Part shown: positions 1 through 64,000 of the stretch, in pieces | Numbering within the stretch: the first letter of the stretch is position 1 | How the letters are laid out: each line of letters starts with the position of its first letter | Assembly: GCF_021390675.1 (NCBI RefSeq) | Contig: NZ_JAJEJV010000004.1 | Coordinates: forward strand, 3,472,001-3,536,000 | Source of the DNA: Dyella sp. 2HG41-7 | GTDB taxonomy: Bacteria; Pseudomonadota; Gammaproteobacteria; Xanthomonadales; Rhodanobacteraceae | Reading direction: 5' to 3' | Length of the DNA stretch: 64,000 bases | Program-made: the position numbers and the translations under genes | Notes under the pieces: model-generated | Databases searched by the model: none | Told to the model about the DNA's origin: nothing | Seen by the model: only the letters and a program-made list of their open reading frames with translations

Positions 1-92
1 CCCTGCGAGCTCTCTGGACATCATGCCGCCTACGTAGAATGAATCTGAGCACCCCTAGCCGTGTTCCTCCAACCTTTTGCCGGAGTCCTGCC

Positions 93-536
93 ATGCGTCG
101 ACCCTCCATTGCCCTGGTGCTGCTGTTGGTCGCGCCCTTGGCCTGCGCCCAGGTTTATAAGTGGACCGATGCGCACGGCACCACGCACTACTCCGAAACG
201 CCGCCTGCGCAGGGCACTAAGTACAGCCAGGTCAGCGTAAACACGGGCTCGAGCGCACCCGCCGGGTCGAACTCGGATGCGGCGTCCACGACCACGTCGA
301 GCACCGACAGCAGCGCCTCTTCAAGCAGCACCCCGGCTCCGCCGGTGGCGGACACCCCGGAGAATCGCGCCAAACTGTGCACGTCGTTGAAAACGAATAT
401 CGCCACCCTCCAGGGCAGCGGCCCGGTGGTGATGCAGGGCGCCGGCGGTCAGCAACAAGCGCTCAACGCCGATCAACGCAAACAGCAGCTCAACGCCAGC
501 CAGTCCCAATACAGCCAGTACTGCGCGACGCAATAA
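93..536 (+). CDS. Secreted DUF4124-domain protein
   Basis: The product is 147 aa. It begins with a signal peptide (MRRPSIALVLLLVAPLACA), followed directly by the DUF4124 motif QVYKWTDAHGTTHYSETPP at about residues 20-38. The rest is a low-complexity Ser/Thr/Ala linker and a Gln-rich tail ending in QYSQYCATQ. DUF4124 proteins are small exported proteins of unknown function, common in gammaproteobacteria. I chose the ATG at 93 because the signal peptide starts there; an in-frame ATG at 39 would add 18 residues ahead of it. It lies just upstream of proS, with a promoter-like -10 element between them. Confidence 0.8.
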   Translation: MRRPSIALVLLLVAPLACAQVYKWTDAHGTTHYSETPPAQGTKYSQVSVNTGSSAPAGSNSDAASTTTSSTDSSASSSSTPAPPVADTPENRAKLCTSLKTNIATLQGSGPVVMQGAGGQQQALNADQRKQQLNASQSQYSQYCATQ

Positions 537-570
537 CGGCTAACGTTCCATCTCCAAGGAGCAGCGGGGG

Positions 571-582
571 CCTGGCTATAAT
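571..582 (+). promoter_or_regulatory. Probable sigma-70 -10 element of proS
   Basis: A perfect TATAAT lies at 577-582, preceded by a TG dinucleotide (CCTGGCTATAAT), about 30 nt before the proS ATG. No good -35 hexamer is seen at 17 nt spacing. The call rests on the -10 box and its position. Confidence 0.4.
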
Positions 583-611
583 CATCGTTTTACCTGCCGG
601 ACCCCCGACTC

Positions 612-2309
612 ATGCGCCTTAGCCAATTCCACCTGGCCACCGTAAAGGAAGTACCCGCCGACGCCGAAATCGCCAGCCACCAGCTGATGATTCGCGCGGG
701 CATGATCCGCAAGCTCGCCGCCGGCCTCTACACCTGGTCGCCGCTGGGCCTGCGCGTGCTGCGCAAGGTGGAGCATATCGTGCGCGAGGAAATGAACCGC
801 GCCGGCGCGATCGAAATGCTGATGCCTTCCGTACAGCCGCGCGAGCTGTGGGAAGAAACCGGTCGCTGGGAAAAATTCGGCGGCCAGCTGTTGAAGATCA
901 AAGACCGCAAAGAGCAGGAATTCTGCTACGGCCCCACGCACGAAGAAGTCGTGACCGATTTCGCGCGCAACGAGCTGAAGAGCTACAAGCAGCTGCCGGT
1001 CAACTTCTATCAGATTCAAACCAAGTTCCGCGACGAGATTCGTCCGCGCTTCGGCGTCATGCGCGCGCGCGAATTCCTGATGAAGGATGCGTACTCCTTC
1101 CATCTCACGCAGGAGTCGCTGGCTGAAACGTATGACGTGATGTATCAGGCGTATTCGCGCATCTTTACGCGCCTGGGCCTGAAATTCCGTGCAGTGCAGG
1201 CGGACACCGGCGCCATCGGCGGCAACGCGAGCAACGAATTCCAGGTGCTGGCCGATTCGGGCGAAGATCTGATCGCCTTCTCCAACGGTTCCGATTACGC
1301 CGCCAATATCGAAAAAGCCGAAGCGCTTGCGCCGGCCACCACGCGCCCTGCCCCCGCTGCATCGCTACAGCGCGTGGATACGCCGCGCGTGCGTACGGTC
1401 GAGGATGTCGCCAAGCATTTCGGCATCGGCGCCGATCGCATCGTCAAAACGATTTTCGTACGCGGCAACGAAGGTCTGGTGGCGCTGTGTTTGCGTGGCG
1501 ATCATGAAATCAATGAAGTAAAGGCTTGCAAGCTTCCCGAACTGCCCGACGAATCCGTGCTCGCTACGGAAGAAGAAATTCTCGCGGCTGTCGGCGCACG
1601 CCCCGGCTTCGTCGGTCCGGTCGGTCTGCCCGAGTCGATTCCCGTCATCGTCGACCGCAGCGCGGCCGTACTCGCCGATTTCATTTGCGGCGGCAACGCC
1701 AACGACACGCATTACACCGGCGCCAACTGGGAACGCGATGCGCGCATCACGCGCGTGGAAGATATTCGCCAGATCGTGGCGGGCGATCCTTCGCCCGATG
1801 GTCACGGCACGCTGCAGATTGCGCGCGGCATCGAAGTCGGCCATATCTTCCAGCTCGGCAAAAAGTATGCGGAGGCGCTCAACGCCACCGTGCTCGACGA
1901 TCAGGGCAAGAAGCAAGTGATGCTGATGGGCTGCTACGGCATCGGCGTCAGCCGCATCGTGGCCGCCGCCATCGAACAGCGTCACGACGACGCCGGCATT
2001 ATCTGGCCCGACGCGATGGCGCCGTGGCGTGTCGCCGTGTGCGTGATCAATCCGAAAAATTCGCCCGACGTCGATGCGGCAGCCGAGTCGCTCTACGACG
2101 AACTCGTCGCGCGCGGTATCGAAACCGTGTGGGACGATCGCGGCCTGCGCCCCGGCGCTATGTTTGCCGATATGGAGTTGATCGGCATTCCGCACCGCGT
2201 GGTGGTCAGCGAGCGCGGCCTAGCGGCCGGCACTCTCGAATATCGCGCCCGCACTGCCGCCGAAAGCAGCGCCATTACGCGCGATGAGCTTTTTGAAATA
2301 TTGGGTTGA
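612..2309 (+). CDS. proS: Prolyl-tRNA synthetase
   Basis: This 565-aa cytoplasmic class II aminoacyl-tRNA synthetase charges tRNA-Pro with proline. The N-terminus ([19 protein letters not shown]) and the motif 2 region around [19 protein letters not shown] match the long bacterial ProS type. The INS editing domain follows the catalytic core (about residues 230-390), and motif 3 is seen in [18 protein letters not shown]. The C-terminal anticodon-binding domain ends in [11 protein letters not shown]. The length is normal for the family (about 565-572). A hairpin terminator follows the stop codon. Confidence 0.97.
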
Positions 2310-2326
2310 TACGCTCACCAAGGTTT

Positions 2327-2355
2327 AAAAAGGGCCGCTTTATGCGGCCTTTTTT
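2327..2355 (+). terminator. Rho-independent terminator after proS
   Basis: GGCCGC-TTTAT-GCGGCC stem-loop (2333-2349) flanked by an A tract and followed by TTTTTT. It starts about 20 nt after the proS stop codon. Confidence 0.85.
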
Positions 2356-2531
2356 ATGCGCGCTCGTCACGCCAAGAAAATCGCGGTGTAGTACAAAAAC
2401 GATTATCTAAGTGCCCGCCATTTTTGCAATTTATCCCTCGATGCGAGAGAATAAAAAATCTATCCGGGCATATTATTCATAATCCTATAGCTCGGAGTGT
2501 TCTGCTCATTTTCTTTTTACCGGAGCCGCAC

Positions 2532-2861
2532 ATGGCCATTGATATCAAGAGCCTCAACCATAACCAGCTCAATGACCTGATTCAAAAAGCGCAATTGCGT
2601 CAAAACGAATTGCAAAAAGAAAAAATCACCAAAGTGCGTGAAAAGGTGCATGCCCTGCTGAAAGCCGAAGGCGTCACGTTCGAAGATATTTTCGGCGCCG
2701 GCGCAGTCGTGCGCGGCAAGCGCCGTGGCACCGGCTCCGTCGCCCCGAAATACCGCAATCCCGCCGATCCGGAACAGACCTGGTCCGGCCGCGGCAAGCG
2801 TCCGCGCTGGTTCAACGATGCGCTGAAAGCCGGCAAGAAAGAAAAAGATCTCGCGATCTGA
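2532..2861 (+). CDS. H-NS family nucleoid-associated protein
   Basis: This 109-aa DNA-binding protein is of the short H-NS/XrvA-like type found in Xanthomonadales. An N-terminal helical oligomerisation region (LNHNQLNDLIQKAQLRQNEL, about residues 8-27) leads to a basic C-terminal domain with the core motif TWSGRGKRP at residues 83-91 in the context YRNPADPEQ...PRWF. Such proteins bind AT-rich DNA and silence genes. The start at 2532 fits the family N-terminus (MAIDIKSLNHNQ) and an upstream ACCGGAG. The leader (about 2360-2530) is clearly more AT-rich than its surroundings, which would suit autoregulation, though that is inference. Confidence 0.88.
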   Translation: MAIDIKSLNHNQLNDLIQKAQLRQNELQKEKITKVREKVHALLKAEGVTFEDIFGAGAVVRGKRRGTGSVAPKYRNPADPEQTWSGRGKRPRWFNDALKAGKKEKDLAI

Positions 2862-2877
2862 TTGTCGCGAACGCCCT

Positions 2878-2909
2878 AAAAAGCGCCGGTCAATGCCGGC
2901 GCTTTTTTT
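2878..2909. terminator. Bidirectional terminator between the H-NS-like gene and thrE
   Basis: CGCCGG-TCAATG-CCGGCG hairpin with AAAAAG before it and CTTTTTTT after it. It sits between two convergent genes, so it can serve both strands. Confidence 0.85.
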
Positions 2910-2921
2910 GTTGGCGAGGCC

Positions 2922-4184
2922 TCACAACGAGCGACGCGGAGCGATCAACAATTCGCCGAACATAAGCCCCGCGACCAGCGATATCAGCAAGGTCACCAGC
3001 AAGATGCCAGTATCGAAGCCGAGCGTCGCATTGCGTTCGAGCAGATACGAAACGCTGCGAAACCCCACGCTGCCCGGCACCAGCAACAAAATGCCCGGCT
3101 CGCGAATCACCGCGCCGGGGCGACCGGCATAGCGCGCGTAAAGGTTCGCCATCGCGCTCAGCAACAAACCACCGAGGAAAACGCCGAATGGAGCGCCGGA
3201 GATGCTCAAGGAAATCTCACCGCCAAGACGTGTGGTGAGATAGCCCGCGATCACCGCAAGAATCACCACCGGCCAATCGCGTAGCGCCGCGCGAAACAGG
3301 ATGGCAAAGGCGATGGCGGCTAAAAGCAGCGCCGGATAATCGATCCATCCCGGCAACGCCGGCAACGCAAAATCGCGCGGTTCGATATGGAGCACGGCGC
3401 AAATCTGCGTCGCCGCAACCGTGCCGAAGGTGAGCTTGAGCAGCGTCGACATCGCGCCGCCCATGCGCGCCATGCCTGAAACCAGATGCTGGCTGGAAAT
3501 CTCGCGCACGGCCGTGGTCAGCGACATGCCCGGCACCAGCACAATCAGCCCCGCCAACACCACGGACTTGATCGCCAACGGCACCACAAACGCGCTCACG
3601 ACAATCGCCGTCAACGTGGCGACCATCGCGCAGATCGCATCGCTGGCAACCTGCAGGCGCGGGCGCGTCGCCGACAAAATAGTGATGGTGCCGATCATCA
3701 AGCCGACAAACGCGGCGACCAGCAGATCCGTCCAGGCGGTATGCAGAAACAGCGCGTCGATGGCGGCCGCGGACAAGCCGTAGCTAAGAATCACGCCTGC
3801 CTGTTGACGCGGCGTATCGGGAATTTCCAGTGCGCGCAGCAGACGGAAGCCTTCGCGCAAATCCAGCTCACCGGCGATCACCCGATCAGCAATCTCGTCC
3901 GCGCGACACAGCTTGTCGAGATTGACGTCGCCGGGCAGCAGCCTCACCACCTGGGTCACCTGCGCCAAACGTCCCTCGTCGCCCTGTGCGAGGTCTGCAA
4001 AGGAAATAATGATCGCCGTAGGACTGGACCACACGTCCGCGCTGAGACCGATCCGGTGCGCGGAACTGGTAATGGCCATTTCCAAGCGCGGCGAGGACGC
4101 GCCGTACTTATGCAGGCGCGTCGCAAGCTCGACCAGAAAGGCCATGCGCGTATTGAGCGCCGTGGTGGCGAATTGCACGTTCAT
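2922..4184 (-). CDS. ThrE-family threonine/serine exporter
   Basis: The 420-aa inner-membrane protein combines both halves of the ThrE family. An N-terminal ThrE domain (about residues 10-260) starts with a cytoplasmic part (LVELATRLHKYGASSPRLE) followed by several membrane helices, including VLAGLIVLVPGMSLTTAVREI. The C-terminal ThrE_2 part has further helices and the motif ILLLVPGSVGFRS. Members export threonine and serine by proton exchange; the substrate here is inferred from the family. It is a single gene whose 3' end shares a terminator with the H-NS-like gene. Confidence 0.85.
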   Translation of the reverse strand: MNVQFATTALNTRMAFLVELATRLHKYGASSPRLEMAITSSAHRIGLSADVWSSPTAIIISFADLAQGDEGRLAQVTQVVRLLPGDVNLDKLCRADEIADRVIAGELDLREGFRLLRALEIPDTPRQQAGVILSYGLSAAAIDALFLHTAWTDLLVAAFVGLMIGTITILSATRPRLQVASDAICAMVATLTAIVVSAFVVPLAIKSVVLAGLIVLVPGMSLTTAVREISSQHLVSGMARMGGAMSTLLKLTFGTVAATQICAVLHIEPRDFALPALPGWIDYPALLLAAIAFAILFRAALRDWPVVILAVIAGYLTTRLGGEISLSISGAPFGVFLGGLLLSAMANLYARYAGRPGAVIREPGILLLVPGSVGFRSVSYLLERNATLGFDTGILLVTLLISLVAGLMFGELLIAPRRSL

Positions 4185-4320
4185 GCCGTAATCGCCCTTG
4201 GTCGGGCGACGGCGACATGCGGTAACGAAGATGGATACGTGACAGCGGACATGGCTCCATTTTTACCGGAACCGCGCCACTTTTGTATGCAAAGGCTGTC
4301 GAGTCCGATACGCGGCCCGA

Positions 4321-4767
4321 TCAAACGGGCCGCACGTTCAACGTCGTGCCATCAACTGACACCACTTCCACCGTGCTGCCAACCGGCAAATCGGGGCCGC
4401 TGACAAGCCACTGTCCGTCGCCTACTCGCGCCTTGCCGCGACCGTTGCTGATCGCCTCGATCAGCACATAGCGCCCGCCAATAAGCTGCTCGCCGCGCCG
4501 ATTAAGCCGCCCATCGCCAACCTGGCCTTGCTGAAACCTCGGCCGAAGGACGTACCCATAAACCGCGCACGACACGAACGCCAACACCACAAAGGCAATC
4601 GCCTGGGCGAGTAGCGAAAGACCGGGCACGAACAAGGTCAGCAATCCCGTCGCGGCTGCACCGATGCCGATCCACAACATGAAAAACCCAGGCATCGCGA
4701 CTTCAATGCCGATCAACACCAACGCGACGATCCACCAGAGGTAATGCGCAGCAACGCTTGCAAACAT
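4321..4767 (-). CDS. NfeD-family membrane protein
   Basis: The product is 148 aa. Two or three hydrophobic helices (HYLWWIVALVLIGIEVAMPG and the following LLAQAIAFVVLAFVSCAVYG) precede a C-terminal OB-fold domain (about residues 85-148) with GEQLIGGRYVLIEAISNGRG and GSTVEVVSVDGTTLNVRPV. NfeD proteins pair with SPFH/stomatin-type proteins in membrane quality control. The SPFH gene lies 75 bp upstream in the same orientation, as the family predicts. I chose the ATG at 4767, which has GGAG 6 nt upstream; an in-frame ATG at 4803 would add 12 residues with no ribosome site. Confidence 0.85.
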   Translation of the reverse strand: MFASVAAHYLWWIVALVLIGIEVAMPGFFMLWIGIGAAATGLLTLFVPGLSLLAQAIAFVVLAFVSCAVYGYVLRPRFQQGQVGDGRLNRRGEQLIGGRYVLIEAISNGRGKARVGDGQWLVSGPDLPVGSTVEVVSVDGTTLNVRPV

Positions 4768-4842
4768 GATCGACTCCAAAATGTTTCGAAGCAAAACATG
4801 CATGACGGGCCGACTGGCGGCCCGTCATATCACCAACCGCAC

Positions 4843-5805
4843 TCAGCCGATGGACGGCGGCGTGCGGCGCGCCGCGATCTTTTCCTGCTGCTGCCCGAAC
4901 GACTCTTTCGCCAATTCTGCGATGCCCGCCAGCGACCCGAGAATGCCGGTTGCTTCCATCGGCAACATCAGCATCTTCTGATTAGGCGAATTGGCCATTT
5001 CCTTCAGCGCTTCCACATATTTGTTGGCGACGAAATAATTGAGCGCATTGACGTCGCCGCTGGCGATCGCATCGGAGACGAGTTTCGTCGCCTGCGCTTC
5101 GGCTTCGGCTAAACGAATGCGCGCTTCGGCTTCGCGGAACGCCGCTTCTTTTTTGCCGTCGGCCGCAAGAATGGCGGATTGCTTTTCACCGTCCGCTTTC
5201 AGAATGGCCGACTGACGCATGCCTTCGGCTTCCAGAATCTGCGCGCGCTTTTCGCGCTCGGCTTTCATCTGGCGCGCCATGGAATCGACCAGATCGCGCG
5301 GCGGCGCAATGTCTTTGATCTCGATGCGATTGACTTTTACGCCCCACGGATGCGTGGCTTCGTCCACGACAGTGAGCAACTTAGCGTTGATCGCGTCGCG
5401 CTGGCTTAGCGACTCGTCCAGATCCATCGATCCCAGCACGGTACGGATATTGGTCATGATCAGCGCGAGCGCCGCCTGCTCCAAATTCGCCACTTCATAC
5501 GCCGCTTTGGCGGCATCCAACACTTGGTAAAACACCACGCCGTCCACGCGCACGACGGCGTTGTCCTTGGTGATGACATCTTGGCTGGGCACATCCAGCA
5601 CCTGTTCCATCATGTTCATCTTGCGACCGATGGTGTAGACGAACGGAACTAGAAAATGCAAACCGGGCGAGAGCGTGCGCGTATAACGACCGAAGTGCTC
5701 GACCGTCCATTCGTAACCCTGCGGAACGATACGTACCAGCTTGGCTACGACGATGATCGCAACGATCACCAAAACGAGTGCAACGAAACCTTCCGTACTT
5801 CCCAT
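4843..5805 (-). CDS. SPFH/band 7 (slipin/QmcA-type) membrane protein
   Basis: The product is 320 aa. One N-terminal membrane anchor ([20 protein letters not shown]) leads into an SPFH domain starting with [26 protein letters not shown] long Glu/Ala-rich coiled coil follows ([20 protein letters not shown] through [17 protein letters not shown], about residues 180-245). This matches QmcA/stomatin-like proteins, which form large membrane rings and work with NfeD partners. The ATG is preceded by a very strong AAGGAGGAG. The C-terminal [12 protein letters not shown] is a flexible tail. Confidence 0.9.
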
Positions 5806-5865
5806 GACATCTCCTCCTTTTGACCAGGCGGAGTATAGGGCAGCTCTTTGTACACCCCAGTTACG

Positions 5866-7242
5866 TTATGACGTAGTGCTAGAAAGTAACGGTAAAATCA
5901 GCGTTACGCGTAAGCCGCCATCCTCGCGATTGGCCAGCGCAATGCGACCGCCGTGGGCTTCGCTGATTTCGCGCGCCAGCGCCAAGCCCAAACCAGTGCC
6001 CGAACGCTTGGTGGAATAGAACGGCAAGAGTGCCTGGGACAACACCGTTTCGCTCATGCCCGGACCGCGGTCGGCCACTTCCACACGCAGTTCGTGCCCG
6101 ACGACGGTAAGCGACAAAGTGACGCCCTCGGGCGCGCTGCCCGATTCATGCGCGTTTTTGATCAAATTGATCAGCACTTGTTCGATTTGCGCGGTGTCAA
6201 ACCAACCCGGCTGTGTCGGCGCGTTGCCGACCAATTGGAATTGACAATGCAAGGCCAGCCCGTCCAGAAACGGCTTCCACTCGATCAGGATCGGACGCGG
6301 CGCAGGCAATTTGGCAAAGCGCGCATAGCCGTCGATAAAACCGTGCAGATGGCGAGCGCGCTCGCCGATCGTGCCGAAAACACCGGGCAAACGTTGCACG
6401 TCGCCGCGCCGCGCTAACTCGGCGCCGGAGTGCGCAAGCGAAGAAATCGGCGCGAGCGAATTGTTCAATTCATGACTCACCACGCGAATCACGCGCTTCC
6501 ATGCTGCCACTTCCTGCCGCGACAATTCGCGCGTCATACGACGGAACAGCTGCAGACGATGCGGCCTGCCCTGCAGTCGAAAACTGCGTTGCGAGAGATG
6601 GAAGGTTTCTTCGCTGCCGTCCATTTCCACGCTGAAAAGCGCGTCTTCCGTGCCTTCGGTCGCCTTGCGCAGGGCTTCGGGCGCGTCGGCGATCAAGCTG
6701 CCGAAATGCAGGCCGTTGAGGCTGCGCCCTTCGTTGAACAAATGCCGTGCCGCGATGTTGGCGTACGCCACCCGACCACTGCCATCCGTCAACACTAGCG
6801 CCACGGGCGTGTTCTGCACCACGGTATCGAGCAGCAATTCGCGTTGCGCGAGATTCTGCCGTTGTTCGCGCAGCGTCTGACCGAGCTCATTGTGCACATG
6901 GATGAGATCGCCCAATTCATCGCGACGATCCAGCGCAATGGAAATACTGAAATCCCCGTCGCGATAACTCGCTACCGCACCCTCCAACGCACGCAGCAGA
7001 CGCGTCACCGGGTCCATCACGATATGCGCGAACCACCAGCAAAGCGGCGCAAGCACCGCTGCGCAGATCACGATGGCTTCGGTATGCGTCGGTGTGGCCA
7101 GTTGCAGCTTCAGTTCATTGTGGAACCACAACAACGCCTGTGGCAGCGGCCATTGCGTTACGCCGACATAGACCAGCGCGCCGGTGAGCGCCGCCAGCGC
7201 CAGCCACATCGCCAGGCGAGCCTCCAGCGATCTTATGCGCAT
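5866..7242 (-). CDS. NtrY-like membrane sensor histidine kinase
   Basis: The product is 458 aa. Two N-terminal transmembrane helices (about residues 10-28 and 55-75) enclose a short periplasmic loop of about 25 residues. A HAMP-like linker and a PAS domain (about 135-200, NTPVALVLTDGSGRVAYANI) follow. The kinase core has the phosphoacceptor H257 in VVSHELNNS, N box N363 (LINLIKNAHE), G1 DRGPGM and G2 GTGLGL (about 415-420). It is the last gene of the efflux operon, behind its cognate NtrC-type regulator, so it probably senses the efflux substrate or the damage it causes. The small periplasmic loop favours sensing at or in the membrane. The ATG at 7242 (MRIRSLEARL) was chosen over an upstream extension lacking domain content. 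A short hairpin (7336-7352) lies in the gap to the regulator gene. Confidence 0.88.
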   Translation of the reverse strand: MRIRSLEARLAMWLALAALTGALVYVGVTQWPLPQALLWFHNELKLQLATPTHTEAIVICAAVLAPLCWWFAHIVMDPVTRLLRALEGAVASYRDGDFSISIALDRRDELGDLIHVHNELGQTLREQRQNLAQRELLLDTVVQNTPVALVLTDGSGRVAYANIAARHLFNEGRSLNGLHFGSLIADAPEALRKATEGTEDALFSVEMDGSEETFHLSQRSFRLQGRPHRLQLFRRMTRELSRQEVAAWKRVIRVVSHELNNSLAPISSLAHSGAELARRGDVQRLPGVFGTIGERARHLHGFIDGYARFAKLPAPRPILIEWKPFLDGLALHCQFQLVGNAPTQPGWFDTAQIEQVLINLIKNAHESGSAPEGVTLSLTVVGHELRVEVADRGPGMSETVLSQALLPFYSTKRSGTGLGLALAREISEAHGGRIALANREDGGLRVTLILPLLSSTTS

Positions 7243-7414
7243 GAAGCACCCCGGCTTTGGTACGTGCGTGGAGGCATGGACGATCTCCCCGTGGAATGCA
7301 GTTGTTCTACACGTTGCGACGTATGCATACCACTGCCGGAAGCTTGTTCCGGTTGCCGCCGCGAGCGCCACGCATGGGCGCTCGCTTCGAAGTCCAATCC
7401 GATGCGGGCGCGAA

Positions 7415-8758
7415 TCACGCCTGCGAGATCAATCCGTAGCGTTCCATGCGCCGATAAAGCGCCTGGCGCGACAAGCCCAGCGATTGAGCCGCGCGGCTTA
7501 CCACGCCATCGGCGCGATGCAAGGCCGTTTCCACCACTTCGCGACTGGGCTCGTCGAGATTGCGCACCGCCGCCGCGCCCGCGTGTTGCGGCAGATTGAG
7601 CTGCTCGGGCGTGATCGGACCGCTACCCGCCAACAGCGCCGCGCGTTCGATCGCGTTCTTCAACTCGCGCACGTTGCCCGGCCACGGATACGTGAGCAGC
7701 GCCTCGCGTGCGGCATCGTTGAGTTCTGCGCGGCCTGCCAGAAAGAAATCGGCCAGCGGCAGAATGTCGTCGATCCGCTCGGACAGCGGCGGCAAGTTCA
7801 CGTCGATCACGTTGAGCCGGTAATAAAGATCTTCGCGGAACGTACCGGCGCGAATCATGCCTTTGAGATCGGCGTTGGTGGCGCTCAACACGCGCACTTT
7901 CACCTTGCGCGTGCGTCCGGAGCCAAGTCGTTCGAACTGCCCGGTTTCTAGCACGCGCAGCAGTTTCATCTGTCCCGGCAACGGCAGATTTCCGATCTCG
8001 TCGAGGAATAAGGTGCCGCCGTCGGCAAGCTCGAAACGTCCTTCGCGCGCTTTGTTCGCGCCCGTATACGCACCGGCGTCAGCGCCGAACAGCTCCGCTT
8101 CGATCAGCTCGCCCGGCAACGCGCCGCAGTTCACGGCGATAAATGGGCCGTCCTTCACCGACGAATTGGCATGCACGATCGCCGCGATGCGCTCCTTGCC
8201 CGAGCCGTTGGGGCCGGTGATCAACACCGGCACATCCGAACGCGCCACCTGGCAGGCGAGATCGATGGTGCGCGCCATCGCTTCGGAGGCGAACACCAAG
8301 CCATCCAGCTCGTATTTGCGCTGCAAGGCGTCGCGGCGCTTGCGGCGCTCCTGACGCGTGCGATTGACCTCGCGCGTGGATTCCGACAGCTCCAGCAGGT
8401 TCTCCACCGTCGCCAGCAGCTTGGAGTCGTCCCACGGCTTGGCGAGGTAGTCGGCGGCGCCGGCCTTCACCAATTCCACGGCCGTTTCCAGATGCGTCCA
8501 CGCTGTCAGCAAGATGACAGGCAGATCGGCGTGCGCTTGCCGGATATCGCGAAACAGGGTCACGCCTTCTTCGCCTGACGTGGTGTCGGCCGTGAAGTTC
8601 ATATCCTGAATGACCACATCGACGGATTCGCGCCCCAGCATGGCCAAGCCCTCGTGCGGCGTCAGCGCCACCAACGGGCGTACGTCGTGCAAGGACAGCA
8701 GCAGCGAGAGCGCCTCGCCTACGGCAGGGTTGTCGTCGATGATCAGTACGGTACGCAT
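7415..8758 (-). CDS. NtrC-family sigma-54-dependent response regulator
   Basis: The product is 447 aa. The receiver domain (1-120) carries phospho-site D52 (VVIQDMNF) and K107. The AAA+ sigma-54 activation domain has a Walker A GPNGSGKE (182-189), the sigma-54 contact loop GAYTGA (229-234, Tyr instead of the common Phe), and Walker B LFLDEIGN (250-257). A Fis-type helix-turn-helix at the C-terminus ends in SRAAQSLGLSRQALYRRMER. It activates sigma-54 promoters, and the obvious target is the perfect sigma-54 promoter ahead of the adaptor gene at 22623. The start at 8758 gives the normal receiver N-terminus MRTVLIIDDNP. Confidence 0.93.
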   Translation of the reverse strand: MRTVLIIDDNPAVGEALSLLLSLHDVRPLVALTPHEGLAMLGRESVDVVIQDMNFTADTTSGEEGVTLFRDIRQAHADLPVILLTAWTHLETAVELVKAGAADYLAKPWDDSKLLATVENLLELSESTREVNRTRQERRKRRDALQRKYELDGLVFASEAMARTIDLACQVARSDVPVLITGPNGSGKERIAAIVHANSSVKDGPFIAVNCGALPGELIEAELFGADAGAYTGANKAREGRFELADGGTLFLDEIGNLPLPGQMKLLRVLETGQFERLGSGRTRKVKVRVLSATNADLKGMIRAGTFREDLYYRLNVIDVNLPPLSERIDDILPLADFFLAGRAELNDAAREALLTYPWPGNVRELKNAIERAALLAGSGPITPEQLNLPQHAGAAAVRNLDEPSREVVETALHRADGVVSRAAQSLGLSRQALYRRMERYGLISQA

Positions 8759-8874
8759 TCGTTTCCTACACATGCGGGCATAGATGCCGCTCCCGCCCAA
8801 AAGGTTGCCATGCCCAATGGCCTACGTATACGGCGATGAGTCATGGAACCCAAAAAAACACACGTAACAACGTG

Positions 8875-10053
8875 TTAGCGGTCACGTGAAACCTCTGCCG
8901 GCGCGGCGTCGCCAGCGGCCTGAGCCAGCGGCAGCGCGTCGTTCACGAGATGCGTCAGAAAACGGCCCGGCTGCTCCTGCATCACCATATGCGCGGCGTC
9001 GGCGAAAATGACCAGTCGTTTGGACGGGGCCTGCAGCTTGTCGAACCATTGTTCGGCGAGCTCGTGCGAGGTGGTTTCGTCATGCGCGCCCACAAACAGG
9101 ATCACGGGGCACTTGAAATGCGTCGTGTTGTCGAAATCGACGTCGATAACGGACGCCATCAGATGATGGATGGTGAACGCGCTGCCTTTGTCGATCGCAT
9201 CCAGTTCTTGTTGGCTGTAATCCGGCGACAGCGTCTCCGCATCGGAATCGAAACTGTAGTTCTGCCGACCAAACGCCAGACCGCCGTAAAACATTTCCCA
9301 CTTGCTGCGCACGCCAAGGCGGTCGAGCGTCAAGGGCGCCGTGCCGGGATACGGCGCAATGCCTTTCAGTTCCGCGAGCGCTTTCGCATTGCCGCTCGCT
9401 TGAGCCTCACGCAGCGCAAAGCCGTAGCCGATTTCCTCATTCCGGCGCACATTCACCACCTGCCCCACACCGATATAGGCGTAAAGCCAGTCGGGATGCT
9501 GTTGCGCCAGACGTGTGCCCAGCACCGTGCCCCACGAATGTCCCAGCACGAAGATTTTTTGCTTGTGGTAATGCTCTCGCAGATATTGCACTACCTGCGC
9601 TGCATCGTCCGTCATGCCTTCGATGGTCATGCCCGGCGCCATGTTCTGTTCGCTATTGGCCGCGTACGTCTTGCCTGCCCCGCGTTGATCCCATTGCACA
9701 ACGGTGAAGTAATCCTCCCATGAGGATTGATAGGTGTAATCGTCCGGCATGCTGGGCGATGCCGGACCGCCATGCAGCATCAGCAAGATGGGATTGCGAC
9801 GATCCTTGCCGCGGATCGACAGCCACTGATCGATGCCGTTGATCGGCACCTTCACCATCTCGTCGACGCCGTTGGGCGTCACGATACGGCGGCTGTTGGC
9901 GATGATCGCGGTGACTTCCGCTCGCGTCATCGTTTGCGGCTTGTTTTGCGCGTTCGCGTCATCGTGCGACGTGTTCGCGGCATACAGCGGAGCCATGACG
10001 GCAGCGGCGACCAACCACGTCGCGCACCAACGAACCCTTCCAAATAACGGCAT
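8875..10053 (-). CDS. Secreted alpha/beta hydrolase, proline iminopeptidase-like (S33)
   Basis: This 392-aa protein starts with a signal peptide (RVRWCATWLVAAAVMAPLYA), so it acts in the periplasm or outside. The hydrolase core has the oxyanion segment LMLHGGPASPSM (about 92-103), WDQRGAGKT, and the nucleophile elbow GHSWG with S173. An acidic residue in VGAHDETTS and a histidine in FADAAHMVMQ complete the triad. HGGPG...DQRGxGxS signatures mark the proline iminopeptidase/S33 group, which removes N-terminal residues from peptides. It lies 35 bp after the last permease gene, so it may process or detoxify the exported compound (inference). The start at 10053 follows AGGGAG. Confidence 0.85.
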   Translation of the reverse strand: MPLFGRVRWCATWLVAAAVMAPLYAANTSHDDANAQNKPQTMTRAEVTAIIANSRRIVTPNGVDEMVKVPINGIDQWLSIRGKDRRNPILLMLHGGPASPSMPDDYTYQSSWEDYFTVVQWDQRGAGKTYAANSEQNMAPGMTIEGMTDDAAQVVQYLREHYHKQKIFVLGHSWGTVLGTRLAQQHPDWLYAYIGVGQVVNVRRNEEIGYGFALREAQASGNAKALAELKGIAPYPGTAPLTLDRLGVRSKWEMFYGGLAFGRQNYSFDSDAETLSPDYSQQELDAIDKGSAFTIHHLMASVIDVDFDNTTHFKCPVILFVGAHDETTSHELAEQWFDKLQAPSKRLVIFADAAHMVMQEQPGRFLTHLVNDALPLAQAAGDAAPAEVSRDR

Positions 10054-10088
10054 AACCAACTCCCTGTGAATGCAATGGAATATCGCGC

Positions 10089-11321
10089 TTACGCCGACCG
10101 CGTCGCGACAATCGGTGGCACATCGGCCGCGCGCAAGGCCGGCCATAGCACCGATGCCTGACTGATCAGCCAAAGCAACGCAGCGCCTACGGGCAAATAC
10201 ATCGTCGGCAAGCGTGGCAATTCGTAATGCAGCATCAAATAAATATTGATGCCGTAGGCCAGCATCATGCCCAGACCAATACCCATCGTCGCCAGCAAAA
10301 AGTTTTCTGTCTGGAAGTAATGCAGGATATGGGCGCGCGTCGCGCCCAAAGCCCTGCGCACACCGATGCTGCGCCGACGTTGCGCTACCCAGAAGCTCAC
10401 CAGACCAATAATGCCGAGCGCATTCACCACCAGCAGCGCCACGCAGACCGACACCAGAATGCCCGCCATGGCGATGTCATCCTGAAAAAAATCGCGCCGA
10501 ATGTCATCGAGCGTGCGTTGACGTATGACAACGCGCTCGGGATCGGCACGCTTAAGAGCGGCCACGGCTGCTTTGAGAACTTCCGCGCGCTGCTGCGGAT
10601 GAGTGCGTATCACATAACTCTGGTCCTTCCCCACACCCATATGCAGAGGAAGCACCATGGAATATTGCGCTGTTTCGTCCTTATAGGGGTTGGCGCGCGC
10701 CAAACCCTGCACGACGCCGATCACGCGCGCGCCGAAACTTTGGGTCAGATAGATGGTTTTGCCCAGCGGATCTTGCCCCGGCCACAAACGGTCGGCGAGG
10801 GGCCGAGTGATGATCGCAATGGCGGGCAAAGATCTGGTATCGCCACTGCTCAATGCTTTGATGGCGGTGTCCGCGTCGATATATTCGGACGCTGTGAAAT
10901 CGCGCCCTTCCACCAGGCGACTACCCAACGCCTGAGTAATATTGTCGCCGAAGTAGCTGCCCGCCCTTAACGTGGGTTCGTGTTGATTGGCGTCGAGCCG
11001 AATATTGACGTTCGAAGACGATCCGGCGAACGGGACCTGATTGGTCTGGCCCACCGCTTGCACGCCGGGAATTTGCCGAAGGATGGCAAGGTCTTCCGCC
11101 GCGCGTACGTACCTATTGTCAGTATTCGCCACATCGGCCACTTGCACCTGCAGCACCTCGTGCTCGGCAACGCCGCTTTGCATATGCATATGGTGAAGAC
11201 GCAAGCCGATCAGAAAGATCGCGTTGCAGACAATGGCGCAGGTCAGCGCGATCTGCATGATCAACAACCATGCCGTGATCTTGTGCCTGCGCAGCGTCGA
11301 AAGAATCGGACGGATTTCCAT
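10089..11321 (-). CDS. MacB/FtsX-type ABC permease, B-type, copy 1
   Basis: The product is 410 aa. One N-terminal membrane helix (ITAWLLIMQIALTCAIVCNA) is followed by a periplasmic MacB_PCD-like domain (about 45-285) and three C-terminal helices of the FtsX domain. The conserved cytoplasmic loop is RRRSIGVRRALGATRAHILH. It has no ATPase domain and must rely on the operon's ATP-binding protein. It belongs to the B type (N-terminus MEIRPILSTLRRHK) and is paired with the A-type gene immediately upstream, 6 bp away. It most resembles B copy 2, for instance in the shared CAIVCNAIFLIG and GSSSN/DSSSN segments. Confidence 0.9.
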   Translation of the reverse strand: MEIRPILSTLRRHKITAWLLIMQIALTCAIVCNAIFLIGLRLHHMHMQSGVAEHEVLQVQVADVANTDNRYVRAAEDLAILRQIPGVQAVGQTNQVPFAGSSSNVNIRLDANQHEPTLRAGSYFGDNITQALGSRLVEGRDFTASEYIDADTAIKALSSGDTRSLPAIAIITRPLADRLWPGQDPLGKTIYLTQSFGARVIGVVQGLARANPYKDETAQYSMVLPLHMGVGKDQSYVIRTHPQQRAEVLKAAVAALKRADPERVVIRQRTLDDIRRDFFQDDIAMAGILVSVCVALLVVNALGIIGLVSFWVAQRRRSIGVRRALGATRAHILHYFQTENFLLATMGIGLGMMLAYGINIYLMLHYELPRLPTMYLPVGAALLWLISQASVLWPALRAADVPPIVATRSA

Positions 11322-11327
11322 GGCGCC

Positions 11328-12635
11328 TCACTGACTCTTCAACTGCAAGGCCGGCGCCACCTGGCACGCGCGCCACGCGGGCAACAGGCCCGCAATCACA
11401 CTGGCGCCGACCGCCAACGCGAGCGTGGTCGCCAGCATCGAAACATCCAAATGCGCAAGCGCGGCATAACTGGATGGACGATGTCGCACCAGCCACAAAC
11501 CGAACAAGGCAAGTCCAAGCCCCAATAGGCCGCCAAGGAGCCCCACTAAACCCGCCTCCACGATCAATTGCATAAAGACCGTGCGGCGGGATGCGCCCAG
11601 TGCGCGGCGCACGCTCAGCTCGCCGGCCCGCCGCAAGAATTTCGCCAACAGCAGACCGACGGTATTGACCAGGCAAACCATCAGAAAACCGAACGCGAGT
11701 CCGGTCTGCAAACGCACATCATCCGGAACCACTTGGTTGTAATCCAACCATTGCATGACATTACGCAAACGCACATTCGGCGCACGTTCGAATCGTCCCA
11801 AGGCGCGCTGCTGTTCGGAATAGTTCACCAGAAAGTTCCGATAGTCGGCCACCTTCTGCGGACTATCCAGTTCAATCCAGAACTGCAGCCACACGCACGT
11901 CTCCGACGGAAGCGTCGTGCCCACGCCACCGGTTCCATTACCCCAGCAATCATTCGAACCGTCGATGCTGAAGCCGGAATCGAAGGCAGTCAGCAGCGGC
12001 ACGAATGCCTGTTCGGCATAGTTGTAATCGCCGGTGTTGAGATCGTAGAAGTGAGGATTCGGAGACCAATCGTTGAGCACGCCAACGATGCGAAAATCTT
12101 TTTTCCCAATACGCAGCACGCGCCCCACGCTGTTTGCGCCAGCGAACAAACGGTCATTGAGTTTGCGGGCGATCACGACCACCCTCGCCTTGGCTTCGTC
12201 GTCGACACTGTTCCAACCGCCGCCAAACAAAAACGGCGTATCGAACATCGGAAAGAAATCGGCCGTGGTGTAACGCGCCTCGACGATAAACGGATCGAGG
12301 CCGGTCGATGACGGCATCACCGCCACCGCGCCACCCCTCATCAGTGCTTGCCGGTTGGCGCGTTTGGCGCGAAGAAGATTCAATCCGTCGATCAACGTTA
12401 CCTGAGTTGGCGGCTCCTTGCCGGAAAGGGTGCCGGTTGGATCGCGCGGATCGATTTGCGGGTAATACAACGAACCGCTGCGTCCGGGGAGCGGATCGCC
12501 CGACAGGACATGCAGCACCGTAAGCGTCGTCATGCTTGCGCCGATACCCACCGCGATCGCAAGCACCATCAGCATGGTGAGTACTTTGTTGTGCGTCAGG
12601 CTGCGCAAGCCCAAATCAAGGTAATAACGGAACAT
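11328..12635 (-). CDS. MacB/FtsX-type ABC permease, A-type, copy 1
   Basis: The product is 435 aa. The A-type N-terminus MFRYYLDLGLRSLTHNK leads to a membrane helix (VLTMLMVLAIAVGIGASMTT) and a periplasmic domain with SGDPLPGRSGSLYYPQIDP. Three C-terminal helices contain the conserved loop RRAGELSVRRALGASRRTVF. The periplasmic part has paired Cys residues (NDCWGN and SETCVW) that could form a disulfide. The start at 12635 follows AAGGGCA and matches the N-termini of the other three A-type copies; a longer reading to 12746 runs into the neighbouring gene. It is closest to A copy 2. Confidence 0.9.
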   Translation of the reverse strand: MFRYYLDLGLRSLTHNKVLTMLMVLAIAVGIGASMTTLTVLHVLSGDPLPGRSGSLYYPQIDPRDPTGTLSGKEPPTQVTLIDGLNLLRAKRANRQALMRGGAVAVMPSSTGLDPFIVEARYTTADFFPMFDTPFLFGGGWNSVDDEAKARVVVIARKLNDRLFAGANSVGRVLRIGKKDFRIVGVLNDWSPNPHFYDLNTGDYNYAEQAFVPLLTAFDSGFSIDGSNDCWGNGTGGVGTTLPSETCVWLQFWIELDSPQKVADYRNFLVNYSEQQRALGRFERAPNVRLRNVMQWLDYNQVVPDDVRLQTGLAFGFLMVCLVNTVGLLLAKFLRRAGELSVRRALGASRRTVFMQLIVEAGLVGLLGGLLGLGLALFGLWLVRHRPSSYAALAHLDVSMLATTLALAVGASVIAGLLPAWRACQVAPALQLKSQ

Positions 12636-12645
12636 GTGTTGCCCT

Positions 12646-13875
12646 TTACGCCGACCGTGTCGCGACGACCGGCGGCACCGCGGCCGCGCGCAACGCCGGC
12701 CCCAGCACGGCAGCCTGACCGATCGCCCACAGCAAGATCGCGCCAACTGGAAGATAGATGCCGGGCATGCGCGGCAACTCGTAGTGCACGATCAAAAACA
12801 GATTGATGCCATAAGCGAGCACCATTCCCAGCACGATGCCCATCGTGGTCAACAAAAAGTTTTCGGTCTGGAAATAATTGAGGATATTGCCGCGGGTCGC
12901 TCCCAATGCACGGCGCACGCCGATACTGCGATTGCGTTGCGCCACCCAGAAGCTTGCCAAACCCACAATCCCGAGCGCGGTGATGATCAACAATCCAAGG
13001 CTCACGCCGAGCAGAATGCCGGCCATCGAACGGTCGTTGCGGAAATAGCCGTACCGCAACTCGTCGTACGTACCCTTTTTGAGAACGATGCGGTTGGGAC
13101 CCAAATCCTTCAGCTTGGCCAGCGCGCTCTTCAGCACCTGCTCGCGGTCCTGCGGCGCGCAACGGATCACATATAGCGTGCCCGACGACATGCCGATACG
13201 GATCGGATCGATCATGCTGTATTGCATGCCTTCTTCAAAATTGCCGCCGCGCGCCAGTTGCTTGACGACGCCCACCACCGTCTCGGAAATATTCTGCGCG
13301 ACATAAACCTGCTTGCCGAGCGGATTCTGTCCAGGCCAAAGGCGCTCCGCCATTACCTGCGTGACGAGCGTGGAACCGGGCAAAGCGTGGTTATCGCCCC
13401 TGCGTAACATGGCGTACACATCATCCAGATCGCGATACTCGTCCGGACGAAAATCGCGACCCGCGACCAGTTGCACGCCGAGCGTACGCACCACGTCCTC
13501 GCCAAGATACTCGCCCGCGTTGATCACGTTGTTCCGTTGCATCGGATCGGTTTTGATGCCCGTATTGGACGAGGAATCGGCGAAGGGGATTTGATTGGTG
13601 GACATCGCCGATATCACGCCAGGGATTTCTTTCAGCGCGGCAATGTCGGCTGCGGTGCGCGCCATCGCGTCGGGGCGATGGCCGATATTGGCGAGCTGCA
13701 CGTAAACCAGTTCGTGCTCGGCCATGCCAGTGGAAACGTTCATGCGCTCCAGACGCTGACCGATCAAAAAGATCGCGTTGCACACGATGGCGCAGGTTAG
13801 CGCAATCTGCGCAATCAACAGGCAGGCGGTGAATTTGTGCCGGCGTAATGTTGAAAGAATCGGCTTGATGTCCAT
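12646..13875 (-). CDS. MacB/FtsX-type ABC permease, B-type, copy 2
   Basis: The product is 409 aa, with the B-type layout: MDIKPILSTLRRHK, one helix (CLLIAQIALTCAIVCNAIF), a periplasmic domain of about 230 residues, then three helices around RNRSIGVRRALGATRGNILN and YFQTENFLLTTMGI. It begins 1 bp after the stop codon of A copy 2, which suggests coupled translation and a working A-B heterodimer. N-terminal and C-terminal segments are nearly the same as in B copy 1, whereas the periplasmic domains differ more. Confidence 0.9.
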   Translation of the reverse strand: MDIKPILSTLRRHKFTACLLIAQIALTCAIVCNAIFLIGQRLERMNVSTGMAEHELVYVQLANIGHRPDAMARTAADIAALKEIPGVISAMSTNQIPFADSSSNTGIKTDPMQRNNVINAGEYLGEDVVRTLGVQLVAGRDFRPDEYRDLDDVYAMLRRGDNHALPGSTLVTQVMAERLWPGQNPLGKQVYVAQNISETVVGVVKQLARGGNFEEGMQYSMIDPIRIGMSSGTLYVIRCAPQDREQVLKSALAKLKDLGPNRIVLKKGTYDELRYGYFRNDRSMAGILLGVSLGLLIITALGIVGLASFWVAQRNRSIGVRRALGATRGNILNYFQTENFLLTTMGIVLGMVLAYGINLFLIVHYELPRMPGIYLPVGAILLWAIGQAAVLGPALRAAAVPPVVATRSA

Positions 13876-13876
13876 G

Positions 13877-15181
13877 TCAGTTCGCCTTCAGCTGCAGAGC
13901 GGGTGTGATGCGGCAGGCGCGCCATGCGGGCAGCAGTCCTGCCAACAAACTTGCTAACACTGCCAGCGTCAGCGTGGCGAGCAACATCGGGATATCCATA
14001 TGCGCCAACGCGGCGTAATCCGCCGGTTGATGCCGGACCAACCAAAGGCCGATCAAGGCCAATAGCAAGCCACCTACTCCACCCGCCAAACCGATAACGC
14101 CCGACTCGACCAGCAATTGCGCAAACAGCGCGCTCTGCGATGCACCCAGCGCACGACGCACGCCCAGTTCGCCGGCGCGACGCATGAACTTGGCCAGCAT
14201 CAAACCCACCGTGTTCACCAGGCACACCACCAGAAAACCCAGCGCCAGCCATACCTGCAACTTCGCGTCGCTCGGCACCACGCGTTGGTAATCCAGCCAC
14301 TGCATCACGTTGCGAAGGCGAACGTTAGGCGGTCGAAGAAACCGTCCGGCGGTGTGCTGATCTTCCGAATAATGCGTGAGAAACGCTTTGTACGCCGCAA
14401 CATCCGCAGGGCTATCGAGTTGCACCCAGAACTGCAACCACACGCAACTCAAGTGTTCCAGGTTGTTCGGGTCGCTGCCCGTACCGCCCCAACAATTCGT
14501 AGTGCCGTCGTGTTCCAGCTTCAAATCTCGCGATGTCGACAGCGGGATATAGACATCCTCGTCGCTGTCGTAGCTACCCATGTAGAGTTCGTAAAAATGC
14601 GGATTGGGATGCCAATCACCCAATACGCCCACGATGTGAAAACTCGCATCCTGCAGCCGCAGTTCCTTGCCGACGCTGTTCGCGCCGTTGAACAGCTTGT
14701 CGTTCAACGACGATGAGATGACTGCAATTCTTGCTTTCGCATCATCCTCTCCCGCACCCCAGCCTTGGCCAAACTTGAACGGCACGCTGAACATCGGAAA
14801 GAAGTCGGCCGTGGTGTAGAGCGACGCCGCCTGGAACGGATCGACGCTCGATTGCGTCGGCTGCAACGGCACCATCCCTTCCGTCATCAACGCTTGATGC
14901 GTCGCGCGCTTGGCCTTCAGCAAGTACATGCCGTCGGTCCAGGTGAGCTGATCCGGCGGCTCTACGTTGGGCCCGAAGTCGTCCATATCCTGCGGATCGA
15001 TTTGCGGGTAATACAGCGACCCGCTGCGACCCGGCAGCGGATCGCCGGAGAGCACATGCAGCACCGTCAACGTGGTCATGCTCGCGCCGATGCCCATCGC
15101 GATGGCAAGCACCATCAGCGCCGTAAGCACGCGGTTTCGCTGCAGGCTACGCAAAGCAAGACTGAAGTAGTAACTCAGCAC
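13877..15181 (-). CDS. MacB/FtsX-type ABC permease, A-type, copy 2
   Basis: The product is 434 aa. It starts with MLSYYFSLALRSLQRN and a helix (VLTALMVLAIAMGIGASMTT). The periplasmic domain shares SGDPLPGRSGSLYYPQIDP with copy 1, and the C-terminal FtsX domain has RRAGELGVRRALGASQSALF. Periplasmic Cys pairs (TNCWGG, LSCVW) are kept in the same places as in copy 1. The strong match to copy 1 shows that these two arose by a recent duplication relative to copies 3 and 4. Confidence 0.9.
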   Translation of the reverse strand: MLSYYFSLALRSLQRNRVLTALMVLAIAMGIGASMTTLTVLHVLSGDPLPGRSGSLYYPQIDPQDMDDFGPNVEPPDQLTWTDGMYLLKAKRATHQALMTEGMVPLQPTQSSVDPFQAASLYTTADFFPMFSVPFKFGQGWGAGEDDAKARIAVISSSLNDKLFNGANSVGKELRLQDASFHIVGVLGDWHPNPHFYELYMGSYDSDEDVYIPLSTSRDLKLEHDGTTNCWGGTGSDPNNLEHLSCVWLQFWVQLDSPADVAAYKAFLTHYSEDQHTAGRFLRPPNVRLRNVMQWLDYQRVVPSDAKLQVWLALGFLVVCLVNTVGLMLAKFMRRAGELGVRRALGASQSALFAQLLVESGVIGLAGGVGGLLLALIGLWLVRHQPADYAALAHMDIPMLLATLTLAVLASLLAGLLPAWRACRITPALQLKAN

Positions 15182-15206
15182 GGCATTCCCCTTGCACCTT
15201 GTTGGC

Positions 15207-16460
15207 TTACACCGACCGCGTCGCCACCACCGGCGGTACGTTGGATGCGCGTCGCGCAGGCACGAACACGGCGAGCTGCCCCAACAGCATCACGACCGCA
15301 AGTCCCACCAACACGTAATACACCGGCATGCTTGCCATCTCGAACTTGCTCATCAGCACACGATTCAATGCAATGGCGAGCCCGATACCGACGACCGCGC
15401 CTACACCGGCAATCATCAGATTTTCCATTTGGAAGTAATGCAAGATATCGACCTTGCGTGCGCCCAGTGCGCGACGCACACCAATCTGGCGATGGCGTTG
15501 TCCCACCCAAAAACTGGTCAGCCCGACAATACCTGCCGCAGTAACCGCCAGTAGAATCAGGCAGACCACGCCCATCAACACCGCCATGCCAACGTCGGCG
15601 CGATACGCTTCGGTGCGAATGTCCTTGAACGATTTGACGCTGTCGTCATCCAGCACGCGCATCGGATTGATCGAATAGAGCTTCGCCGGAATGGCGCGCA
15701 TCACGTCATTGAGCCGGCCCGGCTTGGTACGCACGGCATAACGCGAGAAATTGGAATTGAGACGAACCGGTTCGATGGTCGAATTCCATACGAAGGAGCT
15801 CGCCCAGCTGCTTACGGAAGGTACTTGCAGACGCTCGACTTCGCCGACGATCGTGCTCGGCGTGTTGGAGCCATCCATATAAACCACCTTACCGATCGCG
15901 GTACCCGTCGGGAACAATTTGTCGGCGAGCGCTTTGGAAACGATTACCAGATTCGCTTCACTGGGATCGCGAAAGCCTTTGTTGACGACATCGGCGGAGG
16001 TAAAATTCCGCCCGGCGACCAAATGCAGACCCAAAGTCGCCAGCAAACGTTCGTCACCGAAGTAGTACGTCGTTCGCGCATTGCCCGCGCGAAGTTCCGT
16101 GCCGGGCTTTAGCGACATCGCACCGTTCCAGCTCGACGGAAACAGCGGCAGCGTATTGACCGGCGTAACGGATTCGACGTCCGGCATTGCGCGCAGGGCG
16201 CTTAGATCTTCCTGCAACATCGCATCGAGCTTCTGGATGCTGGCCGCATCGTCGCCGCTCGGCGCGCCGACCCACTGCTGCGTGACCATGAAGAGGTTGT
16301 CCTCTTCCAGGCCGGTGGGGCGCTTCACGTTCTCGATGCGCGCGTAGATGATGAAGATCGCATTACAGACGATGGCCAGCGTCAATGCGATCTGCAAAGC
16401 GATCAGCACGACGCCCGCTTTGTGCTTGCGCAATGCCGCGATCATGGGATGCAAAGTCAT
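15207..16460 (-). CDS. MacB/FtsX-type ABC permease, B-type, copy 3
   Basis: The product is 417 aa. N-terminus MTLHPMIAALRKHKAGVVL, helix IALQIALTLAIVCNAIFII, periplasmic domain of about 235 residues, and a three-helix C-terminus with RHRQIGVRRALGARKVDILH. It shares with B copy 4 the stretch VLIALQIALTLAIVCNA, which copies 1 and 2 lack. I chose the ATG at 16460 because it aligns with the other B-type starts; the upstream reading to 16898 overlaps the whole end of A copy 3. Confidence 0.9.
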   Translation of the reverse strand: MTLHPMIAALRKHKAGVVLIALQIALTLAIVCNAIFIIYARIENVKRPTGLEEDNLFMVTQQWVGAPSGDDAASIQKLDAMLQEDLSALRAMPDVESVTPVNTLPLFPSSWNGAMSLKPGTELRAGNARTTYYFGDERLLATLGLHLVAGRNFTSADVVNKGFRDPSEANLVIVSKALADKLFPTGTAIGKVVYMDGSNTPSTIVGEVERLQVPSVSSWASSFVWNSTIEPVRLNSNFSRYAVRTKPGRLNDVMRAIPAKLYSINPMRVLDDDSVKSFKDIRTEAYRADVGMAVLMGVVCLILLAVTAAGIVGLTSFWVGQRHRQIGVRRALGARKVDILHYFQMENLMIAGVGAVVGIGLAIALNRVLMSKFEMASMPVYYVLVGLAVVMLLGQLAVFVPARRASNVPPVVATRSV

Positions 16461-16471
16461 GGCAGCGCTCC

Positions 16472-17797
16472 TTAGTTCGATTTCAGTTGCAGCGCGGGTT
16501 GCACGCGCGATGCACGGAAGGTGGGATACAGCCCGGCCAGCATGGTGGAGATCACCGCCACCAGCAGCGTAAGCGCCAACAAGCTGAAGTCGACATGGGC
16601 CAAGGTGGCGATTTCCTTGGGCAGCACCCAACCCACGCCGACGACGCCAACCCACGTCAACAACAAACCGAGCACGCCACCCGTCAAACCGACGGTGGCC
16701 GCCTCGATCAGGAACTGCGAGTAGATCGCCAAACGCGGCGCCCCCAACGCGCGGCGCACGCCGATTTCGGAGCTGCGGCGCAGGAACTTTGCCAGCAACA
16801 AACCGGCCGTGTTCACCAGGCAAACGATCAACAAACCTAGCGCCACCACCAACGACACCTTGGTATCGCTGGGCGCGACGTGCTCGCTCTCCAACCACGC
16901 GGGCAGATCGCGCAGACGGTTGTTCACGGGCCAGTTGAATCGACCGGCGGATTTTTGATCTTGGAAATAGCCATCCAAATAATCCTTATAGGAGGCTGCT
17001 GCCGCTTTGTCGTCCAGCTCCGCCATATAGGATATCCATACACACGACGATTGCTGCAGACCGACAAAGCCCGAACCTTTCGGAATTTCCGAACAGTTGG
17101 TATTGCCGTCGTTGGGCATGCCGACATCAATGGCGCGTGTAAAGGGCAGGAACACATCTTCTTGTTGGGTGGTGAATCCGCCCGTATTGACCACGTCGTA
17201 GAACACCGGCTTGGGATTCCAGTTGTCCAGCACGCCGATCACGCGGTAATCCTTGCCGTCCATGTTCAGCGTTTTGCCGACGCTATTGGCGCCAGCAAAC
17301 AGCTTCTGATTGAGCTTGCCACTGATCACCACTACTGCCGCGTGTTGCGCGTCGCTGTCCGCATTCCAGCCGCTGCCGTATTTGAAGGGCACGTCGAGCA
17401 TCGGGAAAAACTCGCCGTACACCGCATGACCGCCGACGTTGATCGGATGCATCGTCGGATCGGGCGGCACCACCGACGGCGACACACGATACATCGCCGA
17501 TTGGTTGCGCGCGCGATGCTGTTTCATCAGCGCGACGGCATCGGTGTAATCCATCGCATCCGGCGGCTCGTTGTTGTTGGTTTGATCCAGACGCCCTTTC
17601 GGCCCCCACATATCGATCTGGGGGACAAACAGCCGCGCGGATTTCCACGGAATCGGATCGCCCGACACCGCGCGGAACACCGAGTAGCTGGTCATGGACG
17701 CTGCCACGCCGAAGCCGACGATCAGGATCATCAGCAGGGTGAGCCCAGGGCTTCGTTTCAGACTTCGTATCGCCAGATCAAGGTAATAGCCCAGCAT
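16472..17797 (-). CDS. MacB/FtsX-type ABC permease, A-type, copy 3
   Basis: The product is 441 aa. It begins MLGYYLDLAIRSLKRSPG, followed by a helix (LTLLMILIVGFGVAASMTSY). The periplasmic domain has SVFRAVSGDPIPWKSARLFV, which groups it with copy 4 (SGNPIPEKSSQLFV) and away from copies 1 and 2 (SGDPLPGRSGSLYY). The FtsX loop is RRSSEIGVRRALGAPRLAIY. Periplasmic Cys residues occur at TNCSEI and QQSSCVW. It is paired with B copy 3, 11 bp downstream. Confidence 0.9.
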   Translation of the reverse strand: MLGYYLDLAIRSLKRSPGLTLLMILIVGFGVAASMTSYSVFRAVSGDPIPWKSARLFVPQIDMWGPKGRLDQTNNNEPPDAMDYTDAVALMKQHRARNQSAMYRVSPSVVPPDPTMHPINVGGHAVYGEFFPMLDVPFKYGSGWNADSDAQHAAVVVISGKLNQKLFAGANSVGKTLNMDGKDYRVIGVLDNWNPKPVFYDVVNTGGFTTQQEDVFLPFTRAIDVGMPNDGNTNCSEIPKGSGFVGLQQSSCVWISYMAELDDKAAAASYKDYLDGYFQDQKSAGRFNWPVNNRLRDLPAWLESEHVAPSDTKVSLVVALGLLIVCLVNTAGLLLAKFLRRSSEIGVRRALGAPRLAIYSQFLIEAATVGLTGGVLGLLLTWVGVVGVGWVLPKEIATLAHVDFSLLALTLLVAVISTMLAGLYPTFRASRVQPALQLKSN

Positions 17798-17845
17798 GTA
17801 CGCTTCTCCAAGATGTTTTCGTTCGTATCGAAAAACAGACGATCG

Positions 17846-19081
17846 TTAGGCCGGACGCGTTGCTTCGACCGGCGGTACACGCGACGCACGCAGGGCCGGC
17901 GCGAACACCGCACCCTGTCCAAGCAAAAGCAAAAGCGCGATGCCGCTCAGCACGTAAGTCAGCGGCAACAATTTCAATGCATCAAAATGCGTGACCAGCC
18001 ACAGATTGAGCCCGAACGTCAGCAGCACGCCGATGGCGATGCCGCCCAGGCTGATCAACAGGTTTTCCGTCATGAAGTAGTGCAGAATGTCGCGATGAGT
18101 CGCGCCCAACGCACGCCGCACGCCGATTTGCCGGCGACGTTGGCCCACCCAAAAACTGGTAAGGCCGACGATGCCCGCTGCTGTAATGGCGAGTAGCACT
18201 CCGCAAATGACGCTCATCAAAATCGCCATGCCGCGATCGCTTTCAAAGGCGCGACGACGAATTTCCGCGTAGCTGAGCAAGCCATCCTTGGGATCGATCA
18301 TGCGCATGCGATTTTCTTTGTAGAGCGCCTTAGGCGCGGCGCGCATCGCTTCGGCGAGCTGACCGGGTTTGGCGCGCACGACGTAGTAAAGCCCGAATGG
18401 CTCAGCCGGCCGGACCGGCACCACCATCGATTCGCCCGCATAAGGCTCGCTCCACGTTCCCACATCGCCGCGCTGCAATACGTCGACGATGCCGATCACG
18501 GTGATCGGATTAGGAGTCATGGCGTAGAAATGTTGACCGAGCGCATCGCCGTGCGGGAACAATTTGTCGGCCATCGCCTTGCTGATGATGGCGACGGACG
18601 GAACCACGGATTGCCTCAAACCCTGGTCGCGCACTTCTTCGGGCCTGAAGTCGCGTCCAGCGATCAGCTTCAGACCGAGCGTACGCACGAAATTGGCATC
18701 GCCCATGTAAAACGCCGCATCGCTCGTCGGAGCGCGCTGCTCTGGCGTCATGGTGATGAAGTTGTCGTTGCTGTTACCCCTGATCGGATAGTTGTTGGCG
18801 GTCGTAACATCCTGTACGCCAGGCACCTGCCGCAACGTAACAAGGTCTTGCTGAATTCGTTCCGCCGCTTCCTGCGTGGAGTACTGCTCGCCCCACTGGT
18901 TCCCGATCACAAACAAATTGGGTTCGTCGACGCCGCTGAGTTCGTTGATGTGCACCAGGCGCTGATGGATGATGAACAGCGCATTGCAAACGATGGCCAG
19001 CGTCAAGGCGATTTGCAAAGCGATCAAAACCGTGCCCGCCTTATGGCGGCGCAGTGCGGCGAGAATGGGCTGAATTTGCAT
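17846..19081 (-). CDS. MacB/FtsX-type ABC permease, B-type, copy 4
   Basis: The product is 411 aa. It starts MQIQPILAALRRHKAGTVL, with helix IALQIALTLAIVCNALFII, a periplasmic domain (about 45-285) and a C-terminal three-helix FtsX domain with RRRQIGVRRALGATHRDILH. It follows A copy 4 by 15 bp. It is the B-type gene closest to the ATPase gene and may reflect the original module. Confidence 0.9.
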   Translation of the reverse strand: MQIQPILAALRRHKAGTVLIALQIALTLAIVCNALFIIHQRLVHINELSGVDEPNLFVIGNQWGEQYSTQEAAERIQQDLVTLRQVPGVQDVTTANNYPIRGNSNDNFITMTPEQRAPTSDAAFYMGDANFVRTLGLKLIAGRDFRPEEVRDQGLRQSVVPSVAIISKAMADKLFPHGDALGQHFYAMTPNPITVIGIVDVLQRGDVGTWSEPYAGESMVVPVRPAEPFGLYYVVRAKPGQLAEAMRAAPKALYKENRMRMIDPKDGLLSYAEIRRRAFESDRGMAILMSVICGVLLAITAAGIVGLTSFWVGQRRRQIGVRRALGATHRDILHYFMTENLLISLGGIAIGVLLTFGLNLWLVTHFDALKLLPLTYVLSGIALLLLLGQGAVFAPALRASRVPPVEATRPA

Positions 19082-19096
19082 AGATGCTCCCTCGCC

Positions 19097-20407
19097 TCAG
19101 TTGGACTTCAGTTGCCAAGCAGGCTGCACTTGCGCGGCACGCCAGGCGGGATAGAACGCAGCCGCAACGGTGGCGAAGATCGCCAACGCCAAAGACAAAC
19201 CGATCAGCGATACATCCAGATGCGCGAGCCGCGCGATATCCGGTTCGAACAACACGCCCACGCCGGACATGCCAACCGCAGTGAGCAACAATCCAATCAA
19301 CCCACCCGCCAATCCGACCGCTGCAGCTTCGACCAAGTATTGAGCGTAGATTTCGTGGCGAGTCGCACCGAGCGCACGGCGCACGCCGATTTCTCCTGCC
19401 CGACGCATAAATTTGGCCAACAACAAACCGATCGTATTGACCAGGCAGATGACGAAGAAACTCAATGCCACGATCAGCGAAATGCGGCTTTCGGGCGGCA
19501 CCGTGTGTTCTACATCCAGCCATTTCATGACGTCGGGCAAACGTACATTCGGCGCCCACCCGAATCGGCCGGCGTGTTGCTGATCGGCCGAATAGCTTTC
19601 CAAGAATTGTCGATATCGCGCGACATCGCTCGCCGTATCCAGCTCCACCCATGGCATCAGCCAAATGCAGTTGCTTTGTAGATATTGATCCCAACCGTTG
19701 TAGGTAATCGCGCCACGGCAACTGTTTCTGCCCGCGTTATCGGTCTGCAGATCGAGCGCGCGATTGAGCGACAGATAAAAATCGGGCGGATTGTCGAAGC
19801 CGCCGCCTTCCCACGCATCGTAAAAGCGCGGCGAAGGATTCCAGCGTTTGGCGACGCCGACGATGCGATAGTCGTGTCCGGAAAGCGTGATTTTCTGGCC
19901 CACGCTGTTCGCGCCGCCAAACATGCGCTGATTGAATTCTTGACTGAGCACGACGTCGGGAGCGCGACCGTCGTCGTCGGCGTTGCTCCAACCGGCGCCA
20001 TAAAGAAACGGTACGTCGAACATCGGGAAAAAGTCGGCGGTTACCGCAAAACCGCTACTGGAGACCGGCACGCTATCGGCATCGCGCGGAAGCGTCGACA
20101 AACCGACCTGATAAATAAGCGTCATGCGCGATGCCTGATGCGCGCGCATCAGCGCCATCGCGTCGACATAGTTCAACGCACCCGGCGGCTCGCCCTTTTC
20201 ATTGAGTCCCGGCCCCCAGCTATCGATCTGCGGCACGAACAGCTGCGAGGACTTTTCCGGTATCGGATTGCCGGATACAGCGCGGAACACCGAGTACGTA
20301 ATCATCGACGCGGACACACCGAAGGCAATCGCCATCACCATCAGCGTGGTGAGCATGGGATTGCGCCGGAGGCTGCGTAGACCGAGCTGTAGGTAGTAGG
20401 CAAACAT
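19097..20407 (-). CDS. MacB/FtsX-type ABC permease, A-type, copy 4
   Basis: The product is 436 aa. It starts MFAYYLQLGLRSLRRNPM, with helix LTTLMVMAIAFGVSASMITY. The periplasmic domain contains SVFRAVSGNPIPEKSSQLFV and Cys residues at RNSCRG and QSNCIW. The C-terminal FtsX domain has RRAGEIGVRRALGATRHEIY. It is the first permease gene after the ATPase gene, separated by 91 bp that hold a REP-like hairpin. Confidence 0.9.
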   Translation of the reverse strand: MFAYYLQLGLRSLRRNPMLTTLMVMAIAFGVSASMITYSVFRAVSGNPIPEKSSQLFVPQIDSWGPGLNEKGEPPGALNYVDAMALMRAHQASRMTLIYQVGLSTLPRDADSVPVSSSGFAVTADFFPMFDVPFLYGAGWSNADDDGRAPDVVLSQEFNQRMFGGANSVGQKITLSGHDYRIVGVAKRWNPSPRFYDAWEGGGFDNPPDFYLSLNRALDLQTDNAGRNSCRGAITYNGWDQYLQSNCIWLMPWVELDTASDVARYRQFLESYSADQQHAGRFGWAPNVRLPDVMKWLDVEHTVPPESRISLIVALSFFVICLVNTIGLLLAKFMRRAGEIGVRRALGATRHEIYAQYLVEAAAVGLAGGLIGLLLTAVGMSGVGVLFEPDIARLAHLDVSLIGLSLALAIFATVAAAFYPAWRAAQVQPAWQLKSN

Positions 20408-20450
20408 GGGTGACTTGTTCGTCCTCTGGATATCGTTTGTCGCGAGGGTG

Positions 20451-20490
20451 ACCCCTCACCCTGGCCCTCTCCCCAGAGGGGAGAGGGCGT
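20451..20490 (-). repeat. REP-like palindrome inside the efflux operon
   Basis: Perfect 10-bp inverted repeat CCCTCTCCCC-AGA-GGGGAGAGGG (20465-20487) preceded by CCCCTCACCCTGG. It lies between the ATPase gene and the first permease gene and may tune the ratio of their transcripts by forming an mRNA hairpin. Confidence 0.8.
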
Positions 20491-20498
20491 AGGAGCAA

Positions 20499-21221
20499 TT
20501 AGCCGCGGATCTGACCGGCGGCAGCGGTGTACGCCGTGTGGAAGCGCGGATCTTCCGCAAGATCCACCACCTGGCCGTCGATGATGTGCACGTTGCGCTG
20601 CGCGCGTGCGGCGAGTTCCGGATCGTGCGTCACCATCACGATGGTGGCGCCCTCGCGATGGATTTCTTCCAGCAACTCCAGCACGCCGCGCGCCATTTGC
20701 GTATCCAGGTTGCCGGTCGGTTCGTCGGCGAGCAGAAGTCTCGGGCTGCCTGCGAGTGCGCGCGCGATGGCGACGCGTTGCTGCTGACCGCCGGACAATT
20801 CCGCCGGATAGTGACGCGCGCGCGATGCTAGGCCCACACGCTCCAACGCATTCATGATGCGCTCCTTGCGCTCCGCCGTTTTCATGCCGCGATAGCGCAG
20901 CGGCACTTCCACGTTATCGAACACGTTGAGATCCGGAATCAGGTTGAACGCCTGGAAGATGAAGCCGATCTTTTCGTTGCGGATCTTCGAGCGCGCGTTG
21001 TCGTCGAGATTGCTGACCGATTGACCGTCGAGCATGTATTCGCCGCCGGTGAAGGTTTCCAACAAGCCGGCGATGGTGAGGAAGGTGGTTTTGCCTGAAC
21101 CGGAGGGGCCGGTCACGGCGACGAACTCGCCTTCTTTCACGTCGATGTTGAAATCGCGTAGCGCATAGGTTTCCACCACTTCGGTGCGGTAGACCTTCGA
21201 GAGATGCGTCATCTTCAGCAT
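20499..21221 (-). CDS. MacB/LolD-type ABC transporter ATP-binding protein
   Basis: This 240-aa cytoplasmic ATPase powers the adjacent permeases. Walker A is GPSGSGKT (38-45), the Q loop is in GFIFQAFNL, the ABC signature is LSGGQ (142-146), Walker B is LLLADE (162-167) with the family extension PTGNLDT, and the switch His is in VMVTHD. It is the only ATPase gene for eight permease genes. It lies 130 bp after the adaptor gene; that gap contains an inverted pair of REP-like palindromes. The C-terminal extension after the switch is a little longer than in LolD. Confidence 0.95.
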   Translation of the reverse strand: MLKMTHLSKVYRTEVVETYALRDFNIDVKEGEFVAVTGPSGSGKTTFLTIAGLLETFTGGEYMLDGQSVSNLDDNARSKIRNEKIGFIFQAFNLIPDLNVFDNVEVPLRYRGMKTAERKERIMNALERVGLASRARHYPAELSGGQQQRVAIARALAGSPRLLLADEPTGNLDTQMARGVLELLEEIHREGATIVMVTHDPELAARAQRNVHIIDGQVVDLAEDPRFHTAYTAAAGQIRG

Positions 21222-21247
21222 GGTTGGTTCCTTCGTTAGGTTTTATG

Positions 21248-21345
21248 CCCCTCCTCCCGTTCGCAGGAGGAGGCTGGGAGGGGGTGAAGGTTTTGCCGTA
21301 ACGGCTCACCCCACCCCAGCCCTCTCCTGCAAACAGGAGAGGGAG
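21248..21345. repeat. Inverted pair of REP-like palindromes
   Basis: Two elements face each other. The first (21248-21287) has a CCTCCT...AGGAGGAGG palindrome followed by CTGGGAGGGGGTG. The second (21305-21345) has CTCACCCCACCCCAG followed by CCCTCTCCTG...CAGGAGAGGG. The whole unit can fold into one large hairpin between the adaptor and ATPase genes. Confidence 0.75.
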
Positions 21346-21351
21346 TAATCG

Positions 21352-22623
21352 TTAGCGGCTGATCACGACGCGCTGCGCGCCTTTGAAGTTGTCGGTACCG
21401 GAGATCACAATGTTGTCGCCTTCTTTCAGGCCATCGAGAATCTCCACTTTGTCGATGCTGCTTTCACCCGCGCGGATCGGCGTCTTGGTCGCCATGCCGT
21501 CGCGCACGACGTAGGCATAGGCGCCGCCGGATTCGTCGACGAACGAGCCGCGCTGCACAGTGAGTACGTTTTCGCGATGGTCGAGCAGAATGCGCACGGA
21601 CAGGCGCTGATTCTGACGAAGCTGCTTGGGTGTGCCACCTGCGAAGCGCACGCGCGCGGCGACTTCGCCATTGACCACTTCCGGTGAGATAGCGCTGACC
21701 AAACCTTTCCAATCGTTGCCGTTGCCGCTGATGTCGCCACCCATGCCTACGGCAAGATCGCGCGCGAAGCTTTCCGGCACTTTCACTTCCACTTCGAGCG
21801 CGGACAGATCGATCACGCTGAGCAATTGCGCGTCTTTCGCCACGGTGGCGCGTTCGGCGATAAACAGCTGGCCGACCTGGCCGTCCACTGGCGAACGCAC
21901 GTTGAGGTTGTCCACTTGGCGCTGCAGATCCTGCACCAGCAACACTTGACGATCGTGCGCGAGTTTTTTGGCTTTGATGGCGAAGTTGCCGCTGTCGCTG
22001 TCCAGATTGCGATCGGACTGCGCATGCGCCAAGGTGATTTGCGCCTTGGCCAGCGTGTCTTTGGCGCGATCCACTTCCATTTGCGGTACGCCGCCCAGGC
22101 TAAACGCTTTTTGATAGCGAGCGAGATCGCGCGCTGCGGTTTCTTCGTCGATCTTTGCGCTGTCGTACGCGTTCTGCATTTGCGAGCTCTTCTTGCGCGC
22201 ATCGACTTCGGCGCTCATATAGTCCACTTGCATCGCGTCGGCGTTGGATTCTTCTTGCGCGAGCTTGTTGACGAGTTCGGGACTGTCGATCACCGCCAGC
22301 ACCTGGCCTTTCTTTACCGTATCGCCGGCGTGCACTTTCAAGGTGACAGCGCCGCCGTAGGTGGCGTACATCGTAGGACTCACCGCGGCGACCACCTGAC
22401 CTTCCGCAGCGATATCGCGCACGAACGGTCCGCGTTCCACGGTAGCGAACGCAAGTCGCGACGCGCTCACCGACGATTCGGCCGAAAACATGCGAGCGAT
22501 GCCTGGCGCGAAGAAGCCGAGCACGACTACGCCGAGCACCGCCCCGCCGGCCCACAAGAGTTTCTTCTTGCGGCTGGGTTTGACCGCGATCAGGCGATCT
22601 TGGGCTGAAGTGTCACGAATCAT
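21352..22623 (-). CDS. HlyD/MacA-family periplasmic adaptor subunit
   Basis: The product is 423 aa. A short cytoplasmic basic N-terminus (PSRKKK) leads to one membrane anchor (about 25-45), a biotinyl-lipoyl-like domain (TYGGAVTLKVHAGDTVKKGQ), a long alpha-hairpin (about 115-230) with coiled-coil character, the second lipoyl half (VRSPVDGQVGQLFIAERATV), and a beta-barrel plus membrane-proximal domain. Such adaptors bridge a MacB-type inner-membrane pump to a TolC-like channel; no channel gene is in the window. It is the first gene of the efflux operon. The ATG at 22623 follows AAGGACT and lies about 35 nt after the predicted sigma-54 start site. Confidence 0.92.
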   Translation of the reverse strand: MIRDTSAQDRLIAVKPSRKKKLLWAGGAVLGVVVLGFFAPGIARMFSAESSVSASRLAFATVERGPFVRDIAAEGQVVAAVSPTMYATYGGAVTLKVHAGDTVKKGQVLAVIDSPELVNKLAQEESNADAMQVDYMSAEVDARKKSSQMQNAYDSAKIDEETAARDLARYQKAFSLGGVPQMEVDRAKDTLAKAQITLAHAQSDRNLDSDSGNFAIKAKKLAHDRQVLLVQDLQRQVDNLNVRSPVDGQVGQLFIAERATVAKDAQLLSVIDLSALEVEVKVPESFARDLAVGMGGDISGNGNDWKGLVSAISPEVVNGEVAARVRFAGGTPKQLRQNQRLSVRILLDHRENVLTVQRGSFVDESGGAYAYVVRDGMATKTPIRAGESSIDKVEILDGLKEGDNIVISGTDNFKGAQRVVISR

Positions 22624-22667
22624 GGTGCAGTCCTTAGCCGCGGACAGTGCGGCCCCACACCATGTCG

Positions 22668-22683
22668 AGCAATCCGCGTGCCA
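22668..22683 (-). promoter_or_regulatory. Sigma-54 (-24/-12) promoter of the efflux operon
   Basis: On the minus strand the sequence reads TGGCACG-CGGA-TTGCT, a full match to the published consensus TGGCACG-N4-TTGCW, with a T in front as preferred. The GC of the -12 element is at 22669-22670, so transcription should start near 22657, about 35 nt before the adaptor ATG. The operon itself encodes an NtrC-type activator. Confidence 0.88.
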
Positions 22684-22711
22684 ACGCGCGGACGACAATT
22701 TATTTGCTTTT

Positions 22712-22724
22712 ATTCAATCACTTA
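22712..22724 (+). promoter_or_regulatory. Possible IHF-binding site
   Basis: ATTCAATCACTTA matches WATCAA-N4-TTR with one mismatch. It sits in an AT-rich stretch (22697-22727) between the sigma-54 promoter and the upstream palindromes, where a DNA bend is usually needed. Confidence 0.45.
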
Positions 22725-22749
22725 TAGGCACCACGAAGCAGCCACTCAC

Positions 22750-22779
22750 TGTCCGCGGACACTGGCCGGACAGCGGACA
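22750..22779 (-). promoter_or_regulatory. Predicted enhancer (UAS) for the NtrC-type regulator
   Basis: A perfect 12-bp palindrome TGTCCGCGGACA lies at 22750-22761. It is followed by an imperfect copy CTGGCCGGACAG (22762-22773) and another GGACA half site (22775-22779). The centres are about -98, -110 and -120 from the predicted start, the usual distance for activators of sigma-54 promoters. Assignment to this regulator is inference from position. Confidence 0.6.
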
Positions 22780-22794
22780 GACGGCGATTCGCGG

Positions 22795-23364
22795 TCACGC
22801 CCGCAACGACGTCGATTCGGTTTGCGCGATGCGAGTGGCGACCTGCTGCCCCAACGTCGACAGCGACATGCCACGGTCTTGCTCAAACACTAACAAACCG
22901 ACCCATTCGCGCAGACGAAAGCTCACCACGCTCGCATTGTCGGCGCGTAGCGGCTGGATATCCATGGAAGCGAATCCATCGCGGTCCACCACACACGATG
23001 CCGTCAAGGCATCCCAAGCGAGATAGTCGGTATCGGGCAGCAGATGCCATCGCGCGCGCGTGCGGCCGAAGCGATCCACACATTCGCACCATTCGCGCGG
23101 GCCATCGCTGGTGACGGCGCTGATGGCGACAAGCCACTGCGCTTGAAGCAAGGGCGCGAACGCCGGATCCGAAATCAGTACGCCGGTCGACGCAACATCG
23201 AGTGCGTCGCGACGGGACGCGGCATGCAGATAAAGCACTGAGCCCAATCCTGGCAACAAGTCGACCAATGCATATGGCGTGATGCGTCGAACGCGACGAG
23301 AGACATGGTTCCGCGGAGCGCGGCGACCAAGCGTTGAGGAATGAGCGGCGAGCCAGCCGAACAT
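22795..23364 (-). CDS. Unrecognised protein downstream of hemP
   Basis: The product is 189 aa and I do not recognise a family. It has no clear signal peptide. Visible segments are ALVDLLPGLGSVLYLHAASR near the middle and WHLLPDTDYLAWDALTASC towards the C-terminus, with several Trp and Cys residues. It follows hemP on the same strand, so it should be in the same Fur-controlled unit and may have a role in haem or iron use (inference). I chose the ATG at 23364 because it has an excellent AGGAG 6 nt upstream. An alternative in-frame ATG at 23457, next to the hemP stop codon, would add 31 residues. Confidence 0.6.
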   Translation of the reverse strand: MFGWLAAHSSTLGRRAPRNHVSRRVRRITPYALVDLLPGLGSVLYLHAASRRDALDVASTGVLISDPAFAPLLQAQWLVAISAVTSDGPREWCECVDRFGRTRARWHLLPDTDYLAWDALTASCVVDRDGFASMDIQPLRADNASVVSFRLREWVGLLVFEQDRGMSLSTLGQQVATRIAQTESTSLRA

Positions 23365-23460
23365 GGCGATCTCCTGATGGAAGACCCGGCTGGCGTAAGC
23401 GAGAGCTTGCTGGCGAGAGGTATGGATAAAAACGCCGCTGCGAGGCAGAGCGGGCATGAA

Positions 23461-23679
23461 TTACTTGGTAAGGATCAGCTTGCCGTTGCGCGTCAAACGC
23501 AGATGGTATTCGCTGCCCATATGCTGGATCACCAGCTCGCGCTCCCCGGCTAGCAAGCGCTGACTGGAAATACGACGAATCGCCGAGGTGGACGCGCTTC
23601 CGCCGTCGTCGCTTGCAAGCGATGGCCTTGGTGGCTGCGGCAAGCGGGTAAGCGTTAGCAGCGTGCCGGTCGTAGACAT
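23461..23679 (-). CDS. hemP: Hemin uptake protein HemP
   Basis: The product is 72 aa. A variable N-terminal half is followed by the HemP core RRISSQRLLAGERELVIQHM and GSEYHLRLTRNGKLILTK at about residues 35-72, which is the family signature. HemP/HmuP proteins are small and linked to haem-uptake operons; in some bacteria they help activate the haem receptor gene. The ATG is preceded by GGAG. The promoter upstream carries a near-perfect Fur box. No haem receptor gene is present nearby. Confidence 0.9.
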   Translation of the reverse strand: MSTTGTLLTLTRLPQPPRPSLASDDGGSASTSAIRRISSQRLLAGERELVIQHMGSEYHLRLTRNGKLILTK

Positions 23680-23712
23680 GACAAGACTCCAATCGTCAGG
23701 GGTGTCGATTGG

Positions 23713-23740
23713 ATGATAATGATTCTCATTTATGAGTCAA
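23713..23740 (-). promoter_or_regulatory. hemP promoter with overlapping Fur box
   Basis: On the minus strand, -35 TTGACT (23735-23740) and -10 TATCAT (23713-23718) are 16 bp apart. The 15-bp Fur motif TGAGAATCATTATCA (23714-23728) matches TGATAATNATTATCA at 13 of 14 defined positions and covers the -10 and most of the spacer. Iron-loaded Fur would block RNA polymerase here. Confidence 0.85.
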
Positions 23741-23754
23741 GCACCCCCGCGCCA

Positions 23755-24723
23755 TCAGGCGAGCGCTTGCTCGATCCGCTCCTTCAACGCCAGATCGAAG
23801 CGCGGCAAAAGATCCAGCACACCCAGGTTCTGCTCCAACTGCTCCTTCCGACTCGCACCCAGCATCACCGTCGACACATGCGGATTGGCGAGACACCACG
23901 CAATGGCGAGCTGCGCCATCGTTGCGCCAACCTCCGCGGCAATCGCCGGCAAGCGTTTCACTTTTTCCACGCGCTCGCCGCCTTCGCCCAGCACCATATC
24001 GCGCAGCCATTCGTAACCCGGCTGCGTGAGACGCGAACCTTGCGGCACACCCTGGTTGTATTTGCCGCTCAACAAACCCGACGCAAGCGGCGACCAGATC
24101 GTGGTGCCCATGCCGTAACTGGCGTAGAGCGGCGCGTATTCCTGCTCGACACGTTCGCGGTGCAATAAGTTGTACTGCGGTTGCTCGACCACCGGCGCGT
24201 ACATATGCATCGCCTGTGCGATGCGATGCGCTTCATGAATCGCCGCGACCGGCCATTCGCTCGTTCCCCAATACAGCACTTTGCCTTGGCGAATCAGCGT
24301 ATCCATCGCCGCCACGGTTTCTTCGATCGGCGTTTCCGGATCAGGGCGATGGCAGAAATAAAGATCCAGATGGCCCACGCGCAAACGTTCCAGCGCTTGA
24401 TGACATGCTTCGATCACATGCTTGCGCGACAAGCCGCGCTGCGTCGGTCGCGGTTTTTCCACCGCGCCGAAATACACTTTGCTCGATACGCAATAACTGT
24501 CGCGCGGAAAACGCAGATCGGCCAACACATCGCCCATCAGGCGCTCGGCTTCGCCGTGGTTGTACGTTTCCGCGTTATCGAAAAAATTGATGCCGCGATC
24601 CCACGCCAACGCAAGCATGTCGCGCGCTTCCGAACGGCCTACCTGGCGGCCGAACGTGACCCATGCGCCGAACGAAAGCGCGGACAACTGCAATCCGGTA
24701 CGGCCAAGACGACGGTATTGCAT
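23755..24723 (-). CDS. Aldo/keto reductase (Kv-beta-like)
   Basis: This 322-aa NADPH-dependent oxidoreductase is of the AKR fold. It begins MQYRRLGRTGLQLSALSFG. The catalytic set is visible: Asp and Tyr in INFFDNAETYNHGEAE, Lys in SSKVYFG and His in DLYFCHRPD. The pattern and GTSEWPVAAIHEA place it with the potassium-channel beta-subunit/YghZ group, which reduces aldehydes. The ATG has AGGAG 6 nt upstream. Its 3' end lies just upstream of the hemP promoter region; it seems to be a single gene. Confidence 0.88.
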   Translation of the reverse strand: MQYRRLGRTGLQLSALSFGAWVTFGRQVGRSEARDMLALAWDRGINFFDNAETYNHGEAERLMGDVLADLRFPRDSYCVSSKVYFGAVEKPRPTQRGLSRKHVIEACHQALERLRVGHLDLYFCHRPDPETPIEETVAAMDTLIRQGKVLYWGTSEWPVAAIHEAHRIAQAMHMYAPVVEQPQYNLLHRERVEQEYAPLYASYGMGTTIWSPLASGLLSGKYNQGVPQGSRLTQPGYEWLRDMVLGEGGERVEKVKRLPAIAAEVGATMAQLAIAWCLANPHVSTVMLGASRKEQLEQNLGVLDLLPRFDLALKERIEQALA

Positions 24724-24863
24724 GGCGATCTCCTGATTCGCGTTTCGCCCTCGGGGGAAAGGAGGACAAATCCAGCGGTCAGGATACGGTAGGTCGGGTG
24801 AGTAAAGCGATCACGCCAAAGACGAAAGACATCACGCTTTGCTTTGTTGGCCCGATTTTTTGC

Positions 24864-25664
24864 TCAACGAACGTTGAAATCGAGGATATTGGTATCGATG
24901 GTGCGTTGATCGTTATGCACACGCAGTGTCACAGCAACGCCATATTTCTCCAGATACGCGAACGTCACCTTCTCCGTTTCCATGCCGTTGGAATCGATGG
25001 CGCGGCAATTCATTTCCTGCGCCTGGCCCTCGATCGCCGGACTCAGTTGCGCCGCGTTATAGGTTTTGCCGCTATCGCACAAGAATTGACCGGGATCGGG
25101 GAACGCATCCTTGCCCGGATCGCCGTACAAATACACAAACGCGGCGTGCGCGCTCGTGCCCGTGTCGAATTTGAGAATCTTGCGTGGTCCTTGAACCGGC
25201 GGCACCTTGTCGGCGCGTGCGGAGACGCTCTGCGTCAAAAACGAAAAATAACCGCGGTACGTCAGGCCCAACTGCGTCGCGACATTCGCGCCGTTGTCCT
25301 GCACGATCTGCAAGCTGCGCACTAAACCGTGCCCCGCATTTTCAAGCGTGACGATCGACGAATAGGTAGCAGGCTGCGCCTGGCCTTCCGTAATGACTTG
25401 GTCGCGCGTATGCATCACGATTTGGTTGAACGACACAGGCGCAAGATTCGCGCGCGTGATCGCATCCTTGACGTCGGCATTGAGCGCGTCGAACGTAAAG
25501 TGCTGCGCGAAATAACTCCCGGCGGATTCGGTCGTAGGCGGCGGCGCGCCGGCGTCGGCAGGATTGCCGTTGCCAGCTGTTTGCATGCCGCTTGCATGCG
25601 CGAGTGGCGCCATGACGAGCAACGAAACTACCGCCGATGCCAAACAACTTTTCGCCCGCATCAT
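24864..25664 (-). CDS. Secreted protein of unknown function
   Basis: The product is 266 aa with a clear signal peptide (CLASAVVSLLVMAPLAHA). I do not recognise a family. The mature part has a low-complexity start (NGNPADAGAPPPTTES), a central region with FNQIVMHTRDQVITEGQAQP, and two Cys residues (FLCDSGKTY, QEMNCRAID) that may pair in the periplasm. The C-terminal VAVTLRVHNDQRTIDTNILDF looks beta-rich. It is a single gene on the minus strand; the start follows AGAGG. Confidence 0.55.
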   Translation of the reverse strand: MMRAKSCLASAVVSLLVMAPLAHASGMQTAGNGNPADAGAPPPTTESAGSYFAQHFTFDALNADVKDAITRANLAPVSFNQIVMHTRDQVITEGQAQPATYSSIVTLENAGHGLVRSLQIVQDNGANVATQLGLTYRGYFSFLTQSVSARADKVPPVQGPRKILKFDTGTSAHAAFVYLYGDPGKDAFPDPGQFLCDSGKTYNAAQLSPAIEGQAQEMNCRAIDSNGMETEKVTFAYLEKYGVAVTLRVHNDQRTIDTNILDFNVR

Positions 25665-25781
25665 GAGACCGACCTCTACCTGTAAGTGCCCCTTACGATA
25701 GCAAGGTCAATCGACGTTCGGTAAAAGTCGTTGCGCAATCTTCATTGTATGTGGCGTGTCGCCAAATCTTGCGCCGCGCCG

Positions 25782-26279
25782 TCACACGTAGCTGAGCAAC
25801 ATTTTCAGCAGAACCGCGGCGATCAACCCGGCGACGACATCGTCGACCATCACACCAAGACCACCCTTCAAATGTCGGTCCAGGTACCGGATCGGCCAGG
25901 GTTTCCACACATCGAACAGACGGAACAAGACGAAGCCGGCGATAACGGCCCACCACGGTGCGACTAACGCAGGCAGCAGCGCAATCCACTGACCGACGAA
26001 CTCATCCCACACAAGGCTGCGATGATCGTCCACACCCAAGGCGCGCCCCGCGACATCGCAGGCCCACACGCCGATAACAAAGCCCACCACAATCACCAAC
26101 ACGTTCATTGGCAACGACAGCTGGCGCAGCAGCAGCCACGGCAAAATCGCCGCGAGCGAACCGAACGTACCTTGCGCGACTGGCGCAAGGCCCGAACCGA
26201 AACCGCACGCCAACCAACCTGCTGGGGTGGAAAGCAGCGCGCGTCGTTGTGCGGTCGTCAAAACTTTGCGTTCGCTCAT
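25782..26279 (-). CDS. pgpA: Phosphatidylglycerophosphatase A
   Basis: The product is 165 aa. This membrane enzyme removes the phosphate from phosphatidylglycerophosphate to make phosphatidylglycerol. The family features GFGSGLAPVAQGTFGSLAAI, ALGVDDHRSLVWDEFVGQW and FRLFDVWKPWPIRYLDRHLK are all present, with about four membrane helices. The ATG at 26279 overlaps the thiL stop codon (ATGA), indicating translational coupling. A long upstream extension in the same frame lies entirely over thiL and is not real. Confidence 0.95.
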   Translation of the reverse strand: MSERKVLTTAQRRALLSTPAGWLACGFGSGLAPVAQGTFGSLAAILPWLLLRQLSLPMNVLVIVVGFVIGVWACDVAGRALGVDDHRSLVWDEFVGQWIALLPALVAPWWAVIAGFVLFRLFDVWKPWPIRYLDRHLKGGLGVMVDDVVAGLIAAVLLKMLLSYV

Positions 26280-27235
26280 GCGCTGAAATGATCCCAGCCT
26301 TTGCGGCTCTGTTCGAGTCGTTGCCCGTCGCGATCGCGCACATGAATGCGATCGCCTTCCACGATGCGTCCGATGCGAGTCGCCCCGCAACCAAGCTTGG
26401 CGAGATCGGCCTGCACCGCGGCGACGTGTCGCATTGGCACGGTGAAACACAATTCGTAATCGTCGCCACCGCTGAGCGCGAACTCGCGCGATACAGCGTC
26501 GTCGAAAAGATCGAGCAACGCGGAAGAACGCGGTAATAGATCGGCATCCACATCCGCACCGACACCGCTGATTTCGCAGATGTGACCGAGATCGGCAAGC
26601 AAGCCATCGGAAATATCGATACATGCGCTTGCGCGTTCGCGCAGGGCAAGGCCTGCGGCGATACGTGGCGTAGGTCGATTGAGGCGCTCGATCAAGTAAT
26701 CCGATTGTGCGTCGCCGCGGCCATTTTGCTGCACCAGCCGCAAGCCGCCAGCGGCGTCGCCGAGTGTTCCGGTCACCAGCACCGCGTCGCCGATTTGCGC
26801 ACCCGCACGCGTCAACGCTTTGCCAGGCGGAACGAAACCGTGCACGGCGACGCTTACCGTCAATGCACCGCGCGTAGTGTCGCCGCCGACTAGTGCAAGC
26901 CGATACGCCTTCGCCAATTGAGCGAAACCGGTGGCGAAGTTATCGATAAATTCGACATCGGCGTTTTGTAGGGTCAACGCCAACAACGCCCACGCGGGCG
27001 TCGCGCCCATTGCGGCAAGATCGGACAGATTCACCGCGAGCGATTTCCAGCCGATATCCGCTGCCGCGGTGCCACGTGGGAAATGCACGCCTTCGATCAT
27101 GGTGTCGATCGCAACGGCCAGTTCCTGGCCCGGCGGCACGGCGAGCAAAGCGGCGTCATCGCCAATGCCAAGACGCACATCGTCGCGTCCTTGCGCGGTG
27201 CGTTCGCGAATGCGATCGATAAGGGAGAATTCCAT
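26276..27235 (-). CDS. thiL: Thiamine-monophosphate kinase
   Basis: This 319-aa enzyme phosphorylates thiamine monophosphate to thiamine diphosphate. The N-terminal metal/ATP-binding motif GIGDDAALLAVPPG (about 23-36), the Gly-rich LSDLAAMGATPAWALLALTL, GGDTTRG and CIDISDGLLADLGHI are the expected AIRS-like kinase motifs. AGAGG precedes the start. It is the third gene of the nusB-thiL-pgpA run; the gap to nusB carries two facing REP-like palindromes. Confidence 0.95.
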   Translation of the reverse strand: MEFSLIDRIRERTAQGRDDVRLGIGDDAALLAVPPGQELAVAIDTMIEGVHFPRGTAAADIGWKSLAVNLSDLAAMGATPAWALLALTLQNADVEFIDNFATGFAQLAKAYRLALVGGDTTRGALTVSVAVHGFVPPGKALTRAGAQIGDAVLVTGTLGDAAGGLRLVQQNGRGDAQSDYLIERLNRPTPRIAAGLALRERASACIDISDGLLADLGHICEISGVGADVDADLLPRSSALLDLFDDAVSREFALSGGDDYELCFTVPMRHVAAVQADLAKLGCGATRIGRIVEGDRIHVRDRDGQRLEQSRKGWDHFSA

Positions 27236-27248
27236 GGAACCTCTTTAC

Positions 27249-27407
27249 ACCCTCTCCCCTGCGGGGAGAGGGCTGGGGTGAGGGGCAAGTCTTGCGAGAG
27301 AGTATCCAGTCGCCGCGCACATGAAGCGATACTTCGCAGTTAACGCAATGTTCGCGGCAAGTGCGACCCCTCACCCCAACCCTCTCCCCGGAGGGGAGAG
27401 GGAGCTC
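27249..27407. repeat. Inverted pair of REP-like palindromes
   Basis: Copy one (27249-27289): CCCTCTCCCC...GGGGAGAGGG followed by CTGGGGTGAGGGG. Copy two (27366-27407): CCCCTCACCCCAA followed by CCCTCTCCCC-GGA-GGGGAGAGGG. The tails face each other across about 75 bp. The unit fills the gap between nusB and thiL. Confidence 0.8.
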
Positions 27408-27410
27408 AAG

Positions 27411-27857
27411 CTAGCCCTTTTTCTCGGTCGTACGCAGTTGCGCCGCCAACTTATCCAACACACCGTTCACGTAACTGTGCCCGTGGTCCGCACCAAAGCG
27501 CTTTGTCACTTCGATCGCTTCGTTGATGATCACGCGATACGGCACATCCGGTCGATACTTCAATTCGTAGGCCGCCAGACGCAGCGCCGCGCGCTCGACC
27601 GGATCGATCTGTGCGACATCCCGATCGATATACGGTTTGAGCGCTTCGTCGAGCGTGTCGAGATTTTGTTCTACGCCGCGCAGCAGATCTTCGAAGTACT
27701 CCAGATCCGCCACTTCCATATCTTGCTCGTGACGGAACTGTTCGATCACCGCCGTCATCTTGCTGCCGCTCATCTGCCAGGCGTAGACCGCCTGCAATGC
27801 ACGACGACGAGCACGCGAGCGCGCGGCGAGATCGATGCCTTCGGGACGTGAATTCAT
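27411..27857 (-). CDS. nusB: Transcription antitermination factor NusB
   Basis: This 148-aa all-helical RNA-binding protein forms a complex with NusE/S10 on boxA RNA during rRNA transcription. Family segments seen are ARSRARRRALQAVYAWQMSG, DPVERAALRLAAYELKYR and VIINEAIEVTKRFGADHGHS followed by YVNGVLDKLA. The start codon overlaps the ribH stop codon, so the two are translationally coupled. The order ribH-nusB is widely conserved. Confidence 0.96.
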   Translation of the reverse strand: MNSRPEGIDLAARSRARRRALQAVYAWQMSGSKMTAVIEQFRHEQDMEVADLEYFEDLLRGVEQNLDTLDEALKPYIDRDVAQIDPVERAALRLAAYELKYRPDVPYRVIINEAIEVTKRFGADHGHSYVNGVLDKLAAQLRTTEKKG

Positions 27858-28318
27858 TACAGCTTTCCGTACAGATTGACCATTTCCAGCGCGGCGATGG
27901 CGGCGTCGGCGCCCTTGTTGCCCGCTTTCGTGCCAGAACGTTCGATGGCTTGTTCGATGGTGTCGGTGGTCAGCACGCCGAAGGCGACCGGCACGCCAGA
28001 ACCCAGGGCCGCTTGAGTGAGCGCCTTGGCGCATTCGCCGGCGACGAAGTCGAAATGCGGCGTGGCGCCACGGATGACGGCGCCGAGCGCGATCACCGCG
28101 GCGTATTTGCCCGAGTTCGCCAGCTTGTGTGCAGCCAGGCCGATTTCCCACGCGCCTGGCACGCGAATCAGATCGATGGCGTCGTCGCTGACGCCGTGGC
28201 GCACCAGCGCGTCGCGCGCGCCCGCGACCAGCGGCTCGACGACAAAACCGTTGAATCGGCCGGCGACGATGGCGAAACGGCCTTTGGGCGTGGCGAAATC
28301 GCCTTCGATGGTCTTCAT
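27857..28318 (-). CDS. ribH: 6,7-dimethyl-8-ribityllumazine synthase
   Basis: The product is 153 aa. It condenses 5-amino-6-ribitylaminouracil with dihydroxybutanone phosphate, the step before riboflavin synthase. The family motifs are [55 protein letters not shown] and [21 protein letters not shown] chose the ATG at 28318 (MKTIEGDF), which follows AGGAA. It lies downstream of an inserted ldcA/GH3 pair that separates it from the other rib genes. Confidence 0.96.
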
Positions 28319-28395
28319 ATCGGGTGTTCCTGTGTGCGGGCGCTCGCCCACGGCAAGCGCGCTATTTTACGGGTTTAGGGAGGGGGTTGCTTGGT

Positions 28396-29349
28396 TTAGC
28401 CCATCGACGGCTCATGGGGGCGGCGCAGATGCGGATAGCCGTGAAAATCCAGGCTGGCCCGCTTGCCCACCACGCGCAGCCGCGCGGGAACCCCGAAAGG
28501 CAGGGTGAATTTGTCCGCTTCGTGCCCGAACGGCATGCCGGAAAGCACTGGAATGCCCGCTATGCGGCGAATCTGGTCGAAACCGTCCGCCAGGTCGTAG
28601 CCGTTGTCGTAGGCCGCCGGACGGCACTGGGTGAAATCGCCGAGGATCAGGGCTCGCTGTCGGCCAAGAACACCCGACAGATGCAGCTGATAAAGCAACC
28701 GCTCGATGCGGAACGGCGGTTCGCCGATGTCCTCGACGAAGAGAATGCCGCCCTCGATGCGTGGGAAGTACGGCGTCTGCAGCAGGCTGCAAAGCATGGC
28801 GAGATTGCCGCCCCACAGCGGCCCTTCCACAGCCAGCTCCACGGCTTCGTTGCACTCCCAGCTCGCATTGCCTTGCGGCGAGCTCAGCGTGCGCCAGAAG
28901 TGGCGCCACGTGAGCGGACTGAGTCGTTGCGCGCCGAAATCCGGACCAAGCATCGGGCCGCCGAATGTGACGATGCCGCTCTTCGCGTACAACGCCATCT
29001 GCAACGCGGTGAAATCGCTATGACCGACGAGCGCGATCGGCTGACCGGCAAGACGTTCGCGTAATGCGTCGTAGTGCAAATGATCAAGTAAACGCGTCGC
29101 GCCGTATCCGCCGCGAATAGACAGCGCGATATCCGGCAACGTATCGAGTGTCGCCAAACCGTTGATGTCGCTCGCACGTTGCGTATCGCTGCCCGCGTAG
29201 CGCAATTCGGCGCGGTCGATCACCTCGGGCGCTTCCACCACGCAGCCGGCATCGTGCAGACGTGCGATGCCGCGCGTCATGGCGTCGCGATCGTGCGGAT
29301 ATCCGGAAGGCGCGATCAGGCGAACGCGACAGGTATCAAAAGCCTGCAT
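28396..29349 (-). CDS. ldcA: LD-carboxypeptidase (peptidase S66)
   Basis: The product is 317 aa. It removes the terminal D-Ala from murein tetrapeptides during peptidoglycan recycling in the cytoplasm. The S66 nucleophile S111 is in ALVGHSDFTAL; the other triad residues are in LFVEDIGEPPFRIER (Glu) and GMPFGHEADKFTLPFG (His). The N-terminal motif RLIAPSGYPHD and IRGGYGATRLL are typical. There is no signal peptide, as expected. It lies 66 bp after the GH3 glycosidase gene. Confidence 0.92.
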   Translation of the reverse strand: MQAFDTCRVRLIAPSGYPHDRDAMTRGIARLHDAGCVVEAPEVIDRAELRYAGSDTQRASDINGLATLDTLPDIALSIRGGYGATRLLDHLHYDALRERLAGQPIALVGHSDFTALQMALYAKSGIVTFGGPMLGPDFGAQRLSPLTWRHFWRTLSSPQGNASWECNEAVELAVEGPLWGGNLAMLCSLLQTPYFPRIEGGILFVEDIGEPPFRIERLLYQLHLSGVLGRQRALILGDFTQCRPAAYDNGYDLADGFDQIRRIAGIPVLSGMPFGHEADKFTLPFGVPARLRVVGKRASLDFHGYPHLRRPHEPSMG

Positions 29350-29415
29350 GGCTGCATGGTCCTTGTTGTTTCGACTTGGGTCCTAAAATGCGGCTGCGCA
29401 ATCGTTTGTTCCGAA

Positions 29416-31638
29416 TCAAGGAGCCACGGTTGCCGCCGCGACGGTCGCGTCGCCTTTCAATACAAAATCGCGCGACGAATGTCCGACCTGGATCGGATAA
29501 TCGCCCGCCGCGATCTGCCAACGATGTCCCGGCACATCGAAGATGGCGAGCAAGCGCGGATCGATCGTGACGCTTACTGTGCGACTTTGCCCAGGTTGCA
29601 GCGACACCTTCTCGAAACCCGCGAGTCGACGCGGCGCCTCACCGCTATCAGCCGGCATACCGACGTAAACCTGCGGCGTATCCATGCCTTCGCGATCGCC
29701 CGCGTTGCTGACTTTGAAACTCACCGTGACATGCTCGCCGTCGGTGTTGATATGAAGATCGCTGTAATCGAAGTGGCTGTATGAAAGACCGAAGCCGAAC
29801 GGGAACAACGGTTTTAGATCTTTCTTGTCATACCACTTGTAGCCAACGGCGGCGCCATCGATGTTGTAATCGACGTCCTGCGCATTGGTGATCTGCGGGC
29901 GCGGTAGTTGCTGTTCGTCTTTCGGGAACGTAACGGGCAATCGACCGGACGGATTCACCTTGCCCGTAAGCACGTTGGCGATAGCGTCGCCGCCGCGTGC
30001 GCCCGGATACCAGGCCTCCACCACCGCACTCACTTTCGACAACCACGGCATGGTGACCGGACCGCCGTTTTCCAGCACCACCACGGTGTGCGCATTGGCG
30101 ACCGTCACGGCGTCGATCAACGCATCCTGTTTATCGGGCAAGGAAAGATTGGGCACATCCACGCCTTCGGACGTCCACTGCGTGGCGAACACGATGGCCG
30201 CATCCGACGACTTCGCCAACGCTGCTGCCTTGGCTGGATCGCTACCGTCGTCGTAGATCACTTTCGCATTCGGCAGCAGCTTCTGCAACGCCTTCATCGG
30301 CGATGAAGGATCGTAAACTTTCCACTGCCAATCCGGCCCTTTCACCGCAGGAATGGCCGGGCCACCAATCGGCCACACTTCGGCCGAACCGCCGCCTGAA
30401 AGCACGCCGGCGTCGGCGTGACCGCCAATGATGGCGACCGTTTTGATCGTGGGTTTAAGCGGCAGCGCGCGGCTTTCGTTTTTCAGCAAAACGATGGCTT
30501 GTTCCGCAGCATGCTGCGACACCAACGCGTCGCCTTCGACATCGAGCGGCTTGATCACCGGTGGATGATCGAACAAGCCCACCGCAAACATGGAACGCAG
30601 AATGCGATGCACCATGTCGTGCACGCGCGCATGCGTGACGTCGCCCTTGGCGATCGCCTGCGTCAACGGCGCGCCGAAACTGCTCGACATGCTGCCGATG
30701 CTGAGGCCTGTCGTCAGATCGATGCCCGACACCTGATCGGTGCCGGCCATCGCGTCCATCGGGCCGTGATCGGCACCCCAATCGGTCATCACCCAACCGA
30801 GATATTTCCAATCGCCCTTAAGGATATCCACCAGTAAATGGTGATTGGAGCAATTCCAAATTTCGTTGACCTTGTTGTAACCGCACATCACCGAACCGGG
30901 ATGACCGTCTTCGATCGCCATTTCGAACGCAAGCAGATCCGATTCGCGCATCGCGCGCTCGTCGATGTTGGAACTGACGGTAAGGCGATTGGTTTCCTGA
31001 TCGTTCACCGCGTAGTGCTTGATCGTCGACACCACATGCTGCGATTGGATGCCGCGAATTTCCGCGCCGTCGATGCGCGAGGCCAACAGCGGATCTTCGC
31101 CGAGGTATTCGAACGTGCGGCCGTCACGCGGTTCGCGCGTAAGGTTGATGCCGCCGGCCAGCAGAATGTTGATGCCTTGGCGAAACGCCTCATCGCCGAT
31201 CATGCGGCCGCCTGCGTACGCGATTTGCGGATTCCAGGTGGCGGCGATGCCGATCAACGACGGCAACGGCGTGGTATTGCCCGCTTCGCCGCGCACATGG
31301 TTCGGCTGCTTGCCCGGGCCGACATCTAACGGATAGTTGTGTACGCCGATGCCCGCATCGTTCTGCTGCTGCGCCGGAATGCCCAACTTCGGCAACGCCG
31401 ACACATAGCCGGCCGTACCGATACCGCCTGGCGGCTGCTGCGCCACCATGGTGTTGTAACTCTGCAACAGATGACGCATGTCCTCCATCGACATGCGCTT
31501 CTCCAGCTTGGTCGCACGATCATCCGGCGACGCGCCGCTTTGCGCCGCAAACGCCGACGCGGCGCCGAGAAGTGAAAGAGCAGTGAACAAGGCCGTGCGT
31601 GCGCGCGGCAGGGCAAGCGAACGATCAGCGAGCTTCAT
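29416..31638 (-). CDS. Secreted glycoside hydrolase family 3 beta-glucosidase
   Basis: The product is 740 aa. A signal peptide (about 1-28, ending AASAFA) precedes the GH3 N-terminal barrel with STIKHYAVNDQETNR and the nucleophile Asp in WVMTDWGADHG. The C-terminal GH3 sandwich (about 390-600) has VVLENGGPVTMPW, and a fibronectin III-like end carries GLSYSHFDYSDLHI and GLSYS-type segments. It is probably a periplasmic beta-glucosidase or xylosidase; the exact sugar cannot be read from the sequence. The start at 31638 has AAGGGA upstream and begins the signal peptide; an upstream in-frame ATG at 31686 adds 16 residues. Confidence 0.9.
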   Translation of the reverse strand: MKLADRSLALPRARTALFTALSLLGAASAFAAQSGASPDDRATKLEKRMSMEDMRHLLQSYNTMVAQQPPGGIGTAGYVSALPKLGIPAQQQNDAGIGVHNYPLDVGPGKQPNHVRGEAGNTTPLPSLIGIAATWNPQIAYAGGRMIGDEAFRQGINILLAGGINLTREPRDGRTFEYLGEDPLLASRIDGAEIRGIQSQHVVSTIKHYAVNDQETNRLTVSSNIDERAMRESDLLAFEMAIEDGHPGSVMCGYNKVNEIWNCSNHHLLVDILKGDWKYLGWVMTDWGADHGPMDAMAGTDQVSGIDLTTGLSIGSMSSSFGAPLTQAIAKGDVTHARVHDMVHRILRSMFAVGLFDHPPVIKPLDVEGDALVSQHAAEQAIVLLKNESRALPLKPTIKTVAIIGGHADAGVLSGGGSAEVWPIGGPAIPAVKGPDWQWKVYDPSSPMKALQKLLPNAKVIYDDGSDPAKAAALAKSSDAAIVFATQWTSEGVDVPNLSLPDKQDALIDAVTVANAHTVVVLENGGPVTMPWLSKVSAVVEAWYPGARGGDAIANVLTGKVNPSGRLPVTFPKDEQQLPRPQITNAQDVDYNIDGAAVGYKWYDKKDLKPLFPFGFGLSYSHFDYSDLHINTDGEHVTVSFKVSNAGDREGMDTPQVYVGMPADSGEAPRRLAGFEKVSLQPGQSRTVSVTIDPRLLAIFDVPGHRWQIAAGDYPIQVGHSSRDFVLKGDATVAAATVAP

Positions 31639-31801
31639 TCCGGTCCCTTCGTGTGTGGAGCAAAGTCGATACCGCAAGCATGCCATGAAGCGATGCGTTT
31701 CGAACGCATCTTGGGGGCCAAACTGTGCGCAGAATCTGCAATCCCCGTTGCACTGGCGAATGCTGAGGCCTCGCGTCTTTGTTTTTCTGCGGGCTTAAAG
31801 T

Positions 31802-31833
31802 CACTGGGCCCCGGCGTTCGCTGGGGCAACGAG
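31802..31833. repeat. REP-like hairpin
   Basis: CACTGGGCCCCGGCGTTCGC followed by TGGGGCAACGAG folds as CCCCGGCG/CGCTGGGG with one mismatch (31809-31826). It is of the CCCCGGCG-loop type common in intergenic regions of Xanthomonadales and differs from the CCCTCTCCCC type elsewhere in the window. It lies between ribBX and the GH3 gene. Confidence 0.55.
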
Positions 31834-31870
31834 AAGTGGATTCATCGGGAGATTTTTGCGACTTAGGCGC

Positions 31871-32965
31871 TTAGTGCTCCGCGTATTCCACAACCTCCAA
31901 CCCGAACCCCGCCAATCCCACCATCTTGCGCGGCGTACCCAGCACGCGCAGGCGATGCACGCCCAGATCGGTGAGGATTTGAGCACCGAGGCCGTGCTGG
32001 CGCCATTCCTGGTCCTGGTCGTTAGGCGCTTGCACGGCGGGTTGTCGATTGAGACGACGCAGCAGCGCATCCGGTGTGTCTTCGCCGGAAAGCACCAGCA
32101 GCACACCGCGATTTTCGTCGGCGATGCGGCGCAGCGCAGCGGTGACGGTCAAGCCCAGATCGTCGCGATGCAAATGCAAAACGTCCGACAAGGTGTTGCG
32201 CATATGCACGCGGCAAAGCACCGCGTCGGCGCCGTCGACCGCGCCGCGCACCAGGGCGAAATGAAGTCCGTGACGAATCGCATCGCGATACGCCACCAGA
32301 CGGAACGGACCGAATTCGGTCTGCACGTCTTCTTCATAAACGCGTTGCACCGTCTTCTCGGTTTCCAACCGATAGCGAATAAGGTCGGCGATGGAGCCGA
32401 TCTTCAATCCGTGCTTCTTCGCAAAAATCTCAAGCTCCGGACGACGCGCCATGGAGCCGTCTTCGTGCAGCACTTCGATCAACACCGCGGATGGTTCCAA
32501 GCCTGCCAAAGCAGCCAGATCGCAACCCGCTTCGGTGTGCCCCGCACGCGTCAGCACGCCACCCGGCTGCGCGGTCAGCGGGAAGATGTGACCGGGCTGG
32601 GAGAGATCATGCGGCTTGGCATGCGGCTGCACCGCCACCTGGATGGTACGTGCGCGATCGTGCGCGGAAATGCCGGTGGTGACGCCTTCCGCCGCTTCGA
32701 TCGAGACCGTGAAATTGGTTTGATAGGGAGAGGTGTTGTCGACCACCATCGGACGCAACCCGAGCTGACGCGTGCGCTGTTCGGTGAGCGTCAGGCACAC
32801 CAGCCCGCGCGCCTCGCGCACCATAAAGTTGATGTCCTCGGGCCGCACCATTTGCGCGGCCATGATCAGATCGCCTTCGTTCTCGCGATCTTCATCGTCC
32901 ACGATCACCACCATGCGACCGGCACGGATGTCTTCGAGGATTTCGGGAATGGTATTGAATGCCAT
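31871..32965 (-). CDS. ribB: 3,4-dihydroxy-2-butanone 4-phosphate synthase with degenerate RibA-like domain (RibBX type)
   Basis: The product is 364 aa. The N-terminal RibB domain (1-200) is complete: [10 protein letters not shown] (23-32), [14 protein letters not shown] and [16 protein letters not shown]. It makes the four-carbon unit of riboflavin from ribulose 5-phosphate. The C-terminal GTP cyclohydrolase II-like domain lacks the zinc cysteines: where the active enzyme has HSECLTGD...CDC this one reads [15 protein letters not shown], and the Arg/Tyr-rich catalytic block is also changed. Only the end ([20 protein letters not shown]) is kept. It is therefore of the RibBX kind, and an active ribA must be elsewhere. 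AAGGA precedes the ATG at 32965. Confidence 0.9.
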
Positions 32966-32985
32966 GTGTTCTATTCCTTGATGTG

Positions 32986-33084
32986 AGCTCCCTCCCCTGC
33001 TTGCAGGGGAGGGTTGGGGAGGGGTTGCACGCATTAGCGAAAAACCTCACCCCACCCAACCTCCCCCTGCAAGCAGGGGGAGGC
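32986..33084. repeat. Inverted pair of REP-like palindromes
   Basis: Copy one (32986-33027): CCTCCCCTGC-TT-GCAGGGGAGG followed by GTTGGGGAGGGG. Copy two (33045-33084): CCTCACCCCACCCAA followed by CCTCCCCCTGC-AA-GCAGGGGGAGG. They face each other in the gap between ribE and ribBX. Confidence 0.8.
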
Positions 33085-33095
33085 GTTAATGAAAA

Positions 33096-33737
33096 TCACG
33101 CGAACCCGTGCTGCTTGAGAAACGCTTCATCGATACGCGACGCTTCGCCGCCGCCGATCAAGCGCTCGACATAGCGCGCTACCACGTCCACTTCGATATT
33201 CACTGCGTCGCCCGACTTGCGCGCATGAAAGGCCGTGTGTTCCACCGTGTGGGGAATCAGGTTCACGCCAAAGCGATGACCGTTCACTTCGTTGACGGTG
33301 AGGCTGGTGCCATCGATGCAGATGGAGCCTTTCGACGCGATATAACGCGCGAGCGGCGCCGGCACTTCGAACGTCCAGCGTTGCGAACGACCGTCGGGCG
33401 CGATGGAAATCACTTTGCCCACGCCATCGACATGACCGGAAACCAGATGGCCGCCCAAACGGTCCGCCAGCCGCAACGCTTTTTCCAGATTCACCGGATC
33501 GCCGGCTTTGTGCTTGCCCAGCGTAGTGAGCGACAGCGTTTCGTTGGAGACATCGGCGGCGAAACCGCGCGACTCCAGCGTAACGGCCGTGAGGCATACG
33601 CCCGATACGGCAATGCTGTCGCCGAGTTGCACATCCGAAAGATCGAGATCGGCCGTATCGACATGCAAACGCACATCGCCGCCACGCGACTCCAGCCGCG
33701 CGATGCGGCCGACGCTCTGAATGATGCCGGTAAACAT
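33096..33737 (-). CDS. ribE: Riboflavin synthase, alpha subunit
   Basis: The product is 213 aa. It converts two molecules of 6,7-dimethyl-8-ribityllumazine to riboflavin and the pyrimidine precursor. It starts with the canonical MFTGIIQSVGRI. Two lumazine-binding repeats are visible: the first with SGVCLTAVTLE and the second with GSICIDGTSLTVNEVNG, plus GGHLVSGHVDGVGKV. GGGGAGG precedes the ATG at 33737. An FMN riboswitch lies in its leader. Confidence 0.95.
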   Translation of the reverse strand: MFTGIIQSVGRIARLESRGGDVRLHVDTADLDLSDVQLGDSIAVSGVCLTAVTLESRGFAADVSNETLSLTTLGKHKAGDPVNLEKALRLADRLGGHLVSGHVDGVGKVISIAPDGRSQRWTFEVPAPLARYIASKGSICIDGTSLTVNEVNGHRFGVNLIPHTVEHTAFHARKSGDAVNIEVDVVARYVERLIGGGEASRIDEAFLKQHGFA

Positions 33738-33837
33738 CAGCGCACCTCCCCGAATAGATGTCCGCGGAAGGTGGATCGAGCTTGAGAATGAATAATCATG
33801 AACGTTCTCCACGCAAGGTTCTGTGGGAACGCCCCAA

Positions 33838-33877
33838 GGCAAAAGGCACACGCATCGCTCGCGCGATGCATGCTGCC
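33838..33877 (-). terminator. Expression-platform hairpin of the FMN riboswitch
   Basis: On the minus strand GGCA...GCATCGC-GCGA-GCGATGC...TGCC followed by TTTT, directly after the aptamer. This looks like an intrinsic terminator that would form when FMN is bound. Confidence 0.65.
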
Positions 33878-33878
33878 G

Positions 33879-34046
33879 TCTTCTTTCATCCGGACTTTGA
33901 GTTGCCCCGGCGAACCGAAACAACCTGACCGTCGGCTCCGGCATTGGACCGGATCTGCTGACCTTCCGAAACCGCCGGAAGCGCTCGCGGGCTTAAGTCT
34001 TGCGACTCCTACCGCCGGTGGGGAATTCCGCCCCGCCCTGAAGACG
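33879..34046 (-). ncRNA. FMN riboswitch (RFN element)
   Basis: Read on the minus strand, the conserved aptamer blocks appear in order: CTTCAGGGCGGGGCGGAATT, CCCCACCGGCGGT, AGCCCGCGAGCGC, GCCGGAGCCGACGGTCAG, and the closing GTCCGGATGAAAGAAGA, which pairs with the 5' block. It lies in the 392-bp gap between ribD and ribE, about 140 nt before the ribE start. It should control ribE and ribBX in response to FMN; ribD lies upstream of it and escapes this switch unless a further element is present. Confidence 0.95.
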
Positions 34047-34129
34047 TTTTGTGTGAGTGCCGGAAACCGGCCGGGAAAGTTTAACACCGGGACCGCCCCG
34101 GGATCGGTCCGGTCAACGGATTTAAGCGT

Positions 34130-35218
34130 TCACGCTGGCGAACGCAGGCGAATTCGCCAGTCCGCGCCGACCTGGCGCTGGTCGATGACCTCCAAACGCC
34201 AGCGCGAGGCCATATCCGTGAGCGACGGCAGATGCATCAGGGGACGCGCCGCGTCGCCCAGCATGACGGGGGCGACATACAAAAGCACTTCGTCGGCGAG
34301 CCCGGCAGCGAACAAGGCGCCGCATAAAGTAGGGCCAGCTTCGACGTGGAGTTCATTGCAGCCGCGTTCTGCGAGCAGGTTGAGCACGGCATTCAGATCG
34401 AGCGCACCGCCTTTTTCGGTCATGGCAATCAGTTCGACGCGCGCGAATCGATCGTCGACGACGCTCGCCGTTTCACTATGCAGCAGCAGCGTGGACGTTT
34501 GGCCGTCCAATACATGGCTGCCCGTCGGTGTGCGCAAATGGCGATCGAGAATCACCCGCCACGGCGATGTGTGTGGCGCATCGACCCGCGCGGTGAGCTG
34601 CGGATTATCCGCAAGTACGGTTCCCACGCCGGTAAGAATGGCCGAACTGCGCGCGCGCCAGCGCTGCACATCCGCGCGCGCTGCTTCACCGGTAATCCAT
34701 TTCGATTCGCCATTCGCCAAGGCGGTGCGACCGTCGAGGCTCATCGCCAATTTCACGCGCACCCAGGGGCGATGGCGCTCGATTCGGCTGAAAAATCCGA
34801 TATTGATATCGCGCGCCGTGTCGCGCATCAAACCGCTTTCCACGGCGATGCCCGCGGCGCGCAGTTTTTCGATGCCTTTTCCAGCAACTTGAGGAAACGG
34901 ATCTTCGGCGGCAATGACCACGCGCGCGACACCCGCCGCGATCAGCGCATCCGCGCACGGTGGCGTGCGACCGTGATGCGCGCAAGGTTCCAGCGTGACA
35001 TACGCCGTGGCGCCGCGCGCTTGCTCTCCCGCTTCACGCAACGCATGCACCTCGGCGTGCGGCTCGCCGGCGCGCTCGTGCCAGCCCTGCCCCACAACCC
35101 GTTCGCCATGAGCGATAACGCAGCCCACGCGGGGATTTGGCTGGGTCGTAAACAGACCACGCTCGGCCAGGCGCAGGGCCTGCGCCATGTGCATAGCATC
35201 GATGGCCGAGAAGGTCAT
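34130..35218 (-). CDS. ribD: Bifunctional riboflavin deaminase/reductase RibD
   Basis: The product is 362 aa. The N-terminal cytidine-deaminase-like domain has zinc ligands H54 and catalytic E56 (PHAEVHALREAG), and C79 and C88 (EPCAHHGRTPPCADAL). The C-terminal reductase domain starts near VRVKLAMSLDGRTALANGES and includes LHVEAGPTLCGALFAAGLAD. It performs the second and third steps of riboflavin synthesis. I chose the ATG at 35218; a longer reading to 35398 would run into a noncoding inverted repeat. The ribosome site is weak. Confidence 0.93.
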   Translation of the reverse strand: MTFSAIDAMHMAQALRLAERGLFTTQPNPRVGCVIAHGERVVGQGWHERAGEPHAEVHALREAGEQARGATAYVTLEPCAHHGRTPPCADALIAAGVARVVIAAEDPFPQVAGKGIEKLRAAGIAVESGLMRDTARDINIGFFSRIERHRPWVRVKLAMSLDGRTALANGESKWITGEAARADVQRWRARSSAILTGVGTVLADNPQLTARVDAPHTSPWRVILDRHLRTPTGSHVLDGQTSTLLLHSETASVVDDRFARVELIAMTEKGGALDLNAVLNLLAERGCNELHVEAGPTLCGALFAAGLADEVLLYVAPVMLGDAARPLMHLPSLTDMASRWRLEVIDQRQVGADWRIRLRSPA

Positions 35219-35310
35219 GGAAGCGTCCGAATATCGATATGCATGATCGTCAGTGTGCGGGATCGCGTCAGGTTTGTCGCGTCGCGGATATTGGGAGTAG
35301 CCTTGGGGAC

Positions 35311-35471
35311 GCTCTGACTCATTCTGCGCGGGCGTCACCGGTTCTATTCGTTCGCAGACCGCAGGACCATCGGCGAAGACAGACTGGCTGTCTGTCAAGA
35401 CGACGGGCCGAAGGGATGCGGACGAATAGAATCGGCCCGAAGGGTGATGTCCACGCAGAATGAGTCAGAGC
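35311..35471. repeat. 161-bp nested inverted repeat between ribD and cysM
   Basis: Outer arms GCTCTGACTCATTCTGCG (35311-35328) and CGCAGAATGAGTCAGAGC (35454-35471) are perfect 18-bp complements. Inner arms (35341-35356 and 35417-35432, core TTCTATTCG/CGAATAGAA) match at 14 of 16 positions. The centre is a perfect hairpin GACAGAC-TGGCT-GTCTGTC (35378-35396). All three share nearly the same centre. GGCCCGAAGGG/GGGCCGAAGGG is present twice in the right half. It could be a long structured leader for either divergent gene or a small mobile element; its role is unknown. Confidence 0.8.
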
Positions 35472-35507
35472 ATCCCCATACTTTCATTTTCTGCCCGGAC
35501 ATCCCCC

Positions 35508-36464
35508 ATGATCTACGAAAGCATCCTGGACACCATCGGCAGTACCCCGATCGTTCGCCTGCATCGCGTCGCACCCAAGCACGTCACGCTGTACGCGAAG
35601 GTGGAGGCATTCAATCCCGGCGGTTCGGTGAAAGATCGCCTCGCTATCGCGGTGATTCTCGACGCGGAAAAGAAAGGCCTGCTCAAACCCGGTGATACCG
35701 TCGTGGAGGCGACATCCGGCAACACGGGCGTCGCGTTGGCGATGGTGTGCGCCGCGCGCGGCTATCAATTCGTCGCGGTCATGACTGAAACGTTTTCGAT
35801 CGAACGACGCAAGCTGATGCGCGCATACGGCGCCAAAGTGCTTCTTACGCCGGCGGCCGAGCGTGGTACCGGCATGGTGCGCCGTGCCGAGGAGCTGTCG
35901 AAGAAATATGGTTGGTTTTTGCCGCGGCAATTCCAGAATCCGGCAAACCCGGCGTATCACCGCAGCACCACCGCCGCGGAAATTCTGCGCGATTTCGCCG
36001 GCAAACGACTGGACGCGTTCGTCACGGGCTGGGGGACGGGCGGCACGCTCACCGGCGTTGGCGAAATGCTGAAGCTCGCACGTCCCGACGTAAAAATCGT
36101 GGTGTCCGAACCGGCTGGCGCATCGTTGCTTTCGGATCAGCCATGGCAACCGCACAAAATTCAAGGTTGGACGCCGGACTTTGTGCCCGAAGTGCTCAAC
36201 CGCAAAATATTCGATATCGACCTGCCGGTCGACGATGTGCTCGCTCGCGATACATCGCGTCGTCTTGCCAAGGACGAAGGCGTTTTTGTTGGTATTTCGG
36301 CTGGGGCGACCGTGGCTGCGGCGCTCAAGTTTGCGGAGACCGCCGAAGAAGGTAGCGTGATTTTGGCGATGTTGCCGGATACAGGCGAGCGTTATTTGTC
36401 CACGTTCTTGTTTGAAGGCGTGGCCGAAGGTTCCGACGACGAGTGGTTGGCGAGTCTCAGCTAA
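35508..36464 (+). CDS. cysM: Cysteine synthase B
   Basis: This 318-aa PLP enzyme makes cysteine from O-acetylserine and sulfide or thiosulfate. PLP lysine K42 is in NPGGSVKDRLA; the substrate loop EATSGNTGVALAMVCAARGY is of the CysM type (EATSGNTG), and the PLP phosphate loop is GWGTGGTLTGVGE. I start it at the ATG at 35508 (MIYESILDTIGSTP), as in the family. An in-frame ATG at 35460 lies within the inverted repeat arm. The gene sits alone on the plus strand between two minus-strand groups. Confidence 0.92.
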   Translation: MIYESILDTIGSTPIVRLHRVAPKHVTLYAKVEAFNPGGSVKDRLAIAVILDAEKKGLLKPGDTVVEATSGNTGVALAMVCAARGYQFVAVMTETFSIERRKLMRAYGAKVLLTPAAERGTGMVRRAEELSKKYGWFLPRQFQNPANPAYHRSTTAAEILRDFAGKRLDAFVTGWGTGGTLTGVGEMLKLARPDVKIVVSEPAGASLLSDQPWQPHKIQGWTPDFVPEVLNRKIFDIDLPVDDVLARDTSRRLAKDEGVFVGISAGATVAAALKFAETAEEGSVILAMLPDTGERYLSTFLFEGVAEGSDDEWLASLS

Positions 36465-36483
36465 CCACTATCGTTGATCTTGC

Positions 36484-36700
36484 CTCACCGTCATTCCGGC
36501 GCAGGCCGAGGTGCCTTTCAACAGCGCAGCTGGTCAATCCAGTTTAGATACGCGTCCGAAGGACACATCAAATAACTAGTTGTGTGCTTCGCACGGCTTA
36601 TTTGTACTGGATGATTCGCTTCGCTCACCCCTTTGGGGCCGTCCTTCGGACGTTCTCCGCGCTTCGCGCTCCGTCCGGCTTACGCCGGAATGACGGTGAG
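36484..36700. mobile_element. MITE-like element with 18-bp terminal inverted repeats
   Basis: The ends CTCACCGTCATTCCGGCG (36484-36501) and CGCCGGAATGACGGTGAG (36683-36700) are perfect inverted copies. The 217-bp unit has no coding capacity and contains several small GC-rich hairpins (for example GTCCTTCGGAC and CCGGCTTACGCCGG). It fills the gap between cysM and nrdR. The target duplication cannot be made out with certainty. Confidence 0.6.
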
Positions 36701-36744
36701 GAAGTTGGATTGTGTTGGCACGCAAACGCCGCATGCGTCAGCGC

Positions 36745-37275
36745 TCAACCCTTACGATGTCCGCGCTTCGCCGCAGCCACAGCCTCGCCCAACAGCGAAA
36801 GTTGTAAATTCTCCAACCCCGGCAAATCGCGCTCCAGCTTCTCGATTTCTTCGCGGAACGCATGCACGTCTTCGAACTTGCGATAGACGGACGCAAAACG
36901 CACGTACGCCACTTGGTCGAGCTTCTTCAGCTCGCGCATGACGAGTTCGCCCACGTGACGCGACGGCACTTCGCGCTCACCGCTCTTGCGCAGATCGTCG
37001 ATCACAGCGCGTACCGCAGCGTCGACGTCGTGGCTCGCCACCGGTCGCTTCTGCAATGCGCGCTCGAAACTGGTGCGCAACTTGCGTTCGTCGAAGCTTT
37101 CGCGCCGTTCTCCGCTTTTTACGATGGCGGGCAGCTTCAGCTCGGCGGTTTCGAAGGTGTTGAATCGCTCGCTGCATTGCGGACACTCACGGCGACGGCG
37201 CACGGTGGCGCCGTCGTCGGCAAGGCGCGAATCGATCACGCGCGTGTCTTCGTGCTGGCAAAAGGGGCAATGCAT
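36745..37275 (-). CDS. nrdR: Transcriptional repressor NrdR
   Basis: The product is 176 aa. It represses ribonucleotide reductase genes in response to ATP/dATP. The N-terminal zinc ribbon uses C3, C6, C31 and C34 ([29 protein letters not shown]). An ATP-cone domain follows ([20 protein letters not shown]-like, about residues 50-140). It lies 26 bp downstream of glyA, an arrangement common in proteobacteria. The C-terminal extension after the ATP cone is slightly longer than in E. coli. Confidence 0.96.
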
Positions 37276-37301
37276 CCGGTGAGGTGATTATGCCTTGCTG
37301 A

Positions 37302-38555
<1,254 letters not shown>

Positions 38556-38635
38556 TCGAGCCTCGTGGGGTGGCAGGGCGGGGTAAGTCTTGAAATTGTA
38601 ACGGCCCAGGGGGTTGACGGCCACTTTCGGGCCGG

Positions 38636-39541
38636 TTAGGACCCCGCCTGGCCGCCTCCCGCCTCGCCTCCAGCCGCCGCCCTTCGGGTACGCGCTCCCC
38701 CAGACGCCACGGTGCTGACCATCACGTAGCTGATGATCATCAGCAAGAACCACGCGCCCAACTTCGAGACGGGCACGATGTGCCAACCGTGGTTTTGCGA
38801 CGGGTAGCGCCAAGCCGCCGTAAACGTACCGACGTTCTCTGCAAACCAGATAAACATCGCCACGAGAAAAAACCCGAGCAGCAACGGCATGCGCCGATGC
38901 ACGCGACGAATGCGGAAATACACCCATGTGCGTCCAAACAACACCGCCACGGCGACAAACAGCGCAAAACGCATATCGGGGAGAAAATGGTGCGTGAAGA
39001 AATTCGCGTAAATCGCTGCGGCCAAATACACAGTTGCCGCAAACGATGGATGGTTGGTGAATCGAAAATCGAACAGCCGCCACACGCGTGCGAAGTAACT
39101 TCCGACGGACGCGTACATAAACCCGCTAAACAGCGGCACGCCGCCGATACGCAGCAACGACGGTTCCGGATAGATCCACGATCCCATCGACGTTTTGAAC
39201 ACTTCCATCGCCGTTCCCACCACATGGAACAGCAAAATCACCTTCGCCTCTTCCAGCGTCTCCAGCTTGGTCGCGATCAAAATGCACTGGATCGCCAGTG
39301 CCGCCAAGGTCAGAAAGTCGTAGCGCGCCAGCGCCACGTGCTGCGGATAGAACGCCCAGCTCAAACCCAACAGCAACACCATGCTGCCGCCGAATAAACA
39401 TGCAGAAGCCTGTTTCACGCCGAAGCAGATGAATTCGTGGAGAGCAACGGCGCCCCGACCACGCGAGCGAGCCCAGCTTCCGGCGCGCTTGTCCCACTTT
39501 TGCAATGCGCCCAATACGCCTGAGTAACCCATCGCTGTCAT
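38636..39541 (-). CDS. DUF817 family integral membrane protein
   Basis: The product is about 301 aa with seven or eight predicted membrane helices. DUF817 features are [60 protein letters not shown] and [20 protein letters not shown]. The role of the family is unknown. It is divergent from ettA with a shared intergenic region of about 215 bp. The start is uncertain between 39541 and 39532 (MTAMGYSG or MGYSG). Confidence 0.82.
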
Positions 39542-39677
39542 CCATGCCGGCTGGATGAAGCAGACTGGCGCAGCCGCATGGTCGGACCGGCGCAAAAAGT
39601 GGCGAACGGGTGGCCATCGGCTCGCAATACGGCGGCGAAAACCGCGCGCCTGTCACCGGCCCTTACCCATAAGCCGC

Positions 39678-39683
39678 TATAAT
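39678..39683 (+). promoter_or_regulatory. Probable -10 element of ettA
   Basis: A perfect TATAAT in GCCGCTATAATG, 75 nt before the ettA ATG. No convincing -35 is seen. Confidence 0.4.
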
Positions 39684-39757
39684 GTGGGGTTTGAAACCCA
39701 CGCTTGGCGTGCCGCCCATCCCTATGGGCCGGCCACGCGCACGCCCACGGAGCCAGC

Positions 39758-41419
39758 ATGCAATACATCTACACCATGAACGGGGTCAGCAAGATCGTTC
39801 CCCCGAAGCGCCAGATCATCAAGGACATCTCGCTGAGCTTTTTCCCGGGCGCCAAGATCGGCCTGTTGGGTTTGAATGGCGCGGGCAAGTCCACCGTGCT
39901 GCGCATCATGGCCGGCGTGGATACCGATTTTCAGGGCGAAGCGCGCCCGCAGCCCGGCATCAAGGTCGGCTACCTGGCGCAGGAGCCGCAGGTCGATCCC
40001 GAAAAGACCGTGCGCGAAACGGTGGAAGAAGGCGTGTCGGTGATTTTCGACGCGCAGAAGCGCCTCGATGAGGTCTACGCCGCCTATGCCGAAGAAGGCG
40101 CGGATTTCGACAAGCTGGCCGCCGAACAGCAAGCGCTGGAAAACATCCTGGCCGTGAACGACGCCCACGCCCTGGAGCGCCAGCTCGAAGTGGCCGCCGA
40201 CGCGCTGCGCCTGCCGCCGTGGGACGCCAAGATCGGCCCGTTGTCGGGCGGTGAAAAGCGCCGCGTCGCGCTGTGCCGCCTGCTGCTCTCCAAGCCCGAC
40301 ATGCTGCTGCTGGACGAGCCCACCAACCATTTGGACGCCGAATCGGTGGAATGGCTGGAGCACTTCCTGCAGGACTACCCCGGCACCGTGGTGGCGGTGA
40401 CCCATGATCGCTACTTCCTCGACAACGCCGCCGAGTGGATTCTGGAACTCGACCGCGGCCGCGGCATTCCGTGGAAGGGCAACTACACCGAGTGGCTGGA
40501 ACAGAAAGACCAGCGCCTGAAGCAGGAAGCGCAGCAGGAAAAATCGCGCCAAAAGGCGATCGAAAAGGAACTGGAGTGGGTGCGCTCCGCCGCCAAGGGC
40601 CGTCAGTCCAAGGGCAAGGCGCGTTTGAACCGCTTCGAAGAATTGAACGCGGTCGAATACCAGCGCCGCAACGAAACCAACGAAATCTTCATTCCGCCGG
40701 GCGAGCGCCTGGGCCAGGAAGTGATCGAGTTCAAGAACGTCACCAAATCGTTCGGCGATCGCCTGTTGATCGACGACCTGTCGTTCAAGGTGCCGCCGGG
40801 CGCCATCGTCGGCGTGATCGGTCCGAACGGCGCGGGTAAATCCACGCTGATGAAGCTGATCACCGGCGTCGAGAAGCCCGACAGCGGCGAAGTGAAGATC
40901 GGTCACACCGTAAAGCTCGCCTACGTCGACCAGTCGCGCGGCGCGCTCGATACGAAAAACAACGTGTGGCAGGAAGTTTCCGGCGGTGCGGACATCCTCA
41001 CCATCGGCAACTTCGAAATTCAGTCGCGCGCGTACATCGGCCGCTTCAACTTCAAGGGCACCGATCAGCAGAAGATCGTCGGCAATCTATCCGGCGGTGA
41101 ACGCGGCCGCTTGCATATGGCCAAGACGCTGCTACAGGGCGGCAACGTGCTGCTGCTCGACGAACCGTCGAACGACCTGGATATCGAAACCTTGCGCGCC
41201 TTGGAAGACGCGTTGCTGGAATTCCCGGGCTGCGCGATGGTGATCTCGCATGACCGCTGGTTCCTCGATCGCATCGCCACGCACATCATCGCGTTCGAAG
41301 GCGATTCGCACGTGGAATTCTTCCCCGGCAACTACAACGAATACGAAGCGGACAAGAAGCGTCGCCTGGGCGACGAGGCTGCGAAGCCGCATCGTGTGAA
41401 GTACAAGAAACTCGCATAA
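39758..41419 (+). CDS. ettA: Energy-dependent translational throttle protein EttA (ABC-F)
   Basis: The product is 553 aa, a soluble ABC-F ATPase that binds the ribosomal E site and gates elongation according to ATP/ADP levels. Two ATPase domains: the first with GLNGAGKST, LSGGEKRR and LLLDEPTNHLD; the second with GPNGAGKST, LSGGERGR and LLLDEPSNDLD. They are joined by a charged linker (about 240-310, KQEAQQEKSRQKAIEKELEW). The length and the ending MQYIYTMNGVSKIVPPK / KPHRVKYKKLA are typical of EttA. GGAG precedes the ATG at 39758. Confidence 0.96.
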   Translation: MQYIYTMNGVSKIVPPKRQIIKDISLSFFPGAKIGLLGLNGAGKSTVLRIMAGVDTDFQGEARPQPGIKVGYLAQEPQVDPEKTVRETVEEGVSVIFDAQKRLDEVYAAYAEEGADFDKLAAEQQALENILAVNDAHALERQLEVAADALRLPPWDAKIGPLSGGEKRRVALCRLLLSKPDMLLLDEPTNHLDAESVEWLEHFLQDYPGTVVAVTHDRYFLDNAAEWILELDRGRGIPWKGNYTEWLEQKDQRLKQEAQQEKSRQKAIEKELEWVRSAAKGRQSKGKARLNRFEELNAVEYQRRNETNEIFIPPGERLGQEVIEFKNVTKSFGDRLLIDDLSFKVPPGAIVGVIGPNGAGKSTLMKLITGVEKPDSGEVKIGHTVKLAYVDQSRGALDTKNNVWQEVSGGADILTIGNFEIQSRAYIGRFNFKGTDQQKIVGNLSGGERGRLHMAKTLLQGGNVLLLDEPSNDLDIETLRALEDALLEFPGCAMVISHDRWFLDRIATHIIAFEGDSHVEFFPGNYNEYEADKKRRLGDEAAKPHRVKYKKLA

Positions 41420-41438
41420 GTACGGCCGTTTGCGATTG

Positions 41439-41574
41439 CCTCCTCTCCCCGCCGGGGAGAGGATTGAGGTGAGGGGCCAAGGCTGGCCCCAAACCTCAAA
41501 AGAACAACGCTTCACTTCAACGACATCGCAAGATTGCCCCCTCACCCTACCCTCTCCCCGGAGGGGAGAGGGAA
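41439..41574. repeat. Inverted pair of REP-like palindromes
   Basis: Copy one (41439-41479): CCTCTCCCC-GCC-GGGGAGAGG followed by ATTGAGGTGAGGGG. Copy two (41537-41574): CCCCTCACCCTA followed by CCCTCTCCCC-GGA-GGGGAGAGGG. They lie in the gap between ettA and pyrF and face each other. Confidence 0.8.
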
Positions 41575-41599
41575 TAAAGCGGCGGCGAGGAGAGAGACC

Positions 41600-42412
41600 A
41601 TGCACTTCATGCAATCCCTGCACCAAGCATGGACCCGCAACAACTCCCTGGTCTGCGTCGGTCTCGATCCCGAACCCGCGAAATTTCCCGCGCATCTGAA
41701 AGGCCGTCCAGATGCCGTATTCGAATTCTGCAGCGCCATCGTCGACGCCACGGCCGATCTGGTCTGCGTGTACAAACCGCAGATTGCGCACTTCGCTGCG
41801 TTGCGCGCCGAAGATGCGCTGGAACGACTGATCGCGCACATCCACGCCAAGCATCCCGGCGTGCCGGTGATTCTCGATGCCAAGCGCGGCGATATCGGCA
41901 GCACGGCGCAGCATTACGTTACCGAAGCGTTCGATCGCTTCGGCGCCGATGCGGTGACGCTTAATCCTTATCTCGGTCGCGATTCGGTGCAGCCGTTTCT
42001 CGATCGCGCCGACAAGGGCGTGATTCTGCTCTGCCACACGTCCAACCCGGGCGCGGCCGATCTGCAGGATCTCGACGTCGGCGGCAAGCCGCTCTATCAA
42101 CATGTTGCGCAGATCATTGCGCGCGATTGGAATACGCACGGCAACTGCGCGCTCGTCACCGGCGCAACCTGGCCGGAACAGCTTGCGCAAGTACGTTCGC
42201 TGGTCGGCGATGTTCCCCTGCTCGTTCCCGGCATCGGCGCGCAAGGCGGCGATGTGGAAGCGGTGGTTCGCAACGGTCGCACTTCGGTAGGCGCGGGACT
42301 GATGATCAGCTCTTCGCGCGCGATTCTTTACGCCGGAAACGGCGAAGATTTCGCTCAGGTCGCGCGTAAAGCCACGCTGGAGCTGCGCGATCTGATCAAC
42401 CGTTATCGTTGA
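41600..42412 (+). CDS. pyrF: Orotidine 5'-phosphate decarboxylase (long type)
   Basis: The product is 270 aa. It makes UMP from OMP. It belongs to the longer PyrF type (about 270 aa, as in mycobacteria and Xanthomonadales), not the E. coli-length form. The catalytic motif is [14 protein letters not shown] with K95; GLDPEP near the N-terminus and [19 protein letters not shown] are type features; the phosphate loop is [20 protein letters not shown] precedes the ATG at 41600. Confidence 0.95.
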
Positions 42413-42616
42413 TTCCCAGCCCGGAATCGCAAGGCCGAGACATCCGGCTGCCTCGAGCGTCGCAAGGAACTTCGGAGGCGACGGCGAATAGGCGCACGGT
42501 CGCGTCATTTTTCGCCCTGAACCAACCTCTGCCACATCCCCAAATGCCCCGCCGCTATGTCAGTATCTGGCGGAGATTCGGCGTGTCGCCGGTCGACATT
42601 CATACGAAGGAAACGT

Positions 42617-44644
42617 ATGCGGGCATCCAACGGGTGGGATCGAAACGTGACTGCGAAATTCGCTCAGTTTGTGCAGAAGTGGTCGTTGGCGTTGTGTGTT
42701 GTCGTGATCTCGCTAGGCATGGCCGGTCGCACGCAGGCCGCCAGCCCCGATCCGAAGCTGGCGGCAAAAATCGACGCCGCCACGTTCGAAGTGGTCATTC
42801 CCCGGGGAAGCGACGATCCACTGACCTACGAAAAGCCTTTGCCGCTCGATCTGCTGCCGTACCAGGAGCGCACCGACAAATATTTCTCGATCGGCACCGC
42901 GTTTGCGTTGGGCAACAACCGCTACGTCACGGCAGGCCATGTGCTGATGGTCGGCGTCGGCGATCTGACCGGCGCTCCCGCGCTGCGCGATGCGAGCGGT
43001 CACGTGTACGCCATCGACAAAATCGAGAAGTTCTCGTTGCAGCAAGACTTCGTGATGTTCTCGCTCAAGGAGCAACCGAGCGGCAGCACCTCGTTCGACA
43101 CCAACGCCAAGCCGGCGTTGAACAGCGTGGTCTACGCCGTGGGCAACGCACTTGGCACCGGCGTGGTGATTCGCGACGGCTTGTACACCTCCGACACGCC
43201 CGAAGACGAAAACGGCCGCTGGAAATGGATGCGGTTTTCCGCTGCAGCCTCGCCCGGCAATAGCGGCGGTCCGCTGCTCGATGAGGAAGGCAAGGTGATC
43301 GGCGTCGTGCTGATGAAATCGGCGAACGAAAATCTCAACTACGCGCTTCCCATCGGCGAAGTACTCAGCGCGCCCGACAATCTGGCGGTGATGGACAAGC
43401 GCACGTCTTATCAGTTGGATGTGCTCGATTACAACCAGAACGGCGTCTTCAAAGGACAATTCAAGCTGCCTGCCAGCTTCGCGGATTTCAGCGCCAACTA
43501 TTTGAAGGCGTTCTACGGTAGTAACGATGACCAGCTGAAAGCGCTGCTGCAGCAACACAGCAACGATCTGTTTCCGCACGGCGCAGGCTCCAATCACATC
43601 CTGCACGACACGCCGGAGCTCAGCTTCTTTCCCGAGCTGATCTTGCACAATCGCAGCGGCGAATGGAGTTACTCCGGTCGCGAAGTCAATCGCATTCCGC
43701 TCAACGGCAACGGTTACGTCGCCGGCGGATATGTCGGACACAATTTCCTCTTTCATGTGCGTCGACCCGACGACATGAAGGCATCGGCGTTCTACAACGA
43801 TCCGAAGCAGATGATGGATCTGATTCTAAAGACCGGCTTCTGGAATCGACCGATCGGCCCCGAGAAGATCAAGATTACCTCGATGGGCAATCCGACCACC
43901 AACACGACGTTTACCGATAACTGGCAGCGCCGCTGGAAGGTATTTATCTGGCCGCTGCCGTATATGAACGGCGAAATCGTGTTGTTCGCGCTGCCGGTGC
44001 CCGACGGTTACGCGATGATGATGCGCATGAATCCTTCCGTCGTGACGCACGACAGTATGATCGACATGAAAGCGCTGACCGACTTCTTCAACGTCGACTA
44101 CGGCGGCACGCTTTCGCAATGGAAAGATTTTCTCGCTGACAAATCGCTGCTACCCGATGTGCTGAAAGACGCACGCATCGACATCGAAGACGGCAAGCGC
44201 TTCAGCTACGACTCCGGCAACGTAGCGTTTAGCTATCCGACGGCGCTCCAACCCGTTTCACTGGACAACCAGCTGGCCATCGGCGTGGGCTACTACGAGG
44301 ACCACGGCAAGTTTGCGCTGCAAACCGGCGTAATCCAGATCCGCTTGAACAACACCGATCCGGATCGCATCAGCATCAAGCGTCATATCGCGCCCAGCCC
44401 CGACCTCGACGACAACTTCAAGGAAACCTGGGGCAAGCTGGTTCACAAACAGCATCCGTTCGACGGTGAGCCCTATAACGACGGCGACGAGATGGATATC
44501 GCCACCGTGATCGATCCTCCGAAGTCCGATGCGCCGTCCGAGCTTTACACCGCGTTCTACGGAACACAGGGCACACACAAACCTGAAGATATGAAGGCGA
44601 AGCTCACGTTGCTGACCAAGCAATTCAAGATCAAGGCGCCGTGA
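42617..44644 (+). CDS. Secreted trypsin-fold serine protease with large uncharacterised C-terminal region
   Basis: The product is 675 aa. After a signal peptide (CVVVISLGMAGRTQA, cleavage near residue 41) comes a trypsin-like domain with catalytic H108 (YVTAGHVL), D144 (LQQDFVMF) and S216 (SPGNSGGPL). VIGVVLMKSANENLNYALPI is similar to the HtrA/S1C and S1B pattern. The remaining 410 residues (about 260-675) hold no PDZ domain that I can see and match no family I recognise; they include IMSYSGREVNR-like and ISIKRHIAPSPDLDDNF segments. A strong hairpin terminator follows. AAGGA precedes the ATG at 42617; an upstream ATG at 42557 has no ribosome site. Confidence 0.8.
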   Translation: MRASNGWDRNVTAKFAQFVQKWSLALCVVVISLGMAGRTQAASPDPKLAAKIDAATFEVVIPRGSDDPLTYEKPLPLDLLPYQERTDKYFSIGTAFALGNNRYVTAGHVLMVGVGDLTGAPALRDASGHVYAIDKIEKFSLQQDFVMFSLKEQPSGSTSFDTNAKPALNSVVYAVGNALGTGVVIRDGLYTSDTPEDENGRWKWMRFSAAASPGNSGGPLLDEEGKVIGVVLMKSANENLNYALPIGEVLSAPDNLAVMDKRTSYQLDVLDYNQNGVFKGQFKLPASFADFSANYLKAFYGSNDDQLKALLQQHSNDLFPHGAGSNHILHDTPELSFFPELILHNRSGEWSYSGREVNRIPLNGNGYVAGGYVGHNFLFHVRRPDDMKASAFYNDPKQMMDLILKTGFWNRPIGPEKIKITSMGNPTTNTTFTDNWQRRWKVFIWPLPYMNGEIVLFALPVPDGYAMMMRMNPSVVTHDSMIDMKALTDFFNVDYGGTLSQWKDFLADKSLLPDVLKDARIDIEDGKRFSYDSGNVAFSYPTALQPVSLDNQLAIGVGYYEDHGKFALQTGVIQIRLNNTDPDRISIKRHIAPSPDLDDNFKETWGKLVHKQHPFDGEPYNDGDEMDIATVIDPPKSDAPSELYTAFYGTQGTHKPEDMKAKLTLLTKQFKIKAP

Positions 44645-44675
44645 GATCGATTCGGTAGCACATCGCTCGGGAAGG

Positions 44676-44706
44676 GCGAAAAGGCCGCGAAACGCGGCCT
44701 TTTCGC
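44676..44706. terminator. Strong hairpin terminator after the protease gene
   Basis: Perfect 14-bp stem GCGAAAAGGCCGCG-AAA-CGCGGCCTTTTCGC. It contains A and T runs within the arms and can act in both directions. Confidence 0.85.
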
Positions 44707-44832
44707 TGAAAGGACCTCCGTTCCATTCTCGTTCGCAATACCCTCATCTTCATCCACGATAATGGCGAGCCGGCCGCTCGTGCAGCAGGGACTGCACCGG
44801 ACATCGTTGACTACCCGATAAAGGATGCTTGC

Positions 44833-45663
44833 GTGAATTTGTGGTTCTTGTTGTTTTTGAGCGTATTACAGGGCGTCACCGAACTTTTCCCGGTCAGCAG
44901 CCTGGGGCATACCTTGCTGGTTCCGGCGCTGTTCGGCGTCCATATCGATAAACACGCACCGCAGCTCATTCCTTTTCTCGTCGCCTTGCATCTGGGCACG
45001 GCGTTGGCGCTGCTAGGCTATTTCCGACATCGATGGATCGCACTGGTCGGTGGTTTCTTTGCATCGTTAGGCGGACGCCGCAACGACGATGGCCACATGA
45101 TGTGGGCCCTGATCATCGGCACGATCCCCGCGTGCATCGTTGGCTTGTTGTTGGAGAAGCGACTGGAGCTGGTCTTCAAAGATTTACGCATCGTCGCAGC
45201 GGCGCTGATCGCAAACGGTTTGTTGCTGTGGCTCGGCGATCGCATCGAGCGTACACGCACGCACAAGGCCCCCGAGAAACTCAGCTTTCGCCAGGCGTTT
45301 CTGGTCGGCTTGGCGCAGATTGGCGCGCTGATTCCCGGCTTCTCGCGTAGCGGTCTTACGATGATCGCCGGTTCCGCCACGGGGCTCGACAAAGAAAAAG
45401 CCGCCGAATTTTCCTTTCTTCTCGGCACGCCGATCATTCTTGCAGCGGGCCTGCTGGAGATCCCCAAGCTCTTCAAGGCGCCCGATCAACTCGGCAACGC
45501 ATTGCTGGGCGGCTTGCTGACGGCGATCGCGGCGTGGCTCAGCCTGCACTTCCTGATGCGTTATTTCGAAGGGCGTGGGCGACTTGCCACATTCGGTACG
45601 TACTGCGTCATCGCAGGTGTCGTTTTTCTCGGCTGGTTTCTGCTGCATCCACAGCCGGCCTGA
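44833..45663 (+). CDS. uppP: Undecaprenyl-diphosphatase
   Basis: This 276-aa membrane enzyme of the BacA/UppP family recycles undecaprenyl pyrophosphate to the lipid carrier for cell-wall precursors. Motif 1 is in [15 protein letters not shown] (canonical QGxTExxPxSSxxH), and motif 2 is [13 protein letters not shown]. Seven or eight helices are predicted. The start codon is GTG, with AAAGGA upstream. It has been linked to bacitracin resistance in other bacteria. Confidence 0.93.
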
Positions 45664-45684
45664 CGGTTTCGGGCTTATAGCGAT

Positions 45685-46584
45685 CTAGTTCAATGCCATG
45701 AGGCTGCCCGCATGCAAGCGAAATAGCCGTGGCGTAATGGGGTAGCTGGCGTGCTGGCAATCCTCAAACGCCTTCGCACGCAAATGCTCGATCGCAGCAT
45801 TGCTGGAACCATCGGCGACAAGTAGCTCACTTCTCGACGGAATCGCAATCACAGGATCGCCATGCAGATTTAGGCGATTTTTCCAACGGTCGAAAATCAG
45901 AATCAGGCTGGCTTCGTAGTTCGTATCAAGGTGAACTGCAAAGAGATCGCCCTCTCTCTCAATCTGCATATTGGGGAGCAGCAACGAAAGATTGCGCACA
46001 GCCAAGTCGTGAATCTGATCCCGCGACAGCTTCATATCTGCCAGCGTCGACACGCTGACGAATTCCATCGCTTCCGGCGTGTCGATGACATACACCTCAT
46101 AGAGACCGTCGGTCAGCTGACGCGTCAATACCACGCTGGGTTTGCGTGCGTTGGCGGTCATGCGATTGGACGTATCGATCCAATTTTTCCCTTTGACGGC
46201 CGGAAGCACCGAAGTCCAGTCATTCTCCGTGATCGACCTATTCTCGAACTTGTACACGTCGACGATGGCCGAAACATAATGAGAAATGATTGCTTCCTCG
46301 TCCTTCGGGTCGGCGCGGTACGCCAGATAGGCGTTGTCGAGATAGGTCACATGTGGACTGTGACCGCCGCCTTCGAACGTCACTGAAAAATCGGCCGCAA
46401 CGAAGCGAAAATGCAATTGCGGATACAGTCGATTTGCGATGTCGGCATAGGCTAGGCCAAATGTTGCGCGATCGCGAACGGAAGCAGGATCGTCATGAAC
46501 GTCGGCGAACGCTACGTTTGCGACAGCCATCATCAATGCCAAACACGCTGGTAACACCAGCCATCCGATCCCCCTACCGGACAT
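45685..46584 (-). CDS. Secreted DUF1444 (YtpQ-like) protein
   Basis: The product is 299 aa with a signal peptide (LVLPACLALMMAVANVAFA). The DUF1444 pattern is visible: YLDNAYLAYRADPKDEE, the Arg/Leu-rich SLLLPNMQIE, then YEASLILIFDRWKNR and GDPVIAIPSRSELLVADGSS. The function of the family is unknown. Unlike the Bacillus proteins, this one is exported. AAGGAG precedes the ATG. It ends 22 bp from the convergent uppP gene and is followed on the same strand by nothing; def lies upstream of it by 19 bp and probably shares its transcript. Confidence 0.78.
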   Translation of the reverse strand: MSGRGIGWLVLPACLALMMAVANVAFADVHDDPASVRDRATFGLAYADIANRLYPQLHFRFVAADFSVTFEGGGHSPHVTYLDNAYLAYRADPKDEEAIISHYVSAIVDVYKFENRSITENDWTSVLPAVKGKNWIDTSNRMTANARKPSVVLTRQLTDGLYEVYVIDTPEAMEFVSVSTLADMKLSRDQIHDLAVRNLSLLLPNMQIEREGDLFAVHLDTNYEASLILIFDRWKNRLNLHGDPVIAIPSRSELLVADGSSNAAIEHLRAKAFEDCQHASYPITPRLFRLHAGSLMALN

Positions 46585-46603
46585 ATCGCGCTCCTTGTGG
46601 CGC

Positions 46604-47140
46604 TCAATCGTCGATCAAATTCTGCCCCGGAAACAACACATCGGTAAACCCGAACTTGGTGAAATCGGTGATGCGCGACGGATACAGACGGCCGATCAAA
46701 TGATCGCATTCGTGTTGCACGACACGTGCATGAAAGCCTTCCGCGTTGCGATCGATACGTTCGCCTTTGGGATCGATGCCTTCGTAGCGAATCAGCGAAT
46801 AGCGATTGACCGCGCCGCGCAGCCCGGGCACGGAAAGGCACCCTTCCCAGCCTTCTTCCATATCTTGTGACAACGGCGTGATCACTGGATTGAGCAAGAT
46901 GGTTTGCGGCACCGGTGGTGCGTCCGGATAGCGCTCGGAGCTGTCGAAGCCGAAGATCACCAGTTGCAGATCGACGCCGATTTGCGGCGCGGCAAGTCCG
47001 ACGCCGCCGGCATCGTGCATGGTTTCGAACATATCGGCGATCAGCGCATCGAGTTCGGCGCTGCCGATCATCGTTTCAGGCACGGGTGGGGCGACACGAA
47101 GCAGACGCGGGTCGCCCATCTTCAGAATCTCGCGAATCAT
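46604..47140 (-). CDS. def: Peptide deformylase
   Basis: This 178-aa metalloenzyme removes the formyl group from nascent proteins. All three motifs are intact: GGVGLAAPQ (about 45-53), EGCLS with metal ligand C101, and QHECDHLIG with H143, E144 and H147. It has the usual bacterial length. GAGG precedes the ATG. This may be a second deformylase, since many Xanthomonadales have one next to fmt; that is inference from context. Confidence 0.95.
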
Positions 47141-47655
47141 GTCAACCTCACGCAGCAGTGCTTAAGTCTTTAGTGTGGATGCCAAGGCGTGAATCCAAGC
47201 CTTCCGCAACCGTTCGACGAACAAAAGTGCGGGTCGCGCATCAATCTGCCACGGATTCGGCGCAAGTTCCAGCAAGCGTCCCATCTGAAATGCGCTTGCG
47301 TTTTTCCACCGCTATGGCGTTGCAATAATCAGCGTTCGATCGCTTCGCGCTTTGTACTCAATGATGCGAATGAAAGGTTGGCTGCAACGATCAATCGCAC
47401 AAAGCGGACAGCTTGCAGCGGGCATGGAAGCGCTTCCGGCAAGCGTATTTCCGATGGCGTAGTTTGCGGCCATGGTTTTTACTCCGCTTTCGCAAACTGT
47501 GCGGCGAGCTATTGACCGGCAACCCCGACAGGACGACCCTAGGCGCAGTCAGCGGCCCGCACGGATCGAACGGTACTGTTTGCCGCAGCGACGCGGTGCT
47601 GCAGGACGGAAGTCTTTGCGCGGGTGACATGAAGTCTTTGACTTGGAGAGCTTCC
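47141..47655. other. 515-bp intergenic region between def and cstA
   Basis: I see no convincing gene or RNA here. It separates the divergent def and cstA genes and should hold both promoters. Weak inverted repeats occur (AGTTTGCG at about 47462 and CGCAAACT at about 47493). An in-frame extension of cstA runs back to 47413 but has no transport-protein sequence and no ribosome site. Confidence 0.5.
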
Positions 47656-49740
47656 ATGGAAACCACTGCAACAAGGCCGACCGGCATGCTTGGCAAGATC
47701 GTTTGGGGCGTCATCGCCATCATCGGCGCAGCCTGCCTGGCAGTCATTGCGCTGCGGCGAGGCGAACCGATCAACGCCATCTGGCTGGTGGCCGCCGCCG
47801 CCGCGATTTTTCTGATCGGCTACCGTTTCTACGGCAAGTTCATCGAACACCGCGTGCTGCAGATGGACCCCGACCGGGCGCCTCCCTCGGTGCTGCGTAA
47901 TGACGGGCTGGATTACGTACCGACCGACAAATGGGTGGTCTTTGGACACCACTTCGCGGCAATCGCCGGTGCAGGCCCCTTGGTCGGGCCCGTGTTAGCG
48001 GCGCAGATGGGTTATCTCCCAGGCACCCTGTGGATTTTGTTCGGCGTGGTGCTTGGTGGTGCGGTGCAAGATTTCATGGTGCTGGGCTTGTCGGTTCGCC
48101 GCGATGCCCGTTCGCTCGGTCATATGCTGCGCGAAGAACTCGGTCCGTTGGCCGGCGTGGTCGCCATGTTCGGCCTGCTTGCGTTGATGATGATCGTGCT
48201 GGCGGTGCTGGCGCTGGTGGTGGTGAAAGCCTTGACGCATAGCCCCTGGGGCACGTTCTCGGTGGCTTGCACGATTCCCATTGCGCTGTTGATGGGCGTG
48301 TACCTGCGTTGGTTGCGTCCTGGCCGCATTTTGGAAGTGTCGATCATCGGCCTCGTGTTGCTGCTTTCCTCCATTGCCTACGGCGCGCATGTGGCGACGA
48401 CGCCGTCGCTCGCGACGCTGTTCGATTTCAATGCCGCGCAGCTCGCCTGGCTGCTGATCGTTTACGGTTACATCGCATCGGTGTTGCCGGTGTGGTTGTT
48501 GTTGGCGCCGCGCGATTATTTGTCGACCTTCCTCAAGATCGGCACGATTTTGTTGCTGGCTATTGCGATTTTGTTCGCTGCGCCGCAATTGCAGATGCCG
48601 GCGGTGTCGCGCTTTATCGACGGCACAGGCCCTGTATTCCAAGGCCAATTGTTCCCATTCCTGTTCATCACCATCGCTTGTGGCGCGGTGTCGGGTTGGC
48701 ATTCGATCATCGCGTCCGGCACCACGCCTAAATTGCTGTCGAACGAACGCGAAGCGCGCATGGTCGGTTACGGCGGCATGTTGATGGAAGCCTTCGTCGC
48801 GATCATGGCGTTGATCGCTGCGGCCTCGCTGCATCCTGGCGTGTATTTCGCGATGAATTCGCCGGCGGCCGTGATCGGCACGACGGCGGAACACGCCGCC
48901 ACGGTGATCAGTCAGTGGGGTTTCGTCGTGACGCCCGACGATCTGACACGCACCGCGCATGATATCGGCGAAACCAGCATCTTGAGTCGCGCGGGCGGCG
49001 CGCCCACGCTGGCGGTGGGCATGGCGCAACTGCTGCACAACATCCTTCCCGGCGAGGGCATGGTGGCGTTTTGGTATCACTACGCGATCTTGTTCGAAGC
49101 GCTGTTTATTCTCACCACTGTCGACGCCGGCACGCGCGTGGGGCGCTTCATGATCCAGGAGATCGCCGGACTGGTGCACGAACCGCTGAAGAGCACCGAA
49201 TCGTGGATCGGCAACGTGCTCGCCACGACGATCTGCGTCGCTTTGTGGGGTTACTTCCTCTATCAAGGCGCGGTCGATCCGCTGGGCGGCATCAACACCT
49301 TGTGGCCGTTGTTCGGCATCGCCAATCAAATGTTGGCGGCGATTGCGCTGATGCTCGCTACCGTGGTCACCATCAAATTGAAACGTGAACGCTACGCGTG
49401 GGTGCCGGGCATTCCCGCCGTGTGGCTGGTGGTGTGCACGGTAACCGCCGGTATCGAAAAGCTGGTCGGCCCGATCAGTTTCACGGCGGCCTCGCAGAAA
49501 TACGCGGACGCGATGCAAGCTGGAAAATTGCTGGCGCCGGCTAAAAACGCAGGCGAGATGCAACGCATCATCACCAACAACAGCGTGGACGCGACGCTTA
49601 CCGCCGTGTTTGTGCTGCTGGTATTGACCATGCTCGGTTTCAGCATCTACGCGATGGTGAAAGCATGGCGCAGCCGACTGCCGACGGCGCACGAAGCGCC
49701 ACGTGTCGCGCTGGCCAGCATGGCGAGCAGGAGTTCATAA
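47656..49740 (+). CDS. cstA: Carbon starvation protein CstA (peptide/pyruvate transporter)
   Basis: This 694-aa membrane protein has about 16-18 helices. Typical CstA segments: FIEHRVLQMDPDRAPPSVLR, VFGHHFAAIAGAGPLVGPVL, GHMLREELGPLAGVVAMFGL, SGWHSIIASGTTPKLLSNER and TTVDAGTRVGRFMIQE. CstA/BtsT proteins import peptides or pyruvate under carbon limitation. I start it at 47656, which has GGAGAG upstream and directly precedes the first helix. It is followed after 2 bp by its small partner gene. Confidence 0.94.
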   Translation: METTATRPTGMLGKIVWGVIAIIGAACLAVIALRRGEPINAIWLVAAAAAIFLIGYRFYGKFIEHRVLQMDPDRAPPSVLRNDGLDYVPTDKWVVFGHHFAAIAGAGPLVGPVLAAQMGYLPGTLWILFGVVLGGAVQDFMVLGLSVRRDARSLGHMLREELGPLAGVVAMFGLLALMMIVLAVLALVVVKALTHSPWGTFSVACTIPIALLMGVYLRWLRPGRILEVSIIGLVLLLSSIAYGAHVATTPSLATLFDFNAAQLAWLLIVYGYIASVLPVWLLLAPRDYLSTFLKIGTILLLAIAILFAAPQLQMPAVSRFIDGTGPVFQGQLFPFLFITIACGAVSGWHSIIASGTTPKLLSNEREARMVGYGGMLMEAFVAIMALIAAASLHPGVYFAMNSPAAVIGTTAEHAATVISQWGFVVTPDDLTRTAHDIGETSILSRAGGAPTLAVGMAQLLHNILPGEGMVAFWYHYAILFEALFILTTVDAGTRVGRFMIQEIAGLVHEPLKSTESWIGNVLATTICVALWGYFLYQGAVDPLGGINTLWPLFGIANQMLAAIALMLATVVTIKLKRERYAWVPGIPAVWLVVCTVTAGIEKLVGPISFTAASQKYADAMQAGKLLAPAKNAGEMQRIITNNSVDATLTAVFVLLVLTMLGFSIYAMVKAWRSRLPTAHEAPRVALASMASRSS

Positions 49741-49742
49741 CC

Positions 49743-49931
49743 ATGACACTCTCCAAACTGTGGCATCGATTGGTGCAGACCGCCCGCCTAAGCTGCGGCG
49801 TGCCGGATTACGACGTCTACGTGGCCCATCTGCGCTCGCATCACCCGGAGCGCAAGATTCCCACCTATGCCGAATTCTTCCGCGAGCGGCAAACGGCGCG
49901 CTACAAGGGAACGGGCGGGCGTTGCTGCTGA
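49743..49931 (+). CDS. YbdD/YjiX (DUF466) small protein, CstA partner
   Basis: The product is 62 aa. The signature C-x-G-x-P-D-Y-x-x-Y is seen in LSCGVPDYDVYVAHLRSHHP, followed by PTYAEFFRERQTARYKGTGG. It is the KCU-star family that always follows cstA/btsT and is thought to be needed for transport. The start codon overlaps closely with the end of cstA. Confidence 0.9.
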   Translation: MTLSKLWHRLVQTARLSCGVPDYDVYVAHLRSHHPERKIPTYAEFFRERQTARYKGTGGRCC

Positions 49932-49959
49932 CCCCTGTCGTTCGTCACGTTGGAATCCC

Positions 49960-49989
49960 AAGGCCATGTCCATATGAAGACATGGCCTT
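49960..49989 (+). terminator. Hairpin terminator after the cstA operon
   Basis: Perfect 11-bp stem AAGGCCATGTC-CATATGAA-GACATGGCCTT followed by GTTGTATAT. The T tract is interrupted, so it may be leaky. Confidence 0.65.
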
Positions 49990-50052
49990 GTTGTATATAC
50001 GTGCCAGTGAAACGTTTCCCTTTACCCGAGCAAATCACGCAGGGCGTCTCAC

Positions 50053-50538
50053 ATGACCAAGCCCATTTCCGCCATCGAGGCACAACACAGTTTCGGCTTG
50101 CGCGTCATCGCGGTGTACAAGGCGATCAAATCGGCGTGCCTGATTTTTGTGGCCGTGGTCGCGTTCCATCTGCATCACGAACAGAACTTCGATCATCTGG
50201 TGCGAATGGTGGAGCATTTGCCGTTGCAAGACAGCATCGGTATTCGCTGGCGCCTGGTCGGATGGCTGGAAAAATTCGGGCCGCGAAAGTTCAATGCGGT
50301 CGGCGCCGTGGCGCTGGCCTATGCCGCAATCTTTGCAACGGAAGGCACGGGCCTCTGGCTGCGCAAGCATTGGGCGGAATGGTTCACGGTCGTCGCCACC
50401 GGCTCTTTGATTCCGGTGGAAGCCTACGAGATGTTTCACAAGTTCACGTGGCTGAAATTGGGGGCGTTCGTCGCCAACGTCGTGATCGTGATCTATCTGA
50501 TTCGCATTGCGATGCAGCCGCATGGACGCAAGCCTTAA
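50053..50538 (+). CDS. DUF2127 family membrane protein, copy 1
   Basis: The product is 161 aa with four predicted helices. DUF2127 signs: GLRVIAVYKAIKSACLIFVA, YAAIFATEGTGLWLRKHWAE and WFTVVATGSLIPVEAYEMFH. The function is unknown. It is followed after 105 bp by a close copy of itself, with the shared core LRKHWAEWFTV-ATGSLIPVE. The ribosome site is weak. Confidence 0.85.
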   Translation: MTKPISAIEAQHSFGLRVIAVYKAIKSACLIFVAVVAFHLHHEQNFDHLVRMVEHLPLQDSIGIRWRLVGWLEKFGPRKFNAVGAVALAYAAIFATEGTGLWLRKHWAEWFTVVATGSLIPVEAYEMFHKFTWLKLGAFVANVVIVIYLIRIAMQPHGRKP

Positions 50539-50643
50539 CGTGCGCACCCGTTTGGCGCCCAAACCATCATCCACATGGCGGCAAGCGCCAAGCCGCGGTT
50601 AGACTTCACTCATCCACCTCAGCTATCGCCCTTCGCACCTAAC

Positions 50644-51132
50644 ATGACCAAGCCCGTTTCCGAGATCGAGGCACGACACAGCCTCGGCCTGCGCGTGATC
50701 GCCATCTACGAGGTGATCAAAACGCTGTGCCTGATCTTTGTGGCCATCGTCGCGTTCGGTCTGCACAAGGAACAGAACTTCGATCATCTGGTGTATGTGC
50801 TGGAACATCTGTCGCTGCAAGACAGCGGCGGCATGCGCTGGCGTCTGGTCGGATTGCTCGAAGACATGGGGCCCAGCAAATTCATGGCCATCGGCATCGT
50901 GGCGCTGGGCTATGCGGCGATCTTCGCAACCGAAGGCATCGGTTTGTGGCTGCGCAAGCATTGGGCGGAATGGTTCACCGTGATCGCCACGGGCTCGCTG
51001 ATTCCGGTGGAAATCTACGAGGTGTTCCACAAATTCAACTGGCTGAAACTGGGCGCGCTGATCGGAAATATCGTGATCGTGGTGTATCTGGTGCGCATCG
51101 CGATGCAACCGCACGGGCGCAAGTCGCCGTGA
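50644..51132 (+). CDS. DUF2127 family membrane protein, copy 2
   Basis: The product is 162 aa, highly similar to the preceding gene from MTKPVSEIEARHSLGLRVIA to YLVRIAMQPHGRKSP. The largest differences are in the first loop (residues about 45-80). The N-terminus is set at 50644 to match copy 1; an in-frame ATG at 50575 would add 23 residues with no similarity. It is clearly a tandem duplicate. Confidence 0.85.
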   Translation: MTKPVSEIEARHSLGLRVIAIYEVIKTLCLIFVAIVAFGLHKEQNFDHLVYVLEHLSLQDSGGMRWRLVGLLEDMGPSKFMAIGIVALGYAAIFATEGIGLWLRKHWAEWFTVIATGSLIPVEIYEVFHKFNWLKLGALIGNIVIVVYLVRIAMQPHGRKSP

Positions 51133-51140
51133 TGCGGGAC

Positions 51141-51159
51141 GCATCACACCTCGTGATGC
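51141..51159. terminator. Small hairpin between convergent genes
   Basis: Perfect GCATCAC-ACCTC-GTGATGC. It overlaps the 3' end of the EamA gene and lies just after DUF2127 copy 2. It has no T run, so it may only be a weak terminator. Confidence 0.35.
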
Positions 51160-52052
51160 ACGGCCTCAGCAGGTAGTTTGTTTTTATCCGCGCGACGCGG
51201 CATCAGTTCCACCAGATACATCGCAGCCAGCACCAAACCGCCGCCGCACAGCATGCGCCAGGTCAATACGTCGCTGCCGAACGCCACGGCGAATGCGGCG
51301 GCAAAAACCGGTTCCGTAGTCATCACGATGGCGGCGCGCGAGGCAGGCAGATGCGCCTGCGCCCACGTTTGCATCAGCATCGCGCCGGCGCCTGCGATCA
51401 ACGCCATGTACAACACGGCAATCCACGCATCGCGATCGGGCGGCAAGGTGGGACCGCCGTGCGGGACCGTCGCAAGCAAGCAAACAAATGCAATAACGGC
51501 CATCTGCACAGCCGAAAGACCAAACGCTTCATCGGCGCGCGACCACTGTCCCAGCGCCACGATGTGCAAACCGTAAAGCAACGCCGAAACCAACGTGAGC
51601 CACACGCCGGCATCGACCGAAAATCCGTTGAGCGACAACAGCGCCAAACCTAATGTCGCCATACCGACGGCGAGCCATACGATGGCCGGAGTGCGCTGGC
51701 GCAGCAAGATCGTGGCGAGTATCGGCGTAAACACCACATACATCCCCGTCACGAACCCGCTGACGCTGGGCGATATCAAGGATAGCCCCCAGGTCTGCAG
51801 CAATTGTCCGACGCCATAGATTGCGCCGAGCACCATGCCGCGCCACAACTGCCGTCGTTCAAGTCGCGCCACATGTCGATGAAACAGCAGAAACATGGCG
51901 ACGGCGGCAACGATAAAGCGCACCGCCAGAAAGTCCGCCACCGGCATCCGGTTCACCACACCTTTGATCAACACAAAGGTGGAACCCCACACCGCCGTCA
52001 TCACCAGCAAACCCAAGGTTGCCAGCAAGCTCACCCGCGAAGCGGCGCTCAT
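51144..52052 (-). CDS. EamA/DMT-family drug or metabolite transporter
   Basis: The product is 302 aa with ten predicted helices in two EamA repeats. The first starts LLVMTAVWGSTFVLIKGVVN; the second contains MALIAGAGAMLMQTWAQAHL and TEPVFAAAFAVAFGSDVLTW. The substrate is unknown. The ATG at 52052 overlaps the stop codon of the upstream glycosyltransferase gene (ATGA), so both are translated together. Confidence 0.88.
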   Translation of the reverse strand: MSAASRVSLLATLGLLVMTAVWGSTFVLIKGVVNRMPVADFLAVRFIVAAVAMFLLFHRHVARLERRQLWRGMVLGAIYGVGQLLQTWGLSLISPSVSGFVTGMYVVFTPILATILLRQRTPAIVWLAVGMATLGLALLSLNGFSVDAGVWLTLVSALLYGLHIVALGQWSRADEAFGLSAVQMAVIAFVCLLATVPHGGPTLPPDRDAWIAVLYMALIAGAGAMLMQTWAQAHLPASRAAIVMTTEPVFAAAFAVAFGSDVLTWRMLCGGGLVLAAMYLVELMPRRADKNKLPAEAVHHEV

Positions 52053-52915
52053 CGCCGCGCCATCCGCATCCACTGCCCCGGAATCATCAACAGAAAGTGA
52101 ACCCAAATTCCTAGCCACACGATCGCACGCACGAAAAATTTCTGTGCAGCAGGATCGAACTTGCGGAACCAGCGCCACATACCACGGTGCTTGTGATAAC
52201 TCACGAATACCGGGCGATGCCGACTCGATCCGCCCTTGCCGTGCAAGACGCGAACATCGCCCGCCAACAGCACGCGCCAGCCTGCGTCGCGCGCGCGGCG
52301 GCACAGATCCAGATCTTCGCAATGCAGGAAATATTTTTCGTCGAAGCCGTACAACCATTCGAAGACGCGACGCGGCATCGCCATCACCGCGCCGGACACG
52401 GCTTCGGCGTCGACCACATGATCGGGCATCGCATGGATGTTCACCCCGCCGCTGCGCTTGAACAATGTGGCGAGCGCGCGACCCATCACGGGATCGTGCC
52501 GGAACGACGCCGGATCGGGCACGCCTTTCGCATCGCACACGACCGCACCGACGAGACCCGCTTTCTTTTCCGTCGCCAACACGTCCAGCAATCGTTGCAG
52601 GGCCGACTCCTCGATCACGCAATCGGGATTAAGGATCAGCAGGTTTTCGCCACGCGCCTTCGCCGCCGCGCGGTTGACGGCCGGCCCGAAGCCGAGATTG
52701 GCGTGGTTGTCGATCAGCATGAAACGATGATCGCTCTCACGCGCACGCGCGATGGCCTGTGGAATACCGTCGGACGATGCGTTGTCGATCAGCAACAGTT
52801 CGAGCGGCACCGTGCACGCCAGCACGCTTTTGACACAGTCGCGCAAACTCTCACCGCTGTCGGCGGAGACGATGATAACGCTGAGCTGCAGTGGTGCGTG
52901 ATCAAGATCTGGCAT
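52049..52915 (-). CDS. Glycosyltransferase family 2 (WbbL/rhamnosyltransferase-like)
   Basis: The product is 288 aa. The GT2 fold is shown by LSVIIVSADSGESLRDCVKS, the DNAS motif in LLLIDNASSDG, NLGFGPAVNRAA, the metal-binding NPDC in LLILNPDCVI, and the acceptor-side EDLDLCRRARDAGW. A C-terminal amphipathic or membrane helix (IVWLGIWVHFLLMIPG) follows. It probably adds a sugar to a surface polysaccharide. It is the first gene of a two-gene unit with the EamA transporter. Confidence 0.9.
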   Translation of the reverse strand: MPDLDHAPLQLSVIIVSADSGESLRDCVKSVLACTVPLELLLIDNASSDGIPQAIARARESDHRFMLIDNHANLGFGPAVNRAAAKARGENLLILNPDCVIEESALQRLLDVLATEKKAGLVGAVVCDAKGVPDPASFRHDPVMGRALATLFKRSGGVNIHAMPDHVVDAEAVSGAVMAMPRRVFEWLYGFDEKYFLHCEDLDLCRRARDAGWRVLLAGDVRVLHGKGGSSRHRPVFVSYHKHRGMWRWFRKFDPAAQKFFVRAIVWLGIWVHFLLMIPGQWMRMARR

Positions 52916-53021
52916 GACTGGATGATGACGGATTCTGTGTTGATTGATGTCTTAGCGAGCGACAAAGATTGCAACGAATGCTCTGCTTGATGTGGACAAC
53001 TTCAGAAACAAACGCTTTACA

Positions 53022-53777
53022 TCACGATACGTCGATCTGATCCTGGCCGAGCACGTGCGACAGCGCCAAGGGCGGTTGTTCTTCGCTGCGGCTTAACCAT
53101 GCCTCGCTCGCATGCCAGCCGTAAAGTCGCCAACCGCGCAATCGATAAAGCTTGTCGTGTGCGCGATCGTACAGCACCAAACCGCGTTGCGCCGTCATCG
53201 GCAACGCGACCCATTGTTCCCCGGGCGCCACGGCAACCTGCGGCTCGATGTTATCGATGTGCACCGTTGCTTCAATGCAACAACGATGCTCGGCTGTCAT
53301 CGCGATGCGGCAAGCGATATTCGTTGATGCACTATCCACAGTCATCCATTGGGGCGGCGCCAATTCAATCAATGTGTCCGAAGGCCCAACATGCGCCAGC
53401 GCCATCTCACTCCATTCTGGCGCCGCTGCAGCGACGGCGACATCGCGCTGCGGTTTGTGGTCCTGCCAAGACTCCAGCCACACCAGCAACGAAAACCCGA
53501 CCAGGGCCCCGAGCAACGTTAACGTAGCGCCCAATGCGGGACGATCGAATGCGAGATAGCTCGCAATCAGCAATCCTGCCAGCCCCCAGCGCAATGCCCG
53601 CCGCAGCGGGCCTCTAAAGCGTTGCAGTCGCGGCAGTTGCGCAGCTTGTATCGCCGCGACGCCGAGCAGCAACGGCAGCCCGATCCACCACGGCACACAT
53701 GCAAGCAAAACCATCCAAGCGATGGCCAGCAGCCAAGCCGGCCATCGGCGTAAGGGTTCGGCTGATGTCAGCCGCAC
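53022..53777 (-). CDS. Unrecognised membrane protein downstream of purL
   Basis: The product is about 251 aa. There are two to four hydrophobic helices in the first half ([35 protein letters not shown], and two near [16 protein letters not shown] and [16 protein letters not shown]). The C-terminal half looks beta-rich and soluble ([20 protein letters not shown]). I do not recognise the family. I propose the GTG at 53777, overlapping the purL stop codon by 10 bp; an ATG at 53843 is further inside purL. It probably shares the purL transcript. Confidence 0.6.
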
Positions 53778-56700
53778 CACACCCTGGCGTTGCGGAACAT
53801 GCGCATCCACGGCGAATCCTCGCCCCAGGAATCCGGATGCCAACTCATCTGCACGCTGCGGAAGACGCGTTCCGGATGCGGCATGAGAATCGTGACGCGT
53901 CCGTCGGCGGCCGTGAACCCAGCCAGACCGCCCGGCGATCCGTTCGGATTGAGCGGATAATTTTCGGTGGGCTTGCCGCGGTTATCCACGAAACGCACCG
54001 CGCCGTTCGACTTGGACGGGCTGCACGCTTGCGGAAAACTCACGCGCCCTTCGCCGTGCGCGACGGCAACCGGAATGCGCGATCCGGTCATACCCTTGAA
54101 GAAGATGCTGGGCGAATCGAGCACTTCGAGCGTCGCCAGGCGCGCTTCGTATTGTTCGGACGCATTGCGCAGGAACTTCGGCCAATGTTGCGCGCCGGGA
54201 ATGATGTCCTTGAGCTGGCTCAACATCTGGCAACCGTTGCACACGCCCAACGCGAACTTGCTGGAGTCGGCAAAGAAGGCCGTGAATTGCGCGCGCAATT
54301 GATCGTTGTAAAGAATCGACGCGGCCCAACCGCGACCCGCGCCGAGCACGTCGCCGTAGGAGAACCCGCCGCACGCGGCGAAGCCGCGGAAGTCGCTGAG
54401 CTTGACGCGACCGCTGACGAGATCGGACATATGCACGTCCACCGCCTCGAAGCCGGCGCGCGTAAACGCAGCCGCCATCTCGACCTGACCGTTCACGCCC
54501 TGCTCGCGCAGAATCGCCACGCGCGGACGGTCGGCCGCCTTTGCGTACGGCTTCGCGATGTCATCCGCCGGATCGAACGTAAGCTTGGGACTGATGCCCG
54601 CATCGGCGTCGTCGACGCGCCAATGCATCTCTTGATCGGCGGTGACCGGGTTGTCGCGCAAGCGCTGCATCGCGTGACTGGTTTCGTTCCACGCGTTGAA
54701 CAACTGCGTCCAGTTCCATTTGAACAACGTATCGCCGTTATGGAATAGCTTGATACCGAGCTTTTCTTTCGGACGTCCAATGCGGCTGCTGACGCCGGCC
54801 AGACCGTGCTTGATCAGCAGCGCCTCGAATGCTTCGCGATTCGCGGCGGCGACCTGCAATACTGCGCCCAGCTCTTCGTTGAAAAGCGCGCGCAGTGCGG
54901 ATTCGCCCCAACCGTCCAGCGTAATTTCCAAGCCGCAATGGCCGGCGAACGCCATCTCCAACAACGTGACGATCGCGCCGCCGTCGGAACGGTCGTGGTA
55001 CGCCAATACCAAACCGTTGCGATTGGCTTCCTGCACCAGATCGAACAGCGCTTTGAGGCGCTTGGCGTCTTCCAGATCCGGCGGCACGCCGCCGCCCCGA
55101 TTGAAGACTTGCGTGAGTGCGGAACCGCCCAAGCGGCAACGTCCTGCGCCGAGGTCGATCAACCACAGATCGGAATCGCCGCGATCCAATCGCAGCTGCG
55201 GCGTCAACGTGCGACGTACATCGCTGACGCGCGCAAAGCCGGTGATCACCAGCGACACGGGAGCGATCGTGCGCTGCGGCGTGTCGCCGTCTTGCCACAC
55301 GGTCTGCATGGAGAGCGAGTCTTTGCCGACCGGAATGGAAATATCCAGCTCCGGGCACAGCTCCATGCCGACGGCTTTCACGGCGTCGAACAGCGCCGCG
55401 TCTTCACCGGGATGATTCACGGCTGCCATCCAGTTGGCGGACAGACGCACTTCACCCAACGAGTCGATCGGCGCGGCGGCCAGATTGGTGATCGCTTCGC
55501 CGACCGCAAGACGCGCCGCGTCCGCGCTGTTGAGCAAAGCGACCGGCGCGCGTTCGGCCATCGCCATCGCTTCGCCTTTGTAACCTTCGAAATCCAGCAA
55601 GGTCACCGCGCAATCGGCCACCGGCACCTGCCACGGACCGACCATCGGATCGCGCGCGCACAAACCGCCCACGGTGCGATCGCCGATGGTGATAAGAAAG
55701 CTCTTGCTGCCGACGGTCGGCAAACGCAGCACGCGCATCAGCGCTTCGTTCATGCCGATACCGCTGAGATCCGGAATCAGATCGATGCGCGGCTTGATGC
55801 GCTTGGCATCGCGATGCATGCGCGGCGCTTTGCCGAACAGCACATCCATCGGCAGATCGATGACCTTCAAATTGCGACGCGGATCGGTGACGCGCAGCAC
55901 GCGTTCCTTGGTGGCCGTACCGACCACCGCGTAAGGGCAACGCTCACGCACGCAAAACGCTTCAAATTCCGCGAGGTTTTCCTGGGCGATGCCCAGCACG
56001 TAGCGTTCCTGCGACTCGTTGCTCCACACCTGCATCGGCGAAAGCGAAGGATCGTCGCACGGCACTTTCGACAAATCGATGTCGCCACCCACACCGGCAT
56101 CGTTGAGCAACTCGGGAATGGCGTTGGACAAACCGCCCGCGCCCACGTCGTGAATGCTCACGATGGGATTGCGCACACCGAGGAACCAGCACGCGTCGAT
56201 CACTTGCTGGCAGCGACGCTCCATTTCCGCGTTGTCGCGTTGCACCGATGCAAAATCCAGTTCCGCACTCGACGCGCCGGACGCCACGGACGACGCCGCG
56301 CCACCGCCCAAACCGATCAACATCGCAGGACCGCCAAGCACGATCACGGCGTGACCCGGCTGTAGTTCCTGCTTCTGCACATCGATGCTTCGGATGTTGG
56401 CGAGACCGCCGGCGATCATGATCGGTTTGTCGTAACCGCGGCGCACGCCTTCTTCGCCGGTTTCGTGCTCGTACGTGCGGAAATAACCGCCCAGGCACGG
56501 ACGGCCGAATTCGTTATTGAACGCGGCAGCGCCAAGCGGGCCGTCGCGCATGATCTCGAACGCGCTCGCCATGCGCGGCGGCAGCGGACGTTCCACTTCC
56601 CACGGTTGCGGATGACCGGGAATGCGCAGATCCGACACGGAAAAGCCGGTCAAGCCGGCCTTCGGTTTGGCGCCGCGACCAGTCGCGCCTTCGTCGCGGA

Positions 56701-57628
56701 TTTCACCGCCCGCGCCCGTTGCCGCACCCGGCCACGGCGCGATCGCCGTGGGGTGATTGTGCGTTTCGACTTTGATGGCGTATTCGATGCGTTCTTCGCT
56801 ATCGCGCCACACGCCATCGGTACCGCACACGAAACGTTTGCCAGCATGACCTTCGACGACGGCGGCGTTGTCCTTGTAGGCCGAAAGCGTGTAAGCCGGC
56901 GAATGCTGATGCGTGTTCTTGATCATGCCGAACAGGCTTTTTTCCTGCGCTTCGCCGTCGACCGTCCAACTGGCGTTGAACACTTTGTGGCGGCAATGCT
57001 CGGAATTGGCCTGCGCGAACATAAAGAGTTCGGCGTCGGTGGGATCGCGACCGAGTTCGGCGTAGCGCTCGGCGAGGTAATCGATCTCGTCGTCGGCCAA
57101 CGCCAGGCCCAATTCTTTGTTGGCCTTGGCCAGCGCAGCGCGCGCATCGAAACCCAGCGCGATATGCACGAGGTTGCCGGGCTGGCCGGCAAGGAACAAA
57201 CCTTGCGCCTGTTCCAGTTGCGTCAGCACCGATTGCGTCATCGGATCGTGCAGGACCGCGAGCACATCGTTGTATCGCGCATCGCTGACAGCGGGCATGC
57301 CGCTTATCTGGTAAGCGATGCCGCGTTCGACGCGTCGTACATCGAATCCGCAGTCGTGCAGGATGTCCGTCGCCTTGCTGGACCACGGCGAAATGGTGCC
57401 CAGACGCGGCACGATCCAAAACGAAGCCGATTCCGGCTTGCTGTCTTTGGCTTCCAGCGCCTCAAGCAAGTGCTTGCGCTGCTCGCCCTCGGGCTCGGCG
57501 GCCGCGTCGATGACATAGACAAACCAGCACGCCTGCACCCGGGCGCCACGATGCAGGGCATCCAGACGGGCATTCAGACGTTCCAGACGAAAAGGCGAGA
57601 GGGCGCTCTGCCCGTCGAGTGCGATCAT
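53768..57628 (-). CDS. purL: Phosphoribosylformylglycinamidine synthase
   Basis: This 1286-aa single-chain PurL of the gammaproteobacterial type performs the fourth step of purine synthesis using glutamine and ATP. The N-terminal domain, two AIRS-like halves (for example [20 protein letters not shown]) and the C-terminal class I glutaminase domain are all present; the last has the nucleophile Cys in [12 protein letters not shown] and His/Glu in [10 protein letters not shown]. The length fits the family (about 1290). No clear ribosome site is seen before the ATG. Confidence 0.97.
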
Positions 57629-57747
57629 TGCGGGGGAAAAGGCGCTAAGCAGTGGAGTCGGCTATTGTACCTTAGCCACGCCATGCTCGCTTCTATTCCG
57701 GGCGAGACCGGGCAGCCAGACTGGGCTGACGCGCCTTCGCCATCGTG

Positions 57748-58614
57748 CTAAAGCTCGTCGCGAATGCGCATAAATCGCGCAAACCGAGGCTTTCCGCCGG
57801 ATGTCATGCCCTGGTAACGATAAGTGACCGTACTTCCTACCGGCGGCGGATCACGTCGCTGATCGTCGCTAAAGCCCGTGCCGATCCGAAAGCGCGTACC
57901 GTCCGTTCGCTCCACCAGCAGCGCGCCCATCATGCCTTCATATTTGCCTTTGCCGGGCATGTAGGCCACCACGCGCGCTTCGGCGTCGTCGAAGGGCTTG
58001 AATTTCAGCAGATCGTCATTCCGACCGGCGTGATAAAGCGATGCGCCTCGATGCAGCACCAGTCCCTCACCGTCGCCTTGCACGATCTCGTCGAGTTTGC
58101 GCTGTAACGCGGCTTCGTCGGCCACTTTGAATTGTTCTACGGCCTGCACCCAGGGGCGATCGATCTGCGCAATCAGACGTTGGAGCGCAGGAATGCGCCG
58201 ATCGAACGCACCGGATTGGCCCGGCGCGTCGAACACCATGTAATGGATGTGACGCCAGGCTTCATCGTCGGCAGGTTGTTGGCGAACGGTAGACGAGGCT
58301 TGTTCGAATTCGCCGCGCGCCACCCACAACTCGCCATCCAGCGCCGTTTTCGGAAATTTCGCGGTGAACCACGCGGGCGCGTGGATCACGTTGCCGCTGC
58401 GTGTGCGCAGCGCTTCGCCGTCCCAATAGCCGCGCACGCCGTCGTATTTTTCGCTGACCCAATAATCGCCGAGCGCAACGCCAGCGTGATAAAGACTCGG
58501 CAGCGTAACCGGCGATGGCGTCGCCGATACCGCATACACCGGCTGAGCGAGCGCCAGACCGATCAGAAAGGGCAAGACACGCAATGTACTTGCCGCACGT
58601 AGAGATTTCCGCAT
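57748..58614 (-). CDS. Periplasmic ATP-dependent DNA ligase (LigE type)
   Basis: The product is 288 aa. A signal peptide (RVLPFLIGLALAQPVYA) precedes a minimal ligase. The nucleotidyl lysine is K56 in VSEKYDGVRGYW; further ligase motifs are LDGELWV (III), EGLVLHR (IV) and LLKFKPFDDAEARVVAYMPG (V). An OB-fold domain with GTGFSDDQRRDPPPVGSTVTY follows. LigE proteins have no separate DNA-binding domain and join nicks outside the cytoplasm, possibly on incoming or extracellular DNA. GGGGA precedes the ATG at 58614. Confidence 0.9.
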   Translation of the reverse strand: MRKSLRAASTLRVLPFLIGLALAQPVYAVSATPSPVTLPSLYHAGVALGDYWVSEKYDGVRGYWDGEALRTRSGNVIHAPAWFTAKFPKTALDGELWVARGEFEQASSTVRQQPADDEAWRHIHYMVFDAPGQSGAFDRRIPALQRLIAQIDRPWVQAVEQFKVADEAALQRKLDEIVQGDGEGLVLHRGASLYHAGRNDDLLKFKPFDDAEARVVAYMPGKGKYEGMMGALLVERTDGTRFRIGTGFSDDQRRDPPPVGSTVTYRYQGMTSGGKPRFARFMRIRDEL

Positions 58615-58712
58615 GACACATCCCCGAGAATCCAATGACCCATTCGCCGCTTTCGCGCGCGAAGCAAAAACGCGGGTCTATTGTCGGTACGTGTCTAAGC
58701 CGGATCGATGGA

Positions 58713-59498
58713 TCAACTTCCCTTGGTTGCGTGCGCCTGCACCGCTTGCAGCATCTGCTCGGGCGTCAGATAGCCGCCAATCATCGTGCCGTCTTCGGTA
58801 TACACCGCCGGCGTGCCGGTAACGCCCAAACGCAATCCCAGATCGAATTGGTTCTTGACCGGGTTGTCGCACGTCGCCGCTTTGGGTTCGTGGCCCTTCT
58901 TCGCGTCGGTAAACGCATCGTTGCGATGGGCCGAACACCAGATCGACACCATCTCTTTATACGTGGCGGTGGGTTGGCCGTCGTCGCCGATCACGCCCGA
59001 ACGCGGCCATGCCAGATACTCAACAGCGATACCCTCTTTGTTGAGGTCTTTGATCTGGTCGTGCAGCACGCGGCAATACGGACACGTGACGTCGGTGAAT
59101 ACCGTCACCGTGTATTTGGGATGCTCGGGTGCGAACACGATGCGGTCCGACGCCGGCACTTTCGCGAGCTCCGATTTGCGAAACGTCGCCCAGGCGCTTT
59201 CGCTGAGGTTTGCGCCGTTGTTCGCATCGATCAGACTTCCGTCCATGACGTACTTGCCATCGGCGCTCATGTAGATCAAATGGCCCGACGCAATCACCTG
59301 GTAGAACCCAGGCATCGGCGAGGGCGTGATTTGATCGATCTTGGCCTTGGGAACCAGCCGCTGAAGGGTTTGGCGCACGACATTTTCAGGGGTTGCCGTC
59401 GCGGCGGGCGGCGGCGTGCTGACCGTTGCCGCCATGGCCGCACCTGCTTGGATCGCCAGCACACCAGTGCAAAGCATCCGCCAGAACTTCTTGGACAT
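58713..59498 (-). CDS. dsbC: Thiol:disulfide interchange protein DsbC
   Basis: This 261-aa periplasmic disulfide isomerase has a signal peptide (MSKKFWRMLCTGVLAIQAGA...AMA). An N-terminal dimerisation domain (about 38-95) and a thioredoxin-fold domain follow, with active site CPYC at 139-142 (FTDVTCPYCRVLH) and the cis-Pro loop GVTGTPAVYTEDG. A second Cys pair (WCSAH and ATCDN) is also kept. The start at 59498 follows AGAGG and begins the signal peptide. Confidence 0.94.
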   Translation of the reverse strand: MSKKFWRMLCTGVLAIQAGAAMAATVSTPPPAATATPENVVRQTLQRLVPKAKIDQITPSPMPGFYQVIASGHLIYMSADGKYVMDGSLIDANNGANLSESAWATFRKSELAKVPASDRIVFAPEHPKYTVTVFTDVTCPYCRVLHDQIKDLNKEGIAVEYLAWPRSGVIGDDGQPTATYKEMVSIWCSAHRNDAFTDAKKGHEPKAATCDNPVKNQFDLGLRLGVTGTPAVYTEDGTMIGGYLTPEQMLQAVQAHATKGS

Positions 59499-59627
59499 CA
59501 CAACCTCTTCGACTGCGCCGAGATCAACGGGGAAGGCGCGAATTATCGCATTTCTGCCGCAGCAACGCGCTGTCAGCGCGATGCTCACCGCAGCATCACT
59601 TCATGCCTACAAGGCGATCTTACGCTG

Positions 59628-60551
59628 CTAACCGCGCGGATGATGCTGGGCGTGCAGGCGTTTCAGTCCTTCCTTGGCGACCAGCGTATAAATTTGCGTG
59701 GTGCTCAACGCGCTGTGACCCAAGAGCATCTGCAAAGCGCGTAGGTCCGCGCCATGATTGAGCAAATGCGTGGCGAAGGAATGCCGCAAAACGTGCGGTG
59801 AAATGCGCTTGGCGTTGATGCCCACGGCGACGGCGTAGCGCTTGACCAAGGTCCAGAACATCTGCCGCGTCATGCCTTCGCCGCGCTTGCTCAAGAAGAG
59901 CGCGGCCGGCTGTCGACCTTTGGCGAGCGCGGGGCGCGCCTGGGCCAGGTAGGTCTGGATGTATTCCATCGCCACCTCGCCGACCGGCACCAGTCGATCC
60001 TTGCCGCCCTTACCGGTGACGCGCAGCACGCCTTGGCGCATGTTCAACGCGGCCAGCGGCAATTCGACCAATTCGGAAACGCGCAAGCCCGAGGCGTACA
60101 TCAATTCCAGCATCGCACGGTCGCGCAAGCCGAGCGTGGCCGAGACATCGGGCGCATGCAGCAAGCCTTCCACCTCGCGCTCCGCCAAGGCTTTGGGCAA
60201 GCTGCGCGGCATTTTTGGGCGTTCGATCAACAAGGTGGGATCGTCGAACCCCGGCTCGTTGCGCGCGAGCGATGCGTAATAACGGCGAAATGCCGATTGG
60301 CGGCGCGCCATCGAACGAACCGCCACCGGCTGCGAGCCGTGGAACGCCGATAGATCCTCGCGTTGCGCGGTGCGCAGCTGACGGCCGCGTGTCGCCAGCC
60401 AGCGCGCCAGGGTTTCGAGGTCTTGCTTGTACGCATCGAGCGTGCGCTCGGCGAGCCCGTCCTCGGACCAGATACGCTCGATAAAAGCAGCGATTTCCTG
60501 TTGGTCGGCGTCCGAAATGGGCGCGGGCTCTTTACGGATGTTCTCTTTCAT
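59628..60551 (-). CDS. xerD: Site-specific tyrosine recombinase XerD
   Basis: The product is 307 aa. With XerC it resolves chromosome dimers at dif. All catalytic residues are visible: R157 (SGLRVSEL), the beta-hairpin Lys in TGKGGKDRLVP, H253 and R256 (PHVLRHSFATHLL), H279 (LLGHSALSTTQIY) and Y288. The N-terminal SAM-like core-binding domain covers about residues 15-100. The start is uncertain (60551, 60569 or 60596, none with a good ribosome site); I chose the one giving the usual length. It is next to dsbC, as often seen in Xanthomonadales. Confidence 0.95.
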   Translation of the reverse strand: MKENIRKEPAPISDADQQEIAAFIERIWSEDGLAERTLDAYKQDLETLARWLATRGRQLRTAQREDLSAFHGSQPVAVRSMARRQSAFRRYYASLARNEPGFDDPTLLIERPKMPRSLPKALAEREVEGLLHAPDVSATLGLRDRAMLELMYASGLRVSELVELPLAALNMRQGVLRVTGKGGKDRLVPVGEVAMEYIQTYLAQARPALAKGRQPAALFLSKRGEGMTRQMFWTLVKRYAVAVGINAKRISPHVLRHSFATHLLNHGADLRALQMLLGHSALSTTQIYTLVAKEGLKRLHAQHHPRG

Positions 60552-60594
60552 GCGCACGATGCTGGGCATAGACCGCGCAAGGTGCAAGCGATCC

Positions 60595-61095
60595 ATGACA
60601 CAAACGACAACGCAGGATGTGATGTGCCCGCTGTGGCGACGCTTGTTCGCACTGCTCTATGACTTGGTTGCGGTGATCGCCATCGTGATGGTGGTGGGAA
60701 TGATCTGCCAACTGGCCACGCACGGAAACCTGATCACCACCGGCGCAAACGTGCATATCGCGTGGTGGTATCAGCCATTGCAAGCGCTGATGGTGGCTGC
60801 GTATTTTCTGGTTTCGTGGTTGCGCGGCGGACAGACTTTGGGCATGCGGCCGTGGCGCATTCGAGTGACATCCAACGGAGGCGCTCGATTGGCGCCCAAG
60901 CAGGCGCTGCTTCGGTTGATTGTCGCCGCCCTGCCCTTGTCGCTCCTGGCGCTAGCGCCTTATTCCGGCCCGCGAACGGCGCTCTGGGCCGTCGCGATCG
61001 GCTGGTGTGTCTGGTTTGCGGTGGCGTTGGTCGATCGTCATCGCCGAACGCTGCACGATATCGTCGCCGGTTCAGAGGTGCGTCGAATCGGATGA
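60595..61095 (+). CDS. RDD family membrane protein
   Basis: The product is 166 aa. The RDD domain is recognised by LWRRLFALLYDLVAVIAIVM (Arg followed by two Asp-bearing helices in the family; here R and D in helix 1), SWLRGGQTLGMRPWRIRVTS and LVDRHRRTLHDIVAGSEVRR. Four helices are predicted. The function is unknown. It is divergent from xerD; the two 5' ends are less than 50 bp apart. Confidence 0.85.
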   Translation: MTQTTTQDVMCPLWRRLFALLYDLVAVIAIVMVVGMICQLATHGNLITTGANVHIAWWYQPLQALMVAAYFLVSWLRGGQTLGMRPWRIRVTSNGGARLAPKQALLRLIVAALPLSLLALAPYSGPRTALWAVAIGWCVWFAVALVDRHRRTLHDIVAGSEVRRIG

Positions 61096-61243
61096 AAACT
61101 TGGCGTCACTGGGGCGCGTGAGACGATCGGACTTCACCTAATTCATAACTATCTGACCCACAAAGAAACTTTGGTCTGCCGCAACGCAACATCAGAGACG
61201 CTAACCGGCTATGATATGACTTTAGACCGCCGGTCAGTTCCCC

Positions 61244-62515
61244 ATGCTTTATCAGTTCCACGAATGGCAACGCGCTTTTCTCGGCCCGCTCAGCCACTAC
61301 GCCGAAGCCAGCGCTCGCATGCTCTCCGACCCCAGCAGCCCGCTCTCGCACATCCCGGGCGCGCAACGCATGGCGGCGGGGTATGAGCTGATCCATCGCC
61401 TGGGCAAGGATTACGAAAAACCCGCGTTCGGCATTCACAGCATCACCAACCCGCAAGGCAATCAAATCGCCATCGTCGAGCGCATCGACATGGAGACGCC
61501 GTTCTGCCAACTGCGTCGCTTCAAGCGCTTCAGCGACGATCCGGAAACCATCGAAAAGATGAAGACCGAACCGGTGGTGCTGGTGGTGGCGCCGTTGTCG
61601 GGGCACCACTCCACATTACTGCGCGACACCGTGCGCACGCTGCTGCTCGATCACAAGGTGTACATCACCGATTGGACGGATGCGCGCATGGTTCCCGCGT
61701 CGGCGGGCGCGTTCCATCTGGACGACTACGTCGCGACCATCGAAACGTTTATCCGTCACATCGGCGCCGAATCGCTGCATGTGATCTCGGTCTGCCAACC
61801 CACCGTGCCGGTGCTGGCGGCCATTTCCTTGATGGCCGCCCGCGGCGAAGCCACGCCACGCAGCATGACGATGATGGGCGGCCCGATCGATCCGCGCCGC
61901 AGCCCCACCAGCGTCAACAACCTCGCCACTCAACAACCGCTGAGCTGGTTCAAGGGCAACGTGATCCACACCGTACCGCCGAACTATCCGGGGCATGGGC
62001 GCGAGGTGTATCCGGGCTTTCTGCAGCACGCCGGATTTATCGCGATGAATCCGGGCCGTCATCTGACGTCGCATTGGGACTTCTATCTCAACCTGTTGCG
62101 CGGCGACGAAGACGACGCGCAGGCGCATCGCAAGTTCTACGACGAATACAACGCCGTGCTCGATATGCCGGCGGAGTATTACCTCGACACGATCAGCACG
62201 GTGTTCCAGCAATTCCTGCTGCCGCGCGGCGTGTGGGACGTGAACGGCGAGCGCGTGGATCCTTCGGCGATCAAGCGCACCAGTCTGCTTACCATTGAAG
62301 GCGAGTTGGACGACATCTCCGGCATCGGCCAGACGGAAGCGGCGCACGACTTGTGCACCGGCATCCCGCAATCGCGCCGCCTGCACCGCATGATTCACGG
62401 CGCCGGCCACTACGGCATTTTCAGCGGACGTCGTTGGCGCGAAGTGGTGTATCCGCAAGTGCGCGACTTTATTCGCCGCTCGGATATGGCGCTGGTGTCG
62501 ACCAAGCGCGCCTGA
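61244..62515 (+). CDS. phaZ: Intracellular polyhydroxybutyrate depolymerase
   Basis: The product is 423 aa with no signal peptide. This PhaZ of the Ralstonia type breaks down native PHB granules in the cell. The active-site nucleophile is a cysteine, C184 in VISVCQPTVPV, which replaces the lipase-box serine as in this group. PLSGHHSTLLRDTVRTLL and HLTSHWDFYLNLL are also typical, and the C-terminal catalytic His is in MIHGAGHYGIFSGRRW. No PHA synthase gene is in the window. A hairpin terminator follows. Confidence 0.93.
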   Translation: MLYQFHEWQRAFLGPLSHYAEASARMLSDPSSPLSHIPGAQRMAAGYELIHRLGKDYEKPAFGIHSITNPQGNQIAIVERIDMETPFCQLRRFKRFSDDPETIEKMKTEPVVLVVAPLSGHHSTLLRDTVRTLLLDHKVYITDWTDARMVPASAGAFHLDDYVATIETFIRHIGAESLHVISVCQPTVPVLAAISLMAARGEATPRSMTMMGGPIDPRRSPTSVNNLATQQPLSWFKGNVIHTVPPNYPGHGREVYPGFLQHAGFIAMNPGRHLTSHWDFYLNLLRGDEDDAQAHRKFYDEYNAVLDMPAEYYLDTISTVFQQFLLPRGVWDVNGERVDPSAIKRTSLLTIEGELDDISGIGQTEAAHDLCTGIPQSRRLHRMIHGAGHYGIFSGRRWREVVYPQVRDFIRRSDMALVSTKRA

Positions 62516-62519
62516 TGCG

Positions 62520-62540
62520 TTCTCCCCGTTTTGGGGAGAA
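62520..62540. terminator. Hairpin terminator between phaZ and ltaE
   Basis: Perfect 8-bp stem TTCTCCCC-GTTTT-GGGGAGAA between convergent genes. The trailing T content is low on the plus strand (TCGCTTT). Confidence 0.6.
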
Positions 62541-62545
62541 TCGCT

Positions 62546-63562
62546 TTAACGGACGAAAAAGGCCTTGAATGCGGTGATGACGCGTTCGATGCCGGCATCG
62601 TCGATATCCAGATGCGTCACCAAACGCAGCGTCGGCAGATAGCCGATGCTGATGCGAATCGATGCGGCGCGCAGATGCGCATCCAATTCGCGCAAGCGAT
62701 CCGCTGGCACGTCGATAAACACCATGTTGGTGTGCTGGCCGAGCAACTGGATGCCCGGAATATCGCGCAGGCTACTCGCCAGTTGCACGGCGCGTGCATG
62801 ATCGTCCGCCAAACGGGCGACGTGATGATCCAACGCATGCAAACACGCCGCCGCAAGCATGCCCGCCTGACGCCAGCCGCCGCCGGCGACTTTGCGCCAA
62901 CGCCGCGCCTTGTCGATCAACGCTGCGGAACCGACGAGCACCGATCCCACCGGCGCGCCCAGCCCTTTCGACAAACAAATCGAAACGCTGTCGAAATACC
63001 GCGCGATATCGCGCACCGACACGCCGCCGCCGATCGCGGCGTTATAAAGACGCGCGCCATCCAGATGCAACGCCAGCTTGCGGTCGCGCGCAAAAGCATG
63101 CGCAGCGCTCAAGTAATCCATCGGCAACACGCGACCGTGCCAGGTGTTTTCCAGCGCCAGCAACCGAGTGCGCGCGAAATGCGGATCGATCGGCTTGATT
63201 GCCGCGGCGACCTTGTCTAGCGGCAACGTGCCATCGGCATCGTGCGCGATCGGCTGCGGCTGAATCGAGCCAAGCACGGCCGCGCCGCCGCCTTCGAATT
63301 TATACGTATGCGCATCGGCGCCGACGAGGTATTCGTCGCCGCGCTCGCAATGCGACATCAAGGCAAGCAGATTGGATTGCGTACCCGATGGCACGAACAA
63401 GCCCGCTTCGAATCCGAGATCGCCGGCAAGTCGCTGTTGCAGCGCATTGACGGTGGGATCTTCGCCGTAAACATCGTCGCCGACCTCGGCATCGAGCATC
63501 GCCTCGCGCATCGCGCGCGTGGGGCGCGTCACCGTATCGCTGCGTAGATCGACCCAGTCCAT
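62546..63562 (-). CDS. ltaE: Low-specificity L-threonine aldolase
   Basis: This 338-aa PLP enzyme cleaves threonine to glycine and acetaldehyde. It begins [18 protein letters not shown], a family hallmark. [14 protein letters not shown] gives the PLP-binding Asp and Arg, and the PLP lysine is in [23 protein letters not shown] precedes the ATG. Confidence 0.94.
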
Positions 63563-63637
63563 GACATACCTCGTTGACGGACGAAACAGTCTTCCACTTT
63601 GCCGCTCATGCGAGCGAACGGCAAGTCGTCTTTCGCC

Positions 63638-64000
63638 CTAAATCGCGTCCCGCCATGCGCTAGGCGGCAAAATGGCGAATAAGCCATCGCGCTTCGTACG
63701 GCGTGCAAGTCGTAAAAGTTCGTCGTCGCGTGTCAGTAACGCCACCGCGCCCGCTTGCAGGGCCAATTCCAGAAACTTTTGATCGTCGCGGTCTCGACAG
63801 CGCGGCAAGGCGATGTCGCCGGCTTCCATCATGTCCGCGACGCTCAGATTTCGTACGTGCTTATCAGACAGCGCAATCGCTTGCGCCTGCCGCTCAGCAC
63901 TCAGTTTAAGCTGCGAATACGACAGCACCGCGTGCCATTCGGCGCGGCAATCGTTACGCGTAACAAGCTCGATCTCCCCGGCTTGCGCCGCCGTCAACAA
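63638..64000 (-). CDS. PIN-domain protein (COG1569-like), N-terminus outside the window
   Basis: The visible part is 120 residues and is cut by the window end. The pattern CRDRDDQKFLELALQAGAVALLTRDDELL is the second half of a PIN nuclease active site (Asp residues in CRDRDDQKF and TRDDELL). The likely N-terminal part with the first Asp (LDTN-type) lies beyond 64000. Such proteins are single-strand RNases, often toxins with an antitoxin gene next to them; no antitoxin is seen downstream here, but the upstream side is not visible. Confidence 0.7.
   Translation of the reverse strand: MLTAAQAGEIELVTRNDCRAEWHAVLSYSQLKLSAERQAQAIALSDKHVRNLSVADMMEAGDIALPRCRDRDDQKFLELALQAGAVALLTRDDELLRLARRTKRDGLFAILPPSAWRDAI

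What the first reader, a model, noticed from the sequence alone, without database searches (positions are those of the whole stretch)
10089..20407. Four tandem copies of a two-gene MacB-type permease module
Eight permease genes alternate strictly between an A type (N-terminus xxYYLxLxLRSLxRN) and a B type (xIxPIxxxLRRHK). Each A gene is followed by its B partner at 1-15 bp. Copies 1 and 2 share SGDPLPGRSGSLYYPQIDP and CAIVCNAIFLIG; copies 3 and 4 share SVFRAVSG(D/N)PIP and VLIALQIALTLAIVCNA. This nesting suggests one duplication of the pair, then a second in each branch. MacB normally works as a homodimer with one gene, so four putative heterodimers in one operon is unusual. The periplasmic domains differ more than the membrane parts, as if selected for different substrates.
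Basis: partly seen in the sequence, partly recalled or inferred. Interest (0 to 1): 0.85.

Follow-up and report, generated by a model that had tools for sequence, protein, structure and literature searches.

The report
Sigma-54 exporter regulon with membrane peptides
The four repeated permease pairs are one part of a bacterial export machine whose switch-like promoter also stands before further permease pairs elsewhere in the genome and before a family of tiny membrane peptides, which may be what the machine exports.

Summary
In detail: four A-B pairs of MacB/FtsX-type permeases at 10089-20407 (-), behind one HlyD-type adaptor and one ATPase. A and B match the N and C halves of the fused ADOP permease, and their trees agree (r = 0.92; shuffles at most 0.21). 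The duplication story is only partly right: module types are shared across species, and arrays hold 1-7 modules.

The larger finding is the control. A sigma-54 promoter and palindrome TGTCCGCGGACA precede the adaptor; a sigma-54 activator and kinase lie downstream. The combined site occurs 77 times in 24 of 41 genomes (reversed control: 0). These precede 24 adaptor operons, 12 dispersed permease genes or pairs, 40 genes for 27-76 aa membrane peptides (MKFET..LF.AC..C...AM; no Pfam or NCBIfam match) and 1 hydrolase. Found by protein profile instead, the best peptide gene has this promoter in 29 of 29 family genomes.

Most likely: a tripartite exporter with interchangeable permease heterodimers sharing one ATPase and adaptor, the peptides being cargo. 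The common promoter is shown by sequence; control by this activator, sharing of the ATPase and the cargo role are inferred.

The parts
22750..22761 (-). Palindrome TGTCCGCGGACA, proposed upstream activating site of the NtrC-type regulator
   Evidence: Exact in 25 of 27 adaptor promoters examined; 5 places in the own genome against 1 for the reversed word
22668..22683 (-). Sigma-54 promoter TGGCACGCGGATTGCT, 60 nt before the adaptor start
   Evidence: Score 15 of 15 on a consensus weighting of my own; same place in relatives; palindrome-to-promoter distance 78 bp
21352..22623 (-). HlyD-type periplasmic adaptor
   Evidence: Pfam HlyD_D23, NCBIfam RND_mfp over cut-off; 84-88% identical in ten named Dyella species
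20499..21221 (-). Separate ATPase of LolD/DarD kind, single in the operon
   Evidence: ABC_tran; best NCBIfam model DarD 259.6 bits, below its cut-off of 375
19097..20407 (-). Permease A4 (module 4, first after the ATPase)
   Evidence: MacB_PCD + FtsX; N half of ADOP; AlphaFold model pLDDT 80.5, best PDB match MacB
17846..19081 (-). Permease B4
   Evidence: FtsX + MacB_PCD; C half of ADOP; AlphaFold model pLDDT 88.4, best PDB match MacB
16472..17797 (-). Permease A3
   Evidence: MacB_PCD + FtsX; ADOP 7-401/803
15207..16460 (-). Permease B3
   Evidence: ADOP 390-801/803
13877..15181 (-). Permease A2
   Evidence: MacB_PCD + FtsX; ADOP 7-401/803
12646..13875 (-). Permease B2
   Evidence: FtsX; 57% identical to B1; not scanned against ADOP
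11328..12635 (-). Permease A1
   Evidence: MacB_PCD + FtsX; ADOP 7-401/803
10089..11321 (-). Permease B1
   Evidence: FtsX; ADOP 410-802/803
8875..10053 (-). Alpha/beta hydrolase of the proline-iminopeptidase kind
   Evidence: Hydrolase_4, pro_imino_pep_2 below cut-off; in G018 a relative stands behind its own palindrome and sigma-54 site (L077)
7415..8800 (-). Sigma-54 response regulator (NtrC type)
   Evidence: Response_reg, Sigma54_activat, Fis-type HTH; ORF start uncertain
5866..7371 (-). Histidine kinase with two membrane helices, short outer loop, HAMP, PAS, HATPase
   Evidence: HATPase_c, HAMP over cut-off, PAS and HisKA below; hydropathy peaks 6-30 and 53-77 counted from MRIRSLEA

Best explanation
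It is the core operon of a sigma-54 regulon. Proposed working: the membrane kinase (short outer loop, so perhaps sensing within the membrane) phosphorylates the NtrC-type regulator, which binds TGTCCGCGGACA and activates sigma-54 promoters about 80 bp downstream. This makes (1) one adaptor, one ATPase and an array of A-B permease pairs, (2) further A-B pairs elsewhere that have no ATPase nearby, (3) a family of 27-76 aa peptides with one conserved membrane helix and, in the long forms, a two-cysteine outer tail, and (4) in some genomes a hydrolase. Each A-B pair forms a heterodimer (a split ADOP permease) on the common ATPase and docks on the common adaptor and TolC. The peptides enter the inner membrane and are drawn out by a fitting permease pair, some perhaps trimmed by the hydrolases. 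SHOWN: genes, module unity, common promoter architecture, peptide family. INFERRED: that this regulator binds the palindrome, that all pairs share one ATPase and adaptor, that peptides are cargo.
For: All 77 exact palindrome+sigma-54 places in 24 of 41 genomes (this one and 40 relatives) are accounted for: 24 adaptor operons, 12 permease genes (8 with the B partner read, 4 cut after A), 40 peptide genes, 1 hydrolase; 75 were classed by BLAST and a peptide HMM in fetched loci, two (this operon's and G024's) by position. Reversed control: 0 in all 41. Independent check: the best peptide gene found by protein profile, or the tandem it is in, carries palindrome (0-2 mismatches) and sigma-54 site 77-81 bp apart in 29 of 29 family genomes, 24 of them not in the pattern search; G129, outside the family, does not. 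The regulator lies in the exporter cluster. Coding: third codon positions vary most; 37 of 37 peptides of 60 aa or more have C..C near the end. Within the family all 26 sampled genomes with 3 or more A genes have peptides; of 8 with 2 or fewer, 3 do (Fisher p = 0.0002, uncorrected for kinship). No ATPase hit within the held flanks of ten solitary pairs. A-B coevolution. TolC: such a site precedes a TolC-like gene in G213, and the bare palindrome precedes pcm-tolC in 14 of 15 Dyella tolC loci. MacB-related pumps export heat-stable toxins in a Sec-dependent way (PMC8277102, passages).
Against: No binding, expression or transport data exist. Peptide numbers do not track permease numbers (G213: 10 peptides, 3 A; G087: 1 peptide, 8 A or more). 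In the sister family f2, 18 of 27 genomes that I chose for having an A gene have the same site on the adaptor operon, but no f2 genome of the sample matched the peptide profile, so the exporter does not need this peptide family. G110 has a peptide but no adaptor or A gene at the thresholds used; there an ISL3-type transposase and a kinase-like remnant follow the promoter, which looks like later loss. The 28-mers are nearly all membrane helix with no tail. Solitary pairs L001 and L002 have no such promoter. The pcm-tolC palindrome lacks a sigma-54 site.
Confidence: 0.5

Rival explanations
1. The peptides are accessory subunits of the permeases (as AcrZ is of AcrB, recalled), tuning or stabilising the pairs; the exported substrate is something else.
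For: The membrane helix is the conserved part (E4 91, L8 90, M26 88, C19 85 of 91 distinct HMM hits); 28-mers have no tail; peptide and exporter share a promoter type.
Against: Long forms keep a two-cysteine tail in 37 of 37, more than a helical subunit needs; f2 exporters lack this family; no peptide hit inside the array loci L024-L046.
Confidence: 0.2
2. An envelope-stress or antimicrobial-peptide defence: the kinase senses membrane damage, the pumps expel foreign compounds or faulty lipids, and the peptides protect the membrane or act as decoys or signals, not as cargo.
For: Kinase with short outer loop; macAB is regulated by PhoPQ in E. coli and Salmonella, and the related YxdLM is linked to resistance to cationic peptides (PMC8277102, passages); BceB and YtrF appear among fold matches.
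Against: Hydrolases and a defined peptide family in one regulon suggest peptide handling; A and B have four long helices, not the ten of BceB (DSSP read by eye; BceB count recalled).
Confidence: 0.2
3. One reading: four recent tandem duplicates of one heterodimeric MacB, diversified in place for different substrates.
For: Deep ((1,2),(3,4)) pattern in both trees.
Against: Module types are shared between species and genera, and solitary relatives fall between them; periplasmic divergence is also seen between orthologues.
Confidence: 0.05

Closest known systems
ADOP family duplicated permease (NCBIfam TIGR03434; 'acidobacterial duplicated orphan permease')
   Same: A covers the N half (5/7-401 of 803) and B the C half (390/411-802), the same order as in the fused protein.
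   Different: Two separate genes; 144-191 bits per chain against a cut-off of 622; the main pairs have an ATPase and adaptor, so are not orphans.
MacAB-TolC
   Same: Fold (best PDB matches 5gko, 5nik), adaptor.
   Different: MacB carries its ATPase in the same chain; here the ATPase is separate and the permease is an A-B pair; no TolC gene in the operon.
LolCDE
   Same: Separate ATPase and two unlike permeases; draws substrates from the inner membrane (recalled).
   Different: Adaptor present; LolC/E models match far below cut-off; a LolCDE-like locus exists apart in this genome (L004, by sequence reading).
Darobactin exporter DarBCD
   Same: The DarD model is the best NCBIfam match of the ATPase; DarC matches the adaptor and DarB two of the B proteins.
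   Different: All below cut-off (ATPase 259.6 of 375; adaptor 73.8 of 450; permease 20-26 of 700); biosynthesis genes of darobactin were not looked for; the peptides match no Pfam or NCBIfam family.

Membership tests
ADOP (TIGR03434) | One fused protein of about 800 aa scoring over 622 bits | tested here: not met
   A 144-189 and B 182-191 bits, separate genes
ADOP (TIGR03434) | Two permease halves in the order N half, C half | tested here: met
   A to 5/7-401, B to 390/411-802 in the seven permeases scanned (B2 not scanned)
MacB/FtsX (type VII ABC) superfamily | FtsX C-terminal membrane domain with MacB-like periplasmic core | tested here: met
   (B1 and B2 gave no MacB_PCD match at E 0.001)
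MacB proper | ATPase and permease in one chain; homodimer | tested here: not met
   ATPase is a separate gene at 20499-21221; dimer state not tested
LolCDE | Score to LolC/LolE models | tested here: not met
   At most 37 bits against cut-offs of 362 and more
Darobactin exporter | Equivalog scores to DarB, DarC, DarD | tested here: not met
BceAB | About 10-helix permease (recalled) | tested here: not met
   A and B models show four long membrane-length helices; BceB is a low-ranked match
NtrC-type sigma-54 regulon | Receiver + sigma-54 AAA + HTH regulator, -24/-12 promoter, upstream site | tested here: met
   DNA binding not tested
Tripartite exporter | Adaptor and outer-membrane channel used with the permease | tested here: inconclusive
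   Adaptor adjacent; TolC linked only by promoter sites
Peptide exporter | Exporter-dependent release of the peptides | not testable with these tools
   Needs experiment

The most novel reading that the evidence does not exclude
A modular peptide-secretion system: one ATPase and one adaptor serve an expandable set of interchangeable permease heterodimers, in the array and scattered in the genome, tied together by one sigma-54 regulator with a new family of membrane-anchored peptides that are its cargo and perhaps also the signal sensed by its intramembrane kinase (a self-inducing loop).
Probability: 0.3. Interest if true: 0.9.

Novelty: new variant of a known kind. Interest (0 to 1): 0.75.

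Why it matters
'Orphan' permease pairs without an ATPase have no obvious partner. Here a shared and nearly unique promoter architecture ties such pairs to a single adaptor-ATPase set and to a small-peptide family, giving a concrete and testable answer to what they work with. If the peptides are cargo, this is a family-wide peptide secretion system of Dyella and kin with no named substrate in the searches I could make. It also shows how a regulator's binding site can find the missing partners of a transporter.

Tried and rejected
Rejected: recent local duplication; periplasmic divergence as proof of substrate specialisation, since orthologues show it too; a one-to-one match of peptides and permease pairs, as counts do not track. 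L001 and L002 pairs as regulon members: no palindrome or sigma-54 site. The palindrome at C3:35811 lies before pcm-tolC without a sigma-54 site, so that link stays open. Other MacB_PCD hits in this genome (L003, L004, L006) lie beside other ATPases and were not pursued.

Literature: ten searches, listings only, plus passages of PMC8277102. both returned only PMC11573002 for the ADOP name. Searches (Dyella + sigma-54 + ABC transporter; Rhodanobacteraceae + small membrane protein; Rhodanobacteraceae + RpoN) returned nothing. This covers open-licence papers only.

The search pattern (86 ORFs) itself demands E4 and L8 and misses peptides with a longer start (MKLTE.. type), so conservation is quoted from the HMM set (91 hits), whose model rests on 20 peptides that I picked. 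Counts of A per genome stop at 8. The palindrome search was exact; three own-genome 28-mers have 1 mismatch, one of them (L144) without a sigma-54 site at the usual place. The palindrome with up to 2 mismatches occurs 556 times in the held loci (both strands), 143 with a sigma-54 site 60-100 bp on; these loci were chosen for such sites, so this is no background rate. The 27 promoters leave out L007-L017, L019, L020, L023 (mostly the same genomes again) and L041 (cut off). In one search, L017 and L041 showed no good sigma-54 site (start misplaced or locus cut). One search stopped part-way; its BLAST was redone. One duplicate of 120 modules was dropped. Trees are quick searches without bootstrap. 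In one search no ATPase was found in 1 of 23 adaptor loci (L045).
Full report
What is in the window. Eight permease genes at 10089-20407 (-) alternate A,B,A,B,A,B,A,B. Upstream lie one HlyD-type adaptor (21352-22623) and one separate ATPase (20499-21221); downstream an alpha/beta hydrolase, an NtrC-type regulator and a HAMP-PAS histidine kinase. The genus is probably Dyella: of 17 loci with a related adaptor, the 11 at 84-88% identity are ten named Dyella species and one metagenome bin labelled otherwise; the other six are at 67-77%.

What A and B are. Every A scanned matches the N half and every B scanned the C half of the fused permease model ADOP (B2 not scanned). The models of A4 and B4 fold like MacB (pLDDT 80.5 and 88.4; best PDB matches 5gko, then 5nik or 5xu1, with LolCDE further down). 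So the module is best described as a split ADOP, a built-in heterodimer, working with a separate LolD/DarD-like ATPase. The dimer itself was not modelled.

History of the array. Homologous operons carry 1 to 7 A genes, with one adaptor each and one ATPase found in 22 of the 23 loci L024-L046. Alternation A,B holds in all loci. Trees of 120 A and 120 B proteins agree (r = 0.92 over 119 modules; within-array partner shuffles mean 0.09, maximum 0.21), so modules move as units. Copies 1 to 4 are each members of module types that span species and partly genera; the array was inherited and reshuffled rather than built in place.

The switch. A full-consensus sigma-54 promoter stands 60 nt before the adaptor start and the palindrome TGTCCGCGGACA 78 bp before that (exact in 25 of 27 adaptor promoters examined, absent in L044 and L046). 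In the own genome the palindrome occurs at five places (reversed word 1): this operon; 186 bp before the solitary A-B pair L005, with a sigma-54 site at the usual spacing; two loci with small ORFs that begin MKFET, each with a sigma-54 site; and upstream of pcm-tolC without one.

The regulon. The combined pattern has 77 matches in 24 of 41 genomes (this one and 40 relatives) and none for the reversed control. Of the 75 in fetched loci, 22 precede an adaptor operon, 12 a permease gene (8 with the B partner read, 4 cut after A), 40 a peptide gene and 1 a hydrolase of the window's kind. The other two, this operon's and G024's, lie at adaptor operons by position. Downstream of the 28-aa type, 7 of 17 loci have a PF00144 (S12-type) hydrolase within the held sequence. 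In a later set of 35 chosen genomes, 18 of 27 f2 genomes have the pattern, all at the adaptor promoter, with one extra site (G171; for G036). Among the eight f1 genomes of that set G041 has a further site before a DUF885 lipoprotein-like protein, G213 one before a TolC-like gene.

The peptides. They measure 27 to about 76 aa. In 91 distinct HMM hits E4 is kept in 91, L8 in 90, M26 in 88 and C19 in 85, with one hydrophobic stretch. Of 86 ORFs found by pattern, all 37 with 60 or more residues end in a C..C loop, and third codon positions vary most (28-mers 505, 373, 1385 and 67/68-mers 339, 188, 585 differences at positions 1, 2, 3; related pairs counted repeatedly). Four members scanned match no Pfam family at E 10 and none of NCBIfam over cut-off. 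A profile search of 200 genomes of the order finds them in 29 of 34 genomes of family f1 and in two weak matches outside; the promoter check succeeds in 29 of 29 f1 genomes and fails in G129, the one outside match tested.

Results against. Five f1 genomes with 1 or 2 A genes lack the peptides, and the sampled f2 genomes lack them while many keep the promoter on the exporter, so the exporter is older than its link to this family. Peptide and permease numbers do not track. G110 keeps a peptide gene without exporter; a remaining promoter of the pair now faces an ISL3-type transposase followed by a kinase-like fragment, which suggests loss.

How it likely works. See Best explanation. The promoter architecture and the peptide family are direct sequence results; control by this regulator, sharing of one ATPase and adaptor by all pairs, and peptide export are inferences, the last at about even odds. 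MacB-related pumps are reported to export heat-stable toxins in a Sec-dependent way (PMC8277102, passages only), which makes cargo the leading reading.

Verdict. Known superfamily, new arrangement, and a regulon and peptide family for which my searches (listed in Tried and rejected) found no description. Interest 0.75.

Noticed in passing
L051:5570-5776 (-) and the ORF after it; L052:6031-6117 (-): Small MKFET membrane peptide genes of 68, 57 and 28 aa behind palindrome and sigma-54 site; three further 28-mers in the own genome (L142-L144) with one-mismatch palindromes.
   Followed up: yes
L050:5812-8009 (+): Palindrome TGTCCGCGGACA before pcm-tolC, kept in 14 of 15 Dyella tolC loci but with no sigma-54 site; absent in G003, the genome with a single A gene.
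   Followed up: partly
L002:5114-9725 (-): Solitary A-B pair beside what read like a LytTR-type regulator and a histidine kinase (by eye); no sigma-54 site; perhaps another control circuit.
   Followed up: no
L001:3597-8331 (-): Solitary A-B pair downstream of a long membrane protein that reads like an M56/BlaR-type peptidase (by eye).
   Followed up: no
L163 (G110): Palindrome and sigma-54 site followed by an ISL3-type transposase and a kinase-like remnant: apparent loss of the exporter while a peptide gene remains elsewhere.
   Followed up: partly
window 21352-22623: Adaptor hairpin RYQKAFSLGGVPQMEV departs from the RLS motif for TolC contact (motif recalled; alignment by eye).
   Followed up: no
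window 22795-23457 (-): Gene upstream of the promoter, 220 aa, no Pfam family, next to the adaptor operon in many Dyella loci but less conserved (50-64% in the Dyella loci).
   Followed up: partly
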